Shown piece by piece: positions 1 through 64,000 of a stretch of DNA of 64,000 nt. The position numbers and the translations under genes are program-made. Source of the DNA: Franzmannia pantelleriensis (GTDB taxonomy: Bacteria; Pseudomonadota; Gammaproteobacteria; Pseudomonadales; Halomonadaceae). The notes under the pieces were generated by a model that worked only from the letters and a program-made list of their open reading frames with translations, did not search any database and was not told where the DNA came from. Where the stretch lies: the NCBI RefSeq assembly GCF_900102875.1, contig NZ_FNGH01000011.1:1-64000 (forward strand), given 5' to 3'. Within the stretch, counting starts at the first letter, position 1. Each line of letters begins with the position of its first letter.

Positions 1-1124
<1,124 letters not shown>

Positions 1125-1240
1125 TCACAGTCTAGGTGAGCTTCGGAGGGGGGATTGTGCGGCAGCGGAATAACTGCGTTGCCGAGGGGCAATATTGCTG
1201 ACTGGCAATAGTGGTGGGGGATCAGCCGTGCTGGCCAGGC

Positions 1241-3688
1241 TCAGTCGGCCGGGCGGTGATACCACCAGCGTCGCGGCAGGCGGCCCGCGCGCAAGGCCTC
1301 GGCTGTCCCGAGCAGGTCCTCGGGGAGCACGTCGGCAAGGCGCTGTGCTGCTTGCTGCCAGGGGCTGCCGAGGTGCCGTGGCAGCACCGATTTGCCCGCC
1401 GGGGGCGGTGCTTGGCGCAGCGTCTGCCATACCTGCTCGAGGGCGGCCGGGTAGGTCTCGGGTGGGCCATGGCGGGCCAGCAGTCCGCGGCGCTGGACGT
1501 CCAGCGCCGCAACCGAGATATTCGCCAGCGGTACCGCCTCGGCGCTAATGAAGGCGTCGATGGCGGCGCGCAGCGTGTCGCTATCGGCATGTGGCGACTG
1601 CACCACATAGCCGAGTCGCGGCCAGCCCGCCGCCTCGCGGTAGCGCACCGCGGCGGCGTAGCCAAGCCCCTGGCGCTGGCGCAGTGCCTGCTGGAAGGCG
1701 GCATCATGGCACTGACCGAGCAGGCGCAGTAGCCAGCGGCTGCGCGAGCTGGCATCCATGCCCATCACCTCGAGCATCACCGCGTGATCGCTGGCCTGGG
1801 GAGCGAGCCAGATCGTGTCGCTCGGTTCGGCGGGCGGCTTCGGCGTGCCCGGCAGTGCCGGGCACCGCGCCAGCAGGTCGCCGGGGCTGGCGGCGTCACT
1901 GGCCCAGCACAAGGGCGCGAACGCCGTGTGGTCGTTGGCCGGCGATGGGGCGCTTTCCAGCCGGCCGAGCAGTCGCTGAGCAATCAGCCCGACGGTGGGT
2001 GAGTCGGCGGCATGGTCACGCTCGTCAGCCGGCCAGGCGGCCAGGGCCTGCTCGGCCAGGCCGCGCACCTGGGCCGGCGTGCCGCTGGCGATCAGCCAGT
2101 CGCCGAGGCGGTCGCCGCCGAGCTGCAGCCTTGCGCCCTGTGCCCTGGCCGCCTGCCCCAGGGCCAGGCAGCGCCGACGCCAGTGGGTCAGTCGGGGGGA
2201 GGAGTCGGGCGCTGGCCAGCTCAGGGCGCAGTGGCTGATGGCTTGGGCCTCGCGTTCGGCCACTGGCCAGGGCGGCCGACCGAGCCAGTATGCGCCGCTG
2301 GGCGTGCCGGCTGGCGCTACGTCGAGTCGCGGTGCCTGGCGCGGCGCTGGGGCGAACGCTGGGCTGGCCGCTGGCAGCACGAGGCGCGCGACCCGTGTGG
2401 CGGTCTCCTCGAGGAGGCGCCAGTCGGATGCCTGCCGTGCTACCGCCGGCCGCTGCCACAGCAGCCGGCACTGATCCGGCGCCAGCCAGGCGGCCAGGGC
2501 TGCCTGGCCGTCACTTCGCACCGAGGCCGGTGGCTTGGCGGCCTGCCCGGCGAGGCGCCGGGCTTGGCGTCGCGGCCACTGGTCGAGTGCTGCGGTGCTG
2601 TTAGCGGCAAGGCAAGTGGTGGGAGAAAGGGGATCCCGCAGGGCTGCGTTCAGAGCCGGGTAGAGGCAAGCCAGCAATTCGCTCAGTGGCGGAGGAGGAG
2701 AGGCGAAATCCAGACGTAGCGACAGCGCCGGGCCACTGCCGGCCGGCTCGCTGGTGACCTGCATATCCCGCAGCGTTGCTGCCTGGCCAAGGGTCTCGGC
2801 CAGGGCGCCGTCGGCGAGGCGTGCTGCCACGCCGTCGAGGTAGGCCCGGTAGGCGTTGGCCAGGTCGGCAGGCAGCGGCCATAGCAGCTCTAGGCAGTGG
2901 TGCGAGTGGTCCGCCTCTGCGGCTGGGACGGGCAGCTGCCAGGCCATGCCGCCCGGTTCGGCCCAGCGCCACTCGCGTGCTGGTGTCGGGGGTGGAGCGC
3001 CATGGTCGAGCGTGGCGGCATGCTGCGCCAGCAGCGCGAGCTGCTCCTCGAGTGGCTGAGGGCCGAGCATCGCCAGTGCCATGCGCCGGGGGCGGTAGTG
3101 GCGATGCAGCGCGCGCAGCTCGGCGGCCAGGCCTTCGCCGCTTCCGGCCAGGCTGGCAGCGTGGCCGGCGTGGCAGCGCCGGGCGCTATGTCCCGGTCGG
3201 CACAGCTCGCCGAGTGCCGCCAGCCGGTGCAGCTCGGGGTCGGCTAGCCGGGCGTGAAACTCGGCGTCGAGTACCGCCACTTCGCGCTCGACCAGCGCCG
3301 GATCGAAGCAGGGCCTGGCCAGTAGCTCGCAGAGGTGCGCAAGGCCCGCCCCGGCAGCAGCAGGCGGCAGCTGCAGGTGCACGTCGGTGGCGATGTCGCC
3401 GGTATAGGCGTTGTAGCGGCCGCCCTGCTCGCCGACCCAGCGGCTCAGGGCATCGGGCTCGGGGCAGCGCTGGCTGCCGAGGAACAGGCTGTGTTCGAGC
3501 AGGTGAGCGAGGCCGGGACGCGTCGCGGGCTCGTCGAGATAGCCGAGATCGACGGCGCCGACCAGGCGGGCAAGGTGGGCGCTGGGCACCTCGGCGGCGA
3601 TCAGCCACAGGCCGCTGGCGTGCCGCTGTACGCGGCACCGGCTACCCACTGGCAGGCCCTGGCTCAGGTCGCTGTCATTCTGTCGCAT
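1241..3688 (-). CDS. pqqF: PqqF, M16-family zinc peptidase of PQQ biosynthesis
   Basis: Putative peptidase of 815 residues that helps process the PqqA peptide after crosslinking. The inverted zinc motif HLLEH is at residues 62-66. A glutamate falls at residue 143, exactly the 76-residue spacing expected for M16 enzymes. The C-terminal half is divergent, as is usual for PqqF. I chose the ATG at 3688 because GAGG lies 8 bases upstream; the open frame extends 16 codons further but runs into pqqE. It begins 13 bases after the pqqE stop and is the last gene of the pqq run. Assignment rests on the motif plus the operon position. Confidence 0.88.
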   Translation of the reverse strand: MRQNDSDLSQGLPVGSRCRVQRHASGLWLIAAEVPSAHLARLVGAVDLGYLDEPATRPGLAHLLEHSLFLGSQRCPEPDALSRWVGEQGGRYNAYTGDIATDVHLQLPPAAAGAGLAHLCELLARPCFDPALVEREVAVLDAEFHARLADPELHRLAALGELCRPGHSARRCHAGHAASLAGSGEGLAAELRALHRHYRPRRMALAMLGPQPLEEQLALLAQHAATLDHGAPPPTPAREWRWAEPGGMAWQLPVPAAEADHSHHCLELLWPLPADLANAYRAYLDGVAARLADGALAETLGQAATLRDMQVTSEPAGSGPALSLRLDFASPPPPLSELLACLYPALNAALRDPLSPTTCLAANSTAALDQWPRRQARRLAGQAAKPPASVRSDGQAALAAWLAPDQCRLLWQRPAVARQASDWRLLEETATRVARLVLPAASPAFAPAPRQAPRLDVAPAGTPSGAYWLGRPPWPVAEREAQAISHCALSWPAPDSSPRLTHWRRRCLALGQAARAQGARLQLGGDRLGDWLIASGTPAQVRGLAEQALAAWPADERDHAADSPTVGLIAQRLLGRLESAPSPANDHTAFAPLCWASDAASPGDLLARCPALPGTPKPPAEPSDTIWLAPQASDHAVMLEVMGMDASSRSRWLLRLLGQCHDAAFQQALRQRQGLGYAAAVRYREAAGWPRLGYVVQSPHADSDTLRAAIDAFISAEAVPLANISVAALDVQRRGLLARHGPPETYPAALEQVWQTLRQAPPPAGKSVLPRHLGSPWQQAAQRLADVLPEDLLGTAEALRAGRLPRRWWYHRPAD

Positions 3689-3701
3689 GCTGCATCCTCG
3701 C

Positions 3702-4853
3702 CTAGGTGCGACAGAATACCTGCGACTCCCGTGCATTGCGCAGCGTCAGCGCCTGCGCCGAGCGGCTGTCGTCGGCGGCCTCGCGGCGCGCCGCTTCGAT
3801 CAGGTGGTGGTCCGGCGACAGGTCGCAGACCGGATCGGTGGCCGCCGGATCGCCGGTCAGCATATAGGCCTGGCAGCGGCAGCCGCCGACGTCCTTGTGG
3901 CGCTCGTCGCAGCTGCGGCAGGGCTCCTGCATCCAGTCGTCGCCGCGATAGCGGTTGAAGGCGGCGCTGTCGTACCAGATCTCCTGCAGCGGGTGTTCGC
4001 GGGCGTTGGGGAAATCCATCGGCAGCATGCGGGCGCTGTGGCAGGGCAGGACCGCACCGTCGGGGGCGACGGTCATGAAGATCGAACCCCAGCCGCCCAT
4101 GCACGCCTTGGGGCGATCGGCGTAGTAGTCGGGCACCACGAACAGTAGGCGCATGTCGCGGTCGCGCTCGGCGAGGCGCTGCCGCCAGCGGTTAGTGGTG
4201 GCCTCGGCGGCCTCGAGCTGGGCCTGGCTCGGCAGCAGCCCGGCGCGGTTGAGGTGAGCCCAGCCGTAGAGCTGGCAGTTGGCGAGCTCCACGGCGTCGG
4301 CGCCCAGGTCGTCGCACAGTGCGATGATGGTGTCGAGTTGGTCGATGTTGTGGCGGTGCAGCACCACGTTGAGCACCATCGGATAGCCGGCCTCCTTGAC
4401 CGCTCGGGCCATGGCCAGCTTCTTGGCGTGGGCCTTGGCCGAGCCGGCCACTGCGGCGGCGACGTCGGGATCGGAGGCCTGCAGGCTGATCTGGATATGG
4501 TCGAGGCCGGCGTCGCGCAGGGCGTGGATGCGCGCCTCGTCGAGCCCCAGCGCCGAGGTGATCAGGTTGGTATAGAAGCCCAGCCGCCGCGCTTCGGCGA
4601 CCAGCGTTTCGAGGTCTTTGCGCACCAGCGGCTCGCCGCCGGAGAAGCCCAGCTGCACCGCGCCCATGGCCCTCGCCTGGGTCAGCACGTCGATCCACTC
4701 GTCGGTGGTCAGCTCCTGCTTGACCGCGGCGAAGTCCAGCGGGTTCGAACAGTAGGAGCACTGCAGCGGGCAGCGGTAGGTGAGCTCGGCGAGCAGCCAC
4801 AGCGGTGCGCCGGGGCTACCGTTGGCAGTGGCGGTATCGGTGTGATCAGTCAT
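3702..4853 (-). CDS. pqqE: PqqE, radical SAM PqqA-crosslinking enzyme
   Basis: A 383-residue radical SAM protein that forms the Glu-Tyr carbon-carbon bond in PqqA. The CxxxCxxC cluster motif is C28, C32 and C35 (RCPLQCSYC), followed by the SAM-binding GGEP. The C-terminal SPASM part is Cys-rich ([26 protein letters not shown]). The ATG at 4853 overlaps the pqqD stop by 8 bases, so it is translationally coupled. A longer in-frame start would lie inside pqqD and is unlikely. Full length for the family. Confidence 0.96.
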
Positions 4854-5133
4854 GCTGGATCCAGCCCTGTTGCTGGGCGTCGACGAGAAAGGCGTGTACG
4901 TCCTCGGCGATCGCCCCATCGGGAGCCTCGGGGAACTGCGCCTGCAGCCGCTCGATCAGCGTGGCGACATCGCGTTGGCCATCGAGCTGGCCGAGAATTG
5001 CGCCGGCGCTGTCGTTGAGTTTGACCATGCCCTCGGGGTAAAGCAGCACGTGGCGCTGCTGGGCCTCTTCCCACTGTAGTCGCCAGCCGGGGCGCAGGCG
5101 ATAGACGAGCGTGTCGATGCCGGTCTGATTCAT
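4846..5133 (-). CDS. pqqD: PqqD, PqqA-binding chaperone
   Basis: A 95-residue peptide chaperone that binds PqqA and presents it to PqqE. It starts [17 protein letters not shown] and contains the conserved [11 protein letters not shown] stretch and a DSAGAIL turn, typical of PqqD. The start overlaps the pqqC stop in an ATGA, and its own stop overlaps pqqE. The same frame stays open upstream into pqqC, so a naive ORF call would fuse it to unrelated sequence; the true start is the ATG at 5133. It is a separate gene here, not fused to pqqC or pqqE as in some bacteria. Confidence 0.95.
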
Positions 5134-5909
5134 GACAGCCCCCGATGATAGACGCGCTGGTCGGTGACGGTGTGGTAGGGCGGCCGCTCGAGCTGATAGG
5201 CCAGGGTCATGGCGTCGAGCATGCTCCACAGCACGTCGAGCTTGAACTGCAGGATCTCCAGCGCGCGCTCTTGTGCAGCGCGGGTGGTGCATACGGCGAG
5301 TGCCACCTCGAGACCGTGGTCGACATCGCGGCGGGCTTCCTTGAGGCGCTTGCGGAAGTAGCCGTAGCCGGCCTCGTCGATCCACGGGTAGTGGGTCGGC
5401 CAGGTATCCAGGCGGCTCTTGTGGGCCTCGGGCGCGAACAGCTCGGTGAGCGACGAGATCGCCGCTTCGCGCCAGTCGGCGCGGCGCACGAAGTTGAGGT
5501 AAGCGTCCACCGCGAAGCGCACCCCGGGCAGCACGTGCTCCTGGGACCATAGCTCATCCCGCGACAGGCCGACCGCCTCGCCGAGGGTCAGCCAGGCCTC
5601 GATACCGCCGCCGTCGTCATCGTGGCCGTCGTGATCTAGCAGACGCTGGATCCAGCGGCGCCGGGTCGCGGCGTCCGGGCAGTTGGCCAGCAGCGCGGCG
5701 TCCTTCTGGGGAATATTGATCTGATAGTAGAAGCGGTTAGCCACCCAGCCGCGCAGCTGTTCGGGCGTGGCGCGGCCCGCCGCCATATCGACCTGGTAGG
5801 GGTGATGGATATGGTAGTAGTCGCCCTTGGCCAGCAGCGCCTGACGAAAGGCGTCGGGGCTCATGGCCTCAACTGACGTGTCGCTTAGCGGCGATGCGAT
5901 GGCGGTCAT
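5130..5909 (-). CDS. pqqC: PqqC, pyrroloquinoline-quinone synthase
   Basis: Cofactorless oxidase of 259 residues that catalyses the final ring closure and oxidation to PQQ. Recognised by its TenA/PqqC-like all-helical pattern: YYHIHHPYQ near residue 32, the [14 protein letters not shown] segment, [15 protein letters not shown] and [13 protein letters not shown], all highly conserved in PqqC. Length matches the family (about 250). It follows pqqB after a 60-base gap and is coupled to pqqD by a 4-base overlap. Confidence 0.97.
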
Positions 5910-5969
5910 AGACGGCTCCCTGGCATGATCAACAGCGTTGTTATTGTGACGCGGCTCGCGGGCGTGGGT

Positions 5970-6899
5970 TCACACCTCCAGGCGCATGCCGTCGAAGGCG
6001 ACCTCGATGCCCTGTGCGGTAAGAGCAGCGCGCTGCTCGGAGCGCTCATCGAGAATCGGGTTGGTGTTGTTGATATGGATCAGCACGCGCCGGGTGGTCT
6101 CGGGCAGGGCATCGAGCTCGCCGAGCAGGCCATGCTCGCCGGACAGTGCCAGATGGCCCATGTCGCGGCCGGTGGCGCGGCCGACCCCGGCTTGGATCAG
6201 CTCATCGTCCTGCCACAGGGTGCCGTCGACCATGATGCAGTCGGCGTGCTGCAGGTAGCCGCGGGTGCGTTCGTCGAGTTCGCCGAGCCCAGGGGCGTAG
6301 AACAGCCGCGTGCCGCGGGTGGTGTCTTCGACCATCAGGCCAATATTGTCGCCCGGCGTGGGTGCGCCGCGACGCGGCGAATAGGGCGGCGCGTTGCTGG
6401 TCAGGGCCACGGCGGTAAAGGTCAGCCCCGGGCAGGCCGGCACCTTGAACTCGGCCTCCCAGTGGCCGTCGTCGATGCCGATGCGCTGCCACGCGAGCCC
6501 GCCCTGCCAGTGCTCCAGCATGCGAAATAGCGGGAAGCCGGTGCTCAGGTCCTGATGCACATTGGGCGTGCACCATACCTCGAACGGGCAGCCCTCACGC
6601 AGCGATAGCAGGCCGGTGGCGTGGTCGATCTGGGCATCCATCAGCACCACCCCGGAGATGCCGCTGTCGCGCGGGATACGCTTGGGGTGCAGCTCGGGGT
6701 TAGCGGCCAGCTGGGCACGAATGTCGGGGGAGGCATTGCACAGCAGCCAGTGCTCTCCATCACTGCTGATGGCGATCGATGACTGGGTACGCGGGGTCGC
6801 CTTGATGCTGCCATCGCGTACGCCGCGGCACATCCGGCAGTTGCAGTTCCACTGCGGAAAGCCGCCGCCTGCCGCCGCCCCGAGTACCAGTATCTGCAT
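5970..6899 (-). CDS. pqqB: PqqB, metallo-beta-lactamase-fold PQQ biosynthesis enzyme
   Basis: A 309-residue protein of the metallo-beta-lactamase fold, proposed to hydroxylate the tyrosine of the crosslinked PqqA intermediate. The N-terminus [19 protein letters not shown] with the CNCRMCRG zinc-type cysteines is diagnostic. Other family signatures are [16 protein letters not shown] and [20 protein letters not shown] directly precedes the ATG at 6899, which is why I prefer it to the start 14 codons upstream. It is separated from pqqA by an intergenic hairpin, so it is probably expressed at a lower level than pqqA. Confidence 0.96.
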
Positions 6900-7011
6900 G
6901 CCGCCTCCTAGCCTATTCCTGCGTGCTTCACCATCATTCAAGCGGTGCGCCGTCGTTATGGTGTTTTATAAGGTAATCATCAAATGTCGCCATTTAATAC
7001 CCACCAAAAGC

Positions 7012-7038
7012 AAGACGCCCCGAAACTCGGAGCGTCTT
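7012..7038 (-). terminator. Hairpin between pqqA and pqqB (attenuator or terminator)
   Basis: Read on the minus strand, AAGACGCTCCGA pairs with TCGGGGCGTCTT around a GTT loop, with one G-T pair, and is followed by GCTTTT. It sits 15 bases after the pqqA stop. The position suggests partial termination that makes more pqqA than downstream mRNA, as expected for a peptide substrate consumed one per PQQ. Confidence 0.8.
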
Positions 7039-7053
7039 ACCAGTAGGCCGTGA

Positions 7054-7125
7054 TCAGCGGTTGGCGATGTAGAGCGTGACTTCGAAGCCTAGGCGCAGAT
7101 CCTGGTAGGTCGGTTTGGTCCACAT
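7054..7125 (-). CDS. pqqA: PqqA, PQQ precursor peptide
   Basis: A 23-residue ribosomal peptide whose glutamate and tyrosine side chains become PQQ. Read on the minus strand it begins [19 protein letters not shown], and the core E-V-T-L-Y has Glu15 and Tyr19 in the required E-x3-Y spacing. AGGAG lies upstream with normal spacing. It is too short for ordinary ORF scans. It is first in the pqqABCDEF run and diverges from the xoxF-type gene across a 387-base intergenic region. Confidence 0.97.
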
Positions 7126-7512
7126 AGGAACACTCCTGTCGACAGTGGGTTGGCACTTCCAATGACCAGTAAAGCACGTCATGGGTTCCGCGCCTTGCTA
7201 CCTAAGTCGCATATGGCGTCATCGGGGCCGGCTAGCGAATGCGCCACATGGTGTGCTATCCCGGTATTGCTTATAAAGCATGGCATTACGGCGATTTTCC
7301 GGTGAGGCGGGATACTTTTCTTCGATTATGCCGCCACAGCAAAAGTCTTTTGACCATTTTGGGAGACGAAAACCCACCCGGTAGCACCGGTGCAAGGCCG
7401 GTTCTTGTGCTAGACCTTCAATGTGCTGTTAGGAAAACCATAACAATGAAAGATGCATCCGTGGCCCAGTCCCGGGCGAGGGGATGCACCTTCAGTGCTA
7501 GGAGACAACGCC
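7126..7512. promoter_or_regulatory. Divergent control region between pqqA and the xoxF-type gene
   Basis: 387 bases without a convincing gene. It must carry the promoters for the pqq run (leftward) and the dehydrogenase run (rightward). It is more AT-rich than the flanking genes around 7250-7340. I could not assign -35/-10 boxes with confidence. A leader hairpin at 7454-7488 and the ribosome-binding site AGGAGA at 7499-7504 precede the dehydrogenase ATG. An open frame across this region lacks family features and is treated as chance. Confidence 0.6.
7454..7488 (+). other. Leader hairpin upstream of the xoxF-type gene
   Basis: TGCATCC at 7454-7460 pairs with GGATGCA at 7482-7488, and within the loop GCCC can pair with GGGC. 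It ends 11 bases before the AGGAGA ribosome-binding site. It could affect mRNA stability or translation; no U-run follows, so it is not a normal terminator. Confidence 0.4.
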
Positions 7513-9345
7513 ATGCATCTCAAGACGAGCTGCGCACTCGCAGCTGCGGGGCTTCTGGCTGTTACAGCGGCGACTACCCACGCCAATGACAGCCTGATGG
7601 AACTACTCGAAAATGATGACCTATGGGCCACCCAACTCGGTAACTACCACGGCCACCGCTACAGCAAACTCAGCGATATCAACCGCGACAACGTCAGCAA
7701 CCTGCGACCTGCCTGGCAGTTCTCAACCGGCGTGCTGCGCGGCCATGAAGGCGGGCCGCTATACGTTGGCGACGGGCGGCTCTACATCCACACGCCTTTC
7801 CCCAATAAGGTATTTGCGCTCGATCTGGAACAGGACGGCCGGCTGGTCTGGTCTTATGAGCCGGATCAGGATTCACGCGTCATTCCGGTAATGTGCTGCG
7901 ATACCGTCAACCGCGGCGTGGCCTACGCCGACGGCAAGATCTTCCTCAACCAGGCCGACAACACCGTGGTGGCGCTCAACGCTGAAGATGGCGAGGTGCT
8001 GTGGGAAGTCAGTAACGGTGACCATACCCAGGGCGAGACCATGACCATGTCGCCACTGGTGGTGCATGACAAGGTTATCGTCGGGGTCAGCGGCGGCGAG
8101 TACGGCATCCGCGGCCACCTCACCGCCTACGACATCGAGACCGGCGAGATGGCCTGGCGTGGCTACTCCCAAGGGCCTGACTCCGAGGTGCTGATCGACC
8201 CCGAGACCACCCTGATGATGGGCGAGCCGATTGGCGAGGCCGACCTCGGCGTAACCACCTGGCCTGACGGCGAGTGGGAACGCGGCGGCGGTGCGCCCTG
8301 GGGCTGGGTGACCTACGACCCCGAGCTTGATCTGATCTACTACGGCACCGGCAACCCGGGGACCTGGAACCCCGATCAGCGCGCCATCGACGGCGAGCCG
8401 GCGGATAACAAGTGGGGCATCACGGTGTTCGCCCGCGATCCCAGCACCGGCGAGACCAAGTGGGTCTACCAGAAGGTGCCCTTCGATGAGTGGGACTACG
8501 ACGGCGTCAACGAGAACGTGCTGATCGACGTCGAGGTCGACGGCGAGATGCGCAAGGGCCTGTCGATCATCGACCGCACCGGCTTCGGTTTCCTGATGGA
8601 TCGCGAGACCGGCGAACTGATCACCGTCGAGAAATTCGCCCCGGAAACCAACTGGGCCACTCACTATGACATGGAGACCGGGCGTCCGGTCGTTGATGAG
8701 GAGTTCAGCCCCTTCACCCAGGGGGTGAATGTCAACACCACCGATATCTGTCCCACCGCGATGGGCGCCAAGAACATGCAGCCGAGCTCGTTCTCGCCGG
8801 AGACCGGGCTGATCTATGCCGGTATCAACCGCATCTGCATGAACTATGAGCCCTTCGAGACCGACTATGTGGCGGGCCAGCCCTACGTCGGTGCGACCCT
8901 GACCATGATGCCGGCACCGGTGGAGAACGGTGGCATGGAAGGTCGCATGGGCAGCTTCATCGCCTGGGACCCGGTTGCCGGGGAAGTGGTGTGGGAAGTC
9001 GACGAGCGCTTCGCGGTCTGGAGCGGCGCGCTGACCACCGCCGGTAATCTGGCCTTCTACGGGACCCTCGAGGGCTACGTGAAGGCGGTCGACATCGACA
9101 ACGGCGAGGAGCTGTGGCGCTTCAAGACCCCGTCCGGGATCATCGGTAACGTCAACACCTTCCGCCATGAGGGCAAGCAGTATATCGCCGTGCTCTCCGG
9201 GGTTGGTGGCTGGGCCGGTATCGGGCTTGCAGCAGGGCTCGAGGATCCCGAGGAAGGCCTCGGGGCGGTAGGCGTGTTCTCTGCTCTGTCGGACTACACC
9301 GAACTGGGCGGCGTACTGACCGTGTTCGAACTGCCTGACGCCTGA
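7513..9345 (+). CDS. xoxF: XoxF-type PQQ- and lanthanide-dependent alcohol (methanol) dehydrogenase
   Basis: Periplasmic quinoprotein of 610 residues that oxidises methanol or another short alcohol with PQQ and passes electrons to cytochrome c. A signal peptide ends near residue 24 (TTHA-ND). Adjacent cysteines C128-C129 in VMCCDTVNRG form the ring disulfide. Expected metal ligands are E196 (GGEYG), N281 (GTGNPGTW) and the catalytic D328. D330 in DEWDYDGVNE is the extra Asp that marks lanthanide-type enzymes; calcium MxaF has Ala there. The TQLGNYHGHRYSKL and GDHTQGETMT stretches also resemble XoxF. Start chosen at the ATG after AGGAGA; an upstream in-frame start would add non-signal sequence. 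A few extra residues (AIDGEPADNKW) lie between N281 and D328. ExaF-like enzymes share the Asp, so the substrate is inferred. Confidence 0.92.
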   Translation: MHLKTSCALAAAGLLAVTAATTHANDSLMELLENDDLWATQLGNYHGHRYSKLSDINRDNVSNLRPAWQFSTGVLRGHEGGPLYVGDGRLYIHTPFPNKVFALDLEQDGRLVWSYEPDQDSRVIPVMCCDTVNRGVAYADGKIFLNQADNTVVALNAEDGEVLWEVSNGDHTQGETMTMSPLVVHDKVIVGVSGGEYGIRGHLTAYDIETGEMAWRGYSQGPDSEVLIDPETTLMMGEPIGEADLGVTTWPDGEWERGGGAPWGWVTYDPELDLIYYGTGNPGTWNPDQRAIDGEPADNKWGITVFARDPSTGETKWVYQKVPFDEWDYDGVNENVLIDVEVDGEMRKGLSIIDRTGFGFLMDRETGELITVEKFAPETNWATHYDMETGRPVVDEEFSPFTQGVNVNTTDICPTAMGAKNMQPSSFSPETGLIYAGINRICMNYEPFETDYVAGQPYVGATLTMMPAPVENGGMEGRMGSFIAWDPVAGEVVWEVDERFAVWSGALTTAGNLAFYGTLEGYVKAVDIDNGEELWRFKTPSGIIGNVNTFRHEGKQYIAVLSGVGGWAGIGLAAGLEDPEEGLGAVGVFSALSDYTELGGVLTVFELPDA

Positions 9346-9355
9346 ACGGAGTGAT

Positions 9356-9381
9356 TGCCATGGCGCCTCGGCGCCATGGCA
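9356..9381 (+). other. Perfect hairpin downstream of the xoxF-type gene
   Basis: TGCCATGGCGCC, a TC loop, then GGCGCCATGGCA: a 12-bp perfect stem 10 bases after the stop codon. It is followed by GCTCTCCCC rather than a U-run. It may protect the abundant dehydrogenase mRNA or reduce read-through into the cytochrome gene. Confidence 0.6.
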
Positions 9382-9510
9382 GCTCTCCCCTGCAAGGAGC
9401 GGCAAGTCCCTGACAGCAATACAGTGACAATTGGCGCCGGGCACTACCCGGTCAGATAACGAGCGCTGCCGCGACTCTCGCGACAGCGCTCGAACAGTAA
9501 GGGCACGCAC

Positions 9511-10056
9511 ATGATGAGAGTCTTCACGTCACGCCAGACGTCCCGTTTTGCCACACCCTCGCTGGTCGCCGCCCTGATGGCAGCCGGCCTGAGCATATCC
9601 ACGTTGGCCCTGGCCGGCGGTGACAACGATAAAGAGAACGGTGACACCGTCGATACCAGCGCCGCCGGGGAGTATCTGGTCGAGGACGGTAAGGTCGACC
9701 CCGACACCTACGACGGTTATATCGCCTATACCCGCTCCTGTCAGGCTTGCCACGGGCCCGATGGGCTGGGTTCCTCCTTTGCACCCAATCTGGTGCGTGC
9801 TTCGGAGCGGCGTGATTTCGCCGAGTTTGCGCGGACCATTGCCGGTGGCCGTGAAGTGCAGCCGGGTCAAGTCATGCCGGCGTTTGCCGACGATCCTTAC
9901 GTGCTGGGCAATCTCGAGAACATCTACAGCTATATGCGTGGCCGTGCGGCGGGCGACATCGGCCGCGGGAGGCCGCAGATCATCGAGCGCCTGGAAGAGC
10001 AGGTCAGCGATGAGACGCTGGAGGCCGAAGAAGAACGCGAAGACGAGGAATCTTGA
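9511..10056 (+). CDS. xoxG: Periplasmic c-type cytochrome, XoxG-like electron acceptor
   Basis: A 181-residue secreted monohaem cytochrome c, the likely electron acceptor of the upstream dehydrogenase. A signal peptide ends near residue 35 (LALAG). The haem site CQACH is C77, C80 and H81, and the probable axial Met is in GQVMPAF. The GGREVQPGQVMPAF and LENIYSYMRGRA segments resemble the cytochromes that accompany xoxF. The C-terminus is a strongly acidic tail of about 20 residues. Two adjacent ATGs (9511, 9514) are possible starts. It lies 165 bases after xoxF behind a hairpin. Confidence 0.88.
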   Translation: MMRVFTSRQTSRFATPSLVAALMAAGLSISTLALAGGDNDKENGDTVDTSAAGEYLVEDGKVDPDTYDGYIAYTRSCQACHGPDGLGSSFAPNLVRASERRDFAEFARTIAGGREVQPGQVMPAFADDPYVLGNLENIYSYMRGRAAGDIGRGRPQIIERLEEQVSDETLEAEEEREDEES

Positions 10057-10111
10057 CGCGGCGGGCGCTGAGACCGCCATCCCACCTGCACCCTGGCAAG
10101 CGGAGAGCGTC

Positions 10112-10963
10112 ATGAGGTTACGCGGTTCACTGATATGTGTGACGGCAGCCGCCTGGCTGCTGTTCCAGGGCATCGGTGCGGTCTATGCCGACCTGCCCGA
10201 GCTGTACGAGCGCGACCAGCTGCGGGTCTGCGCCGACGGCAACAACCTGCCGTTTACCAATAGCGCCGGTGAGGGCTTCGAGAACCGCATTGCCGAGCTG
10301 ATGGCCGACGATCTGGGCGTGCCGCTGCGCTACGTCTGGGCGCCGCAGGTCATGGGCTTCGTGCGCAATACCCTCGAACTGCGCGTCTGCGATGTAATGA
10401 TCGGGGTGGTGGCGGGCTACGAGCACCTCCAGAACACCAATGAATACTACCGGTCGGTGTATTCGCTGGTGGTGCCGGAGGATTTCGAGCATGAGATCAC
10501 CCGCCTCGATGACCCGGCACTCGAGGGGCTGGATATCGGCGTGGTCGCCGAGACGCCGCCCATCGTGCCGCTGCGGCGCAGCGGTGCCACGGTGCGCAAC
10601 TACCTGCTGCAGGTCGATACCCGCGAGCGCGCCCCAGTGCGTGATGCGGTCGATGATGTGGCCAGCGGCACTTTGGATGGCGCGGTGATCTGGGGGCCGA
10701 TGGCCGGCTACTTCGCCGCGCGTCACGATCCCCCTCTCAAGGTACTGCCGCTGCATGAAGATGACAGCGATGTGCGCCTGGACTTCCGCATTACCATGGG
10801 CATCCGCCGCGGCGAGCCGCAGTGGAAGGACTGGATCAACGACTTCATCGCCCGCCATCAGGACGAGATCAATGCCATTCTGGTGGAGTATCAGGTGCCG
10901 CTGCTCGATCGTCGCGGGGCGCTGATCGATCCGACCACGCTTGACGCGGAGGAGGCATCATGA
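10112..10963 (+). CDS. xoxJ: XoxJ/MxaJ-like periplasmic binding protein of quinoprotein dehydrogenase loci
   Basis: A 283-residue secreted protein of the bacterial extracellular solute-binding family 3 fold. Members sit beside quinoprotein dehydrogenases and are thought to help mature or activate them rather than import solutes. It has a signal peptide ending at about VYA-DL, then LRVCADGNNLPFTN and FENRIAELMADDLGV, which are typical. Cys pairs in RVCAD and RVCDV could form a disulfide. GGAGA precedes the ATG at 10112. The same frame is open far upstream through the cytochrome gene, which is a shadow. The 3' end overlaps the next gene in an ATGA. Confidence 0.87.
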   Translation: MRLRGSLICVTAAAWLLFQGIGAVYADLPELYERDQLRVCADGNNLPFTNSAGEGFENRIAELMADDLGVPLRYVWAPQVMGFVRNTLELRVCDVMIGVVAGYEHLQNTNEYYRSVYSLVVPEDFEHEITRLDDPALEGLDIGVVAETPPIVPLRRSGATVRNYLLQVDTRERAPVRDAVDDVASGTLDGAVIWGPMAGYFAARHDPPLKVLPLHEDDSDVRLDFRITMGIRRGEPQWKDWINDFIARHQDEINAILVEYQVPLLDRRGALIDPTTLDAEEAS

Positions 10964-11610
10964 ACAGCTCCCGTCCCTCCGCACTGATACTCAGCCTGCC
11001 GTTGGGCCTGCTGCTGGCGCTGGCATCGCCGCCCCCCGCTGAGGCCCAGCGTGCCGCTACCGGTCCTCCCGACTGGCCCTGCGTACAGCGCCTGGTGCCG
11101 GAGCTGGCCTGGGGCACTATCTGGACCGGACCTTCGCTGGATGAGGTCGAGGAGGCGTGGTACGACGACGAGGAGGTGGGCCGCGTGGTGCGCTATGCCA
11201 TGGCCCGCGAGACCCGCAGCGACGACGCCATGCAGAGGGTAAGCGAGTTCGTCGATAGCCTCGCCGCCGACGACCCCGCCGAACGCGAGGCGCGCCTGAC
11301 GCTGCTGTTCTCGGGCCTCTTCGAACTCACCCAGCGCGAGCGTAGCCGCACCATCGAGCGTATTCGGGGCGCGTCCCGCGCTCAGGTCGCGCGGCTCGAG
11401 AAGGTTGCCGAAATGGTCGACGAGCTCGAGGCACTGCGCGGCGAAGATGACATGGATCTGCAGCAGGAGGAGGAGCTTTCCAAGGCGCTGTTCTGGGAGC
11501 AGCGTACTTTCCAGACACGCCAGCAGTCGCTGCCGGCGCTGTGCGAGCAGCCCTATCTGCTCGAGGAACGGCTCGGCCAGATGGTACGCATCATCGACGC
11601 CGGGATGTAA
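10960..11610 (+). CDS. Secreted protein of unknown function in the quinoprotein run
   Basis: I do not recognise a named domain in this 216-residue protein. It has a clear signal peptide (about residues 1-29, ending AEA-QR), a Pro-Cys motif in DWPCVQRLVPEL and a second Cys in ALCEQPYLLEERL, which could form one disulfide. The rest is charged and mostly helical (ERSRTIERIRGASRAQVARLEKVAEMVDELEAL). It is translationally coupled to xoxJ by an ATGA overlap and followed by the ABC module, so it is probably a periplasmic accessory of the alcohol-oxidation system. That role is inferred from position only. Confidence 0.8.
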   Translation: MNSSRPSALILSLPLGLLLALASPPPAEAQRAATGPPDWPCVQRLVPELAWGTIWTGPSLDEVEEAWYDDEEVGRVVRYAMARETRSDDAMQRVSEFVDSLAADDPAEREARLTLLFSGLFELTQRERSRTIERIRGASRAQVARLEKVAEMVDELEALRGEDDMDLQQEEELSKALFWEQRTFQTRQQSLPALCEQPYLLEERLGQMVRIIDAGM

Positions 11611-11670
11611 GGCCGCCAAGGCGCGCTAACAACGACAATAGACGCGGGCGATCCCCGCTAGGGAGTGCAT

Positions 11671-12900
11671 ATGTGGGCTGATAACGTAGGGGCTCGCCCG
11701 CTGGCGGGCTGGCTGGTGGCGGGCTCGCTGGCCGCCAGCGTGGCGCTGGCGGGGCCGGTGCTGGCGCAGGACGAGGAGGTCGCCACCATCACCCTGGGCT
11801 ACCTGGGCATGGAGCGACCCGACGATCTCGAGCCGCTCTCGGTGCTCGACCCGGTGATCGACGATGACGGCGTGCAGGGCGCGCGCCTGGCGGTCAATGA
11901 TAACAACGCCACCGGCCAGTTTCTCGGCCAGGAGTTCGTGCTGGTCGAGGCGATGGTGGAGCCGGGCGGGGATGTGGCCGCCGGCCTCGAACAGCTGATC
12001 GAACAGGGCGCCGACTGGATTATCAGCGGGTTGAGTGCCGATGATCTCGGCACTGTGCTCGAGCACCAGTCGCTCGGCGAGCGGGTGGTGTTCAACGCCG
12101 CGGCACGCGATAACCACCTGCGCGGTGAGTCGTGCCACCCTCAGTTGTTCCACAGCGTGCCCAGCCGGCGCATGCTGGCCGATGCCCTGTCGCAGTTCCT
12201 TGGCTACAAGCAGTGGGACCGCTGGGGGCTGGTCTACGGCAACACCGATCAGGATCGGCTGTTCGCCGAGACCCTGCGCGAGTCCGCCGAACGCTACGGC
12301 CATGAGGTGGTCAGCGAGAAGATGTGGCCCTACGAGGCCATGGCGCGACGCTCCGAGGGCGGCTTTCACGATATCCAACGCGAGATTCCGGTGTTCCTCC
12401 AGGAGTTCGCCGAGCACGACGTGCTGGTGATCTCCGACGAGACCGACTACTTCGGCGAGTTCTTCCCCAACCAGACCTGGCTGCCGCGGCCGGTGGCCGG
12501 TACCCAGGGGCTAATGGCCACCGCCTGGCACCGCTCCCATGAATCCTGGGGGGCGGTGCAGCTGCAGCGGCGCTTCGAGCGGCTCGCCGAGCGCTGGATG
12601 ACGCCTCAGGACTTCGGCGCCTGGCTGGCGGTTCGCTCGCTGGGCGAGGCCGCCGCGCGCACCGGCTCGGTGGAACGCGCCGAGGTGATCGACTATATGC
12701 TCAGCGACGAGTTCGAGCTGGCCGGCTACCTGGGCTTCCCGGTCAGCTACCGCACCTGGAACCACCAGCTGCGCCAGCCGATCCTGATCAGCGGGCCGCG
12801 CATGGTGGCCTCGGTCTCGCCCCAGGAGGGCTATCTGCATCCGCGCACGCCGCTGGATGCCATGGGTGTCGACGAGGGGGAATCACAATGCCAATTCTAA
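11671..12900 (+). CDS. Periplasmic binding protein of the PQQ-alcohol-associated ABC system
   Basis: A 409-residue protein with a signal peptide (ending LAQ-DEE) and a type I periplasmic-binding fold like branched-chain amino-acid receptors: ITLGYLGMER at the mature N-terminus, GADWIISGLSADDL, and WGLVYGNTDQDRLFAETLRESAERYG. It matches in kind and order the family of ABC binding proteins found with PQQ-dependent alcohol dehydrogenases (as in TIGR03863; name from memory, no search run). The ligand is not known. GGGAG is 5 bases upstream of the ATG at 11671; a GTG two codons earlier is also open. It overlaps the next gene by 13 bases. Confidence 0.85.
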   Translation: MWADNVGARPLAGWLVAGSLAASVALAGPVLAQDEEVATITLGYLGMERPDDLEPLSVLDPVIDDDGVQGARLAVNDNNATGQFLGQEFVLVEAMVEPGGDVAAGLEQLIEQGADWIISGLSADDLGTVLEHQSLGERVVFNAAARDNHLRGESCHPQLFHSVPSRRMLADALSQFLGYKQWDRWGLVYGNTDQDRLFAETLRESAERYGHEVVSEKMWPYEAMARRSEGGFHDIQREIPVFLQEFAEHDVLVISDETDYFGEFFPNQTWLPRPVAGTQGLMATAWHRSHESWGAVQLQRRFERLAERWMTPQDFGAWLAVRSLGEAAARTGSVERAEVIDYMLSDEFELAGYLGFPVSYRTWNHQLRQPILISGPRMVASVSPQEGYLHPRTPLDAMGVDEGESQCQF

Positions 12901-13892
12901 GCCGCGAGACTGCCGCCATGTTCAAACCGACGCTCCTCGGGCTGGCGCTGGGCGCCCTGGCGCTGACCCCGCTGGTCGCCAGCGCCGAGCGTATCTTCGT
13001 CTCCAACGAGAAGGACAACACCATTTCGGTGATCGACGGCGCGAGCCTCGAGGTCATCGAGACCATCGACGTCGGCCGCCGGCCGCGCTCGATGGCCTTC
13101 AGCAGCGACGGCAGCGAGCTGTTCGTCGCCGTGGGCGACGACGAGGCGATCGACATGATCGATCTCGAGACGCTGCAGGTAGTGCGCAGCCAGGCCTCCG
13201 GCGAGGATCCCGAGGTGATCCGCGTCGACCCCAACCGACCCTACATCTACGTCTCCAATGAGGACGACAACATCGTCTCGGTGCTCGACTACGAGCGGCG
13301 CACCCTGGTTACCGAGATTCCGGTGGGCGTAGAGCCGGAGGGCCTCGGCATCAGCCCCGACGGCCGCTGGCTGGTCTCCACCACTGAGACCTCCAACATG
13401 GCGCATATCATCGACACCGAACTGATGGAGACCGTGCACCACCGGCTGGTGGGAGCGCGTCCGCGCCACGCCGAGTTCACCCACGACGGCAGCGAGGCCT
13501 GGGTCTCGGCGGAGATCGCCGCCACGGTGTCGATCATCGACATGGTCGACAGCTTCGACGTCGAGCACACCATTCGCTTCGATGTGCCCGGCGTGCCGCG
13601 TGAGACCGTGCAGGCGGTGGGCATCCAGCTTACCTCCGACGGTCGCTACGGCTTTGTCGCGCTGGGCCCCTCCAATCGCGTGGCGGTGGTCGACCAGCAG
13701 ACCTACGAGGTGCTCGACTATATCCTGGTCGGTCAGCGGGTCTGGCACCTGGCGCTCAACGAGGACGAGACGCGGCTCTACACCACCAACGGCGTCAGCG
13801 GCGATGTCACGGTGATCGATGTAGAGAGCCTCACCGCGCTGCAGTCGATACCGGTAGGGCGCTTCCCGTGGGGGGTGATCGTCCAGCCATGA
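12888..13892 (+). CDS. Secreted YVTN beta-propeller protein of the PQQ-alcohol locus
   Basis: A 334-residue secreted seven-blade-type propeller. The signal peptide ends VASA-ER. YVTN-style repeats recur: RIFVSNEKDNTISVID, YIYVSNEDDNIVSVLD, RLYTTNGVSGDVTVID, each followed by a VGxxPxG/A-type turn. Proteins of this type (TIGR03866 in memory) accompany PQQ-dependent catabolism loci. No PQQ-binding Trp-docking set is evident, so it is more likely a binding or scaffold protein than an enzyme. GAGGGGGA precedes the ATG at 12888; a later ATG at 12918 would also leave a good signal peptide. Confidence 0.85.
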   Translation: MPILSRETAAMFKPTLLGLALGALALTPLVASAERIFVSNEKDNTISVIDGASLEVIETIDVGRRPRSMAFSSDGSELFVAVGDDEAIDMIDLETLQVVRSQASGEDPEVIRVDPNRPYIYVSNEDDNIVSVLDYERRTLVTEIPVGVEPEGLGISPDGRWLVSTTETSNMAHIIDTELMETVHHRLVGARPRHAEFTHDGSEAWVSAEIAATVSIIDMVDSFDVEHTIRFDVPGVPRETVQAVGIQLTSDGRYGFVALGPSNRVAVVDQQTYEVLDYILVGQRVWHLALNEDETRLYTTNGVSGDVTVIDVESLTALQSIPVGRFPWGVIVQP

Positions 13893-14653
13893 CGGTGGGC
13901 GAGAGCACAGAGGTTCCCGCGCTCGAGGTGGAAGGGCTGAGCTTCAGCTACAGCGGCAAGCCGGTGTTGCAGGAGGTTGGCCTGCGCCTCGAGGCGGGGC
14001 AGTTCACGGTCTTGCTGGGCCCCAACGGGGCCGGCAAGACCACCCTGTTTTCGCTGATCACGCGGCTCTACGACCGCCGCGTGGGCAGCATTCGCGTCGG
14101 CGGCTTCGAGCTGCGGCGGGATGCCGTGGCGGCCCACGCGCGGATGGGCGTGGTGTTCCAGCAGCCGACCCTGGATCTCGATCTCACGGTGCGACAGAAC
14201 CTCACCTATCACGCCGCCCTGCACGGCATGGGCCCTCGTGAGGCGCGGCGGCGTGCCGAGGAGCAGTTGCAGCGGGTGGGGTTGGGCGAGGCGCTCAAGA
14301 CGCGGGTGCGCCAGCTCTCCGGCGGCCAGCGGCGGCGGGTGGAGATTGCCCGTGGCCTGCTGCACCGACCGCGCCTGCTGCTGCTGGATGAGCCCACCGT
14401 GGGGCTGGATATTGCCGCGCGCCGCGATCTGGTCGAGCGGGTCCACCGGCTGTGCGTGGACGAGGGCGTGGCGGTGCTGTGGGCCACCCACCTGATCGAC
14501 GAGGTCTACCCGGACGACCGTGTGGTGGTGCTCGACGCCGGACGGGTGCGCGCCAGCGGCAGCGTCAGCGAGGTGCTGGCATCCAGCGGTGCCACCAGTA
14601 TCGGCGAGGCCTTCGACACCCTGACCCGCGGTCCCACCGAGGTGGCCACATGA
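13889..14653 (+). CDS. ABC transporter ATP-binding protein of the PQQ-alcohol locus
   Basis: A 254-residue ABC-2-type ATPase on the cytoplasmic side. Walker A is LGPNGAGKTTL, the Q-loop is VVFQQPTLDLDLTV, the signature is LSGGQRRRVEIARGL, Walker B is LLLLDEPTVGLD and the switch His is in WATHLIDEV. The start at 13889 overlaps the propeller gene stop in an ATGA, so it is preferred over an in-frame start 7 codons upstream. Together with the permease that follows it should energise a transporter whose substrate is unknown; export is as likely as import, given the ABC-2 class. Confidence 0.92.
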   Translation: MTVGESTEVPALEVEGLSFSYSGKPVLQEVGLRLEAGQFTVLLGPNGAGKTTLFSLITRLYDRRVGSIRVGGFELRRDAVAAHARMGVVFQQPTLDLDLTVRQNLTYHAALHGMGPREARRRAEEQLQRVGLGEALKTRVRQLSGGQRRRVEIARGLLHRPRLLLLDEPTVGLDIAARRDLVERVHRLCVDEGVAVLWATHLIDEVYPDDRVVVLDAGRVRASGSVSEVLASSGATSIGEAFDTLTRGPTEVAT

Positions 14654-15453
14654 ACCGCTACCTGCACTGCCTGCGCGGCGTGGTCAGCCGCGAATTGCTG
14701 CGCTTCCTGCACCAGCGCACGCGCTTCGTGGCGGCGCTGGTGCGGCCGCTGATCTGGCTGTTCGTGTTCGCCGCCGGCTTTCGCATGGCGCTGGGCGTGG
14801 CGATGACCGACCCCTACAAGACCTACATCCTGTATGAGGTCTATATCATCCCCGGCCTGGTGGGCATGATTCAGCTGTTCAACGGCATGCAGAGTTCGCT
14901 GTCGATGGTCTACGACCGCGAGATGGGCAGCATGCGCGTGCTGCTAGTCAGCCCCTTCCCGCGCTGGTACCTGCTGCTGTGCAAGCTACTGGCGGGGACC
15001 ATGGTGTCGATCGTGCAGGTCTATGTGTTCCTGACTATCGCCTGGTTCTACGGCATCAAGGCGCCGCCGATGGGCTACCTGTGGATCCTGCCGGCGCTGG
15101 TGGTCACCGGCTTCATGGTCGGCGCCCTGGGCATGCTGCTGTCGACCTTCGTCAAGCAGCTGGAGAACTTCGCCGGGGTGATGAACTTCGTAATCTTTCC
15201 GATGTTCTTCCTCTCCTCGGCGCTCTATCCGCTGTGGCGGATCCGCGAGGGCAGCTATCTGGTCTATCAGATCGCTTCGCTCAACCCCTTCACCTACGCT
15301 GTGGAGATGATTCGCTTCGCGCTCTATGAGCAGCTCAACGTTGATGCGGTGCTGATCGTGGCGGCCACGACCCTGGTGCTATTGGCGCTGGCGATTCTGG
15401 GCTATAACCCGGCACGGGGCATGATGGCGCGCAAGGGTGGCGGCGGAGAGTAA
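14650..15453 (+). CDS. ABC-2-type transporter permease of the PQQ-alcohol locus
   Basis: A 267-residue inner-membrane permease with about six hydrophobic segments. It starts MNRYLHCLRGVVSRELLRF and contains the ABC-2 features SMVYDREMGSMRVLLVSPFPRW and LSSALYPLWRI. It is coupled to the ATPase by an ATGA overlap. Similar permeases occur beside pedE/exaA-type alcohol dehydrogenases in pseudomonads, with unknown substrate. The C-terminus is short and basic (ARGMMARKGGGGE). It ends only 6 bases before the convergent cytochrome gene. Confidence 0.9.
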   Translation: MNRYLHCLRGVVSRELLRFLHQRTRFVAALVRPLIWLFVFAAGFRMALGVAMTDPYKTYILYEVYIIPGLVGMIQLFNGMQSSLSMVYDREMGSMRVLLVSPFPRWYLLLCKLLAGTMVSIVQVYVFLTIAWFYGIKAPPMGYLWILPALVVTGFMVGALGMLLSTFVKQLENFAGVMNFVIFPMFFLSSALYPLWRIREGSYLVYQIASLNPFTYAVEMIRFALYEQLNVDAVLIVAATTLVLLALAILGYNPARGMMARKGGGGE

Positions 15454-15459
15454 GAGTGA

Positions 15460-15849
15460 CTATTGCGCTTCCTGCTGGGCTTCGAGATAGCGGATCACCG
15501 CCTGGCGCGGGGCCTCATCCAGCCCCCACAGCACCATGCGGTTACCCGGCAGCAGCCCCTCGGGGTCGGCCAGGAAGGCGTCCAGCATCTCGGCATCCCA
15601 GTGGAAGTCTTGCGCGTCCAGCGCGGTGGAGTAGTCGAAATCCTCGAGGCCGCCTACCGGGCGGCCGATCACCTCGAACAGGCTTGGGCCGGCGCGATGT
15701 ACGCCCTCCTGCAGCGCATGGCAGCCGAAGCAGTGGTTGCGGAAGACGCGTTCGCCTTCGCGAACATCGTCGGCCAGCGCCGGCAGCGCTGCGCTGGCGG
15801 TCAGCACGGCAAGCGGCAGCCAGGCACCCGGGCAGCGGGATAGGGGCAT
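15460..15849 (-). CDS. Small secreted cytochrome c of the alcohol-oxidation island
   Basis: A 129-residue class I cytochrome c. Signal peptide to about LPALA-DD, haem site CFGCH in FRNHCFGCHALQEG, and PSLFEVIGRPVG after it. The likely axial Met is in LPGNRMVLWGL. It resembles the c550-type cytochromes (PedF/ExaB-like) that accept electrons from PQQ dehydrogenases. It faces the ABC module and is read together with the upstream small Cys-rich gene (20-base gap). It would be a second possible electron acceptor besides the 9511 cytochrome. Confidence 0.87.
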   Translation of the reverse strand: MPLSRCPGAWLPLAVLTASAALPALADDVREGERVFRNHCFGCHALQEGVHRAGPSLFEVIGRPVGGLEDFDYSTALDAQDFHWDAEMLDAFLADPEGLLPGNRMVLWGLDEAPRQAVIRYLEAQQEAQ

Positions 15850-15869
15850 CGCGTCAGCGCTCCTTGGGG

Positions 15870-16238
15870 TCAGAAGCAGCGCAGGTCGGCTTCGGCCTGG
15901 GCACTGCGGAACTGGCGCACCTGATCCTGTAGGCCGCGCTCGGTGCGGAATAGCACGCCGAGCTCGCCGCGCTGGTCGTTCATGCGCATCACGGTTTCGA
16001 CGGACTCGTACTCTTCATAGGGAATCAGCTCGGCGATCACGTCGATGCTGCATGAGCACTGTTGCATTACCAGATGGTTCTGGCCGTTGGCGGCCATACA
16101 ACCGAGCACGTAGTCGACGCGGGTCGAGGTGGGATAGTCGTTGGCCATTGCCAGCGGCGCGGCAAACAGCAGCCCAGCAAGCAGCGCGAACGCTGCAGGC
16201 CGTGATGTGGCGTGGCGCATCTTGTTGTTATGGCGCAT
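15870..16238 (-). CDS. Small secreted Cys-rich protein of unknown function
   Basis: No domain I can name. 122 residues: signal peptide to about AMA-ND, then GCMAANGQNH, QQCSCSIDVIAELIPYEEYES and a C-terminal LRCF. The four cysteines in the mature chain suggest two disulfides in the periplasm. GAGG is upstream of the ATG at 16238; an alternative ATG is 6 codons in. It lies directly upstream of the cytochrome c gene on the same strand, so it may help that cytochrome or the dehydrogenase. This link is positional only. Confidence 0.75.
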   Translation of the reverse strand: MRHNNKMRHATSRPAAFALLAGLLFAAPLAMANDYPTSTRVDYVLGCMAANGQNHLVMQQCSCSIDVIAELIPYEEYESVETVMRMNDQRGELGVLFRTERGLQDQVRQFRSAQAEADLRCF

Positions 16239-16349
16239 GCAGTACCTCGGGTGAGTGGCGTGATATCACCCTTTAACGTTATGTCAGGCGCGGCGCTTTC
16301 GCCAGCGTCGATCACTCACCGAGGAGACCTGGCGCTTAGGCACTATCGC

Positions 16350-16697
16350 CTAGCGTGACCGCCGCTGCTCGGGCGCGTCCTTGACCTCGTAGTCGCCCTC
16401 CAGCACCTGCTGATGGTGCGTATGCCGTTCGGCTCGGCCGCTGCCAATGTCCTGGGCCTGTTCGGCGCGCATGCGCTCCATGCGTTTCTTCATGCGGTGG
16501 CGCATAAACGGCAGCATGGCCCAGCCGACCAGCAGGAAGAACAGGCCGATGACGGTACCCACGATCATCAGGGTGCCGAACAGCAGCCAGGTGAAGAACA
16601 GGCGCAGGCCGCTGGGCCGGCCCTGGCGGGCGCGTTCCCGCCACTGCTGGGCGGCCTGCCAGGCGGGGTTGTCGCGCGGGTCTCGAGAGTTGGGCAT
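16350..16697 (-). CDS. Small membrane protein of unknown function
   Basis: 115 residues with a basic, hydrophilic N-terminus, one long or two short hydrophobic segments (LFFTWLLFGTLMIVGTVIG and FFLLVGWAMLPF) and a charged tail rich in Arg, Met, Gln and His. No catalytic motif is visible. It stands alone between the oxidation island and azlD; no operon is evident. The coding frame has the local codon bias, which supports a real gene. Confidence 0.65.
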   Translation of the reverse strand: MPNSRDPRDNPAWQAAQQWRERARQGRPSGLRLFFTWLLFGTLMIVGTVIGLFFLLVGWAMLPFMRHRMKKRMERMRAEQAQDIGSGRAERHTHHQQVLEGDYEVKDAPEQRRSR

Positions 16698-16770
16698 TAG
16701 CGGCTCCGGAAAAGCATCAAGTTGAGCGTGTGGCTATTGGAAGTCACCCGCCGCGGATCGTTCCGCACAG

Positions 16771-17079
16771 CTAGATAAGCCGCCAGCCGGCGGCGGTGGC
16801 GATACCGGCGGCAATCGCCAGCAGCGGCTTGCGACTGGCGAGCATCACGACGAAGGTGGCAACCAGCGCCAGCCGGGCGCCCCAGTCGCCATAGACGGCC
16901 ATCGGCGTGATCACCGCCACCAGCACCGAGCCAGCCATGGCGTTGATAAAGCGCTCGACCCGCGGGCCGATGGGCACCCGCGACATCACCAGCACCCCGC
17001 CGCTACGTGTTAGGTAGGTGACCAGTGACATGATCAGGATGGCCAATATGGCGCCGAGTGGCGTTAGCGGCAGGCTCAT
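16771..17079 (-). CDS. azlD: AzlD-family membrane protein (small subunit of an amino-acid exporter)
   Basis: 102 residues with about four hydrophobic helices. TYLTRSGGVLVMSR near the N-terminus, and the RFINAMAGSVLVAVITP segment, are typical of AzlD. AzlC and AzlD together form an exporter for branched-chain or related amino acids in the inner membrane. The start overlaps the azlC stop in an ATGA, so the pair is coupled. Length is normal. Confidence 0.9.
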   Translation of the reverse strand: MSLPLTPLGAILAILIMSLVTYLTRSGGVLVMSRVPIGPRVERFINAMAGSVLVAVITPMAVYGDWGARLALVATFVVMLASRKPLLAIAAGIATAAGWRLI

Positions 17080-17786
17080 GGCGAGCCCTCCTTGGGTTTG
17101 CTGCGCGGCGGTATCAGCAACCCGGCGATGCCGCCGGCCAGGGCGCCGACGATGACATGGGAGTTCTCAGGCAGCCAGGCCAATGCAGCGAGGGCGGCCA
17201 GCGCCGCAGCAGCCCAGGGCACCAGCACGCCGAGGTCGAGCTTGCCGCCCACCAGCATCGCCAGCAGGAAGCAGCCCATGATCACGTCGAGGCCGAAGCG
17301 TTCGGGCTCGCTGATACCGCTCCCGAACACCACGCCGAGCAGGGTGCCGAGCATCCACGCCAGCCACAGCGCGATACCGCCGCCCACCAGCATGCCGACA
17401 TTGGTCTCGCCGCGGCGGTAATCGGCGGCGGCCATGGCCCAGTTGGAGTCGCTCATCAGTGCCAGGCTGGCGTAGCGCTGGCGCACCGGCAGATGACGCA
17501 GCCAGGGGTAAAGGGCGGCGCCCATCAGCAGGTGGCGGGCGTTGATGGCGAAGGTTGAAGCGATCAGTGCGATCAGCGGAATCTGTGGCCCCCACAGCTC
17601 GAGGGCGGCGAACTGCGAGGCGCCGGCGAATACCATGCCGCTCATCAGCAGCGTCTCGAGTCCTGACAGCCCGCGCTGGATCGCTGCCACGCCAAACGCC
17701 AGGCCGAAAGCGATCACGAACAGCGACAGCGGCGCCATGCGCTTAAGGCCCTTGAGGGTGCCCGGCCAGTCGAGCCGGGCGCTCAT
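17076..17786 (-). CDS. azlC: AzlC-family transporter (large subunit of an amino-acid exporter)
   Basis: 236 residues with about seven hydrophobic segments. [16 protein letters not shown] and [18 protein letters not shown] are family hallmarks. It partners AzlD directly downstream. The gene starts at 17786, inside the stop region of the LLM oxidoreductase (ATGA overlap). A longer open frame reading upstream is a shadow of that gene. Azl transporters are often near LysR or Lrp regulators; none is adjacent here. Confidence 0.92.
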
Positions 17787-18778
17787 GCCTGCCAGGCCTC
17801 GGCGACCAGCGACAGGCTGTGCAGGCGGTCCTCCTGGGCGTAGACATCGGTGGTCATGATCAGCTCGTCGGCGCCGGTGCGGGCGACGAACTCGCTGAGC
17901 TGCTCGCGGACTGTCTCGGGGCCGCCGATCACCGCGGCCCCCAGGAACTGGCTCACCTGGGCCTGCTCCATGGGCGACCAGTCGAGCTGCTCCTGGGGTG
18001 GCTGGGCGCGAGTGCTGCGGCCGCGGATCAGATTGAGGAACTTCTGCCGCGCGGTGCTGGCCAGGTAGTCGGCATAGGCGTCGCTCTCGGCGGCGATCAC
18101 CGGCAGACCAACCATCGCGTAAGGCGCGTCGAGCACCGCCGAGGGGCGGAAGTTGTCGCGGTAAAGGCGCAGTGCCTCGTGCAGGTAGCCGGGGGCGAAC
18201 TGCGCGGCAAAGGCGAACGGCAGCCCCAGCTTGGCGGCCAGCTGGGCGCTGTAGCCGCTGGAGCCGAGCAGCCACAGCGGTACCCGGGTGCCCTGACCGG
18301 GAATCGCCCGCACCCGCTGGCCGGGCTGGGCGTCGTCCAGGTAGCCGGCGAGCTCTTCGAGGCGCTGAGGGAAGTCGTCGACCCCGGCGTGGGAGTGGCG
18401 GCGCAGAGCGGCCATGGTGGCGCCGTCGGAGCCCGGCGCACGGCCCAGCCCGAGGTCGATGCGCCCGGGGTAGAGCGTCTCCAGGGTGCCGAACTGCTCG
18501 GCGACCACCAGCGGCGGGTGGTTGGGCAGCATGATGCCGCCGCTGCCGACGCGGATGTGCTGGGTCGCCCCGGCAATATGACCAATCAGCACCGCGGTCG
18601 CGGCGCTGGCGATACCGTCGATGCTGTGGTGTTCGGCGAGCCAGTAGCGGGTGAAACCGAGCGCCTCGGCGTGTCGGGCGGTGGCCACGCTGTCCGCGAA
18701 GCTGTCGGCGATGCTGCCGCCGTGGCGAATCGCCGCCAGGTCGAGCACCGAGAGGCGGGTGGTGGCGAGTTGGCTCAT
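17783..18778 (-). CDS. LLM-class (luciferase-like) flavin-dependent oxidoreductase
   Basis: 331 residues, single-component luciferase-like TIM barrel. It starts [17 protein letters not shown] and has [50 protein letters not shown], the classic signature of the YhbW-like group. FMN/FMNH2 binding is expected; the oxidised substrate is unknown. It is first in a coupled run with azlC and azlD, which is unusual company and may mean that the three genes are only co-transcribed. Confidence 0.9.
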
Positions 18779-18997
18779 GGGTCCCCCGGGAAAGTCATTA
18801 GCGTGCTTGCTATCTATTACCTCCTTATGGGGGTGGCCGATATATTTTGCAAATGCTTTGTGTCTCGGCCTGCCCCTGGCGTCCCTCGCGCGATTGGCCG
18901 GGGACGACTTCTTGCGGCACCTCGGCGGCGGGTGTTACTGCTAGAGGGGTATGCTAGGTTGTACAGAAATGTGACAAATCGATAGGGAGTGTCGTAT

Positions 18998-20629
18998 ATG
19001 GCCAACCCCGGAGGGCAGCGGGTCTTCTCGGTGTCAGCGGTAATCATCGTTGCGCTGGTGGCGGTGGGCGCCATCTTCCCCGAGCGATTTGGTGCCGGCG
19101 CTGAAGCGGCGCTGGCCAATGTGACCCAGCTGTTCGGCTGGTTCTATCTGTTTTCTGTATTCGGTTTCGTGGTGTTCCTGCTGGGGCTGGCGTTCAGCAA
19201 GTATGGCAAGATCCGCCTGGGCCCTCAGGACAGCTCGCCGAGCTATACCTTCTTCTCCTGGGTCAGCATGCTGCTGGCCGCCGGCTTCGGCGTCGGCCTG
19301 GTGTTCTACGGCATGGCCGAGCCGATGTTCCACTATATCGACCCGCCCTACGGTGACGTCGAGGCCGAGACTACCGACGCTGCGCGCTATGCCATCCAGT
19401 ACAGCTACTTCAACTGGGGCATCCACCAGTGGGCGGCCTTCTCGCTGGTCGGCCTGATCATCGCCTACTTCCAGTTCCGCAAGGGGCAGGCCGGGCTGGT
19501 CTCGTCGGTGCTCTCCTCGGTGACCGCCAAATATCCCAAGGCTCGGCCCTATGCGCCGGCACTGGATGTGTTCGCGGTGGTGGCCACGGTGATGGGCGTG
19601 GCGACCTCGCTGGGGCTTGGCGTGCTGCAGATGAACGGTGGTCTGAATGCGGTCTTCGGCCTGCCCGAAGGGGTGCTGTGGCAGTTCATCATTCTATTGG
19701 TGATGTTCCTAGCCTATATGGCGTCGACCTGGTCGGGTCTCGACAAGGGCATCAAGCGGCTCTCCAACCTCAATATGATCCTGTGCATCGGGCTGATGTT
19801 GTATGTGCTGGTCACCGGCCCGACCCTGGCGATTCTCGAGACTATCACCCTGGGCATTGGCGACTACCTTCAGAACTTTATCGGCATGAGCTTGCGCATC
19901 TCTCCCTACAGCGATAACACTTGGGCGAGCTCCTGGACGATCTTCTACTGGGCCTGGGTGATCGCCTGGTCGCCGTTCGTCGGCACCTTCGTGGCGCGGG
20001 TGTCTCGCGGTCGTACCATCAAGGAGTACGTGTTCGGCGTGCTGCTGGTGCCGCCGCTGCTGGCCTGCCTGTGGATCGGCGTGTTTGGGGGCGCGGCGCT
20101 CAACATGGAGCTCGGCGGCGATGTCGGTCTGGCTGCGGCGACTGAAGCCAACATCACCGTGGCGCTGTTCGAGATGTTTGCGCTGATGCCGTTTACCCCG
20201 GTGCTGTCGATCATCGCCATGTGCCTGATCTTCATCTTCCTGGTGACCTCGGCGGACTCGGCGTCCTATATCGTTGCTCAGATGACCGACAACGGCTCGA
20301 TCAATCCGCCGCTCTACAAGCGGGTGGCGTGGGGCGTGCTGATCGCCGCTATCTGTCTGACGCTGATCGCCGCCGGTGGTCTCACTGGCCTGCAGTCGGC
20401 CGCGGTGCTCTCGGCGCTGCCGTTCACCTTTATCCTCTACGGCATGGTCTATGTGCTGATCAAGGAGCTTCGCGCCGACCGCAAGGCGCTGCTGACCCAG
20501 CTCTACCGCCGCCACGGCGAGACGCCGGTAGGCGCCGACGCCTTCGAGGCCGAGATGCTCAGCGAAGAGGAGCGCGTACGCCGGGCACCGAACGTGATCA
20601 ATCGTCGTATCAATACCCGCGATAACTGA
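18998..20629 (+). CDS. BCCT-family transporter (betaine/choline/carnitine type)
   Basis: 543 residues, 12 predicted membrane helices, sodium- or proton-coupled uptake of a trimethylammonium or related osmolyte. The family Trp signature is clear: WTIFYWAWVIAWSPFVG followed by TFVARVSRGRTIKE. GFGVGLVFYGMAEPM and the NWGIHQWAA segment also match. It has short N- and C-terminal tails, so it is not the long osmosensing BetT form. The ATG at 18998 has AGGGAG 8 bases upstream; a GTG three codons earlier overlaps that site. No choline oxidation genes are adjacent. It fits a halophilic lifestyle. Confidence 0.94.
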   Translation: MANPGGQRVFSVSAVIIVALVAVGAIFPERFGAGAEAALANVTQLFGWFYLFSVFGFVVFLLGLAFSKYGKIRLGPQDSSPSYTFFSWVSMLLAAGFGVGLVFYGMAEPMFHYIDPPYGDVEAETTDAARYAIQYSYFNWGIHQWAAFSLVGLIIAYFQFRKGQAGLVSSVLSSVTAKYPKARPYAPALDVFAVVATVMGVATSLGLGVLQMNGGLNAVFGLPEGVLWQFIILLVMFLAYMASTWSGLDKGIKRLSNLNMILCIGLMLYVLVTGPTLAILETITLGIGDYLQNFIGMSLRISPYSDNTWASSWTIFYWAWVIAWSPFVGTFVARVSRGRTIKEYVFGVLLVPPLLACLWIGVFGGAALNMELGGDVGLAAATEANITVALFEMFALMPFTPVLSIIAMCLIFIFLVTSADSASYIVAQMTDNGSINPPLYKRVAWGVLIAAICLTLIAAGGLTGLQSAAVLSALPFTFILYGMVYVLIKELRADRKALLTQLYRRHGETPVGADAFEAEMLSEEERVRRAPNVINRRINTRDN

Positions 20630-20645
20630 GAGGAGCGTGATGGGT

Positions 20646-20689
20646 GCCGCGCTCGCGTCTGACATGGCAGATGCGAGCGCGGCGTTTTA
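20646..20689 (+). terminator. Rho-independent terminator after the BCCT gene
   Basis: GCCGCGCTCGC at 20646-20656 pairs with GCGAGCGCGGC ending at 20683, extended inward by TCTG/CAGA with one mismatch, then GTTTT. It begins 16 bases after the stop codon. It also argues against an upstream start for the next small ORF. Confidence 0.85.
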
Positions 20690-20738
20690 TGATGGTGCTC
20701 GGAGTCATTACGACAATAACGGGAGCACCGCGCTGACC

Positions 20739-20918
20739 ATGCCGCTGTTCAGGAAGCGCCGCTTCGGCTCGCGACGCTCACACGGGGCAACGCCGCGATT
20801 GATGCCAATGCGGCGTCATTCACGCTTCGACGACTGGTTGAATCGCTGCGTCGACATCGCCGTCACCCTGGCGCTGCTGGTGGGAGGCGTGGCGCTGGCG
20901 GTACACCTGCTGCTTTGA
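20739..20918 (+). CDS. Possible 59-residue membrane protein
   Basis: Very basic N-terminal half (MPLFRKRRFGSRRSHG and MRRHSRFDDW) followed by a single hydrophobic helix (VDIAVTLALLVGGVALAVHLLL). The open frame extends upstream but crosses the BCCT terminator, so the ATG at 20739 is the reasonable start. The GGGAG upstream is poorly spaced (about 14 bases). No homologue comes to mind. It could be a real small membrane protein or chance. Confidence 0.4.
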   Translation: MPLFRKRRFGSRRSHGATPRLMPMRRHSRFDDWLNRCVDIAVTLALLVGGVALAVHLLL

Positions 20919-20920
20919 CA

Positions 20921-22894
20921 TCATCCGCTGCGCCTATCCGCAGGCCGTGCCTTGAGATAGTTGATCACGCCGCCGGCAGCCAGCAGTGCGCGCTGCCGCT
21001 GGCTGAGCCCATGGTGCAGCCGTATCTCGCCCTTGCCGACGACCTCGGCGGAGAGCGTGGCGCTGGCGGCCAGCTGGGCATGCAGGTCACGGATGATAAT
21101 GCGGTCATCCTGCGCCAGGCGCTCGGCGTCTGCGTCGTCGATGAAGGTCAGCGGCAGCGCCCCAAAGCACACCAGATTCTGCCAGTGGATGCGTGCGAAG
21201 CTTCTGGCCAGTACCACCTGCAATCCCAGGTAGCGCGGTACCAGGGCGGCGTTCTCGCGACTCGAGCCCTGGCCGTAGTTGTGGCCGCCGACGATGGCAT
21301 GGCCGCCGCGCGTGCGGGTCGCCTCGGCACGCGCCGCGTAGTCGGGGTCGACCGCCTCGAAGGTGAACGGCGCCGAGGCGTAGACGCTGCTCCAGTAGGG
21401 CATCACCCGCTGGCCCGCCGGCATGATGTCGTCGGTGGAGATATTGTCCCCAGTGATGAGCAGCACCGGCACCTCCAGGGTGTCGGGCAGCGCAGCGAGC
21501 TCCGGCAGCGCCGGGGTGTTGTCGGTCTTCTGCAGCGGCTTGAGGCGTGCCTCGGCGGGTGGCAGCGGCGCCGTGAAGAGGTCGCGATTGATCACCATGC
21601 GCGGCGGTTCGGCGATTCGCGGGTAGGCCATGTCGAGGCTGCGTGGATCGGTGATCACTCCTGCCAGGGCCGAGGCGGTGGCGGTCTCGGGGCTGCACAG
21701 GAAGACGCTGTCCTCGCGGGTGCCGGAGCGGCCCGGGAAGTTACGCGGCACGGTGCGCAGGCTATTAAGGCCCGCCGCCGGGGCCTGGCCCATGCCGATG
21801 CAGCCGTTACAACCGGTCTGATGGAGGCGCGCGCCGCAAGCGACCAGGTCGGCCAGGTAACCCTCGTTAATCAAGGTGGTCAGCACCTGACGCGATGACG
21901 GGTTGATGTCCAGCGAAACACCGTCGGCGACGCGGCGTCCGCGCACCATTTCTGCCACCACCGCGAAGTCACGATAGCCCGGATTGCCCGAGGAGCCGAT
22001 GTAGGCCTGGTGCAGCGGCTCGCCGGCTACCTCGCGCACCGCTACCACCTTGTCGGGGCTCGAGGGCAGCGCGATCAGTGGCTCCAGGCTGGACAGGTCG
22101 AGGGTCTCCTCACGGTCGTAGGTGCAGCCCGGCTCGGCGGCGAGCGGTTGCCAATCCGCCTCGCGTCCACGCGCTGCCAGGAAGCGGCGGGTCTCTTCGT
22201 CGCTGGGAAATACCGTGGCGGTGGCGCCCATCTCGGTCCCCATATTGGCCAACACGTGGCGGTCCATGGCGGAGAGATGCGCCAGGCCCGGCCCGTGGTA
22301 TTCGATGATGGAGTTCTTGCCGCCGGCCACGCCGTGGCGGCGCAGTAGCTCGAGCACTGCATCCTTGGCCGAGACCCAGTCGGGCAGGCGCCCCTCGAGG
22401 CGGATACCCCAGATCTCCGGCATGGTCAGGTAGAGCGGCTCGCCGGCCATGGCCATGGCCACCTCGATGCCGCCAGCGCCGATGGCCAGCATGCCCAGCG
22501 AGCCGGCCGCCGTGGTGTGGCTGTCGCAGCCGACGATGGATTGGCCCGGCACCCCGAAATGCTCCATGTGTACCGGATGGCTGATGCCGTTGCCGGGGCC
22601 GGAGTACCAGACCCCGAAGCGTTCGCAGGCGCTCTTCAGGAACAGGTAGGTCTCGGCGTTGAGCTGGTCGGCCTGGACCAGACCGTGGTCGATGTACTGC
22701 ACGCTAGGCGAGGTGTGTACTCGATCCAGGCCCATGGCTTCGAGCTCGAGCATCACCAGGGTGCCTAGCACGTCCTGCAGCAGGGCCTGGTCGATGCGCA
22801 GTGCGATCTCGCTGCCAGGCGTCAGGTCGCCTTCGATGAGGTGGGCGTGAATCAGCTGTTGGGCGAGGTTGAACGGGGAGTGGGGTGTGGTCAT
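20921..22894 (-). CDS. Aconitase-family hydratase (aconitate hydratase-like)
   Basis: 657 residues, about the size of short or mitochondrial-type aconitases. The cluster ligands are visible: Cys in SIVGCDSHTTAAG, and the pair in QTGCNGCIGMG. The swivel domain has ITGDNISTDDIMPAG and HNYGQGSSRENAAL. It therefore isomerises or hydrates a tri- or dicarboxylate through a 4Fe-4S cluster. The ATG at 22894 follows GAGG. It is downstream of a GntR gene and next to a TRAP transport island, so it may be a dedicated catabolic paralogue (aconitate, methylisocitrate or a related acid) rather than the TCA enzyme. The substrate is not decided by sequence. Confidence 0.9.
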   Translation of the reverse strand: MTTPHSPFNLAQQLIHAHLIEGDLTPGSEIALRIDQALLQDVLGTLVMLELEAMGLDRVHTSPSVQYIDHGLVQADQLNAETYLFLKSACERFGVWYSGPGNGISHPVHMEHFGVPGQSIVGCDSHTTAAGSLGMLAIGAGGIEVAMAMAGEPLYLTMPEIWGIRLEGRLPDWVSAKDAVLELLRRHGVAGGKNSIIEYHGPGLAHLSAMDRHVLANMGTEMGATATVFPSDEETRRFLAARGREADWQPLAAEPGCTYDREETLDLSSLEPLIALPSSPDKVVAVREVAGEPLHQAYIGSSGNPGYRDFAVVAEMVRGRRVADGVSLDINPSSRQVLTTLINEGYLADLVACGARLHQTGCNGCIGMGQAPAAGLNSLRTVPRNFPGRSGTREDSVFLCSPETATASALAGVITDPRSLDMAYPRIAEPPRMVINRDLFTAPLPPAEARLKPLQKTDNTPALPELAALPDTLEVPVLLITGDNISTDDIMPAGQRVMPYWSSVYASAPFTFEAVDPDYAARAEATRTRGGHAIVGGHNYGQGSSRENAALVPRYLGLQVVLARSFARIHWQNLVCFGALPLTFIDDADAERLAQDDRIIIRDLHAQLAASATLSAEVVGKGEIRLHHGLSQRQRALLAAGGVINYLKARPADRRSG

Positions 22895-22934
22895 GGACGC
22901 TGCCTCTGGCGTGTTGTTGTCGTGGTTGATTGGT

Positions 22935-23576
22935 CTAGCGCGCTGGTGGGTGCAACTGTGCGGCGCGGGCGGCAAGGATGTGCGCACGCATCACCGATGC
23001 AGCCCATTCGCCGTCGCCGGCGGCCAGTGCGCGGATGATCTCGCGGTGGTGGCGCATGCTGCTGTGAAGCTCTTCACCGCTGTAGTGATGGAAGCTGCGA
23101 CGTGACACCGGGACTTGGACGATGGCCTCGAGCAGGCGCTGCAGTCGCGGGCTATCGGCGGCGGTGATCAATTCCGCGTGAAAGCGATTGTTGAGTCCCG
23201 CGATCTCGTCGATGGCCAGGTCGTCGCCACGCTCGCACAGCTGCTCCATGTGGCAGGCCAGCTCGCCCAGCGAGTCGAGCCGCGAAGGATCGATGCGCGA
23301 GGCCGCGCGCCTGACCACCTGCGGCTCGAGCAGCACTCGCAGCTCGAAGACCTCTTCCACGTCGCGCTGGGTCCAGGACACCACTCGCGCGCCATGGTGG
23401 GGGATCACCTCGACCCAGCCGTCAGACACCAGCCGGCGCAGGGCTTCGCGAATCGGCGTACGGCTGAGTTCCAGCTCCTGGCCGATAGTGGCCTCACGGA
23501 TATAGCTGTTGGCGGGATACTGCCCATCCAGGATGCGCTGCTTGATGATGGCGTAGACGCGGTCTGCGGCGGTCAT
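22935..23576 (-). CDS. GntR-family (FadR/FCD subgroup) transcriptional regulator
   Basis: 213 residues. The N-terminal winged helix has TIGQELELSRTPIREALRRL at about residues 28-47, the classic GntR recognition region. The C-terminal FCD helical domain carries the metal-type His positions NNRFHAEL, MRHHREII and MRAHIL. It probably senses a small carboxylate. It is 40 bases upstream of the aconitase gene on the same strand and diverges from the HAD gene; the intergenic region has repeats that look like its operators. Confidence 0.92.
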   Translation of the reverse strand: MTAADRVYAIIKQRILDGQYPANSYIREATIGQELELSRTPIREALRRLVSDGWVEVIPHHGARVVSWTQRDVEEVFELRVLLEPQVVRRAASRIDPSRLDSLGELACHMEQLCERGDDLAIDEIAGLNNRFHAELITAADSPRLQRLLEAIVQVPVSRRSFHHYSGEELHSSMRHHREIIRALAAGDGEWAASVMRAHILAARAAQLHPPAR

Positions 23577-23886
23577 GGGCTGACTCTTTTCAGGGCACGG
23601 GACGACGAGGGCGAAAACTGACGGCGCTCGCCGATCTTACGTGCATAGCCTAAGGTCGTAGCGGTAATTGTGTACCATTATTTGAAATATCGCACAATAT
23701 AGGCCTATATTGGCGTCGAAACGAGAAGAGTTGTATACCATTTTAGGTTAAGCCCGATCTCTTCCATAACGATAACGCTGAGACCGCCATGACCACGTGC
23801 CCCACCCGAGTCGTCACGCTCGTGCCCAGTCCCAGAGCCGCCACCCGTGCCGATATGCCGGCCATGCGGTGCGCCGGAGATAAACC
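23577..23886. promoter_or_regulatory. Divergent control region between the GntR gene and the HAD gene
   Basis: 310 bases without a gene. An AT-rich core (23665-23750) carries a direct repeat TTGTGTACCATTATT (23668-23682) and TTGTATACCATTTT (23731-23744), and a perfect palindrome between them. A plausible rightward promoter is TTGAAA at 23682 and TATATT at 23706, 18 bases apart. The GTATAC-like core is common among FadR-type GntR operators. The part after 23750 shows nothing I can name. Confidence 0.55.
23695..23712. promoter_or_regulatory. Perfect 18-bp palindrome, putative operator
   Basis: CAATATAGGCCTATATTG reads identically on both strands. It overlaps the proposed -10 box TATATT of the HAD promoter, so a protein bound here would block transcription. 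The binder could be the adjacent GntR or the LysR encoded downstream. Confidence 0.55.
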
Positions 23887-24618
23887 ATGAGCCTATCTGC
23901 CGCGGAATTGGCAGGGGTCAGGGCGTTGACCTTCGATGTCTTCGGCACCGTTGTCGATTGGCGCAGCAGCGTGATTCGCGAAGGCCAGGCGCTGGGCGCG
24001 GCGCGGGGGTTGAACGTCGACTGGCCCGCCTTTGCCGATGCCTGGCGCGGTGGCTATGCGCCGGCCATGAACCGCGTGCGCCACGGTGAACTGCCATGGA
24101 CGCGCCTCGATGAGCTGCATCGCATGACGCTCGACAGGCTACTCGACGAATTTTCTATCCACTCGCTGAGTGAAGCCGACAAGCAGCATCTCAACTGCGT
24201 CTGGCACCGGCTGACGCCTTGGGATGATAGCGTCGAGGGCCTGCATCGCCTGCGCCAGGGGTTTGTTCTCGCCACCCTCTCCAACGGTAATGTGTCGCTG
24301 CTGGTCAATATGGCCAAGCATGCTGGCTTGCCGTGGGACTGCATCCTCTCGGCGGAACTGGCCGGGCACTATAAGCGCGATCCCGAGGTCTATCAGATGG
24401 CGGCACGCTTGCTCGACCTGCGCCCCGAGCAGATCATGCTGGTCGCCGCCCATCAGGACGACCTGCAGGCCGCCCACCATGAAGGCTACCGTACCGCCTT
24501 CGTGATGCGCCCGCTGGAGCACGGCCCCGACGCTGAGCCTGATCTGAGCATCGATCCAGTGTTCGATTACGTGGCGCATGACTTTCACGACCTGGCTGAC
24601 CAATTGATGCGGGTCTGA
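23887..24618 (+). CDS. HAD-superfamily hydrolase, haloacid dehalogenase type II-like
   Basis: 243 residues. Nucleophile D17 with T21 (FDVFGT), an Arg after Trp (W53-R54) matching the substrate Arg of L-2-haloacid dehalogenases, LSNG for the Ser/Asn site, and HYKRDPEVY for the Lys and Tyr. The last loop is VAAHQDDL, where true L-2-haloacid dehalogenases I recall have SSN-type residues, so the Ser and Asn of that loop are replaced by Ala and His while the Asp is kept. It may therefore hydrolyse another 2-substituted acid. It is the first gene of the plus-strand run. Confidence 0.85.
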   Translation: MSLSAAELAGVRALTFDVFGTVVDWRSSVIREGQALGAARGLNVDWPAFADAWRGGYAPAMNRVRHGELPWTRLDELHRMTLDRLLDEFSIHSLSEADKQHLNCVWHRLTPWDDSVEGLHRLRQGFVLATLSNGNVSLLVNMAKHAGLPWDCILSAELAGHYKRDPEVYQMAARLLDLRPEQIMLVAAHQDDLQAAHHEGYRTAFVMRPLEHGPDAEPDLSIDPVFDYVAHDFHDLADQLMRV

Positions 24619-24632
24619 AGCGAGACACTGCC

Positions 24633-25553
24633 ATGAAGCTTGATACCACCTCACTCAAGCTGTTCGTCAGGGTCGCCGAAAAGGGCACTATTGCCGGTGC
24701 TGCCGAGGCCGAATTCATCGCCACCTCGGCGGTGAGCAAGCGCATCAGTGAGCTGGAAGAGGTGTTCAATACCCCGCTTTTGACACGTACTAACAAGGGT
24801 GTAGAGCTGACCGCGGCGGGTATCGCCTTGCTCAATATGGCACGAGGCGTGCTGCATAATCTCGATGATATTTTCGTTCAGATGCGTGAGTATTCCAGCG
24901 GTTTGCGCGGCAATGTGCGCGTCTATGCCAACATGTCGGCCATTACCCAATACTTGCCCGGCGAGATACAATCTTTTTTTCTGGAACATCCAGAAATCAA
25001 TATCCACCTGGAAGAGAAAGTCAGCCCTATCATTACCCGTGAGGTGGCCAGTAACGGTGCAGATGTGGGCGTGTGTGCCCTGCTTCCGCACGGTCATAGC
25101 CTGGAAACTTTTCCCTATCATACCGACGAGCTGGTGGTAGTGGCCCCCCGTGATCACCCGCTGGCGATCCATGACAGCATCTATTTCGACGAAACCCTGG
25201 GGCACGCCTATGTCGGGCTTCAGTCGGCGAGTGCCATCAATCTCGAACTGATCAAGGCCTCCAGCCTGGCCAATCGGCCGCTGAATATCCGCATTCAAGT
25301 GACTAGCTATGACGCCCTTTGTGTGATGGTGGAAGCGGGCTTGGGGATTGGTGTGGTGCCGCGAGGTGCGCTGCGCCCATATGCCGGGGGGATCGGGATA
25401 AAAGTGATTTCCCTGCGCGATGAGTGGGCAAGACGCAAGCTGGCCATCTTCGTCAATTCATTCGAATCCCTGCCCATGGCGGCACGTCTTTTTGTCAAAC
25501 ATTTGATGGAATCTTCACAAAAAAGTCAGCATATGGCGCTGAATAGTGTCTGA
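24633..25553 (+). CDS. LysR-family transcriptional regulator
   Basis: 306 residues: N-terminal helix-turn-helix (LKLFVRVAEKGTIAGAAEAE, then TSAVSKRISELEEVF) and a C-terminal substrate-binding domain. It starts 14 bases after the HAD stop, so it is co-transcribed, an unusual position for LysR genes that normally diverge from their targets. Codon usage is slightly more AT-rich than the neighbours. It may control the TAXI-TRAP genes that follow after a 222-base gap. Confidence 0.92.
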   Translation: MKLDTTSLKLFVRVAEKGTIAGAAEAEFIATSAVSKRISELEEVFNTPLLTRTNKGVELTAAGIALLNMARGVLHNLDDIFVQMREYSSGLRGNVRVYANMSAITQYLPGEIQSFFLEHPEINIHLEEKVSPIITREVASNGADVGVCALLPHGHSLETFPYHTDELVVVAPRDHPLAIHDSIYFDETLGHAYVGLQSASAINLELIKASSLANRPLNIRIQVTSYDALCVMVEAGLGIGVVPRGALRPYAGGIGIKVISLRDEWARRKLAIFVNSFESLPMAARLFVKHLMESSQKSQHMALNSV

Positions 25554-25560
25554 CCGTTCT

Positions 25561-25583
25561 TGCCATCGTATTTCGCGATGGCA
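25561..25583 (+). terminator. Weak hairpin after the LysR gene
   Basis: TGCCATCG pairs with CGATGGCA around a seven-base loop, 8 bases after the stop. No U-run follows, so termination is uncertain. Confidence 0.35.
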
Positions 25584-25775
25584 GGGTCATCAATCACTAT
25601 TGCCTGAGGGCCATTCTTACTTTCAACTGCCCAATGAGCTCCACTATATTCTGGTCTAGGGCAGGTCGCTGCCCAAGGAGGCATTCACGCCAAACAGAAT
25701 GGACGTCGAGGCAATACTACGGCATGGATCCCACTACTGTACGTGCCTTATAACAACACAATCGAGGTAATCCGG

Positions 25776-26768
25776 ATGAACGCTACGCTCAAGACCTTCC
25801 GCAAGGCCCGCCGGCTGCTACCGATTTCGGTGCTGGCGATCGGCAGTATCACCGCTGGTTTCGCCCAGGCCCAGGAGTCACTCAACATCGGCGCCGTACC
25901 CACCGGCACTGGCTGGTTCTTTGGCATCTCTGAAGGCGCCCGGGTGATAAGCGCCAACACCCCCTACGAGATCTCCGTTCGCGAGACGGGCGGCACCCGC
26001 GAGAATGCCATCCGCCTGGGACGTGATGAACTGGACCTGGCCTTCACTGAGGCACTGGTCGGCTACGAGATGTACAACGGCGTTGGCCGCTTTGAGGATA
26101 CGCCCAACGAGAATGCCCGCCTGATCTACTGGATTGCGCCCTCGACCATGCACTGGGCGGTGCGCCAGGACTCCAATATCGAGACCTTCGAAGACCTCAA
26201 TGGCCAGCGCTTCAACCCCAGCAGCATCGGCGGCGGCGGTGAGTACATCACCGAGCTGGTGTTCGATATCCTCGGTGTCGAGCCTGACTTCCAGCGCATG
26301 CGCATCGACGACGCCGCCGAAGGCGTGATCGATGGGCGTCTGGTGGGCTTCAGCTACAATGGCGTGCCGCCGATCCCGGCCTTCACCGAGGTGCATTCTT
26401 CGCGGCCGCTGCAGCTGCTGTCGCTGTCTCAGGAGCAGCTCGACATGGTCACCGAGGAGCTGCCGTTCCTGGCACCGTCGGTGATTCCGGCCGGTACCTA
26501 TCGCGACATGGAAGAGGCCACCTCGTTGGGCATCTACATGGGTGTGGCCGCCAATGCCAGCCTCGGCGACGATATCGTCTATGAGATCACCAAGGCTTAC
26601 TGGGAGAACCATGAGCAGGTGGCGTCGTCCTTTGCCCCCGCCGATGGGGTGACCCCACAGGACGTGATCGACAATGCGACCTTCCCGCTGCATGCCGGCG
26701 CCCTGCGCTACTATCAGGAACTCGGGCTGGAGATCCCTGATGAGGTGATCCCACCCGAGGCGCAGTAA
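25776..26768 (+). CDS. TAXI-family TRAP transporter solute-binding protein 1
   Basis: 330 residues, periplasmic receptor. A long signal peptide ends FAQA-QES; the mature chain starts LNIGAVPTGTGWFFG and has VRETGGTRENAIRL, which are TAXI features. It delivers an unknown solute to the fused permease encoded next. GAGGT lies 7 bases before the ATG at 25776; an upstream in-frame start would add 11 residues before the signal. It is a close paralogue of the protein at 30208: both share RFNPSSIGGGGEYIT and VGFSYNGVPPIPAFTEVH. Confidence 0.93.
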   Translation: MNATLKTFRKARRLLPISVLAIGSITAGFAQAQESLNIGAVPTGTGWFFGISEGARVISANTPYEISVRETGGTRENAIRLGRDELDLAFTEALVGYEMYNGVGRFEDTPNENARLIYWIAPSTMHWAVRQDSNIETFEDLNGQRFNPSSIGGGGEYITELVFDILGVEPDFQRMRIDDAAEGVIDGRLVGFSYNGVPPIPAFTEVHSSRPLQLLSLSQEQLDMVTEELPFLAPSVIPAGTYRDMEEATSLGIYMGVAANASLGDDIVYEITKAYWENHEQVASSFAPADGVTPQDVIDNATFPLHAGALRYYQELGLEIPDEVIPPEAQ

Positions 26769-26786
26769 ACGCCACCACTGCTTCGT

Positions 26787-26853
26787 CGACGGCATGGCCG
26801 TCGGCGGGGTTCGCTTGATCACATCCATTCGTCGTCGGCGGCCCAGGGCCGCC
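26787..26853 (+). other. Two hairpins between TAXI receptor 1 and the TRAP permease
   Basis: CGACGGC-ATG-GCCGTCG (26787-26803) and GGCGGCCC-A-GGGCCGCC (26837-26853). Neither has a U-run. Such structures commonly stabilise the upstream receptor mRNA and lower permease expression; that role is inferred here. Confidence 0.55.
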
Positions 26854-26870
26854 GGCGTAGGAGTTGGTTA

Positions 26871-28829
26871 ATGGATACGCCTCGAGAGCAGCAGGTTGTC
26901 GAGAAATATTCCGAGGATTCCGGTAAGCGCAAGCTGACCGGCATCTGGTTCCTGGTCATGCGCATCACAGCCGTGTCCATGGCACTGTTTCATCTTTATG
27001 CGGCGGTCACCGGTGCCGTCAATACCCAGAATGCCATCCACTTGATGTTCGCCATTCCGCTGATTTTCCTGGCCTACACCTGCCGGGTGAGGGACAGCGA
27101 GCGGCTACCATGGTATGACGTGATCCCGGTGGTGATGGGGGTGGCGATCAGCGCCTACTACATCTATCACTTTGACCGCATTCTCTACGATCTCGGCTAT
27201 TTGATGCCGACGACTGCGGATCTGTTCTTCGGTATCGCCGCCATCCTGTTGCTGCTGGAAGCGTGTCGGCGGGCCATCGGGCTGGCATTCCCGATACTGG
27301 TGCTGGTAGCGCTTGCATACGCTTATTTCGGGCGCTATCTGCCCGGCGTGTGGGGCCACGGCGGCTACGGCTGGGCAGACCTGGTGGCGACCTTCTACAT
27401 GAGTCCCACCGGCATCTACGGCAGCTTGATGCGCACCTCGTCGACGGTGATCGTGATCTTCATCATGTTCGGCGCGCTGCTGGTCACCACCGGCGGCGGC
27501 GATACCTTCATGCGCCTCTCCAATGCCGCCACCGGGCGCATGTCCGGTGGGCCGGCCAAGGCGGCGACCCTGTGCAGTGCGCTGTTCGGCAGCATCAGTG
27601 GCAGTACCGCAGCCAACGTGGCCACCACCGGGGTGTTCACCATTCCGCTGATGAAGAACAACGGCTATAGCCCGCGCTTTGCCGCGGCCACCGAGGCGTC
27701 GGCGTCCACCGGCGGGCAGATCCTGCCACCGATCATGGGCGCGGCGGCCTTTGTCATGGCCGACGTGATCTCCACCAGCTACCTCGAGATCATCGGCGCG
27801 GCACTGATCCCGGCGCTGCTGTTCTATCTGGCGATCTGGATGAGCGTGCACTTCGAAGCCAAGCGGCTGGGCCTCAATCCGGTTCCCAAGTCGCAGCGGC
27901 CGACCCTGCGCGAGGGGCTGTTCAATATCGAGACCCTGGTGGTGCCGATTGCCGTGCTGGTGACCATGCTGGTGCTGCGCTATACCCCGACCACCGCGGC
28001 AGTGGCCGCCTACTTCACGGCGGTGTTCATCTATCTCTTCTCGTGGCGCAGCCCGGGCACGCTATGGGAGCGCATCAAGTCGCTGCCGGCGGCACTCGAG
28101 GCCGGGGCAATGACCGCAGCCATGATCGCGGTGATCATCGGCAGCGTGGCGATCATCGCCTCGGTGATCAGCCTTACCGGCCTGGGGCTCAAGGTCTCCT
28201 CGGTGATCCTGGTGGTCAGCGGCGGCGATGTCTTGATCACCCTGGTCCTGGCGATGGTGGTGGCGATCATTCTCGGCATGGGGCTACCCACGGTGGCTGC
28301 CTATATGCTGGCGGCCTCGGTAGTGGCGGCGGCGTTCATCGAAGCCGGCTTGCCGAGTCTCTCGTCTCATCTGTTCATCCTCTACTTCGCGATTCTCTCC
28401 GGGGTGACGCCGCCGGTGGCGTTGGCGGCCTATATCGGCGGGGCGATCGCGGGGTCGCACTGGTTCAAGACCGCGCTGACGGCCACCAAGATCTCGCTGG
28501 GCGGCTTCCTGATTCCCTATATGTTCATTTACCACCCGCCGCTGCTGGGCAACGGCACGCCGCTGGAGATCGCGCTGGCGGTTGGTTCCGGGGTATTGGG
28601 GATCATCGCCCTGGCCGGCTCGACCATCGGCTACTTCCTGCGGCCCTGCAGTTGGCTCGAGCGCGGGCTGCTGTTGGCCGCGGCGCTGATGTTGATCACC
28701 GGCCAGCTGGTCACCGACGTGATCGGCATCGTGCTGATCGTTGGCCTGTTTGGCTGGCAATATCGCCACCATCGGGCGACGCTATCTCGCTCCTCCTCAC
28801 CAGCAGCCGGCAAGGAACCCGCGCAATGA
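26871..28829 (+). CDS. Fused TRAP transporter permease (4TM-12TM type)
   Basis: 652-residue inner-membrane protein with about 16 or more hydrophobic segments: a DctQ-like N-terminal part (LTGIWFLVMRITAVSMALF) fused to a DctM-like part (FGSISGSTAANVATTGVFTIPLMK, ASTGGQILPPIMGAAAFVMA, LGMGLPTVAAYM, SGVTPPVALAAYIGG). These are family hallmarks of TAXI-associated permeases. It imports a carboxylate-type solute using a sodium gradient. It overlaps the next gene in an ATGA. It is the only permease for the two TAXI receptors here. Confidence 0.95.
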   Translation: MDTPREQQVVEKYSEDSGKRKLTGIWFLVMRITAVSMALFHLYAAVTGAVNTQNAIHLMFAIPLIFLAYTCRVRDSERLPWYDVIPVVMGVAISAYYIYHFDRILYDLGYLMPTTADLFFGIAAILLLLEACRRAIGLAFPILVLVALAYAYFGRYLPGVWGHGGYGWADLVATFYMSPTGIYGSLMRTSSTVIVIFIMFGALLVTTGGGDTFMRLSNAATGRMSGGPAKAATLCSALFGSISGSTAANVATTGVFTIPLMKNNGYSPRFAAATEASASTGGQILPPIMGAAAFVMADVISTSYLEIIGAALIPALLFYLAIWMSVHFEAKRLGLNPVPKSQRPTLREGLFNIETLVVPIAVLVTMLVLRYTPTTAAVAAYFTAVFIYLFSWRSPGTLWERIKSLPAALEAGAMTAAMIAVIIGSVAIIASVISLTGLGLKVSSVILVVSGGDVLITLVLAMVVAIILGMGLPTVAAYMLAASVVAAAFIEAGLPSLSSHLFILYFAILSGVTPPVALAAYIGGAIAGSHWFKTALTATKISLGGFLIPYMFIYHPPLLGNGTPLEIALAVGSGVLGIIALAGSTIGYFLRPCSWLERGLLLAAALMLITGQLVTDVIGIVLIVGLFGWQYRHHRATLSRSSSPAAGKEPAQ

Positions 28830-29749
28830 AGATCGTGATCCCCGACGACTATCAAGACGTAGTACGCACCCTGAACGCCTTCGGCAAGCTCGAGGGCCAT
28901 GAGGTGACGATCCACCACGACACCCTGACCGATCTCGATGCGTTGGCCGAGCGCTTCAAGGACGCCGAGGCGCTGGTGTTGATCCGTGAGCGGACCTGGA
29001 TCACCGAGGCGCTGCTGGCCAGGCTGCCCAAGCTGCGCTACATCAGCCAGACCGGCGGTGGGGCGGCGCATATCGATCAAGACGCCTGCGCGCGCCACGG
29101 GGTCAAGGTAGTGACCGGTACCGGCTCGCCGGTGGCCGCTGCCGAACTGACCTGGGGGCTAGTGATGGCGGCGACACGGCATATTCCGCAAGAGGTCGAG
29201 AACCTCAAGGCGGGGCGCTGGCAGCGCACCCTGGGCACTGGCCTCAAGGGGCGCACCCTGGGTATTTTCGGCTATGGCAAGATTGGCAAGCTGGTGGCTG
29301 GCTACGGCCAGGCCTTCGGTATGCCCGTGCTGGTGTGGGGCCGTGAGGGCACCCGCCAGCGTGCCGCCGAGGCGGGGCTCGAGGTTGCCACCAGCCAGGA
29401 CGAGCTGTTCGCCCGCAGCGACGTGCTCAGCCTGCATCTGCGTCTCAACGACGACACCCGCGGCATCGTCGGCGCGGAGCATCTTGCGCTGATGCCCCCC
29501 GAGGCGGTGTTGATCAACACCAGCCGCGCCGAGCTGATCGCCTCCGGGGCGCTGGAGGCAGCGCTGCGCGCTGGCCGTCCCGGACGCGCCGGCATCGATG
29601 TCTTCGAGCAGGAACCGCTGTTCGAGCATCCCATGCTGGCCCTGCCGGGGCTGGTGGCCACGCCGCACCTGGGCTACGTCGAGAAGGATAGTTACGAGCT
29701 CTACTTCGGCGATGCCTTCGACAACCTGCTGGCCGCCGCCAACCAGTGA
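28826..29749 (+). CDS. D-isomer-specific 2-hydroxyacid dehydrogenase
   Basis: 307-residue cytoplasmic oxidoreductase. NAD-binding GYGKIG at residues 149-154, catalytic R234 (NTSRAEL), E263 (VFEQEP) and H281 (TPHLGY). The usual Gly after the catalytic Arg is replaced by Ala. The related enzymes act on 2-hydroxy acids or 3-phosphoglycerate; the specific substrate is unknown. The start at 28826 is coupled to the permease gene, so it likely handles the imported solute or the HAD product. The frame is open far upstream inside the permease gene, a shadow. Confidence 0.92.
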   Translation: MKIVIPDDYQDVVRTLNAFGKLEGHEVTIHHDTLTDLDALAERFKDAEALVLIRERTWITEALLARLPKLRYISQTGGGAAHIDQDACARHGVKVVTGTGSPVAAAELTWGLVMAATRHIPQEVENLKAGRWQRTLGTGLKGRTLGIFGYGKIGKLVAGYGQAFGMPVLVWGREGTRQRAAEAGLEVATSQDELFARSDVLSLHLRLNDDTRGIVGAEHLALMPPEAVLINTSRAELIASGALEAALRAGRPGRAGIDVFEQEPLFEHPMLALPGLVATPHLGYVEKDSYELYFGDAFDNLLAAANQ

Positions 29750-29760
29750 GGAGGGGCACC

Positions 29761-30165
29761 ATGAGCCATCGCAACGACCGTCTCGATCCCCAGGGAATCG
29801 CCGCACGCCGCGAGGTGCTGGGGGATGCCTACGTCGACCGTTCGCTGGACGGCGCCGACGACTTCAGCTGGCCGCTGCAGGAGTTGGTGACCCGCAACTG
29901 CTGGGGCGACATCTGGACCCGTGAGGGCCTGCCGCGGCAAACCCGCAGCCTGGTCAACCTGGGCATGATGGTGGCCCTCAATCGCCCCCATGAGCTCAAG
30001 ATTCACCTCAAAGGCGCGCTCAATAACGGCTGCACGCCAGCGGAGATCCGCGAGGTGCTGCTGCAGAGCGCCGCCTACTGTGGCTTCCCGGCGGCCATCG
30101 ACGGCTTTCGGGTGGCCCGCGAGGTACTCGCCGAGGAGGGCATTGAGTTTCGCGACGGTGAGTGA
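29761..30165 (+). CDS. Carboxymuconolactone decarboxylase-family protein
   Basis: 134 residues, helical AhpD/CMD-like fold. RQTRSLVNLGMMVALNRPHELKIHLKGALNNGCTPAEIREVLLQSAAYCGFPAAI is the CMD core pattern. The CxxC of AhpD peroxidase proteins is absent, so it is closer to PcaC-type decarboxylases. The start at 29761 follows GAGGAGGGG. It is 11 bases after the dehydrogenase gene and part of the same run; no other aromatic-pathway gene is nearby, so a beta-ketoadipate role is not supported. Confidence 0.85.
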   Translation: MSHRNDRLDPQGIAARREVLGDAYVDRSLDGADDFSWPLQELVTRNCWGDIWTREGLPRQTRSLVNLGMMVALNRPHELKIHLKGALNNGCTPAEIREVLLQSAAYCGFPAAIDGFRVAREVLAEEGIEFRDGE

Positions 30166-30207
30166 TCTAGTGCGTCTACAACAACCAACGCTAATAGGAG
30201 ATCGCCT

Positions 30208-31197
30208 ATGCACCTCACAGCATTCCCGCAGCGGCTACGTCGCCACCTGGGCACGGCGCTGATGTCCACGGCCCTGGTCGCCGCTACGCCGGCGCTGGCC
30301 GGCGAGTCATTGAGTATCGGCGTGGCGCCCAGCGCCAGCGGCTGGTACTTCGGCTATTCCGAAGTGTCGCGTATCGTCAGCGCTGCCACCGACCACGAGA
30401 TCTCGGTACGCGAGACCGGCGGCTCGCGGGAGAACGCCATTCGCCTGCTCGGCGGTGAGATCGACCTGGCGCTGATCGATGCCATTGGCGCCTACGAGGG
30501 CTATCACGGCGAAGGCCAGCAGACCGACCACCACAACCCGGACATGCGGGTGATCACCTGGGTGGCACCCTCGACCATGCACTGGGCGGTGCGCCAGGAT
30601 CGCAATATCGACACCTTCGAGGACCTCGAGGGCGAGCGCTTCAACCCCAGCAGCATCGGCGGCGGCGGCGAGTACATCACCGACATGGTGTTCGAAGTGC
30701 TCGGCATCCAGCCGGATTTCCAGCGCATGCGCATGGATGATGCCGCCGAGGCGGTGGTCGACGGGCGTATCGTCGGCTTCAGCTATAACGGCGTGCCACC
30801 GATCCCAGCCTTTACCGAGGTGCACTCGTCGCGGCCGCTGCATATCCTGTCGTTCAGCGACGAACAGCTCGAGGCGGTAACCGAGGCGCTGCCGTTCCTG
30901 TCACCGGCCACCATCCCCGCCGAGACCTATCGTGACATGCCCGAGGCCACTACCCTGGGCACCTTTATCGGCATCGTCGCCAACAGCAGCATGAGCGAGG
31001 AGACCGCCTACGACCTGACCCGTGCCTACTGGGAGAACGTCGAGGCCATCGCCGAGAGCTTTGCGCCGGTGGAGGGCATGACCGCGCAGATCGCCCTCGA
31101 CAACACCACCACACCGCTGCACCCCGGTGCGCTGCGCTACTATCAGGAGGCCGGTCTGGAGATTCCCGACGCGGCCATGCCTCCCGAAGCCCAGTAA
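30208..31197 (+). CDS. TAXI-family TRAP transporter solute-binding protein 2
   Basis: 329 residues. Signal peptide to about ALA-GES, then LSIGVAPSASGWYFGYSE and VRETGGSRENAIRL. It is clearly a paralogue of the receptor at 25776; the C-terminal ends read alike (PGALRYYQEAGLEIPD, PPEAQ). Differences cluster in the N-lobe, around residues 75-110, where ligand choice may change. It is last in the run and ends before a strong hairpin. A second receptor for the same permease would widen the substrate range. Confidence 0.93.
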   Translation: MHLTAFPQRLRRHLGTALMSTALVAATPALAGESLSIGVAPSASGWYFGYSEVSRIVSAATDHEISVRETGGSRENAIRLLGGEIDLALIDAIGAYEGYHGEGQQTDHHNPDMRVITWVAPSTMHWAVRQDRNIDTFEDLEGERFNPSSIGGGGEYITDMVFEVLGIQPDFQRMRMDDAAEAVVDGRIVGFSYNGVPPIPAFTEVHSSRPLHILSFSDEQLEAVTEALPFLSPATIPAETYRDMPEATTLGTFIGIVANSSMSEETAYDLTRAYWENVEAIAESFAPVEGMTAQIALDNTTTPLHPGALRYYQEAGLEIPDAAMPPEAQ

Positions 31198-31218
31198 GCT
31201 GCTCACCTCCCGTCGACC

Positions 31219-31248
31219 GCAGCAGGCCGCCTTTGGGCGGCCTGCTGC
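31219..31248 (+). terminator. Strong hairpin after TAXI receptor 2
   Basis: GCAGCAGGCCGCC, loop TTTG, GGCGGCCTGCTGC: a perfect 13-bp stem 21 bases after the stop. No U-run, but the position at the end of the run supports termination or 3'-end protection. Confidence 0.65.
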
Positions 31249-31318
31249 TATCCGGGGTTATCGCAGCGGGTCGATGTAGCGCTTAGGCTTGTCGCAAGCG
31301 TCTGGCCGGTAGGGAAGC

Positions 31319-32017
31319 ATGGGCAAGTTCATTGTGTTGTTGATCATCGCTGTGGCGGTGTCCGCGGTGCATCAGCGCGTCTGGGAGGCAGTGCCTGCGC
31401 ACTGGGCGCCTTGGGATCCCCTGGCGGTGGATGATCCGCTGACGCCGGTCAGCAAATGGAAGCTGCGCCAGCTGGCCGACGACCGCCAAGGCTGCCTGGC
31501 GGCGCTGGAGACGGTGCCGGATGGCGAGTTCGCCTATACCGCGCTGGACGATCATGAGCCGGTGGAGGGGTGTCCGCTGGAAAACGTGGTGCGGGTACAG
31601 AGCAGCAGCGTCGACTTCAATGCCAGCTTCGTGGCGACCTGTCCGTTGGCGCTGGCCTGGGTGATCTATGAGCGGCAGCGACTGCAGCCCGCCGCCGAGG
31701 AGGTGTTCGGCAGCCAGCTGACCAGTGTCGAGCACTACGGCAGCTACAGCTGCCGCAACGTCTACGGCCGCGAAACCGGGCGCCTGAGCGAGCATGCCAC
31801 CGCCGAGGCGCTCGACGTGGCAGGATTCGGGTTTGCCGATGGGCGACGAGTGACGCTGCTAGGCGACTGGGACGACGACGACGAGGCGGGGGCCTTTCTG
31901 CGCGAGGCACGGGACGGCGCCTGCGACATCTTCGGCAACGTGCTGGGGCCGGACTACAACGCCGCGCATGCCGACCATTTTCATTTCGGCATGCGCGGCT
32001 TCCGGCTGTGCCGCTAG
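31319..32017 (+). CDS. Extensin-like secreted protein (D-Ala-D-Ala peptidase-like fold)
   Basis: 232 residues. An N-terminal signal or anchor (FIVLLIIAVAVSAV) and an extensin-like C-terminal domain: GCPLENVVRVQ, YGSYSCRNV, LSEHATAEALDVAGF and HADHFHFGMRG, with the His/Asp set typical of the LAS-type metallopeptidase fold. Four or more cysteines suggest disulfides. It probably trims or binds cell-wall peptide. A single gene; the neighbours are unrelated. The start at 31319 is the only suitable ATG before the signal. Confidence 0.85.
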   Translation: MGKFIVLLIIAVAVSAVHQRVWEAVPAHWAPWDPLAVDDPLTPVSKWKLRQLADDRQGCLAALETVPDGEFAYTALDDHEPVEGCPLENVVRVQSSSVDFNASFVATCPLALAWVIYERQRLQPAAEEVFGSQLTSVEHYGSYSCRNVYGRETGRLSEHATAEALDVAGFGFADGRRVTLLGDWDDDDEAGAFLREARDGACDIFGNVLGPDYNAAHADHFHFGMRGFRLCR

Positions 32018-32031
32018 GGCGATCCTAGCGG
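32011..32031 (+). terminator. Hairpin at the end of the extensin-like gene
   Basis: CCGCTAGG, loop GCGAT, CCTAGCGG, overlapping the stop codon. No U-run, so weak evidence. Confidence 0.4.
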
Positions 32032-32117
32032 GGGTTACTGGCGGAGATCGATATCCTCCTTGCTCATGGTGTGCCCTCTACACCTTTGAGGAGATTAAGC
32101 GGCGAGACAATGAACGA

Positions 32118-32915
32118 TCACGCCGGCGGCTGCTGAAATAGCATGAACTGGCGGAAGAGCTCTGCCTGGCTGCTGATGTTGAGACGTGTGTAGAGGCGCT
32201 TGCGGTGGTTCTTGACCGTGCCCTGGGTAATGCCCAGCTGGCGGGCGATTTCCGGTGAGCTGTGCCCCCGCAGGATCAGCCAGGCCACCTCGCGCTCACG
32301 GTCGCTGAGCACGTCGCGACCGAAATCGTGCAACTGGCTGGGCGCCTGGTCGTCGGCGCTTGGGAGATGCAGGCTGCTGGCCAGCCAGAACTGCCCGATC
32401 AGCGACTCCAGCAGGGGGAAGAGATAGGTCAGCAGGGCCAGGACCTCTTCCGCTGCCGGCGCCGGCGACGGACGATAGAAGCCGAACGAGAGCGACAGGC
32501 ACGCCTGTTCGGTGAGTGGAAAGAAGGCACCCGCCTCGTCGTGGAGGCCCAAATCCCGATAGTAGGTCGCGAAGTAGTCGCTGTCGCGAAAGCCGCTGGG
32601 GGCCAGCTCGTCAAGCGACCATACGCCACTGGCGCGGTGCCGCTCCCAATGCTGGAAGATCGGATCAAGCAGGTACATGCGCTCCACGTAAGGCACCAGC
32701 ACGCGCTGATAGCGGGTGGCCTCCAGGTTATGAGCCAGTATCGAGGGGCGGCCCTGGGCGGAGAAGTGGAACACCGCATGGCTGATGCCGGGGAAGTAGG
32801 CGGCCAGTACCTCGCCAAGACCGTCGAGAAAGTCCGGCGAACGCACCTGTGCCGCCAGCTTGGCGACGGGGGCCAGGCTGGCGGGCGGCGTGGCCGGGTG
32901 ACGGGAGGCGTTCAT
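32118..32915 (-). CDS. LuxR-type HTH transcriptional regulator 1
   Basis: 265 residues. The C-terminal LuxR/NarL helix-turn-helix is clear: VLSDREREVAWLILRGHSSPEIARQLGITQGTVKNHRKRLYTRL. The N-terminal sensor region is not a receiver domain and has YYRDLGLHDEAGAFF, shared with the paralogue at 40767. It is 26 bases after the deacetylase gene on the same strand, so it is in the NhaC-deacetylase run. The ATG at 32915 is preferred over an upstream start inside the deacetylase gene. Likely binds the TATCCC-N4-GGGRTA palindromes of this region. Confidence 0.88.
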   Translation of the reverse strand: MNASRHPATPPASLAPVAKLAAQVRSPDFLDGLGEVLAAYFPGISHAVFHFSAQGRPSILAHNLEATRYQRVLVPYVERMYLLDPIFQHWERHRASGVWSLDELAPSGFRDSDYFATYYRDLGLHDEAGAFFPLTEQACLSLSFGFYRPSPAPAAEEVLALLTYLFPLLESLIGQFWLASSLHLPSADDQAPSQLHDFGRDVLSDREREVAWLILRGHSSPEIARQLGITQGTVKNHRKRLYTRLNISSQAELFRQFMLFQQPPA

Positions 32916-32941
32916 GGCGCCTGCAGGGGGTAGCCCGGCAT

Positions 32942-34045
32942 CTAGCGAATGTCCTCGAGGAGCGCGGCGGCCTGGTCGAGCCATGCTTGCTGGTGCGTCT
33001 GCAGCGTCTGTTGCCCCCAGCGGGCGATTTCGTCGTTCATCGGGTCGTGGGCCTCGGTCTGACTGCCGGCCAGGGTCTGGATGACCGCATGGCCGCAGAA
33101 GGGCACATAGCCTGCCGAATAGCCGCCCTCATGGACCATGACCAGGCGCCCGGCGCAGAGGCGTTCGGCGCTATCCAACAGCTTCTGGGTCATGGTCGCA
33201 TAGGTGCTGCTATTGAGCAGCATGCAGCCGAGGGGGTCCATGGCGCTGGCGTCGAAGCCGCAGGCCACCACGATCAGCTCGGGACGATAGCGCTCCAAGG
33301 CCGGGATCACCACCTGGTCGAGGGTGGCCAGGTAGGTGCCGATGCCGCTACCCGCGGGCAGCGGCACGTTGAGGGTATAGCCGACCCCGGCGCCTTGGCC
33401 GCGCTCGCTGCGGTGACCGCTGTCGGGAGGGTAGTTGTTGTCGTGGTGCAGCGAGATGGCCAGCACGTCGTCGCGTGCCCAGAAGGCCTGCTGGGTGCCA
33501 TTGCCGTGGTGAACGTCCCAGTCGATCACCGCTACCCGGCGCAGCGGATGGCGCGCCATCATCGCCATGATCGCCACCGGGATATTGCCGAGCAGGCAGA
33601 AGCCCCGACCGCGGTCGCGCTCGGCATGGTGGCCGGGGGGGCGGCACAATGCATAGGCGTTGTCGCAGCGGCCGCTGAGCACCGCGTCCATGGCGATCAT
33701 CGCCTGCCCGGTGGAGCGCCGGGCGATGGTATAGCTGTCCTTGCGCAGCGGAGCACAGTCGCCGGCATCGCCGAAACCGTGGTCGCTCATTTCCGCCAGG
33801 CGGTCAAGGTAGGCGGGAGTATGGAAGCGCAGCAGGTCCTCCTCGCTGGCCGGCTCGCCCTTGAGCGGCACCAGCTCATCGATCAGGCCGCTCATTTCCA
33901 GCAGGTTGCGCAGCCGCCGTTTGGTTTCCGGATGCTCGGCGGCCGGCGCGGGTTGCACGAACTCTCCCGGGGAATCGAAGATCGCGCTGGGGCCAGCATC
34001 GTGCCACATGCAGTGTTCGTGAAAGGCAAATCCGGTGCGTGGCAT
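32942..34045 (-). CDS. HDAC-family deacetylase (acetylpolyamine amidohydrolase-like)
   Basis: 367 residues, arginase/deacetylase fold. H139-H140 in RPPGHHAERD, the zinc set D177 and H179 in DWDVHHGNG, and D265 in CGFDAS are all present, so it should be an active zinc amidohydrolase. Its likely substrate is an acetylated polyamine, judged from the neighbouring agmatine deiminase and polyamine-type aminotransferase; acetoin-utilisation-type proteins are the alternative. GGAGCCCC precedes the ATG at 34045. It begins 11 bases after the NhaC gene. Confidence 0.9.
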   Translation of the reverse strand: MPRTGFAFHEHCMWHDAGPSAIFDSPGEFVQPAPAAEHPETKRRLRNLLEMSGLIDELVPLKGEPASEEDLLRFHTPAYLDRLAEMSDHGFGDAGDCAPLRKDSYTIARRSTGQAMIAMDAVLSGRCDNAYALCRPPGHHAERDRGRGFCLLGNIPVAIMAMMARHPLRRVAVIDWDVHHGNGTQQAFWARDDVLAISLHHDNNYPPDSGHRSERGQGAGVGYTLNVPLPAGSGIGTYLATLDQVVIPALERYRPELIVVACGFDASAMDPLGCMLLNSSTYATMTQKLLDSAERLCAGRLVMVHEGGYSAGYVPFCGHAVIQTLAGSQTEAHDPMNDEIARWGQQTLQTHQQAWLDQAAALLEDIR

Positions 34046-34056
34046 GGTGGGGCTCC

Positions 34057-35514
34057 TCAAGCCAGAACGATGAACAGCAGCGCGCTAATGGCAGCGGCAA
34101 TCAGCACGTAGGGCAGCTGGGTCAGGGCGTGCTGCAGGGGCGTCACGCTGCAGCCGCGGGCGCTGAGTACCGTGGAGTCGCCGAAGAAGCAGGCGTGGGA
34201 GCCGAAGGCGCCGGCCGAGATCATGGCGCCCAAGGTCAGCGGCAGCGAGGCGTCGGTGGCGAGCGCCAGCGGCACCACGATCGGGAAGGCGATGGCGTAG
34301 ATGCCCCAGAACGAGCCGGTGGCGAACGCGATGCCGGCCAGGATCAGAAAGGTGATCGCCGGCAGCCATTGGCCGGCCATGATCGGCATGACCCAGTCGA
34401 TCAGCGTCTCGGCCAGGCTCAGCTGCTCGTTGACATCCTGCAGGATGAAGGCGGCGAAAACGATGCCCAGCGGCACCAGCATGAACTGCAGGCCCTTGAT
34501 GATCTCGTCGAACAGGCGGTTGAGCGGTGCCATGTCCTGGGCCACGTAGAGCCCGAGGGTTACCAACAGGGCGAAGGCCACGCCGATCAGGGCGTCGATC
34601 TCGAACCACCAGGTGGCGAAGATCAGCGTTGCCATCGGCAGCAGGAAATTGACCAGGCGGGCGGGACGCTGGGTGAACTGCTCGGGATTCTGCTCTTCGT
34701 TGCTTTCGGGCACACGCTCTTCGTCGCCCTGTTCGGCACGCTTCATCTTGCCCAGTGCCGGGACGATGCCCGCCGCGACCAGCAGCACCACGATCAGCGC
34801 CACCCAGGGGTAGAAGAGATAGGGAATCAGGGTCAGGTAGTAGCTGAAGCCTTGACCGGTCTCGGCGACATCGTGGCTCTCGAGCAGCCCCGAGAGATAG
34901 ATCGCCCAGGTCGAGAAGGGGATGATCAGGCAGATGGGAGCCGCGGTGGAGTCGACGATATAGGCCAGCATCGAGCGCGAGATCTTGAGCTTGTCGGCCA
35001 GTCGCTTCATCGCCGCGGAGACGGTCATGGCATTGAGGTAGTCATCGATGAAGATCAGTATCCCGAGCCCGACGCTGCCGAGCAGCGCGCTGCGGCGGGT
35101 GGTGAAGTGGCGTCCGGCGGCGCGACTGAACGCTTCCGTACCACGCGCGAAGTGCAGCAGGCCGATCAGGCTGCCGAGGAGGCCGCAGACCAGGATGATC
35201 CAGCCCATGGTGGGATCCTGCATCACGTTCAGGCCGCTGACCGCCATGTCCTGCACGGCGGTCGTCGGCGACAGCATGATGAAGCCGCTCAGCGCACCGG
35301 CCAGCAGGGCCTCCAGGGTGCGCCGCGTCAGCAGCGCCATGCTGATGACCACCGCGGTGGGCAGTAGGCTGTAGAGGCCGTAGTCGCTGTCGTCGATCAG
35401 TACGAAACCGCTGAGGCTTGCGGCCAGCACCACCGCGAGGAACAGCAGGCCGCCCTTGGTGGCACCACCGAAGGGTTGGGAATGGGCGGCAGGGCCCGAG
35501 GGGGAGTGTGACAT
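34057..35514 (-). CDS. NhaC-family Na+/H+ antiporter-like transporter
   Basis: 485-residue inner-membrane protein with about 11-12 hydrophobic helices. IFIDDYLNAMTVSAAMK, FATGSFWGIYAIAFPIVV and SAGAFGSHACFFGDSTVLSA are hallmarks of the NhaC/YuiF group of the ion transporter superfamily. Some members exchange organic amines or acids, so in this cluster it might move a polyamine or amino acid rather than only protons. First gene of the NhaC-deacetylase-LuxR run, with a putative operator 64 bases upstream of its start. Confidence 0.9.
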   Translation of the reverse strand: MSHSPSGPAAHSQPFGGATKGGLLFLAVVLAASLSGFVLIDDSDYGLYSLLPTAVVISMALLTRRTLEALLAGALSGFIMLSPTTAVQDMAVSGLNVMQDPTMGWIILVCGLLGSLIGLLHFARGTEAFSRAAGRHFTTRRSALLGSVGLGILIFIDDYLNAMTVSAAMKRLADKLKISRSMLAYIVDSTAAPICLIIPFSTWAIYLSGLLESHDVAETGQGFSYYLTLIPYLFYPWVALIVVLLVAAGIVPALGKMKRAEQGDEERVPESNEEQNPEQFTQRPARLVNFLLPMATLIFATWWFEIDALIGVAFALLVTLGLYVAQDMAPLNRLFDEIIKGLQFMLVPLGIVFAAFILQDVNEQLSLAETLIDWVMPIMAGQWLPAITFLILAGIAFATGSFWGIYAIAFPIVVPLALATDASLPLTLGAMISAGAFGSHACFFGDSTVLSARGCSVTPLQHALTQLPYVLIAAAISALLFIVLA

Positions 35515-35577
35515 GATGAATTACCTTTGTTGTTGTCGATAGCCCTATTGGTAGCACCGCAGCAAACTGCCCTGCAT

Positions 35578-35593
35578 TGTCCCCAAGGGGATA
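35578..35593. promoter_or_regulatory. Putative LuxR-type operator upstream of the NhaC gene
   Basis: TGTCCC-CAAG-GGGATA, matching TATCCC-N4-GGGRTA seen at two other promoters of this cluster. A degenerate copy TAGCCCTATTGG lies at 35540-35551, between it and the gene. Confidence 0.5.
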
Positions 35594-35601
35594 ATGTGAG
35601 G

Positions 35602-36717
35602 TCAGGGGCGCGGCTGCTGCTGGGTGATGCAGTGGATATTGCCGCCGCCGAGCAGGATTTCCCGGGCCGGCACGCCGATCACCCGCTTATCGGGGAAGCG
35701 TCCCTGGAGGATCGCCTTGGCCGCTTCGTCATGAGCGGGGTCGAGCAGTGGCATCACGACCGCGGCATTGGCGATGTAGAAGTTGACGTAGGAGGCTGCC
35801 ATGCGGTCGCCTGGACGCCGCGGGTGCGAGCTGTCGAGATGGTCCAGGCCGCTGGCTTCATCCTCGGCGATACGCAGCGGGCCGGGCTGGGGTAGCTTGT
35901 GCACGGTCAGCGGCCGGCCCTTGGCGTCGCTGGTGCCCTCCAGCACCGCTAGCGCCTCGCGGCAGATGGCATGCATCGGGTCGCGGGTATCGTCGCACCA
36001 GCTCAATGCCACTTGGCCCGGGGCGACAAAGCAGCAGAGGTTGTCCACATGGCCGTCGGTTTCGTCGCGATGACAGCCCCGCGGCAGCCAGATCACCTTG
36101 TCGACGCCCAGATAGTCGTGGAGCACCTGGGCCATCTCCTGTTGAGTGAGTTCCGGATTGCGGTTGGGGTTGAGCAGGCACTCTTCGGTGGTGATCAGGG
36201 TGCCCTCGCCGTCGACGTGCAGGGCGCCGCCCTCCAGCACTACCGGCGCGATGAAGCGCGGAATGCCGAGCATCTCGGCGATCTTGGCGCGGATGCGCTT
36301 GTCCTTGTCCCAAGGAAAGTAGAGGCCGCCGTCGAGCCCGCCCCAGGCGTTGAAGTCCCAGTCGACCATGGCCAGGCGCCCGTCGGCGTGGGTCACGAAG
36401 GTCGGTCCAACGTCACGCATCCAGGCGTCGTTGCTGGAGAGCTCCACCACACGGATGTGGGCGGGAAGCTGGTGGCGGGCATTCTCGAACTGGTCGTCGT
36501 TGACACCGACGAACACCGTCTCACTTTCGGCAATCGCGCAGGCCACCTCGACGAAGGCGCGCTGGGCGGGCTTGGCGCCGAAGCGCCAGGTATCGGGGCG
36601 CTGGGGCCAGAGCATCCAGCAGGCGTCGTGGGGGGCGAACTCGGCGGGCATGCGAAACCCCAGGGCAGCCGGTGGCGTGGTCTCCAGGGTGCGCTGTTTG
36701 GATAACGCGACGTTCAT
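35602..36717 (-). CDS. aguA: Agmatine deiminase
   Basis: 371 residues, hydrolyses agmatine to N-carbamoylputrescine and ammonia. Guanidine-modifying fold with SSNDAWMRDVGPTFV, the substrate Asp/His segment HRDETDGHVDN, VLEGGALHVDGEG and the nucleophile C363 in GGGNIHCITQQQ. Length is normal. GAGGTG precedes the ATG at 36717, which is 8 bases after the aminotransferase stop, so the two are co-transcribed. The usual partner AguB (nitrilase type) is not in the window; the M20 hydrolase at 38301 is a possible replacement. Confidence 0.95.
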   Translation of the reverse strand: MNVALSKQRTLETTPPAALGFRMPAEFAPHDACWMLWPQRPDTWRFGAKPAQRAFVEVACAIAESETVFVGVNDDQFENARHQLPAHIRVVELSSNDAWMRDVGPTFVTHADGRLAMVDWDFNAWGGLDGGLYFPWDKDKRIRAKIAEMLGIPRFIAPVVLEGGALHVDGEGTLITTEECLLNPNRNPELTQQEMAQVLHDYLGVDKVIWLPRGCHRDETDGHVDNLCCFVAPGQVALSWCDDTRDPMHAICREALAVLEGTSDAKGRPLTVHKLPQPGPLRIAEDEASGLDHLDSSHPRRPGDRMAASYVNFYIANAAVVMPLLDPAHDEAAKAILQGRFPDKRVIGVPAREILLGGGNIHCITQQQPRP

Positions 36718-36725
36718 GTTGCACC

Positions 36726-38150
36726 TCACAGGTAGCCGTCGGCCTTGAGTGATGCCGTGACGGCGGTGAAGGCCTCGTCGAGAATGGCCACCACCCGATC
36801 CACGGTGGCGCGATCCCAGATCAAGGGGGGTGAGATGATATTGAGGTGGCCCACCGGACGGATGATCAGGCCGCGCTTCTGGGCCTCGGCGGCGACCCGG
36901 TCGCCGACCCGCGCCTCCACCGGCAGCAGCGCCTTGGTGGCCTTGTCGGCGACGTTTTCGATGGCCAGCATGAAATGGCTGCCTCTCACGTCGCCGACGG
37001 TGGCATGGCCCGAAAGCGTCTTGAGCTGCTGCTCCAGATAGGGGCCTACCTTGCGGACGTTGTCGCAGATGCCCTCGCGCTCGATGATCTCGATATTCTT
37101 CAGCGCCGCCGCGCAGCTCACCGGATGGCCGGAGTAAGTGAAGCCGGTGCTTAGCACGCCGCCCTTGCCCTGGGGCTTGCTGAGCACCTCGAAGAGGGCG
37201 TCGGAGATCAGGGTGGCGCCCAGCGGCGCATAGCCCGAGGAGAGGCCCTTGGCGCAGTTGATGATATCCGGCTGGGTATCGAAGACTGCCTCGGAGGCGA
37301 AGAAATGCCCCAGGCGACCGAAGCCGGTAACCACCTCGTCGGCGATGTACAGGATGTCATTGGCGCGGCACACCGCCTGGATGCGGGCGTGGTAGCCCTG
37401 TGGGGCCATCAGCACGCCGCCGGCGCCCATGATCGGCTCGGCGATGAAGGCGGCGATATTGTCGGCGCCGATCTCGTCGATGGTCTCCTCGAGCTCCTTG
37501 ACCAGGTGATCGCAGTACTGTGCCTCGCTCATCCCCGCCGGGCGGCGATAGAGGTTGGCCTCGCTGAGATGGGTGACCAGGTGGTCGAGGGTATCGAAGT
37601 CCCAGTTGTTGCTTTCGATACCGGTCAGGCTCGCCGCCAGGTAGGTGGTGCCGTGATAGGCGTTGTTGCGCGACAGGATGCGCTTCTTGTTGGGCTTGCC
37701 CAGACGGTTGAAGTAGTAGTGCACCAGGCGAACGGTGGCGTCGTTGGCCGCCGAGCCGCCGCAGCTGTAGAAGACGTGGTTGAGGTGGGCCGGGGCCAGC
37801 TCGGCGAGCTTGGCGGCCAGCTCCGCCGCCGGGGCGTTGGAGAGGTTGTTGAAGGTAGAGAAGTAGGCCATGCGGGTGGCCTGGTCGGCCATGGCCTGGC
37901 CGATCTCGGCGCGGCCGTGCCCGACGTTGACGCACCACAGCCCGGCGATGCCGTCGATGAAACGGTTGCCGTGGACGTCTTCCACATAGATACCGTCGCT
38001 GTCGGTGATCAGGTCGCAGCCCTTCTCATGGAACAGGCTGTAGTCGGTGAAGGGGTGGATGAAATGATCCCTGTCCTTCTGCCACAGCGCCTGGGCATCG
38101 AGTGCCTGGTGATGGCGCTCGTGGCGGACGCGAGTCGGTGTCGTGGGCAT
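36726..38150 (-). CDS. Class III PLP aminotransferase (putrescine/polyamine-pyruvate type)
   Basis: 474 residues, omega-aminotransferase that removes the terminal amine of a polyamine or related amine. The PLP Lys is K301 in NCAKGLSSGYAPLGA; the aldimine pocket has FYSCGGSAANDATVRLV, and IADEVVTGFGRLG gives the PLP Asp. It reads closely like SpuC-type enzymes (HPFTDYSLFHEKG). The start at 38150 is near a palindrome at 38219-38234. Co-transcribed with aguA, it could process putrescine derived from agmatine. Confidence 0.93.
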   Translation of the reverse strand: MPTTPTRVRHERHHQALDAQALWQKDRDHFIHPFTDYSLFHEKGCDLITDSDGIYVEDVHGNRFIDGIAGLWCVNVGHGRAEIGQAMADQATRMAYFSTFNNLSNAPAAELAAKLAELAPAHLNHVFYSCGGSAANDATVRLVHYYFNRLGKPNKKRILSRNNAYHGTTYLAASLTGIESNNWDFDTLDHLVTHLSEANLYRRPAGMSEAQYCDHLVKELEETIDEIGADNIAAFIAEPIMGAGGVLMAPQGYHARIQAVCRANDILYIADEVVTGFGRLGHFFASEAVFDTQPDIINCAKGLSSGYAPLGATLISDALFEVLSKPQGKGGVLSTGFTYSGHPVSCAAALKNIEIIEREGICDNVRKVGPYLEQQLKTLSGHATVGDVRGSHFMLAIENVADKATKALLPVEARVGDRVAAEAQKRGLIIRPVGHLNIISPPLIWDRATVDRVVAILDEAFTAVTASLKADGYL

Positions 38151-38218
38151 GGTCGTGGCCTCGTCTGTTGTTATCGATACAAAGCAACAGACTATCCACG
38201 GGCGACCTGGCGGGAATA

Positions 38219-38234
38219 TATCCCGATTGGGGTA
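38219..38234. promoter_or_regulatory. Putative LuxR-type operator between the aminotransferase and M20 hydrolase genes
   Basis: TATCCC-GATT-GGGGTA, extended by one more pair to ATATCCC/GGGGTAT. It sits in the 150-base divergent gap, 69 bases from one start and 67 from the other, so it could control both. Confidence 0.6.
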
Positions 38235-38300
38235 TGGTGACAGAAGAGGCCATCTTTCTAAGCTGGCGACACCCTATAACCACAATGCAGCGAGGCAAGC

Positions 38301-39536
38301 ATGACGTATTCCATCGATGGGCAGCGACTGTGGGATTCGCTGATGGCCATGGCCGAGATCGGCCCCAGCCCCAATGGCGGCAGCCACCGCCTGGCGCTCA
38401 CCGAAGAGGACGCCGCCGGTCGGCGCCTGCTGATCGAGTGGGCCGAGGCGCTGGGCCTTTCGCTGCGCGTCGACGGCGTCGGCAATATGTTCCTGCGCCG
38501 CGCCGGCCAGCGCGACGACCTCGATCCGATCGCTGTTGGCAGCCACCTGGATACCCAACCCAAGGGCGGGCGTTTCGACGGCGTGCTGGGCGTGCTGGCC
38601 GGCCTCGAGGCACTGCGCACCCTGGACGACCACGGCGTGGTTACCCAGCGGCCGCTGGAACTGGTGGTGTGGACCAACGAGGAGGGCAGTCGCTTCGCCC
38701 CGGCCATGGTCGCCTCCGGCACCTATGCCGGCGCGTTCAGCGTCGACTCGACGTTGGCGCGTCGCGACCGCGACGGCGTGACCCTCGGCGAGGCGCTCGC
38801 CGCCACTGGCTTCGAGGGCGACCTGCCGGTGGGCGAGCCGCGCCTGGCGGGCTTTCTCGAGCTGCATATCGAGCAGGGCCCGGTACTCGAGGAGAATCAC
38901 GAGGCGATCGGGGTGGTCACCGGCGTGCAGGGCATGCGCTGGTTCGACGTTACGCTGCGCGGCCAGTCGTCCCATGCCGGCCCCACACCGATGAGCTACC
39001 GGCGCGACGCCCTGGCCGCTGCGGCCAGGCTTATCGACCGCCTCCAGGCCCACGCCCTGGCGGACGACAGCGGCCATACCAAGGTCACCTGTGGCACCCT
39101 TGAGATCGATGCCCCATCCCGCAACGTGGTGCCTGGCGAGGTGCGCCTCACCATCGACCTGCGGCATATCGACGAGGCCGAGCTCGACGCCCTTGAAGCG
39201 CGCTTCGAGGATGAACTGGTCGCCGCCGGCGAGGCCTTCGGCGTGGCGGCGCAGGGCGAGCGCATCTGGGCCTCGCCGGTGGTGGCCTTCGATGACGCCT
39301 GCATCGCTGCCGTCGAAGCCGCCGCCAAGGCCCGCGGGCTATCATACCGGCGCATGCTGAGCGGTGCCGGCCACGACGCCGTCTATGTCTCGCGGGTTGC
39401 TCCCACCTCGATGATCTTCATTCCCTGCCGCGATGGCATCAGCCATAACGAGGCCGAGTATTCGAGCCCGGAGCAGTGCGCCTTGGGCGCCCAGGTGCTG
39501 TGCGATGCGCTGATCGAGCTGGCCGACAAGGCATAG
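38301..39536 (+). CDS. M20-family amidohydrolase (N-carbamoyl amino acid hydrolase / ureidopropionase type)
   Basis: 411 residues, metal-dependent hydrolase of the AmaB/beta-ureidopropionase group. Metal ligands H82 (GSHLDT), D93 (RFDG), E127-E128 (WTNEEG) and a later His in LHIEQGPVLE are present. The dimerisation part has RGQSSHAGPTPM, and GAGHDAVY is near the end. Such enzymes split N-carbamoyl or N-acyl amines. In this setting N-carbamoylputrescine or a carbamoyl amino acid is a plausible substrate, but that is inference. It diverges from the aminotransferase gene across a shared operator. Confidence 0.9.
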   Translation: MTYSIDGQRLWDSLMAMAEIGPSPNGGSHRLALTEEDAAGRRLLIEWAEALGLSLRVDGVGNMFLRRAGQRDDLDPIAVGSHLDTQPKGGRFDGVLGVLAGLEALRTLDDHGVVTQRPLELVVWTNEEGSRFAPAMVASGTYAGAFSVDSTLARRDRDGVTLGEALAATGFEGDLPVGEPRLAGFLELHIEQGPVLEENHEAIGVVTGVQGMRWFDVTLRGQSSHAGPTPMSYRRDALAAAARLIDRLQAHALADDSGHTKVTCGTLEIDAPSRNVVPGEVRLTIDLRHIDEAELDALEARFEDELVAAGEAFGVAAQGERIWASPVVAFDDACIAAVEAAAKARGLSYRRMLSGAGHDAVYVSRVAPTSMIFIPCRDGISHNEAEYSSPEQCALGAQVLCDALIELADKA

Positions 39537-39553
39537 GCGCCCTAGAAGTGAAT

Positions 39554-39580
39554 CGCCCCGGCATCTGCCGGGGCGCTTTA
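39554..39580. terminator. Bidirectional terminator between convergent genes
   Basis: CGCCCCGGCA, TC loop, TGCCGGGGCG: a 10-bp perfect stem followed by CTTTA on the plus strand. It lies between the M20 hydrolase and the tctC-like gene. Confidence 0.65.
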
Positions 39581-39604
39581 CGTGTGCGGTATAGCAGTAC
39601 TTCC

Positions 39605-40576
39605 TCAGTTCTGGAAATCGATGTTCTCGGCAGCCGCAGCGAGCGCCGCTTCGTTTTCGGCAAGAAATTCGCGGTATTCGTCACCGGCCAGGAAGTGAAT
39701 GACCGAGCCGAACTCGTTCTCGATACGACGCTGGATCGCTTCGTTTTCAATCGCCTTGGCATAGGCGTCGGCGACGGTATCCAGGACCTCCTGGGGCGTG
39801 CCTTTAGGTGCGAAAATGCCTCGGTTGGTGGCGCTGGTGAGATCGACGCCGAGCTCTTGCAGGGTCGGTATCTCCGCATAGTTACTCAGGCGCTCGGCAT
39901 GCGATACACCTAGTGGCTTGAGGATGCCCTCCTCGAAGAACGAGGCGCTCGATGGCATGTCGGCGTTGACGAAATCTATCTCCTCGGCCATCAAGGCGGA
40001 GATCTGCTCGGCGGTATCCTGGTAGCCGATGAAGCGGATGTCATCCATATCGACATCGAGGACGTCGAAGAGACGTGCCCAGTAGAAGTGGTCAACCGAA
40101 GATGGGGTCATGCCGAATCGCACCTGGCCCGGATTGTCGCGGATGTATGCCTGCATGTCGGAGGCGTCTTCGACCGGGTGGTCAGTATAGGTGATAGGCA
40201 CCACTACGGTCTGCGTCAGCAAGGCTACCGGCTCGAAGGCGTCGTAGGAGTAGTCGACGGTTCCGGCCAGCTTGGACAATGCGATGGTGTCGTGGCTGCC
40301 GAGTAGGGTATAGCCGTCGGCCGTGGCTTCCTTGACGCTGCGCGAGCCAATCGTGGCACCGGCGCCCGCCATGTTGACCGGTACGATGGAGACGCCCAAG
40401 TGCTTCTCGGCTTCCTGGGAGACCAGCCGAAAGATCACATCCGTCGCCCCACCAGGCCCATAGGGGATGATCAGGCGGATATCCTGCTCTGGGTAGTCGG
40501 CTTGAGCGCTGCTGGCAATTGCCATGGAAGCCGTGATACCAACGGCAGCAAGCGTAAGTGTCAGTTTAGAAGGCAT
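39605..40576 (-). CDS. Tripartite tricarboxylate transporter (TctC/Bug) solute-binding protein
   Basis: 323 residues. Signal peptide to about AQA-DYP, then IRLIIPYGPGGATDVIFR and VPVNMAGAGATIGSRSV, the Bug-family phosphate-like loop motifs. It binds a carboxylate or amine-bearing acid in the periplasm. No TctA or TctB permease gene is nearby, so it is an orphan that must use a remote permease or act as a sensor. A putative LuxR-type operator is 155 bases upstream, which ties it to this cluster. Confidence 0.92.
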   Translation of the reverse strand: MPSKLTLTLAAVGITASMAIASSAQADYPEQDIRLIIPYGPGGATDVIFRLVSQEAEKHLGVSIVPVNMAGAGATIGSRSVKEATADGYTLLGSHDTIALSKLAGTVDYSYDAFEPVALLTQTVVVPITYTDHPVEDASDMQAYIRDNPGQVRFGMTPSSVDHFYWARLFDVLDVDMDDIRFIGYQDTAEQISALMAEEIDFVNADMPSSASFFEEGILKPLGVSHAERLSNYAEIPTLQELGVDLTSATNRGIFAPKGTPQEVLDTVADAYAKAIENEAIQRRIENEFGSVIHFLAGDEYREFLAENEAALAAAAENIDFQN

Positions 40577-40730
40577 GATGTCAGTCCTTTCTTGGGTTTT
40601 AGTAGCGTGAGGATGACGTGGCCTATGACGCTGGAGACGCGTCGGCGGCGTTCGCTCTACGGGTCGGCATCTTGGCCGCCCTAGTTATTGTCGAGTCTCG
40701 ATGCTACGAGCACCCGCAGCGCGAGTGGTA

Positions 40731-40746
40731 TATCCCTATTGGGGTA
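40731..40746. promoter_or_regulatory. Putative LuxR-type operator upstream of the tctC-like gene
   Basis: TATCCC-TATT-GGGGTA, differing only in one spacer base from the site at 38219. It lies just past the end of LuxR regulator 2 and 155 bases upstream of the tctC-like start. Confidence 0.6.
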
Positions 40747-40766
40747 TGCAATGGGATGCGTGGCGT

Positions 40767-41591
40767 TTAGCCGCCGCGCTGCCGCGACACCAGCGCCACG
40801 TGGTCGAGGAACAACCGGAACAGCTGGGTCTGGCTGGAGACCGCCAAGCGCTGGTAGATGTGCTTGCGATGGACCTTGACGGTGCCGTCGCTGATTTCCA
40901 GCATGCGCGCCGCCGACTTGGTCGAGTGGCCAGCCAGCAGTAGCCGCACGATCTCCTGCTCACGGGCGGTGAGCGCCTCGCGGCCGAAGCTGGCAAAGGC
41001 CGCCTCCACCGGCTCGCGCTCGGCGAGATGCTGCTGGAACTGCCCGCCCTGCCACTTCCAGTACTCTTCCAGCAGGGCCTCGACCAGCGGGGCGAGGTGG
41101 CGCAGCGCCTGCAGGCCGCGGCGCGTCAGCGGCGGCGAATCGGCGGCGAAGCCCAGCGAGACCGCCATCACCACCTGCTCGTCGACCCGCGCGAACAGCC
41201 CTACCTCGTCATGTAGGCCCAGGGCGCGGTAGTAGCGGTGGTAGTAGTCGCTGGATTCGAAGCGATCCGGGGCCAGTTCGCGCAGGCGCAGGGCGCCGTG
41301 GTCGAGGCCGTCGCTCACCGCAGTAAAGAAAGGGTCGAGCAGGTAGGCTTCGCTCAAGTAGCGTTCGATGCCCTGTTCGCGCTTGGCCTCGGGGTAGTCG
41401 TCGTGAATCAATAGTGGCCGACGACGGCCGCGATAGGCGTTGATCAGGATGGTGTCGAAGCCCACCAGGTCACGTAGGCAGCGCTCCAGCGCCAACGGGA
41501 AGTCAGCGGCTGCCGCGCCGCGCAGCAGGCGCGCCAGCTGCTGATGCCAGGCGAGGCTGTCGGGGTGGGCGAGCAGGTCGATGTGGGGCAT
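40767..41591 (-). CDS. LuxR-type HTH transcriptional regulator 2
   Basis: 274 residues from the ATG at 41591 (a GTG at 41636 is also open, and neither has a good ribosome-binding site). The C-terminal HTH is ALTAREQEIVRLLLAGHSTKSAARMLEISDGTVKVHRKHIYQRL. The N-terminal sensor has YHRYYRALGLHDEVGLF, so it is a paralogue of the protein at 32118. The recognition helices differ slightly (ISDGTVKVHRK vs ITQGTVKNHRK) but could read the same palindromes. It is upstream of the tctC-like gene on the same strand. Confidence 0.88.
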   Translation of the reverse strand: MPHIDLLAHPDSLAWHQQLARLLRGAAAADFPLALERCLRDLVGFDTILINAYRGRRRPLLIHDDYPEAKREQGIERYLSEAYLLDPFFTAVSDGLDHGALRLRELAPDRFESSDYYHRYYRALGLHDEVGLFARVDEQVVMAVSLGFAADSPPLTRRGLQALRHLAPLVEALLEEYWKWQGGQFQQHLAEREPVEAAFASFGREALTAREQEIVRLLLAGHSTKSAARMLEISDGTVKVHRKHIYQRLAVSSQTQLFRLFLDHVALVSRQRGG

Positions 41592-41717
41592 GTCGGGTCC
41601 GAGGGAGCACGTGAAGACGAACCTCGAGCGTACCACGACGGCGCTGGCCTCTTATCCTGGCGACACGCTTACTCTACACTCGAGACTGCTTGCCCGAGGG
41701 ATAAGGACCACGAGCCG

Positions 41718-42659
41718 ATGCTGGGATTTCTGCAGGGGTTTTCCTATGGACTGTTCATGACCTGCCTGCCATGGCTGTTGGTGGGGCTGGCCAATCCGCG
41801 TCTGGCGGTGCCGCTGGCGTCGCCCAATCGCTGGCAGGTCATCGCCCGCTACTGCCTGCTGTTCCCGTTCGTGAGTGTGCTGCTGTGGCTGACCTCGCTG
41901 TGGGGCGGTTTTTCACCGAGCTTGCTGGGCTGGCTGACGGGGCTGGGCGCCATCGCCGTGTCGCTGCCGCTGGAGCGTCGCCTTCGCGGCTGGTGGGCAC
42001 GGCGTGGCGAGCGACGCCGCCAGGCCCAGTTGGCCCGTGAGGCCGAGCGCCAGCGGGCCGAGCAGGAGCGTAACGCCTATGAGAGCGGGGTCGCGGTGCT
42101 CGATCCGGCGCGGCCGCCTGCCGACGCCGATGATCTGGTGCGCGCGCTGTGCACGGCCAAGCAGCGTCTGCTCGACGTACATCGCCCGGATCTGGCCATT
42201 CAGGCAGACCGCCTCTTCAGCCGTTATCGTCATGTGATGAGCGTGCTTGGTGGGCGCTTCGAGCCTGGGGAGCTGGCCTTTGAGCGCTCCCGCGGTCTGG
42301 TCAGTGAGGTGTGCCTGGGGGCGGTGGACAACCTGACCTCGATGGCCTCCCAGGCCAGCGGCGTGGTAGGGGTGGATGAGGCCTTCGTGCGGCGGCGGCT
42401 GGCCAAGGAGGCGCAGCTCAGCGTCGAAGAGCGCGTGGCGCTCAAGCGGCGCCTGGAACTGCTCGAAAGCACCGAGCGGCGGCTCAAGCAGTTGGCCGCC
42501 CGCAACGAGTCGGCGCTGACCGTACTCGACGACACCGCCGTGGCCATGGCGCGCATCGAGACCCAGCGCCCCCAGGCCTCGCGCGGTACCGATCAGGCGC
42601 TGGAGGAACTGCGCCGCTTCGTCGACCGCGCCGAGCGTTACGGGCGCAACGCCGAGTGA
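41718..42659 (+). CDS. Membrane protein with cytoplasmic coiled coil, paired with the TelA-like gene
   Basis: 313 residues. Two or three N-terminal hydrophobic helices (LFMTCLPWLLVGLA, YCLLFPFVSVLLWLTSLW, LLGWLTGLGAIAVSLPL), then a highly charged Arg/Ala/Glu coiled coil (RRQAQLAREAERQRAEQER) and a helical C-terminal half ending in another coiled coil. I know no enzyme motif here. It is 41 bases upstream of the TelA-family gene, and the pair is probably one operon. The ATG at 41718 is preferred because membrane helices begin directly after it. Confidence 0.75.
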   Translation: MLGFLQGFSYGLFMTCLPWLLVGLANPRLAVPLASPNRWQVIARYCLLFPFVSVLLWLTSLWGGFSPSLLGWLTGLGAIAVSLPLERRLRGWWARRGERRRQAQLAREAERQRAEQERNAYESGVAVLDPARPPADADDLVRALCTAKQRLLDVHRPDLAIQADRLFSRYRHVMSVLGGRFEPGELAFERSRGLVSEVCLGAVDNLTSMASQASGVVGVDEAFVRRRLAKEAQLSVEERVALKRRLELLESTERRLKQLAARNESALTVLDDTAVAMARIETQRPQASRGTDQALEELRRFVDRAERYGRNAE

Positions 42660-42700
42660 GGTAATCTAGGCTGATAGCCGAGACGCAAGGAATGACCGCC

Positions 42701-43915
42701 ATGAGCGAGCAAGACCCGCAGCGTTCACCGCTTTCCCTACCGCCGCTGGCCGACATCGAGCGCGAGCTCGACGAGGCCGAGACCCTCGATGCGGCACCCG
42801 GTGCCGAGGAGGCGCCGGCTGACCCTGAGCTCGAGGCCATGGCCGCGGCATTCGTCGATGACGTGCTGGCCGACGGCGAGGAGGCCGACCTGGCGCGCAA
42901 GCGACATGCCGTGGATGAGATGGGCCGCGAGCTGCAGCAGCAGGCCGCGCATCAGAGTGCCATGCTGCAGACCCCGCTGCGCAAGCTGGCCCACCAGGGC
43001 GATGACGGCGGGCCGGTGGCTCAGGCGCTTGTCGATCTGCGTGGCCGCATGCAGAGCCTCGACCCGTCCCAGCACCGCCTGGCGGCGAGTCCGCTGGACC
43101 GTGTTCTGGCGCTGGTACCCGGCGCCGGCAGCCGCCTGCAACGCTACTTCCGCAAGTTTGAGAATGCCCAGCAGGCGCTGGACGCGATCATTGCCGACCT
43201 CGAGGGCGGTCGCGACATGCTGTATCGCGACAACCTGACGCTGGGCGATGACCAGGAAGCGTTGCGTGCCTCCCTGGGCCAGCTCAACCGCCAGGTCGAG
43301 CTGGGCAGATTGATCGATGCGCGGCTGCAGCGGGCCATCGCCCAGCGCGATGCGCAGGACGAGCAGCGGCGCTTCGTCGAGGAGGAGCTGCTGTTTCCGC
43401 TGCGCCAGCGCGTCGTCGATCTCCAGCAGCAGCAGGCGGTGTGCCAGCAGGGCGTGCTGGCGCTGGAAGTGATCATCCGCAACAATCGCGAGCTGATGCG
43501 CGGCGTCGACCGGGCCATCAACGTCACCGTCTCGGCGCTGACGGTGGCGGTCACGGTCGCCCTGGCGATGGCCAACCAGCGGCTGGTGCTGGACCGCGTC
43601 GAGGCGCTCAATACCACCACCTCGCAGATGATCAGCGGTACCGCCAAGGCGCTGCGCCAGCAGGGCGTGGATATTCAGACCCGAGCGTCCTCGGCGATGC
43701 TCGACATGCAGGCGCTGGAGGAGGCGTTCGGGGATGTGATGGGGGCCATCGACGACCTTTCGCGCTATCGGCGTGAGGCGCTGCCGGCCCTCGATGCCCA
43801 GATCGACCGACTGGCACAGCTGGCCGAGCAAGGCGGTGCGGCGGTCTCGCGCTATCAGCGTGGCAACCGCGCCCAGCCGGGGGATGAGACGAGCGCCGAC
43901 CCTGACGGTCCCTGA
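42701..43915 (+). CDS. TelA-family (toxic anion resistance) protein
   Basis: 404 residues, mostly helical and soluble. The family core is VIIRNNRELMRGVDRAINVTVSALTVAVTVALA and LDRVEALNTTTSQMI, near residues 260-325. TelA-type proteins are tied to tellurite and other stress resistance; the mechanism is not established. The AAGGA at 42687-42691 favours the ATG at 42701 over the one at 42692. No terD-type genes are nearby, so this looks like a stand-alone envelope-stress pair with the gene upstream. Confidence 0.85.
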   Translation: MSEQDPQRSPLSLPPLADIERELDEAETLDAAPGAEEAPADPELEAMAAAFVDDVLADGEEADLARKRHAVDEMGRELQQQAAHQSAMLQTPLRKLAHQGDDGGPVAQALVDLRGRMQSLDPSQHRLAASPLDRVLALVPGAGSRLQRYFRKFENAQQALDAIIADLEGGRDMLYRDNLTLGDDQEALRASLGQLNRQVELGRLIDARLQRAIAQRDAQDEQRRFVEEELLFPLRQRVVDLQQQQAVCQQGVLALEVIIRNNRELMRGVDRAINVTVSALTVAVTVALAMANQRLVLDRVEALNTTTSQMISGTAKALRQQGVDIQTRASSAMLDMQALEEAFGDVMGAIDDLSRYRREALPALDAQIDRLAQLAEQGGAAVSRYQRGNRAQPGDETSADPDGP

Positions 43916-43918
43916 GCG

Positions 43919-44212
43919 TCAGCCTTGCCGGAAGTGCGCTCGGGCGTCGTGGAACGCCTTGCGAGCGAGCCCAGCGCCCTCCTCCAGGCCGCGGGCCAGT
44001 GAGTTGAACGTTGCCTCGCCGGCCCAGCGCAGGGCATCCAGGCGTACTTCCAGTTCTACCCGGCGGCGCTTGAGGCGCTCGAGGTCGTCGGCATAGCGGG
44101 TGCGGGCCTCGTCGCCGGCCTGGCGCGCCTTGGCGGCGAGAGCGTCGATCTCGGCATCGAGTCGTGCCAATGCCGCTTTCAAACGCGCGAAGAGGTCGTC
44201 CTCGGGGTGCAT
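43919..44212 (-). CDS. Small coiled-coil protein of unknown function
   Basis: 97 residues, almost entirely charged helix: LFARLKAALARLDAEIDAL, then RYADDLERLKRRRVELEVRLDAL. No Cys, no membrane helix. GAGGAGC is upstream of the ATG at 44212. It is convergent with the TelA-like gene (3-base gap). Heptad-like spacing suggests oligomerisation. Function not recognised. Confidence 0.7.
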   Translation of the reverse strand: MHPEDDLFARLKAALARLDAEIDALAAKARQAGDEARTRYADDLERLKRRRVELEVRLDALRWAGEATFNSLARGLEEGAGLARKAFHDARAHFRQG

Positions 44213-44323
44213 GATGGTGCTCCTCTCGATGTGAGCGGTCATATTGAGTTTAGCGTGTCCCCTGGCCTGCCTGCCATCGCCGAATGGCGCGCTCTATCAT
44301 CGTGGTTCACACAGGAGATCCCC

Positions 44324-44734
44324 ATGCTTGCTATCGAAGGGCTCGATCATCTGGTGCTGAGGGTGGTAGACCTCGAGACCATGCGTCGCTTCTACTGCGA
44401 GGTACTGGGCTGTGAAGTAGCTCGCGACAAGCCAGAGATCGGGCTGCTGCAGCTGCGCGCCGGCGATGCGCTGATCGACCTGGTGCCGGTGGATGGCCCG
44501 CTGGGCCGCCAGGGCGGCGCCGCGCCAGGCCGCGAAGGGCGCAACCTGGCGCATTTCTGCCTGCGCCTGACGCGCTTCGATGCCGCCGAGCTGAGCGCTC
44601 ATCTGGCGGGTTATGGCGTCGAGCCCGGTGAGGTCAAGACCCGCTTCGGAGCCCGCGGGGAGGGGCCGTCACTGTATATCGACGACCCTGAAGGCAATAC
44701 CGTCGAGCTCAAAGGGCCGCCCGATCCGGCCTAG
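44324..44734 (+). CDS. VOC-family (glyoxalase/dioxygenase-fold) protein
   Basis: 136 residues, one complete VOC module. IEGLDHLVLRVVDLETMRRFYCEVLGCEV gives the first metal His (residue 8), NLAHFCLRL the second, and DPEGNTVELKG the Glu. Metal-dependent lyase or dioxygenase chemistry is possible, but no substrate can be named. AGGAG precedes the ATG at 44324. It stands between unrelated genes. Confidence 0.85.
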   Translation: MLAIEGLDHLVLRVVDLETMRRFYCEVLGCEVARDKPEIGLLQLRAGDALIDLVPVDGPLGRQGGAAPGREGRNLAHFCLRLTRFDAAELSAHLAGYGVEPGEVKTRFGARGEGPSLYIDDPEGNTVELKGPPDPA

Positions 44735-44736
44735 CT

Positions 44737-45972
44737 TCACGCCTGAGGCTCGCCGCTGACGATGCGGTCGCGGCCGGCATGCTTGGCGCGATACAGCCGC
44801 TGATCGGCCAGGGCCAGCAGCTGCTCACGGTCGAGGGTACCCTCGACCGGCATGGCGCTGGCGATGCCGATGCTGGCGGTGACCCTCTCCGCTTCGGGAT
44901 GCGGAAGCGCCAGGGCGTGAATCGCCTGGCGAATGCGCTCGGCGACCCGTTGCGCTGCCTCGAGGTCGGTATTGGCCAGCATGCACACGAACTCCTCACC
45001 GCCGTAGCGCGCCACCAGGTCTCCCGGCCGCGTGACTACCTCGGCCAGGGCGCTGGCCAGGGCGCGCAGGGTGTCATCACCCACGGCATGGCCGAATTGG
45101 TCATTGTAGGTTTTGAAGTGATCGACATCGAGGAAGATCACAGCCAGTGGCGTGCCCTCGATACGGCTCTTTTCCCAGCTGGCGGCGTAGACGTCATCGA
45201 AGCAGCGCCGGTTGGCGATCCCGGTGAGCCCATCGCGGGTCGAGATCTGGTGCAGTTGGTCGCGCTGCTCGAGACCGCGCTGAAAGGCGTTCAGCAGCTC
45301 ATCGAGACTCTCGACCAGCTCTCCGAGCTCATCGTTGTGATGATGGCCGAGCGCGGGTTTCGGCCAGTCGCCGGGGCGCCGCGGGTCGGTGGCGGCAATC
45401 GCCGTATGCACCTTGAGCAGCGGCCGGGTGATGAAGACATGGAACACCGCTACCACCAGGGCGGCGATAGCGAAGGCCTTGATCACGCTGAGCAGGAACA
45501 CCACCCGGCTGCGTTCGACGAAGGCGCTGCCCAGGCTATCCATCGCCAGGCGCAATTCGATTTCTCCCACGTGGCTCGCCGGGCTGCCCTGGCCGAGGTC
45601 GTAGTCGAGGCTGGCGCGGTAGTGAAGGATGTCGCCGAACAGGCGCTCGATCAGCCAGCCGGTCTGGCTGTCGCGGTTCAGCTCACGGCTGGCCATGACC
45701 CGCTCGAAGTCGTCGCGGATCACCACCTGCTGGACATTGCCGGCGGCAAACAGGCCATCGATGACCTGTGCGGCCAGGTCGGGATTGAGCTGGAACGCGG
45801 CTTCTGCGGCAGTGCCGTTGACCAGTTGAAGGCTGTATGCAGTCTGCTCGCGGACTTCGTCGCGCAGCGTGCGTACGTCCGAGGCCAGTTCCAGGGCGCC
45901 GGCAATGATGCTCAAGAAAATGGCGATCAGCAGGGTGAGACCGGCCTGCTTGGCGGTCAGACTGCGGCGCAT
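44737..45972 (-). CDS. Membrane-bound diguanylate cyclase (GGDEF) with periplasmic sensor
   Basis: 411 residues, makes c-di-GMP. N-terminal helix (LTLLIAIFLSIIAGALEL), a periplasmic segment of about 120 residues, a second helix (VIKAFAIAALVVAVFHVFI), a HAMP-like linker and a GGDEF domain with DVDHFKTYND and the active-site GGEEF. An inhibitory-site RxxD (RPGD) lies five residues before GGEEF. The ATG at 45972 overlaps the stop of the tandem-receptor gene (TGATG), so the two are translationally coupled; the receptor may signal to the periplasmic segment. Confidence 0.93.
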   Translation of the reverse strand: MRRSLTAKQAGLTLLIAIFLSIIAGALELASDVRTLRDEVREQTAYSLQLVNGTAAEAAFQLNPDLAAQVIDGLFAAGNVQQVVIRDDFERVMASRELNRDSQTGWLIERLFGDILHYRASLDYDLGQGSPASHVGEIELRLAMDSLGSAFVERSRVVFLLSVIKAFAIAALVVAVFHVFITRPLLKVHTAIAATDPRRPGDWPKPALGHHHNDELGELVESLDELLNAFQRGLEQRDQLHQISTRDGLTGIANRRCFDDVYAASWEKSRIEGTPLAVIFLDVDHFKTYNDQFGHAVGDDTLRALASALAEVVTRPGDLVARYGGEEFVCMLANTDLEAAQRVAERIRQAIHALALPHPEAERVTASIGIASAMPVEGTLDREQLLALADQRLYRAKHAGRDRIVSGEPQA

Positions 45973-47375
45973 CACGGTGCGACTCCCAGGGTATCGAGCA
46001 CCTCGGCTTCGATGCGTGCATTGACCCCGGCACGGCGCTGATCGTCCAACGTGCGCTGCAGGTCGGAAAGGAAGGTGGCGGAGACAGACGGATGGCAGGC
46101 CAGATAGAGCTCGACGTCGTGGAAGTCGAACAGCTTGCGCAGTTCGACGTTGGCTTCGGCGGCAAGCACTCGGCCGGTGAGTTCGCCGGTGACCCAGACG
46201 TCGATTAGGCCCGCGGTGAGCCGCTGGATGTTGTCGCGCTCCTGGCTAGCCACGGTGATGGGGATACCGCGGGCCTCGACGTGCTGACCCACCGCGTCTT
46301 CACGAAAGCTGCCGACGGTCAGGCCGGCGAGCTCATCGAGGCCGTCGGCCATCAGTGGACTGTCGATGGTCACGAAGGCCGCCCAGCGATTGCTGGCCAG
46401 CGGGCCGACCCAGTTGAACTGCGCTTCGCGAGCGGGTGTGCGGCTGGTCGAGTAGGCACAGTGGTTGTCGCGCAGGCGCGCTTCGGTGATGGCGCGTGCC
46501 CAGGGCATTAGCCGGAAGCTGGCGCTGTGGCTGGTGTCGGCCAGGGCACGCTGCAGGATCCGTGTTGCCAGACCGTCGATCTGGCGGTCGCCATCCAGGT
46601 AGTTGAACGGCGGGTACTCCTCGGTGGTGAAGGTCACCTCGCTGCCGGTGAGCCGTGCCAGCTGGCCTTGCCGCTCGAGGGCGTCGAGCGCCGTTTGCAT
46701 GGCTTCGACCAGGGCCGAGTCGGTGTCGCGGTGCACGGCGAAGTAGAGATCGGACTCGCTGAGGGTATACACCGGCTCGAAGTAGCGGGTGTCGATGTCG
46801 TGCTGTTCCATCAGCCAGAAGGCCACGTTCTGGCTGTAGGCCCACAGGTCGACGCGGCCGTGCTCGAGCATCTTCAGCGCGCTAAGATTGGAAATCGCCG
46901 GGCGCAGCTGGTCGTCGCTCACGCCACCTTCGATCAGGCGCTGGGCGCCGATGTCCTCGCGAATCACCGCGATACGGTAGTCCTGGGCGGCCAGGGCGTC
47001 GAGGTCGTCGAGGCGAATGCCGCTGTCGCGCCGTGCCAGCAGGGTGACGCTGTCGCGGGCGATCGGGCCGACCCATTGGAACAGCGCCTCGCGCTGTTCG
47101 GTGCGGGTCGTAGAAAACAGCACCGTATCCGGTTCGGTGAGAGCGATATCGTAGCCGCGTGCCCAGGGGAAGTAGCGCACGGCGTCGCGGTCGAGTGGGG
47201 TGTCGGTGGCCTCGAACAGGGCCTCGAGTACCTCGATGGCGATCCCCTCCAGGCGACCGTCATGGCGATAGTTGTAGGGCGGATACTCTTCGGTAATGAA
47301 GGTCAGCCGCTCCAGGGCGAGAGCCGAAGTGAGCGGCAGTATCAGGCACAGTGCCAGTATCAGCCTTGCTATCAT
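45972..47375 (-). CDS. Periplasmic protein with two tandem family-3 solute-binding domains
   Basis: 467 residues. Signal peptide (MIARLILALCLILPLTSALA) and two similar modules: RLTFITEEYPPYNY at about residue 25 and VTFTTEEYPPFNY at about residue 250, each followed by a YFPWARGYDIAL- or LMPWARAITEA-type stretch. This is the type 2 binding fold of polar amino-acid receptors, duplicated. No ABC transporter is adjacent; the coupled gene is a diguanylate cyclase, so it is more likely a sensor than a transporter subunit. The ATG at 47375 directly starts the signal; earlier in-frame starts do not. Confidence 0.88.
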   Translation of the reverse strand: MIARLILALCLILPLTSALALERLTFITEEYPPYNYRHDGRLEGIAIEVLEALFEATDTPLDRDAVRYFPWARGYDIALTEPDTVLFSTTRTEQREALFQWVGPIARDSVTLLARRDSGIRLDDLDALAAQDYRIAVIREDIGAQRLIEGGVSDDQLRPAISNLSALKMLEHGRVDLWAYSQNVAFWLMEQHDIDTRYFEPVYTLSESDLYFAVHRDTDSALVEAMQTALDALERQGQLARLTGSEVTFTTEEYPPFNYLDGDRQIDGLATRILQRALADTSHSASFRLMPWARAITEARLRDNHCAYSTSRTPAREAQFNWVGPLASNRWAAFVTIDSPLMADGLDELAGLTVGSFREDAVGQHVEARGIPITVASQERDNIQRLTAGLIDVWVTGELTGRVLAAEANVELRKLFDFHDVELYLACHPSVSATFLSDLQRTLDDQRRAGVNARIEAEVLDTLGVAP

Positions 47376-47616
47376 GGGCGCGGTGTTCCCTGTCCGAGAC
47401 GCATCCTGAAAGATGATGGCGGTCGCCATGTTCAGTCGGGCCGTCAAGCAAGGCCGACCACTTATAAAGAATATCGGCAGCTAGGCTCCAAGCTAGAGGA
47501 AAACCGGCAGCATGTCACTCGATCGGTCGTATCGCTGCATCGGTCTTAGCGCTGCGTAGTGGCGAGCGCCACTCTGCTGGTAGTCTTGTCGAGCCACGCT
47601 CACAAAGGAATGCCCC

Positions 47617-48969
47617 ATGAGCCATACCGGCGTCGTGCCCCGCAGCCGGGCTTCGCGCAAGGAGATACTGGGCTGGGCGATGTTCGACTTCGCCAACCAG
47701 GCCTACACCCTGCTGATCATCACCGTGGTGTTCGGCGAACTGTTCACCACGGTGATCGTCGGTGACCGCGGCGACGATTATCGCCTGGCCAACCTGCTGT
47801 GGAGCCTGGCGCTGGCGCTCAGCTACCTGATGGTGGTGGTCAGCGGTCCGCTATGTGGGGCGGTGATGGACTACTCGGCGAGCAAGAAGCGCTTTCTGTT
47901 CATCAGCTATCTGGCCACCATCGCCACTACCGCGATGCTCTATTTCGTGGCGCCGGGCTATGTGCTGCTGGGCTTCATCCTGATCACTCTGTCCAACTAT
48001 GCCTACTCGATGGGCGAGTCGTTCATCGCCGCTTTCCTGCCTGATCTGGGGCCTCCTCGAGATCTGGGCAAGATCTCCGGCTTCGGCTGGGCGCTGGGCT
48101 ATGTCGGTGGCCTGTTCGCCGCCGGCTTCACGCTGGTGGTGCTCGGCGAAGCCAGCGCCGAGAACTTCGAGCGCATTCGCTGGGTCGGCCCCTTCGCCGC
48201 GGGCTTCTTCCTGGTGACCGCCATCCCCACCTTCCTGTGGCTCAGGGAGCGCGGCACGCCCCAGGCGCTGCCCGCCGGCATGAGCTACTATCGCATCGCC
48301 CGTCAGCGGGTCACCCAGACCCTTCAGGATCTGCGCCGCTTCCGCGATCTGGGGGTGTTCCTGGTGTCGCTGCTGTTCTCCATGGCCGGGGTCTACATCA
48401 TCATCGCCTTCGCCTTCATCTACGGTGCTCAGGTGATCGGCTGGGACGAGTCGATCCGCAATATCATGTTCATCATCGTGCAGATCACTGCCGCCGCCGG
48501 TGCGCTGGGCTTCGGTATGATCCAGGATCGCATTGGCGCCAAGGTCACCTATATCGGCACGCTGCTGCTGTGGGTGGCGGCGATCTTGGCGATCTGGGCG
48601 ACCCCGGAGCTGACGGCCTGGCTCAACGCTCAGCTGGGGCTCGACTGGGAGGCGCAGCATCTGTTTCTGGTGGTCGGTTGCCTGGCGGGGCTTAGCCTGG
48701 GCTCCAGCCAGTCCGCCAGCCGCGCCCTGGTGGGGCTGTTTTCGCCGCTGGAGAAATCGGCGGAGTTCTTCGGCTTCTGGGGCTTGGCCAACAAGCTGGC
48801 CGGGGTGTTCGGCATCATCTGCCTGGGGCTGCTGCAGTCGGTGGTCGGCCTGCAGGCCTCGATCCTGCTCTGCGCGGGGCTGTTCATCGTCGCCATCCTG
48901 ATCTGCCTGGCGGTCAATCAGGGCCGTGGGCAGCGGGTGGCCGAACAGTGGCAGGCCCCGGGTCGATGA
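47617..48969 (+). CDS. MFS transporter of the UMF1 (Atg22-like) group
   Basis: 450-residue inner-membrane carrier with 12 hydrophobic helices. GWAMFDFANQAYTLLIITVVF near the N-terminus is the group hallmark. MDYSASKKRFLFISYL and LGLSLGSSQSASRALVGLFSP are also typical. The substrate is unknown. It overlaps the next gene by an ATGA, so the two permeases are co-expressed. Confidence 0.9.
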   Translation: MSHTGVVPRSRASRKEILGWAMFDFANQAYTLLIITVVFGELFTTVIVGDRGDDYRLANLLWSLALALSYLMVVVSGPLCGAVMDYSASKKRFLFISYLATIATTAMLYFVAPGYVLLGFILITLSNYAYSMGESFIAAFLPDLGPPRDLGKISGFGWALGYVGGLFAAGFTLVVLGEASAENFERIRWVGPFAAGFFLVTAIPTFLWLRERGTPQALPAGMSYYRIARQRVTQTLQDLRRFRDLGVFLVSLLFSMAGVYIIIAFAFIYGAQVIGWDESIRNIMFIIVQITAAAGALGFGMIQDRIGAKVTYIGTLLLWVAAILAIWATPELTAWLNAQLGLDWEAQHLFLVVGCLAGLSLGSSQSASRALVGLFSPLEKSAEFFGFWGLANKLAGVFGIICLGLLQSVVGLQASILLCAGLFIVAILICLAVNQGRGQRVAEQWQAPGR

Positions 48970-49697
48970 GCGAGCCGCTGACGCTGCTGGTCATCGCCCT
49001 GACCTTTCTGCTGGGCGGTGCGGTCAAGGGAGTGATCGGCATGGGCATGCCGACCATCGCCTTGGCGTTGCTCACCGCTAGCGTCGGCCTGCCGGCGGCG
49101 GTGGCGCTGATGCTGGTGCCGACCTTCGTCACCAACGTCTGGCAGGCGCTGGTCGGCGGGCAGCTGCGGGTAATCGTGGCCCGGCTATGGCCGTTCTTGA
49201 TCGCGGCACTGGTGGCGATCTGGCCCGGTGTCAGCCTGCTGGCGCGGCTCGACCCGAGCTGGTTGGCGGCCCTGCTGGGGAGCTTGATCGTGACCTATGC
49301 GCTACTCAACCTGTGGCACCGCCACGGCTGGCAGGTGCGGCGTGAACGCCGTGCGGGGGTCGCCTGCGGTGTGCTCAACGGCCTGTTGACCGGCATGACC
49401 GGCTCCTCGGTGTTCCCCGGGGTGCCTTACCTGCAGGCGCTGGGCCTGCCCCGGGATGTCTTGATCCAGTCCATGGGCGTCCTGTTTACCCTCTCGACCT
49501 TGGTGCTGGCGATCTCGATGGGGGGCCAGCAGCTGCTCGATGGCGAGCTGCTCGGGCTCTCGGCCATGGCCGTGCTGCCGGCACTGCTGGGCATGCGCCT
49601 CGGGCGCCGGCTGCGGCCGCGGCTCTCCGAGCAGGCCTTTCGGCGCTGCTTCTTCATCGGGCTGTTGCTGTTAGGCGGCTATTTGATATTTGGCTAA
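48966..49697 (+). CDS. TauE/SafE-family permease
   Basis: 243-residue membrane protein with about eight helices. GGAVKGVIGMGMPTIALALLT and the second half GLLTGMTGSSVFPGVPYLQALG repeat the family glycine-rich motif. Such proteins export sulfite, organosulfonates or similar anions. It is coupled to the UMF1-type gene (ATGA) and has no sulfonate genes around it. Confidence 0.9.
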   Translation: MSEPLTLLVIALTFLLGGAVKGVIGMGMPTIALALLTASVGLPAAVALMLVPTFVTNVWQALVGGQLRVIVARLWPFLIAALVAIWPGVSLLARLDPSWLAALLGSLIVTYALLNLWHRHGWQVRRERRAGVACGVLNGLLTGMTGSSVFPGVPYLQALGLPRDVLIQSMGVLFTLSTLVLAISMGGQQLLDGELLGLSAMAVLPALLGMRLGRRLRPRLSEQAFRRCFFIGLLLLGGYLIFG

Positions 49698-49838
49698 AGA
49701 AGGCGTGAAAAGGGCCGATAACCGTTACAAGCGACTTCACGACTGAAGTTCGTGATCGGCCAGCCGCGAGGGATTGCCCGTCTCCATTTAGGCGGAACAG
49801 CAGGTCACTAGCATTCCGTTTGCTGTGGAGGTCCCACT

Positions 49839-51695
49839 TTGACGCGCTCCCCACCCCCTTCTTCCCTTTCCATGGATGCCCCGGGCCTGACGCCTGATGC
49901 ATCGGTGCCTTGGCAGGATCAATCACTCTTCGAGCTCATCGATACCGGGTCAGAAAGACGTTTCGACCGTTTGACGGGCCTGGTCGCCGATATTCTTGGC
50001 ACTCCCATTTGTCTGGTCACGCTATTCGATGCCCAGCGCGCCTGGATCAAGTCCGCGATTGGCATCCAGCCTGACTGCGAGCGCCCTTACGGGGCCTGGT
50101 TCTGCCAGCCCACGCTGCAGAACGGCTTTCATGAAGTCAGCAAACAGGGCAATGAGGCCTTCTTCGAGAAGGTGTCGAAAATGCTCTGTCACGACGGGCT
50201 AGGCTTTTATGCAGGCCACGCATTACGAGATTCGCAAGGACAGGCGGTGGGAACATTGTGTGTCCTCGATCAGCGGCAGCGACAGTTGGATGATCAAGAG
50301 AGACAGCGATTTGCACAGTTGGCAGAGCTGGTCGAGCACGAAATCCTGTTTACTGACCGCTTGAAACTCACTCAGGCCGATCTAGTCGAGCAGGCCTTGT
50401 TTGACCCAGCAACGTCACTACCGCGTCAGCTGGTCGGACACGATTGCCTACTCTCGGTAATTGAATCTGCTGATCAGCGTCACGCCAAGGTCGGGCTAGC
50501 GGTCGTGCATTTTATTCAGTATGACGAAATGGCAAATGCCTATGGAGAAAAAGCGCGCGATGAGGCAATGAACCTGTTCAGCGAGAGGTTGAAAGCCATC
50601 AGCGGACAGCATGGCATGGTATCGCGCCCCCTACCTGATCGGCTGCTGATAGCAAGAGGCGATATTTCTTCGATATCGACGGCTCATCAATGGGCTGAGC
50701 GCATCTACCATGAAGCAATTCGTCCTTACGACATTGCTAACGGCAAGCGTAGTGCCCAGGTGGCGGTTGGCGCCTGTCTATATCCTGATCAAGCCGCAGG
50801 GGCCGAGGAGTTGTCGCGTCGTGCCAATATTGCCAAGCCGAGTCAAGGCGGGTTCAGCTTCTATGATGATGGCGATGAATCGCGTGTGCTGCGTCGTGAT
50901 CAGATGACCCGGGCTTTCATCGAGTCACTGGCCAAGAGTCGATTGAGTCTGGTTTTTCAACCCATTGTCAGCTATAGCACAGGGCGTGTGGTCGCCTGTG
51001 AGGCCTTGGCGCGCTGGGAGGATTCGACCCTTGGGACGGTGAGTCCCGGCGAGTTCATCCCGATTGTCGAAGATAATCCCATGCTATGCGAAGAGTTTAC
51101 GCGCTGGGTTTTGTTGCGTGCCTGCCAAGCGGCTCGCGTGTGGAACGATGCGCTGGAAGAGCCAGTAAAGGTCAATGTCAATATCTCCGCCACAGAGCTC
51201 TATCGCGAGGGGTTGATCGGCGATATAGATGCTGCCTTGTCATCAGCGGGTCTGGCGCCTGAGCTGCTGGTCATCGAGGTGACCGAACAAGCCCTGATCC
51301 AACGTATTGACCGTGCGGTCCAGGCGCTTGAAATGCTGAAGTCACGCGGCATCAGGACGGCATTGGACGACTTCGGTACGGGCTACTCCTCGCTTAGCTA
51401 CCTGCGTCAACTGCCACTGGATACGCTCAAGATTGACCGTAGCTTTATCATCGACCTGGCAACAGACTGCACCGCCCGCGAAGTGACGCGAGGTATTGTC
51501 AATATTGGCGGTGCGCTGAAGATCAATGTCGTGGCGGAGGGCGTCGAAACGGAGGCTCAACAGGCGGTACTGGGTGATATTGGGATTGAGCAGGTACAAG
51601 GATATCTCTGGCATCGTCCAATGGCCTGCGAGGCACTGGGTGAGATACTCATGCGAGCCAATGCCTGCCGTGATGTGATCAGCCCGGGCGGCTGA
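49839..51695 (+). CDS. GAF-EAL protein with degenerate GGDEF (c-di-GMP phosphodiesterase)
   Basis: 618 residues: N-terminal GAF (about 30-185), a GGDEF-like region without GGDEF (about 195-350), and an intact EAL domain: CEALARW, NVNIS, EVTE, DDFGTG, KIDRSF and VAEGVE. It should hydrolyse c-di-GMP, with the middle domain regulatory. The start shown is a TTG with GGAGG about 7 bases upstream; the next in-frame ATG is 11 codons later and is the main alternative. It overlaps the convergent flavin-reductase gene by 17 bases. More AT-rich than its neighbours. Confidence 0.88.
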   Translation: MTRSPPPSSLSMDAPGLTPDASVPWQDQSLFELIDTGSERRFDRLTGLVADILGTPICLVTLFDAQRAWIKSAIGIQPDCERPYGAWFCQPTLQNGFHEVSKQGNEAFFEKVSKMLCHDGLGFYAGHALRDSQGQAVGTLCVLDQRQRQLDDQERQRFAQLAELVEHEILFTDRLKLTQADLVEQALFDPATSLPRQLVGHDCLLSVIESADQRHAKVGLAVVHFIQYDEMANAYGEKARDEAMNLFSERLKAISGQHGMVSRPLPDRLLIARGDISSISTAHQWAERIYHEAIRPYDIANGKRSAQVAVGACLYPDQAAGAEELSRRANIAKPSQGGFSFYDDGDESRVLRRDQMTRAFIESLAKSRLSLVFQPIVSYSTGRVVACEALARWEDSTLGTVSPGEFIPIVEDNPMLCEEFTRWVLLRACQAARVWNDALEEPVKVNVNISATELYREGLIGDIDAALSSAGLAPELLVIEVTEQALIQRIDRAVQALEMLKSRGIRTALDDFGTGYSSLSYLRQLPLDTLKIDRSFIIDLATDCTAREVTRGIVNIGGALKINVVAEGVETEAQQAVLGDIGIEQVQGYLWHRPMACEALGEILMRANACRDVISPGG

Positions 51696-52293
51696 GGGCA
51701 AAGCGATCGCTGGCGCGCAGGTAGTCGCTGCCCGCCAGGCGACCGATTGGCTTGAGCGTCTCCAGGTCGACGTGACGGCCGTTCCATACTGTCGGGTCGG
51801 CGTGGATTGCCACTACCTCGGCGATCACCAGGTTGCCGGCCATGGGGCCTTCGCCGAAGCGCATGATGTCGCGTACCCGGCAGCCGAAGGCCACCGGCGC
51901 TTCAGCGATCCGCGGCACCTGCAAGGGCGGCATGGCGAGCTTTGCCAGCCCGGCATGCGCGAATTCGTCCTGATCCGGGGCCAGGCTGGCACTGGTGGCG
52001 TTGAGCGCCTCGGCCAGTGCCTCGCCGCCGATATGGATCACGCACTCGGGCACGGCATCGAGGTTGTTCAGGGTGTCCTTGGCCTCGGCCTGGCCGTTGA
52101 GTAGCGGCGAGAATACCAGCACCGGCGGCGCCACGCTGGCCACGTTGAAGAACGAGAAGGGCGCCAGGTTGGCGGTCCCGGCGGCGTCCACGCTGGCGAC
52201 CCAAGCGATCGGTCGCGGCGCGATGCTGCCGGTGAAGAGTCGATAGAGGCGGCCAGCGTCCCATGCGTCGGTGGGCAGGGCAGTATCGGTCAT
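51679..52293 (-). CDS. Flavin reductase-like FMN-binding protein
   Basis: 204 residues, split-barrel FMN-binding fold. RLYRLFTGSIAPRPIAWVASVDAAG and NLAPFSFFNVASVAPPVLVFS are diagnostic of the DIM6/NTAB flavin reductase family. It reduces or binds FMN; the partner monooxygenase is not adjacent. Length is normal. Its 3' end overlaps the EAL gene on the other strand. Confidence 0.9.
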   Translation of the reverse strand: MTDTALPTDAWDAGRLYRLFTGSIAPRPIAWVASVDAAGTANLAPFSFFNVASVAPPVLVFSPLLNGQAEAKDTLNNLDAVPECVIHIGGEALAEALNATSASLAPDQDEFAHAGLAKLAMPPLQVPRIAEAPVAFGCRVRDIMRFGEGPMAGNLVIAEVVAIHADPTVWNGRHVDLETLKPIGRLAGSDYLRASDRFALSRPG

Positions 52294-52468
52294 TGGGCGT
52301 GTCTCCAGGCGATGGCGAGCGGTAGGTCATGTATCCCACCATTGAATCGATGCGCGGTAAAGTGGCCAGATGCCGCGTGTGCGCCGAGGTGTTGGTAGGC
52401 TGGAGGGAACCGATCGCCGTTTGCGGCGACTATGTATGGGTGAGGCGGCTGCCGGTGGAGGTGAGTCA

Positions 52469-52990
52469 ATGGACGATCAGGACAGAGGCGTGCGGCGCAC
52501 CGGGCTCGGCATGATGCTGCTGTTCTGGCTGCTGGTGCTGGCCATGGGCAGCTGGTGGTTCCAGGGCGTGCTCGATGAGCGGCGTAACCCTAACGCCGGC
52601 CTGGTGCACATGACCGAGGGCGACGAACCGGTGACCCTGACCCGCAACGCCTCGGGGCACTTCGTCGCCACCGGGCGCATCAACGGCGAACCGGTGGAGT
52701 TTTTGCTCGATACCGGGGCGACCTACATCGCAGTGTCCAATGACCTGGCCGAGCAGCTGGCTCTCGAGGCGGGTCGCACCGCCAGCTTCCAGACCGCCAA
52801 CGGCCGCGTCGACGGCTTTATCACCGAGCTTGACCGCGTCAGCCTTGGCGGCCTCACCGCGCGCCAGGTGCGCGGCTCGATCAATCCGGGCATGGAAGGC
52901 GACAGGGCGCTGCTGGGCATGAGCTTTCTCAACCGCTTCGATATTCGGATCAGTGGTGATCAGATGGTGCTCAGTCGTCCCGAGCCCTGA
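52469..52990 (+). CDS. Membrane-anchored retropepsin-like aspartic protease
   Basis: 173 residues with one N-terminal helix (MMLLFWLLVLAMGSWWF) and a clan AA protease domain: FLLDTGATYIAVS holds the catalytic Asp, and LLGMSFLNRFDIRI the second flap. One DTG per chain, so it acts as a dimer. Family known as TIGR02281-type. GGAGG precedes the ATG at 52469. It is 29 bases upstream of the YihY gene and may share its transcript. Confidence 0.88.
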   Translation: MDDQDRGVRRTGLGMMLLFWLLVLAMGSWWFQGVLDERRNPNAGLVHMTEGDEPVTLTRNASGHFVATGRINGEPVEFLLDTGATYIAVSNDLAEQLALEAGRTASFQTANGRVDGFITELDRVSLGGLTARQVRGSINPGMEGDRALLGMSFLNRFDIRISGDQMVLSRPEP

Positions 52991-53019
52991 TTGTGTTTGC
53001 CAAGTTTAAGGAGCCGCAC

Positions 53020-53997
53020 GTGACCGAGGACGGGTCGAACACCCCCCGTGGCCGTCGCGCCGAGCAGCCGGGCCAGATTGGGGGCCTCGGCTGGCTGGAT
53101 ATTGTCTGGCGGGTCAGGCGCGAGATGAGCGATGACAACATCACCATGCTCGCTGCCGGGGTGGCCTTTTACGCCTTGCTGGCGGTATTTCCAGCGCTGG
53201 CGGCCATCATCTCGATCTGGGCGCTGGTGCTGGACCCCCACGATATGGCGCGCCAGATCACTGAGCTGAGCCGTTTCATTCCTCCTGGCGCGGCGGCGAT
53301 CATCGAATACCAGGCCAACGAGATCAGCGAGAACACCGACGCCGGGCTCAGTGTGGCGGCGTTGGTCAGTCTGGTGATAGCACTTTTTGTCGCCTCCAAG
53401 GGCGTACGCGGGCTGATCCTGGGGCTGAACATCGTCTACGGCGAGCATGAGCAGCGTCGCTTCGCCCACAAGGCTACGGTGGTCTCGGCGTTGACCGTGG
53501 GGCTGATCGTGCTGACCCTGGTGACCATCGTGTTTATCGCCGGACTGCCGCTGGTGATCGGCATGCTGGGCCTCGACAGTACCCTGGTGACGCTGATCAG
53601 CCTGCTGCGCTGGCCGCTGCTGGTACTGATCATGATGCTGGTGATCGCGGTGCTGTATCGGTTTGCGCCTTACCGGCGCGCGCCACGTTGGGAGTGGCTC
53701 AGCGTTGGCACGGTGACGGCGACCCTGCTGTGGCTGCTGGGTTCACTGGGGCTGTCGCTATACGCTCGCCACTTCGCCAGCTTCAGCGAGCTATACGGCT
53801 CGCTGGGGGCGGTGGTGGTACTCCTGCTGTGGTTCTGGCTGTCGGCCTTCATGGTCCTGGTTGGTGCCGAACTCAACGGCGAAATGGAGCGTCAGACCCG
53901 CCGCGATACCACTATCGGCGAGCCGCGGCCGATGGGCGAGCGCGGCGCTCGCGTGGCGGATACCCTGGGCAAGGCGCAGCCCTGGCGCAAGCGCTGA
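53020..53997 (+). CDS. YihY/BrkB-family inner-membrane protein
   Basis: 325 residues with about six helices. MLAAGVAFYALLAVFPALAA, ASKGVRGLILGLNIVYGE, and the FSELYGSLGAVVVLLLWFWLSAFMVLVGAELN end segment are family hallmarks. Function is not settled (once called RNase BN). I choose the GTG at 53020 because AAGGAG lies 6 bases upstream; another GTG is 27 bases earlier. Alkaline, charged C-terminus. Confidence 0.88.
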   Translation: MTEDGSNTPRGRRAEQPGQIGGLGWLDIVWRVRREMSDDNITMLAAGVAFYALLAVFPALAAIISIWALVLDPHDMARQITELSRFIPPGAAAIIEYQANEISENTDAGLSVAALVSLVIALFVASKGVRGLILGLNIVYGEHEQRRFAHKATVVSALTVGLIVLTLVTIVFIAGLPLVIGMLGLDSTLVTLISLLRWPLLVLIMMLVIAVLYRFAPYRRAPRWEWLSVGTVTATLLWLLGSLGLSLYARHFASFSELYGSLGAVVVLLLWFWLSAFMVLVGAELNGEMERQTRRDTTIGEPRPMGERGARVADTLGKAQPWRKR

Positions 53998-54087
53998 GAC
54001 GGTCATACGGAAGGCCCTTCAGCGCAGCGTCGCGAGCGGGTGAGGTCGATCTGGTCGCCGGCGTAGGGTGCCTGCTATCATGGATAA

Positions 54088-55797
54088 ATGAACAGTAAAT
54101 GGCCCGCCGCTCCGACGGCGGCTTCTCTCGACGATCCGCGCTACTATCTGGCCAACTTCCGCTGCCTGCTGGAGTGGGTCGCGGCGTGCTACGACGACCT
54201 GCTTAGCGACGCCGAGCGTGCCTTCATGCGTGACGTACTGGACCTGCCGGTGCCGGCCCAGGCACTGCTGGTGCGCATGGTAATGCGCCGTGGCGAGACC
54301 TTCCGTGCCGCGCGCCTGGACTATGCCGAGATCGGCGATACCGCCGCGGCGCTGGCGCCGCTGGTCGTCAGCGGCTGGGTCGAGGAGGACCCGCTGCTCT
54401 CCCTCGATGAGCTGTTTCGCCACTGGCGCCTGGCCGAGCTGCGTACCGCGCTGGCTGGGGACATCCGCGCGGCGGGGCTGCCCGCCTCGACCGGCAAGGC
54501 GCGGCTGCGCGAGGCGCTGGCGGCACGGCTGGTAGAGCCGCGACGGCTCACCCAGTGGTGGCCCGAGGCACCGGATCGGATCGTACGCATCACCTGCATG
54601 GACCACTGCGAGCGACTGCGGCTGATGTTCTTCGGCAATCTGCGCCAGGACTGGGCCGACTTCGTGCTCGCCGAGCTTGGTATGCAACGCTACGAGCGGG
54701 TGCCGCTGGATCCCGCCTCGCGGGCGTTTCAGCGGCGTGCCGAGGTCGATGCCTATCGGCATCTGCACCAGTTGCGCGAGCGGCTCGACGTGGGCGAGAG
54801 CGCCGATTCGCTATGGCCCGAGGTGGCGGCGAGCGGTTCGGATGAGGTTTGGGACAGCCCCTGGCTGGCCACGCGGCGCGCCCGGCTGCTGTTTCAGCTG
54901 GGCCGTGAGGCCGAGCGCCACGGTAACCAGACACTGGCTCTTGAGGCTTACACCGAGTCTGCTCGAGATCCGGGCGGTGGCGGCGAGGCGCGCATTCGTC
55001 GCCTGCGCCTGCTGGAGCGCCTGGGCGAATCGCGCGACGCGCTGACGCTGGCCGAGGCGCAGCCGTCGCGCAGCGACGCCGAGGGCCAGGCCCTGGCACG
55101 GCTGGTGCCGCGGCTGCGACGGCGACTGGGGCTGGCCGTCCAGCCGCCGCCGCCGGCGCCCGATATCGAGCACTGGACGCTGACGCTGCCGGAGCCCGCT
55201 GTCGGTGTTGAAGTCGCGGTACGCGACCACCTGCAGCGCACGGAGTGTCCGGTCCACTACGTCGAGAACGCCTTGATCGGCGGGCTGTTCGGCCTGCTGT
55301 GCTGGGAGGCGATCTTCGCCCCGCTGCCCGGCGCTTTCTTCCACCCTTTCCAGCGCGGGCCGGCCGACCTGCGTCGCGAGGACTTCGTCGGGCGTCGTCG
55401 TGAGCGTTTTGACGTCTGCCTGGCACAGCTCGAAGAGGGCAGCTATGCCGCGACCATACGACGTCACTGGCACACCAAGCATGGCCTGGCATCGCCCTTC
55501 GTCGACTGGCAGGTGCTCGACGAGACGCTGCTGGAGCGCGCCCTGGCCTGCTTGCCGGCGGCCCACCTCGAACGGCTGTTCGTGCGGCTGCTGGCCGATA
55601 TCGGCACCAACCGTGCGGGGCTGCCGGACCTGATCCAGTTCCTCCCAGAGGCGACCCAGGGCCCGCGCTATCGACTGATCGAGGTCAAGGGTCCCGGTGA
55701 TCGCCTGCAGGACAACCAGCGTCGCTGGATGGCCTATTTCCACACCCACGGCATCCCGGCCTCGGTGTGTCGGGTGCGCTGGCAGACACCACCGTGA
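54088..55797 (+). CDS. FAN1-like VRR-NUC domain nuclease
   Basis: 569 residues. The C-terminal VRR-NUC domain has GLPDLIQF (D514) and LIEVKGPGDRLQDNQ (E532, K534, Q541), the PD-(D/E)XK catalytic set. The N-terminal part is helical with a SAP-like stretch (RAAGLPASTGKARLREALAARL) followed by RL-rich helices and a TPR-like region, as in bacterial FAN1. Likely structure-specific 5' flap nuclease used in crosslink repair. It ends at 55797, overlapping the helicase start (GTGA), so the two act together. Confidence 0.88.
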   Translation: MNSKWPAAPTAASLDDPRYYLANFRCLLEWVAACYDDLLSDAERAFMRDVLDLPVPAQALLVRMVMRRGETFRAARLDYAEIGDTAAALAPLVVSGWVEEDPLLSLDELFRHWRLAELRTALAGDIRAAGLPASTGKARLREALAARLVEPRRLTQWWPEAPDRIVRITCMDHCERLRLMFFGNLRQDWADFVLAELGMQRYERVPLDPASRAFQRRAEVDAYRHLHQLRERLDVGESADSLWPEVAASGSDEVWDSPWLATRRARLLFQLGREAERHGNQTLALEAYTESARDPGGGGEARIRRLRLLERLGESRDALTLAEAQPSRSDAEGQALARLVPRLRRRLGLAVQPPPPAPDIEHWTLTLPEPAVGVEVAVRDHLQRTECPVHYVENALIGGLFGLLCWEAIFAPLPGAFFHPFQRGPADLRREDFVGRRRERFDVCLAQLEEGSYAATIRRHWHTKHGLASPFVDWQVLDETLLERALACLPAAHLERLFVRLLADIGTNRAGLPDLIQFLPEATQGPRYRLIEVKGPGDRLQDNQRRWMAYFHTHGIPASVCRVRWQTPP

Positions 55798-58205
55798 GCG
55801 ATGCGCCGGTGGCTAGCCCCTGCTACCGGGTGGCGGTAAGGGCGCTGTGCGACTTCACCGCCCGAGCCGGTGACCTGGACCACCGCTTTACGCCGTCACC
55901 CACTGCCCAGCAGGGCATCGAAGGGCACCAGCTGATCGCCGAGCGGCGCGGGGCGGGCTACGAGAGTGAACTGAGTCTGCACGGGGAGGTGGTGGTGCCA
56001 GGCGCACGGCTGCTGGTCAGCGGGCGCGCTGACGGGTTCGATCCCTCTGCCGGGCGTCTCGAGGAGGTCAAGACCCACCGCGGCAGCCTGGCGCGGATGG
56101 GCGCCAATCAGCGCGCCCTGCACTGGGCTCAGGTCAAGGTCTATGGCGCCCTGCTGTGCCGGGCCCGCCAGCTCGAGCGGGTCGAGCTGGCGCTGGTCTA
56201 TCTGGATATCGACAGCGGTGCGGAAACCCGCTTCAACGAAGCGGCCACAGCCTGCGAGCTGGAGGCCTTCTTCGTCGACCAGTGCCAACGTTTTCTGGCC
56301 TGGGCCGAACAGGAAGCGGATCACCGTCGCCGCCGAGACACAGCCCTGGCCGCGCTGCGTTTTCCCCATGCCGACTTCCGCCGGGGCCAGCGTGAACTGG
56401 CCGAAGTGGTGTACAAGGCGGCCGGCACCGGCCGTCAGCTGTTGCTGCAGGCGCCTACCGGGATCGGCAAGACGCTTGGCACGCTGTTCCCGATGCTTGC
56501 CGCGATGCCTCGTCAGGCGCTCGATCGGGTGTTCTTCCTGACCATGAAGACCCCGGGGCGGCGCTTGGCGCTCGAGGCGCTGCGGACCCTGGGCGTCAGC
56601 GGTACGCCCGAGTCAGCACTGCCGCTGAGGGTACTGGAGCTGGTGGCCCGTGATACCGCCTGCGAGCATCCCGACAAGGCCTGCCACGGCGATGCCTGCC
56701 CGCTGGCTCAGGGCTTCTACGACCGCCTGCCGGCGGCGCGCCAGGCGGCGGTGGAGCGTGGCGGTGTGCTCGACCGGGAGGCGCTGCGCGAGCTGGCACG
56801 GACGCATGCCATCTGCCCCTACTACCTTGGCCAGGAGCTGGTGCGCTGGTGCGATCTGACGGTAGGCGATGTCAACCACTACTTCGATACCAGTGCGCTG
56901 CTGTTTGCGGCCGCCCAGGCACAGGAGTGGCGGGTGGCGGTGCTGGTCGACGAAGCCCATAACCTGGTGGAGCGGGCGCGGGGCATGTATAGCGCCAGCC
57001 TCGACCAGCAGCGCTGTAACGCCGTCCAGCGGCGCGCGCCTCCGGCTCTGGCAAGGCCGCTGGGGCGCGTGGCCAGGCAGTGGCGGGCGCTGCTCGCCGC
57101 CGACAGCGCGGATCAGGGCGTTGAGGATGAGGCGCCACGCCTGCTCGAGACGCTGCCGGGGGGGCTTATCCAGGCACTGCAGCAGGCGGTCTCGGCGGTC
57201 GGCGACTACCTGGCCGAGCATCCTGTTGGCGAGGCCGATGAGCTGCAGGCGTTCATGTTCGAGGCGTTGGCACTCTGCCGGCTGGCGGAGTCCTTCGACG
57301 ACCACTCGATCTGTACCCTGACCCGCCACGGGCGAGGCCGCGCGACCCTGGCACTGCGTAACCTGATCCCCGCCGACTTCCTGACGCCGCGGCTGGCGGC
57401 GAGTCACACCACGGTGCTGTTCTCTGCCACCCTGAGCCCGGCCGACTACTACCGCGACCTGCTGGGGCTGGCGCCCGAGGCGGTATGGTGGGAGGTGGCG
57501 TCGCCATTCAGCGGTGCACAGCTCGAGGTGCGCCTGGCGCGTCACCTTTCGACCCGCTGGCGCGACCGTGACCGATCGCTGGATGGCCTGGTGGCCGTGA
57601 TCGCCGAGCAGTACCACCGTGCACCCGGCAACTACCTGGCGTTCTTCAGCAGCTTTGCGTACTTGGAGTCAGCGCTGACGCGTCTGGCCCACGAGTACCC
57701 CGAGATCCCCGTCCGCAGCCAGCGCCGCGGGATGGCTGAGACAGCGCGTCAGGCCTTCGTCGATGACTTCGTCGCCGGCGGTCGCGGGATTGGCTTCGCG
57801 GTGCTCGGCGGCGCCTTCGCCGAGGGCATCGACCTGCCTGGAGAACGCCTGGTAGGGGCCTTTATCGCCACCCTCGGCATGCCACCGATCAGCGCGGAGA
57901 ATGAGATTCTCAAGGCGCGCCTGGATGCGCGCTTCGGTCGAGGCTTCGACTATGCCTATCGCTACCCCGGGCTGACCAAGGTGGTACAGGCCGCCGGCCG
58001 GGTGATTCGTGGCCCTGAGGATCGCGGCGTGGTGGTACTGCTCGACGACCGTTTCGGAGAGGCCCGCAACCTGGCGCTGCTGCCGGCCTGGTGGCAGCCG
58101 GACGTGGCCTCAATGTCTGCCGCAGTCGCACGGTCCGAGGGGGCGGCTAGCCGGCCTGCGGGGAGAGCTTCGCCTGCAGGCGCTCCAGCACATTCACGCC
58201 GATGA
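55794..58205 (+). CDS. Rad3/XPD-type iron-sulfur helicase with N-terminal PD-(D/E)XK nuclease-like domain
   Basis: 803 residues from the GTG at 55794 that overlaps the VRR-NUC stop; a GTG 9 codons earlier is also open. The N-terminal domain has D80 (GRADG), E91-K93 (EVK) and Q113-Y117 (the RecB-type QxxxY motif). The helicase part has Walker A APTGIGKT at about 220-227, four iron-sulfur cysteines (C290, C297, C302, C341), DEAH at 386-389, FSATLSPADYY, and motif VI QAAGRVIRG. It should unwind DNA 5' to 3'. Coupled to the FAN1-like gene, it is probably a DNA repair pair. The 3' end overlaps the convergent gene by 59 bases. Confidence 0.9.
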   Translation: MSDAPVASPCYRVAVRALCDFTARAGDLDHRFTPSPTAQQGIEGHQLIAERRGAGYESELSLHGEVVVPGARLLVSGRADGFDPSAGRLEEVKTHRGSLARMGANQRALHWAQVKVYGALLCRARQLERVELALVYLDIDSGAETRFNEAATACELEAFFVDQCQRFLAWAEQEADHRRRRDTALAALRFPHADFRRGQRELAEVVYKAAGTGRQLLLQAPTGIGKTLGTLFPMLAAMPRQALDRVFFLTMKTPGRRLALEALRTLGVSGTPESALPLRVLELVARDTACEHPDKACHGDACPLAQGFYDRLPAARQAAVERGGVLDREALRELARTHAICPYYLGQELVRWCDLTVGDVNHYFDTSALLFAAAQAQEWRVAVLVDEAHNLVERARGMYSASLDQQRCNAVQRRAPPALARPLGRVARQWRALLAADSADQGVEDEAPRLLETLPGGLIQALQQAVSAVGDYLAEHPVGEADELQAFMFEALALCRLAESFDDHSICTLTRHGRGRATLALRNLIPADFLTPRLAASHTTVLFSATLSPADYYRDLLGLAPEAVWWEVASPFSGAQLEVRLARHLSTRWRDRDRSLDGLVAVIAEQYHRAPGNYLAFFSSFAYLESALTRLAHEYPEIPVRSQRRGMAETARQAFVDDFVAGGRGIGFAVLGGAFAEGIDLPGERLVGAFIATLGMPPISAENEILKARLDARFGRGFDYAYRYPGLTKVVQAAGRVIRGPEDRGVVVLLDDRFGEARNLALLPAWWQPDVASMSAAVARSEGAASRPAGRASPAGAPAHSRR

Positions 58206-59475
58206 ACCCGCTCAGTGCGCCGCTCAGGAAGGCGCCGGCCTCGGTGGCCACCACGGCCATGGGCAGTGCCAGATAGCCGACCCCGAGGACCCCGGCGACG
58301 TAGGCGATCAGGGCCACGATGATGCCCTCCAGCAGGCGTAGCGGCGTCGGCGCCTTGGGGGCTCCCTTGACGAAGCGGCGGCCGAATCCCCCCAGGGCAC
58401 CACCCAGCAGGGCGGCGAGGATCGGTCCCCAGGGCACGCGCTGCTGGATGGTCGCTTCTCCTCTCAGGCTGCCGGCCACTGCGCTGACGGTAAGCGGAGC
58501 GAGGCCGGAGGAGCGCAGTTCCAGGGATGCCATGGACGCGTCCGGTTCGATCCGCAGCTCGCTGGGATCGGGCGTGGCGGGGCCAGCGACCGTCACGGCC
58601 ACGCGGGTAGGGCGGGTGGCGCGCAGTGGCTCACCATGGGGCGACACCTGCTCGACGTTGATGGCCATCCGAGCCAGCCCGAGCCCTACCATGCTGGTCG
58701 ATTGCGGACGGACTTCCAGACGGGGGAGCGCCTCGAGCGCCAGATTGACGTCCGAGAGGGTGGAATTGACCTCCAGGGTGGGGGTCGCCGTCGAGGGCAT
58801 GAAATCGAGCATCAGGGATTGCTCGTTGGCTAATCCCGGGGCTTCGATCAGCAGGGGAGGCACTACCTCACGGGTGGTGAGGCCGCGCAGCCTCACCCTG
58901 ATCTCGATGGGTTGCTCGAGAGGCTGATCAGGGGAAAAGTGCTGATCATCCGAGGGATAGACGCCGAAGCTGAGCCGGGTGTGGTAGCTGCCGTTCAACG
59001 GGTTCCAGGTCGCGGGAGCCGGGCTGGCCACCACGGTTAGGCGCAGCCAGGTGGACGGTCTGGGGGGCAGCGGCGGCAGCGGCGAGATGCCGAGCCCCGG
59101 GGGGATGATGACCTCATCGGTTGCGGAGGTGGCGGGGAGAAAGAGCCCGCCCGGCAGCACCTGCCGTTCTTCGCTGGTGAGCCGGCGGGTCTCGACCTCG
59201 TCACCCTTGACCACAAAGGGGGCCTGCGATGGGACACTGAGGCTAATTCGCCCCGATGCTTCGCGTGCCTCGACCTCGGCGTCGATTTCCCGACCGTCGA
59301 GATCCAGAACCCTCAGACTCTCGACGCTGCGATCCCAGTCGAATGCCACCCGCTCAACGGATCGGGGCTCCGCTGCCGTCTCGTCGGAGAGGGTGGGCGC
59401 CTGGGCCGAGGCGTCGACGGCGAGACCGGACACCAGCAGCAACGCGGGCCAGACGCGGTGGGCATATCGGGGCAT
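58147..59475 (-). CDS. Secreted or membrane-anchored protein of unknown function
   Basis: 442 residues. Signal peptide (MPRYAHRVWPALLLVSGLAVDASA), a long beta-rich, Pro-rich periplasmic part with RLSFGVYPSDDQHF and Ig-like strands, and two to four C-terminal helices (ILAALLGGALGGFGRRF, LEGIIVALIAYVAGVLGVGYLALPMAVV). No enzyme motif visible. GGCGGAG precedes the ATG at 59475; the frame runs open 72 codons further but into the end of the antiporter gene. Its 3' end overlaps the helicase gene. Confidence 0.75.
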   Translation of the reverse strand: MPRYAHRVWPALLLVSGLAVDASAQAPTLSDETAAEPRSVERVAFDWDRSVESLRVLDLDGREIDAEVEAREASGRISLSVPSQAPFVVKGDEVETRRLTSEERQVLPGGLFLPATSATDEVIIPPGLGISPLPPLPPRPSTWLRLTVVASPAPATWNPLNGSYHTRLSFGVYPSDDQHFSPDQPLEQPIEIRVRLRGLTTREVVPPLLIEAPGLANEQSLMLDFMPSTATPTLEVNSTLSDVNLALEALPRLEVRPQSTSMVGLGLARMAINVEQVSPHGEPLRATRPTRVAVTVAGPATPDPSELRIEPDASMASLELRSSGLAPLTVSAVAGSLRGEATIQQRVPWGPILAALLGGALGGFGRRFVKGAPKAPTPLRLLEGIIVALIAYVAGVLGVGYLALPMAVVATEAGAFLSGALSGFIGVNVLERLQAKLSPQAG

Positions 59476-59563
59476 GACGGCTCCGCCAGTCAGGTCGGGC
59501 AGAGTTTCAGTATAGTCGAGCCCCGGTAGGGGGGATGCCAGCCCCTGGCTACAGGATGTGGCG

Positions 59564-61387
59564 TTAACGCGCCTCGTGCTGAGAGGGGGCGCCGCGGGCG
59601 GGGGTGGCGATATCTTCGTCCGCCTCGTAGAGCGCCTCCAGCTCGCGGGCGGCCTCCTGTACGGTCTGAATCTGCTGCTTCTCGTTGCCAAATACCTCGA
59701 GCTGACGCATCAGGGTGCGTTCATCGTGCTCGCGGAAGGTATCAATGGTGTGCTGCGCCTGGTCCTGGGGCAGGCCCAGCTCGATCAGCAGCTCGCGGGT
59801 CAGCTCCAGGCTGGACGGCAGCATCTCGCGGATCAGCCGGTGGATGCCGGCGCGCATCAGGCGGTGGGCATGATAGCGATTACGCGCGCGGGCGTAGAGC
59901 CGCAGATGCGGGAATTGGCGTCGCACGCGCTCGGCGATACGCATCGACGCCTCGATATCGCCCACCGCAATCACCAGGATGCGCGCCTTGTCGGCGCCGG
60001 CAGCGCGCAGCAGGTCACTGCGCGAGGCGTCGCCGAAATAGACCTTGTTGCCGTAGCGACGTACGAAGTCGACCTGGTCGGCGTTGATGTCGAGTACGGT
60101 GTAGGGAATCTTCAACCCCTGCAGCACACGGCCCATGATCTGGCCGAAGCGCCCAAATCCGGCGATGATCACCCGCGGCGAGTCGTCGCGCGGGCTATCG
60201 TAGGCGGGTCGCGGTTTGGTGGCGTCAAAGCGTGGCCGAAGCCAGCGTACATGGAGCAGAAATAGCAGTGGGGTGGTGGCCATCGACAGCGAGATCACCA
60301 GAATCAGCATCTGCACCAGGCCGGCATCGAGCAGTGCCGCGGCGGCCGCGGCGGTCAGCAGCACAAAGGCGAACTCGCCGCCCTGAGAGAGCAGCACACC
60401 GAGGTTGCTGGCCTCCTTCCAGGAGGTACCGTAGAGCCGTGCAGCGATAAGCACACTGGCGCCCTTGAGCAGCAGCAGGCCAGCCGTCAGCCCCAGGATG
60501 GTCAGCGGCTGCTCGGCGAGCAGGCCGATCTGCGCCATCATCCCCACGGCCATGAAGAACAGCCCCAGCAGCAGCCCGCGGTAGGGTTCGATATCGGCTT
60601 CGATGTTGTGGCGATACTCGGAGTCGGCGAGCAGTACCCCGGCGATAAAGGCGCCCAGCGCCATGGATAGTCCGGCCAGTTCCATCAGCAGCGCGGCGCC
60701 AATCACCACCAGCAGGGTGGTGCCGGCAAACACCTCGCGGCTCGCAGTACCGGCGGCCATGCGAAACAGCGGCCGTAGCAGCAGCCGACCGCCGACGATC
60801 AGCACCGCGAAAGCCGCTGCGGCAAACGCCACCTCGCGCAGTAGGGGAGCGGCGCCATCGGCCAGCAGTGACCCCGCGGCGAGGATCGGGATTGCCGCCA
60901 GCACGGGAATGGCCGCCAGATCCTGGAACAGCAGCAGGGCGAAAGCGTTGCGGCCGTGGCGTGTCTGCAGCTCCTTGCGTTCGCCGAGTAGCTGCAGTAC
61001 CAGCGGAGTGGAACACAGGCCCAGACTGAACCCCACCACCAGCGCGGCGGCCGGCGCCAGCCCTAGCCACCAGCCGCCCAGCGACAGCACCGTGCTGGTC
61101 ACCGCGACCTGCAGGCTGCCGAAGCCGAACACCGCATGGCGCATTACCTTGAGGCGTGCTGGCTTGAGTTCCAGGCCGATCACGAACAGCAGCAGCACGA
61201 TGCCTACCTGGGAGAACTGCAGTACGCCCTCGGCGTCAGGCACCAGCGCCAGCACCGAGGGTCCGATGACCACCCCGGCGGCCAGATAGCCGAGCACTTC
61301 GCCGAGGCCAAGCCGTTTGAATAGCGGCACGATCAGTACCGCGGCGGCGAGAAATATCAGTACGTTGTAGAGCAGGTCGGTGGCCAA
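59564..61387 (-). CDS. CPA2-family monovalent cation/proton antiporter with RCK domain (KefB/C-like)
   Basis: 607 residues. Twelve or so membrane helices (LGEVLGYLAAGVVIGPS, SFSLGLCSTPLVLQLLGE, GGEFAFVLL) and a cytoplasmic TrkA-N/RCK domain: VIIAGFGRFGQIMG, VLDINADQVDFVRRYG and VYFGDASRSDLLRAAGA. It exports K+ or Na+ for H+, gated by nucleotide. No KefF/KefG subunit gene is adjacent. C-terminus is acidic and Arg-rich. Confidence 0.93.
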   Translation of the reverse strand: MATDLLYNVLIFLAAAVLIVPLFKRLGLGEVLGYLAAGVVIGPSVLALVPDAEGVLQFSQVGIVLLLFVIGLELKPARLKVMRHAVFGFGSLQVAVTSTVLSLGGWWLGLAPAAALVVGFSLGLCSTPLVLQLLGERKELQTRHGRNAFALLLFQDLAAIPVLAAIPILAAGSLLADGAAPLLREVAFAAAAFAVLIVGGRLLLRPLFRMAAGTASREVFAGTTLLVVIGAALLMELAGLSMALGAFIAGVLLADSEYRHNIEADIEPYRGLLLGLFFMAVGMMAQIGLLAEQPLTILGLTAGLLLLKGASVLIAARLYGTSWKEASNLGVLLSQGGEFAFVLLTAAAAAALLDAGLVQMLILVISLSMATTPLLFLLHVRWLRPRFDATKPRPAYDSPRDDSPRVIIAGFGRFGQIMGRVLQGLKIPYTVLDINADQVDFVRRYGNKVYFGDASRSDLLRAAGADKARILVIAVGDIEASMRIAERVRRQFPHLRLYARARNRYHAHRLMRAGIHRLIREMLPSSLELTRELLIELGLPQDQAQHTIDTFREHDERTLMRQLEVFGNEKQQIQTVQEAARELEALYEADEDIATPARGAPSQHEAR

Positions 61388-61540
61388 GGTAGCATCCGTT
61401 CAGCGGTCAGCAGGGCAAGAGCTACCATGATAACCCGCCAGCGCCGCGTCACCAGATGGTGAGCACACGGCTGTGCAAGTCGGCTCGTCTATGCTTACCA
61501 TGCACAGGGAAGCCCGTTTAACTGCAAAGGAGAGTGCACT

Positions 61541-61720
61541 ATGGGAATCGAAGTCGGTGGCCTGCTGGGCCTGATCTGGTTGATCATCGTGATATGGGCC
61601 GTGGTCAAGGTGGCCAAAAGCTCGGCGGGGCCGGTGTCCAAGCTACTGTGGATCCTGATCCTGCTGTTCTTCCCGCTGATCGGGTTAATCTTCTGGTTGC
61701 TGTTGGGGCCCAAGGGGTAG
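61541..61720 (+). CDS. PLDc_N-like small membrane protein
   Basis: 59 residues, two membrane helices: GLLGLIWLIIVIWAVVKV and LLWILILLFFPLIGLIFWLL, with LGPKG at the end. It matches the phospholipase D N-terminal (PLDc_N) membrane motif without a PLD domain. AAAGGAGA precedes the ATG at 61541. Small proteins of this type are common in gammaproteobacteria; function unknown. Missed by ORF scans because of its size. Confidence 0.8.
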   Translation: MGIEVGGLLGLIWLIIVIWAVVKVAKSSAGPVSKLLWILILLFFPLIGLIFWLLLGPKG

Positions 61721-61721
61721 C

Positions 61722-63209
61722 CTAGCGAGCGGGCGGGTTGGTCGGCCCCCAGAGAGCCTCGCTGGTACTTTTCTCCGCCGTTACCACCCGATTCTTGCCG
61801 CGCCGTTTGGCCAGGTACATGGCATCGTCAGCACGTTCGATCAGTTGACGGTGCCCCAAGCCAGGCTGCCAGCGCGCCACGCCAATACTGATCGTGATGC
61901 GGCATGCGTGAGTGGGGCAGGGCGTTCGGGCGATGTCGGCACGCAGTCGCTCGGCCATCCCGCGAGCGTGCTCGGCGGTACCTCCCGAGAGAATGACCAT
62001 GAACTCCTCCCCGCCCCAGCGCCCCCAGCTATCCTGGCGACGTAGGCAGCGTTTTATCAAACTGGCGACGTGGACGATCACGTCGTCGCCCACGCTGTGG
62101 CCATAGTGATCGTTGATCGACTTGAAATCATCGATATCCATCAGCAGCAAGAACAACGGATCGCCACGATAGGCGCTTTGCGCCATGGCCTCGGAGAGGG
62201 CGACATCCAGGCGATAGCGATTCCAGCAGCCCGTCAGCGGATCGCGGTGAGCCAGTCGTTTCCAGCGGTCATTGGTGCTGATCAGCTTTCGATTGGCGTG
62301 CATGATGTCGATGACCGACAGTGCAACCCCGATGTCATCAGCGAGGTCCTGGGCGATTTGCGTATCGCTCGCCAGCCAAGCGGCATGCTGGTGGCTATTG
62401 TCGTTCACGGAGGGAGGGGGCGGCTCATTCAGTCTGAAGAGTGCCAGCCAGCCCAGCGTCTTCTCATTGACGGTCATGCGTACGGCAAGCAAGTCGCCAT
62501 ATCTTGAGCGCGGCAACGCTGCCGCCATCTCGTTGGGCAACTCGCTTACACTGGCGGTACGTCTTGTCTGCGGCATCGCATCCAGGGCCGATTTCAGCTG
62601 CAACAGCGTCGCTGCCGAGGGCGTCTCCCCACTTGCCACTTGCTGGTCATTCAGCAGCATGACAACGCCCTGGGCATTCATCAGCGAGAGCCAGTGGCCG
62701 CCGTGGCGGTTGATCAGCTCGTAGGCATCACGCATCTGGCGTATCTCGCTGATGATGAGGCGGCGCTTGGCCTTGAGCTGTTCGCGGTGACGCTCGTAGT
62801 GCAGTGATTTCAAGTAGCGCAAGCGCTGGCCGGCGATATTCAGCATCAAGGTCAACACCTGCCGCGTCTCGAGGGCCAGCCCTACCGTGTGGCATCGCAC
62901 ATAGCCCCAATGGGGTGCGTCGCTGGGGAGGCGCAGCGGGCGATCAGGGCCGATGGCAAGGCTCTCTGGCGTCGCTGTGGACGTCCCCCACGGTGCAGAT
63001 GCCAAGTGATGAATGAGGTGAGATTGACCGTTCGGGTGGTAGCGATATAACGCCACGGGGTGGCCGGTCAGCTCGGCGAGCAGCTCCCCCAGGCGCTGGA
63101 GAATGGCATCCTGTTCGGTTGCCGAGCCGAGCCATGTCAGTTCCGGGAGCAGGGCCGCCAGGTCACCAAGGCGAGGCTGAGGTAGCGAAGGGTCTACACT
63201 CATATCCAT
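61722..63209 (-). CDS. GAF-type sensor diguanylate cyclase (GGDEF)
   Basis: 495 residues, no membrane helix. An N-terminal GAF-like region (PVALYRYHPNGQSHLIHHLAS, HWGYVRCHTVGLALETRQVL), a second linker domain and a C-terminal GGDEF domain: DPLTGCWNRYRLD, DIDDFKSINDHYGHSVGDD and the active-site GGEEF. An RxxD (RRQD) five residues upstream is the inhibitory site. I choose the ATG at 63209 (GGGGG 8 bases upstream); an ATG two codons later or a GTG ten codons earlier are options. It is the third c-di-GMP gene in the window. Confidence 0.9.
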   Translation of the reverse strand: MDMSVDPSLPQPRLGDLAALLPELTWLGSATEQDAILQRLGELLAELTGHPVALYRYHPNGQSHLIHHLASAPWGTSTATPESLAIGPDRPLRLPSDAPHWGYVRCHTVGLALETRQVLTLMLNIAGQRLRYLKSLHYERHREQLKAKRRLIISEIRQMRDAYELINRHGGHWLSLMNAQGVVMLLNDQQVASGETPSAATLLQLKSALDAMPQTRRTASVSELPNEMAAALPRSRYGDLLAVRMTVNEKTLGWLALFRLNEPPPPSVNDNSHQHAAWLASDTQIAQDLADDIGVALSVIDIMHANRKLISTNDRWKRLAHRDPLTGCWNRYRLDVALSEAMAQSAYRGDPLFLLLMDIDDFKSINDHYGHSVGDDVIVHVASLIKRCLRRQDSWGRWGGEEFMVILSGGTAEHARGMAERLRADIARTPCPTHACRITISIGVARWQPGLGHRQLIERADDAMYLAKRRGKNRVVTAEKSTSEALWGPTNPPAR

Positions 63210-63307
63210 CCATTCATCCCCCCGGCGCGAAGCCGACACCGCGTTTACCTGTGCATTGGGTACAACGAGCGGATTGAACCAGTAGTTTAATCCTAAATTG
63301 AATTGAA

Positions 63308-63325
63308 GTTCAACCTGGGTTGAAC
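63308..63325. promoter_or_regulatory. Palindrome at the start of the HTH gene, putative autoregulatory operator
   Basis: GTTCAACC-TG-GGTTGAAC, a perfect 8-bp inverted repeat ending 2 bases before the ATG at 63328. The nearby TTGAACC at 63274 gives a third half-site. The likely binder is the HTH protein encoded next. Confidence 0.6.
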
Positions 63326-63327
63326 CA

Positions 63328-63747
63328 ATGCTTCACATTCGCGGCATGGATGATAAAAGACGATTTGCCGAGCGGTTGAAGCAGGCCATGCGGGAGGCGG
63401 GGTATGATCCCAGGCCTTCAATACTGGAGCGCGAGTTCAATTTGCGCTTCTGGGGAAAGCCCATCACTTTTCAGGGGGTGCGTCGTTGGCTGCGCGGCGA
63501 GTCCATGCCGAGCCAGGATAAGCTGATGGTCCTGGCACAGTGGCTGCAGGTGGAGCCGCAGCAGTTACGTTATGGGGCAGCGGACGACCCGGGCGTCGGT
63601 GAGCCGCCGGCTGCCTGGAGAGCCGAAATAAGTGATGAGGAACGCGAGCTGTTGGACACCTACCGGGCGCTGCCTGAGCAGCAACGCGATACGCTTCGCG
63701 AGGTGGTGACTGCGTTGGCCGTGGCGTCCGGCGTCAAGCCACGCTGA
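63328..63747 (+). CDS. Small helix-turn-helix regulator
   Basis: 139 residues (133 if it starts at the ATG at 63346). RRFAERLKQAMREAGY, then ITFQGVRRWLRGESMPSQDKLMVLAQWLQVEPQQLRY is an XRE-like DNA-binding pattern, and ELLDTYRALPEQQRDTLREVV a C-terminal helix. Similar to phage-type Cro/CI or cell-regulator proteins, but no phage genes are near. No ribosome-binding site is evident at either start; the palindrome directly upstream suggests autoregulation. Confidence 0.85.
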   Translation: MLHIRGMDDKRRFAERLKQAMREAGYDPRPSILEREFNLRFWGKPITFQGVRRWLRGESMPSQDKLMVLAQWLQVEPQQLRYGAADDPGVGEPPAAWRAEISDEERELLDTYRALPEQQRDTLREVVTALAVASGVKPR

Positions 63748-63788
63748 TCGGGGTACGGAGGGCCCGGTGGCTAGCGTGGCGGTATCGC

Positions 63789-63899
63789 TCAGTCGGTCGT
63801 GGGCTTCCTGTAATGCCCGGGAATCTTGACGCGTTCGCCATTGGGGAGCTGACGCACGTGGGTAGGAACATAGACGCGTTCGATGATGCTCTTGCTCAT
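63789..63899 (-). CDS. 36-residue protein of unknown function
   Basis: Starts MSKSIIERVYVP and ends GHYRKPTTD; basic, with no hydrophobic segment. GGAGG lies about 10 bases before the ATG at 63899, a good site. Too short for ordinary scans. It faces the HTH gene 41 bases away. I do not recognise a family; the codons follow the local bias, so it is likely real. Confidence 0.55.
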   Translation of the reverse strand: MSKSIIERVYVPTHVRQLPNGERVKIPGHYRKPTTD

Positions 63900-64000
63900 G
63901 GTGATATGGCCTCCTAACTCAGTCGTGCCCCTCGCTGAGGGCAGTGATCACGATGACTGACAGCCTCGTTAGTCTGCGCCTGAAAGCGGCGATATTTCAA

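Follow-up and report, generated by a model that had tools for sequence, protein, structure and literature searches.

Genes of the xoxF locus

The window analyzed here, a 64,000-nucleotide stretch of the Franzmannia pantelleriensis genome (contig NZ_FNGH01000011.1), opens with a gene cluster built around xoxF. On the minus strand, frmA and pqqFEDCBA diverge from a plus-strand series running from xoxF to pedC, after which a small cytochrome gene and a gene for a 122-aa protein are again reversed. The xoxF frame (7513 to 9345, plus strand) has no interruption between its ATG and its stop codon. Its product, a PQQ dehydrogenase of 610 aa, is marked by its residues and its position in the tree as a XoxF5-type alcohol dehydrogenase with a predicted dependence on lanthanides. 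A further in-frame ATG at 7453 would give an alternative product of 630 aa. The N-terminus carries what we judged by eye to be a Sec-like signal peptide.

At the window's edge lies frmA, encoding S-(hydroxymethyl)glutathione (formaldehyde) dehydrogenase (1 to 1049, minus strand; TIGR02818 at 683 bits, cut-off 543.95, C19:3-1046). The gene is truncated by the contig end at base 1, and its ATG at 1049 was read from the sequence. A forward ORF at 21 to 1043 was rejected as the opposite-strand mirror of frmA. Comparison with window positions 1 to 351 revealed frmA fragments at other contig ends of the same genome, identical over 351/351 bases on C25 (L117) and 95/95 bases on C13 (L120), with a 95% identical copy on C14 (L116). 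Since such fragments lie at several contig edges, the assembly was probably broken by the presence of two or more copies of frmA in this genome.

The PQQ biosynthesis genes follow on the minus strand: a gene for a pqqF-like protease (1241 to 3736, start perhaps 3688; TIGR02110 at 166.9 bits, below the cut-off of 320), pqqE (3702 to 4919, start perhaps 4853; TIGR02109 at 572.9 bits, above cut-off), pqqD (4846 to 5133, start from the sequence; TIGR03859 at 106.9 bits, cut-off 46), pqqC (5130 to 5909; TIGR02111 at 357.1 bits, cut-off 240) and pqqB (5970 to 6899, start from the sequence; TIGR02108 at 408.1 bits, cut-off 245). The 23-aa precursor peptide gene pqqA (7054 to 7125) was the sole match when both strands of the window were scanned for E-x3-Y, which we take to be the pqqA motif. 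The full pqqABCDEF set of the original prediction is thus in place, with pqqA identified by motif, pqqB to pqqE above their NCBIfam cut-offs and pqqF by a match below its cut-off.

A cytochrome and a XoxJ-like gene had also been proposed beside xoxF, and both were found on the plus strand. The XoxG-like c-type cytochrome (9511 to 10056) has one CxxCH and scored 94.5 bits with TIGR03874, below the cut-off of 161.75, and just above cut-off with PF13442. The quinoprotein-associated periplasmic binding protein XoxJ (10112 to 10963, start from the sequence) scored 283.2 bits with TIGR03871, above the cut-off of 212.15. Next comes a conserved 216-aa protein (10960 to 11610) that matched no NCBIfam or Pfam family, followed by an ABC cassette associated with PQQ alcohol dehydrogenases. 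This consists of a substrate-binding protein (11665 to 12900; TIGR03863 at 430.1 bits, cut-off 413.6), a PQQ-associated YVTN beta-propeller protein (12888 to 13892, start perhaps 12918; TIGR03866 at 442.8 bits, above cut-off), an ATPase (13868 to 14653; TIGR03864 at 335.8 bits, above cut-off) and a PedC-type permease (14650 to 15453, start from the sequence; TIGR03861 at 412.3 bits, above cut-off). On the minus strand, the small c-type cytochrome (15460 to 15849; CFGCH) reached 26.9 bits with PF13442, just below the cut-off of 27, and is homologous to a cytochrome adjoining xoxF5 in Sagittula; the 122-aa protein (15870 to 16238) looks secreted, is conserved and has no family match. The ABC cassette, like frmA, is an addition to the cluster as originally described.

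Bases 16240 to 17780 contain conserved ORFs that show no obvious connection with XoxF. Two adjoining minus-strand ORFs at 16774 to 17849, conserved in six relatives, look by eye like the two genes of an AzlC/AzlD pair for amino acid export. After the cluster, here and in several related loci, come a BCCT-type osmolyte transporter and a luciferase-like monooxygenase (TIGR03558), which in the window span 17783 to 20629. Farther along, an aconitase gene adjoining that of a GntR/FCD regulator (20921 to 23576, minus strand) and genes for two NMT1_3 (TAXI-type) binding proteins and a DctM transporter (25743 to 31197, plus strand) probably serve TRAP uptake of an organic acid.

Metal ligands, phylogeny and PQQ pocket of XoxF

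All four ligand and catalytic residues, E196, N281, D328 and D330, are present in the window XoxF, as is a Cys128-Cys129 pair; in SolV XoxF2 numbering these are E172, N256, D299, D301 and C104-C105. The predicted D328-Y329-D330 motif was read in the translation at exactly those positions. We aligned 101 PQQ dehydrogenase rows (39 from the window's own sublineage, 49 other XoxF5 and 13 outside XoxF5; fragment L078 was left out), and E196, N281 and D328 were invariant. Asp at position 330 was found in 39/39 sublineage, 49/49 other XoxF5 and 7/13 outside rows, although these rows are related, so that residue counts reflect few events, and their choice depended partly on the motif, since the peptide PFDEWDYD, one of six used to fetch loci, spans D-x-D. 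The six remaining outside rows had Ala (four MxaF, in line with the original statement about the calcium enzyme) or Ser (two of ExaA type). The extra Asp is essential for lanthanide coordination according to the available text of PMC8546591 and PMC11996626. Because most reference glucose dehydrogenases also carry D-x-D, as reported in the accessible part of PMC11996626, the motif alone is no proof of lanthanide use. Taking residues and phylogeny together, the window XoxF is very probably lanthanide-dependent.

The best solved relatives were 6oc5 (787.6 bits) and 6dam (780.4 bits), both XoxF, which we take to be the enzymes of Methylorubrum extorquens AM1 and Methylotuvimicrobium buryatense, respectively. 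The XoxF2 structure 4mae (627.7 bits) and the best MxaF, 1lrw (612.4 bits), scored lower. With solved structures at 58% identity, the predicted fold is fixed. In a 54-row tree the window XoxF fell in a 41-row clade (support 100/99) with both XoxF5 structures, and MxaF (100/100), XoxF2 with XoxF1 (100/95) and ExaA/PedH (100/100) lay outside; a 66-row tree without XoxF1 gave the same placement. The ranking of solved structures and this clade bear out the proposed XoxF type, and the suggested alignment against characterized XoxF, PedH and MxaF proteins put the window XoxF outside the MxaF and ExaA/PedH clades. Since neither tree includes XoxF3 or XoxF4 references, the XoxF5 label is based on which solved structures are closest and on the RefSeq name of the Sagittula homologue. 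The available text of PMC8546591 assigns XoxF4 to Methylophilaceae and XoxF5 to varied proteobacteria.

Other identities were considered and rejected. An MxaF identity conflicts with D330 in place of Ala and with the separate MxaF clade, and for ExaA, PedE or PedH the relevant rows (1flg, 6zcv, L112 and L135) form their own clade. XoxF2 was set aside on the position of 4mae in the XoxF2 and XoxF1 clade. In that clade, 7o6z was taken as XoxF1 from PMC8546591, which names 7O6Z in the part available. The XoxF1 criterion from the same source, an Asp directly before the metal-binding Glu, is absent here, Gly195 standing in 39/39 sublineage rows.

Within the XoxF5 clade, the window XoxF belongs to a 22-row sublineage (100/99) together with Azospirillum, Skermanella, Oleisolibacter, Inquilinus and Rhodovibrio. 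The 19-row sister sublineage, whose support is only 91/86, holds the solved enzymes 6oc5 and 6dam. The window's own 15-row group (100/100), made up of Halomonadaceae, Ectothiorhodospiraceae MAGs, a Rhodobacteraceae MAG and Aquamicrobium, is nested among mostly alphaproteobacterial rows in the 54-row tree, and the simplest reading of this nesting would be transfer of a cassette into gammaproteobacterial halophiles. One record titled as a Rhodovibrio sp. MAG (L008) has an 84% identical XoxF that sits among Halomonadaceae in the 66-row tree, far from Rhodovibrio sodomensis, which may reflect transfer or mis-binning.

The sublineage also has an altered PQQ pocket. Ala261-Pro262 (GGGAPW) occurs in 38/39 sublineage rows, the exception being Thr-Val in L036; among the other 49 XoxF5 rows Ala261 was found once and Pro262 never. 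Thr356 is present in 39/39 sublineage rows versus 0/62 others, all of which have Asn. Asn421, likewise in 39/39, is replaced by Asp in 48/49 other XoxF5 rows, 6dam excepted, and Asn also stands at this position in 8/13 outside rows. The SolV counterparts are T236, N327 (Thr here) and D388 (Asn here), and in SolV R326 and D388 presumably contact PQQ. Ala261-Pro262 and Asn421 are the same letters as in ExaA (1flg) and in 6zcv, which we take to be PedH. Phe324 occurs in 39/39 sublineage rows but also in 27/49 other XoxF5 rows and is not distinctive. Compared with 28/49 other XoxF5 rows, the loop that follows N281 has five extra residues, but in the remaining 21/49 it is as long or longer. According to the available text of PMC8546591, the counterpart of residue 261 lies opposite the loop of the metal-binding Glu. 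On the strength of the alignment, the altered pocket of this mostly halophilic sublineage might shift the substrate range.

Direct comparison with single enzymes gave the same picture at the level of motifs. The structures 6oc5 and 6dam share with the window XoxF the E, N, D and D ligands and the Cys pair, but have GGGCTW or GGGTTW where the window has GGGAPW, and DRNG and PHD where it has DRTG and PFD. PedH and ExaA share the APW and AKN pocket letters, and PedH also D-x-D, yet they are only 35% and 38% identical to the window XoxF, respectively, and ExaA has Ser at the 330 position. The mature protein is very acidic as well, with a pI of 4.2 versus 6.24 for 6oc5 and 5.07 for 6dam. The sublineage median is 4.2 (4.11 to 4.45) against 5.65 (4.22 to 8.78) for other XoxF5, although acidity alone is not unique to the sublineage, since L126, L059 and L057 come close (pI 4.22 to 4.31). 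Finally, xoxF is under purifying selection, with dN/dS of 0.042 to 0.053 at dS of 0.32 to 0.34 against three relatives, each 97% identical.

Distribution and conservation of the cluster

Among the best 80 of 245 relatives, the nearest named ones of the window XoxF are Halomonas sp. ML-15, H. socia and H. salipaludis at 97% identity, followed at 80 to 85% by Litchfieldella, Billgrantia, Vreelandella, Modicisalibacter, Aidingimonas and others. These Halomonas and allied Halomonadaceae genera agree with the halophilic host that had been suspected. A xoxF at 81% identity or more was present in 26 of 151 family genomes, evenly drawn from a larger group with the window's genome included, and in all five listed genomes of its own genus. 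The gene is patchy yet widespread in the family.

Cluster conservation was surveyed by tblastn (E 1e-8) with 16 query genes in 38 fetched sublineage loci, which are stretches of differing length. Both xoxG and xoxJ were found in 37/38 loci. The gene for the 216-aa protein is present in 36, that for the ABC binding protein in 35 and pedC in 34; the 122-aa protein and pqqB were each found in 32, pqqB lying upstream on the opposite strand in 31. pqqF was found in 26 loci, and frmA was adjacent or near in 24. Contig ends account for some of the missing genes; others, such as pqqB in L022 and pqq in L036, have no such evident cause. The order xoxF, xoxG, xoxJ, 216-aa protein, substrate-binding protein, YVTN protein, ATPase and PedC was the same in 34/34 complete loci of the 38.

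Parts of this gene set also surround ordinary XoxF5 genes. Sagittula sp. P11 (L126) and Sinorhizobium meliloti Rm41 pSymB (L127) share with the window homologues of frmA, xoxG, xoxJ, the 216-aa and 122-aa proteins, the small cytochrome, the ABC binding protein, the YVTN protein and the ABC ATPase, and S. meliloti also has PedC. In total, 10/16 query genes have homologues around xoxF5 in Sagittula and 11/16 in S. meliloti. Unlike the window, both have a different gene order and no pqq genes in the stretches compared, and their XoxF proteins are 59 to 60% identical to that of the window.

Predicted function and alternative explanations

The window XoxF is the only methanol/ethanol-type PQQ dehydrogenase (TIGR03075) in its genome; two further TIGR03075 matches are weak and fall in pieces on a single 429-aa frame, which is also matched by PF13360 and which we infer to be BamB-like. 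With no second TIGR03075 protein there is no mxaF, so that the profile search of the genome upholds the absence first noted from the window, and the pqq set probably serves the window XoxF. Genes for S-formylglutathione hydrolase (FghA), formyl-THF ligase and an alpha subunit of formate dehydrogenase all scored above cut-off in the genome. For C1 assimilation, RuBisCO and Fae gave no match in the genome and RuMP HPS none above cut-off. This downstream gene set fits methanol oxidation for energy. No lanthanide uptake or storage gene was identified, but the single lanmodulin search of the genome, run with no positive control, carries no weight as a negative.

We favor, with a probability of about 0.83, a working periplasmic alcohol dehydrogenase of XoxF5 type in a Halomonas, dependent on PQQ and a lanthanide, together with an energy-yielding pathway as follows. 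PQQ would be made by the products of the divergent pqqABCDEF genes, and the exported XoxF would bind it along with a light lanthanide via E196, N281, D328 and D330. The enzyme, activated with the help of XoxJ, would oxidize methanol, and probably also ethanol and other primary alcohols, and the XoxG-like cytochrome encoded beside it would accept the electrons. Formaldehyde would then be converted to formate by the glutathione pathway, through FrmA next door and FghA encoded elsewhere in the genome, and formate to CO2 by formate dehydrogenase. Since formaldehyde would be oxidized through to CO2, the alcohol is proposed to be more an energy source than a carbon source. Against this explanation count the cytochrome and pqqF scores below their model cut-offs, the three positions at which the sublineage pocket differs from characterized XoxF5 enzymes, and the lack of a C1 assimilation route among RuBisCO, Fae and RuMP HPS.

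The pocket differences raise the possibility, which we hold only tentatively, that a XoxF5 scaffold has been retuned: the enzyme would still depend on lanthanides, but its physiological substrate would be ethanol, another C2+ alcohol or an aldehyde, with methanol oxidation a side activity. The ExaA and PedH letters at Ala261-Pro262 and Asn421 point this way, as do Thr356 in place of the Asn of 62/62 other rows and an adjoining ABC system, PedC included, of the kind that NCBIfam assigns by name to PQQ alcohol dehydrogenases. The available portions of the literature add that Ideonella sakaiensis has a XoxF with a preference for long-chain alcohols (PMC11166783) and that a xoxF5 mutant of strain La 6 lost growth on ethanol too (PMC5934484). 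However, Asn421 is also found in 6dam, a XoxF5 methanol dehydrogenase, the same ABC genes near ordinary XoxF5 of Sagittula and S. meliloti are no marker of a new substrate, and frmA adjacent or near in 24/38 sublineage loci points to formaldehyde as product. A bolder and rather doubtful version would make the whole sublineage, across Halomonadaceae, Ectothiorhodospiraceae and a few alphaproteobacteria, a distinct salt-adapted lanthanide enzyme that acts on a C2+ alcohol or aldehyde and not on methanol. Three sites of its pocket would have been remodeled, with two of the changes bringing it closer to that of ethanol dehydrogenases, and the gene would have moved between halophiles as a cassette with the cytochrome, XoxJ and the PQQ ABC system.

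A calcium enzyme, either MxaF-like or a XoxF using Ca2+ in vivo, is very unlikely: the available text of PMC11996626 contrasts the D-x-D of glucose dehydrogenases with their calcium-dependent models, but the MxaF rows have Ala at 330 and a clade of their own at 100/100, and the genome encodes no TIGR03075 protein besides the window's. We give even less credence to a gene gained by horizontal transfer that has since fallen out of use. Its patchy occurrence, at 81% identity or more in 26/151 of the family genomes sampled, and its nesting among mostly alphaproteobacterial rows would suit such a relic, yet the frame is intact, dN/dS is about 0.05, the cluster is conserved and the acidic composition matches a saline periplasm. 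An ethanol dehydrogenase of the ExaA/PedE/PedH type, for which the common APW and AKN letters might speak, deserves practically no weight at 35 to 39% identity and is excluded by the tree, where that type forms a separate 100/100 clade.

For the favored XoxF5-type enzyme, the closest characterized case is Marinibacterium anthonyi La 6 (PMC5934484). As described in the available text, La 6 and Rhodobacter sphaeroides resemble the window in having a single xoxF5 with adjacent xoxG and xoxJ and glutathione-linked formaldehyde oxidation, and the lone xoxF5 of La 6 is essential for growth on methanol and ethanol. The same text notes that many xoxF5-bearing Roseobacters do not grow on methanol or were untried. 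In contrast, the window comes from a gammaproteobacterial halophile and has a XoxF5 of another sublineage, an altered PQQ pocket and an adjoining divergent pqq operon.

The original remark that such oxidation is little described in halophiles stands in part. The literature searched, which mostly lacks subscription journals, yielded no report of XoxF in Halomonadaceae, and the main texts available to us mention neither Halomonas nor Azospirillum (PMC6028718) and no Halomonas (PMC11996626). XoxF in salt-tolerant bacteria is, however, already known: salt-tolerant methylotrophs with XoxF appear in the accessible literature, and one cited paper calls Methylotuvimicrobium buryatense haloalkaliphilic in its title. 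The locus is thus a standard XoxF5 module of known type whose presence in Halomonadaceae seems undescribed. It would extend lanthanide biology to this family and predicts that some Halomonads need or profit from rare earths when oxidizing alcohols. As Halomonads are widespread and widely cultured halophiles, the prediction is directly testable in type strains, and an acidic XoxF with an altered PQQ pocket is a naturally occurring variant in which the basis of metal and substrate selection could be studied.

Other PQQ dehydrogenases were also seen in the family. One genome outside the 26 (G121) has homologues at 61% and 49% identity; the first (G121:C7:155187-156956, L111) is a XoxF5 of the other sublineage, weakly grouped with 6dam, and the second lies at G121:C22:16623-18290. 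Three family genomes (G143, G139 and G147; loci L112, L113 and L114) have a 40%-identical PQQ dehydrogenase instead, and that of L112 falls with ExaA in the tree and carries a site of calcium type, with Ser at position 330.
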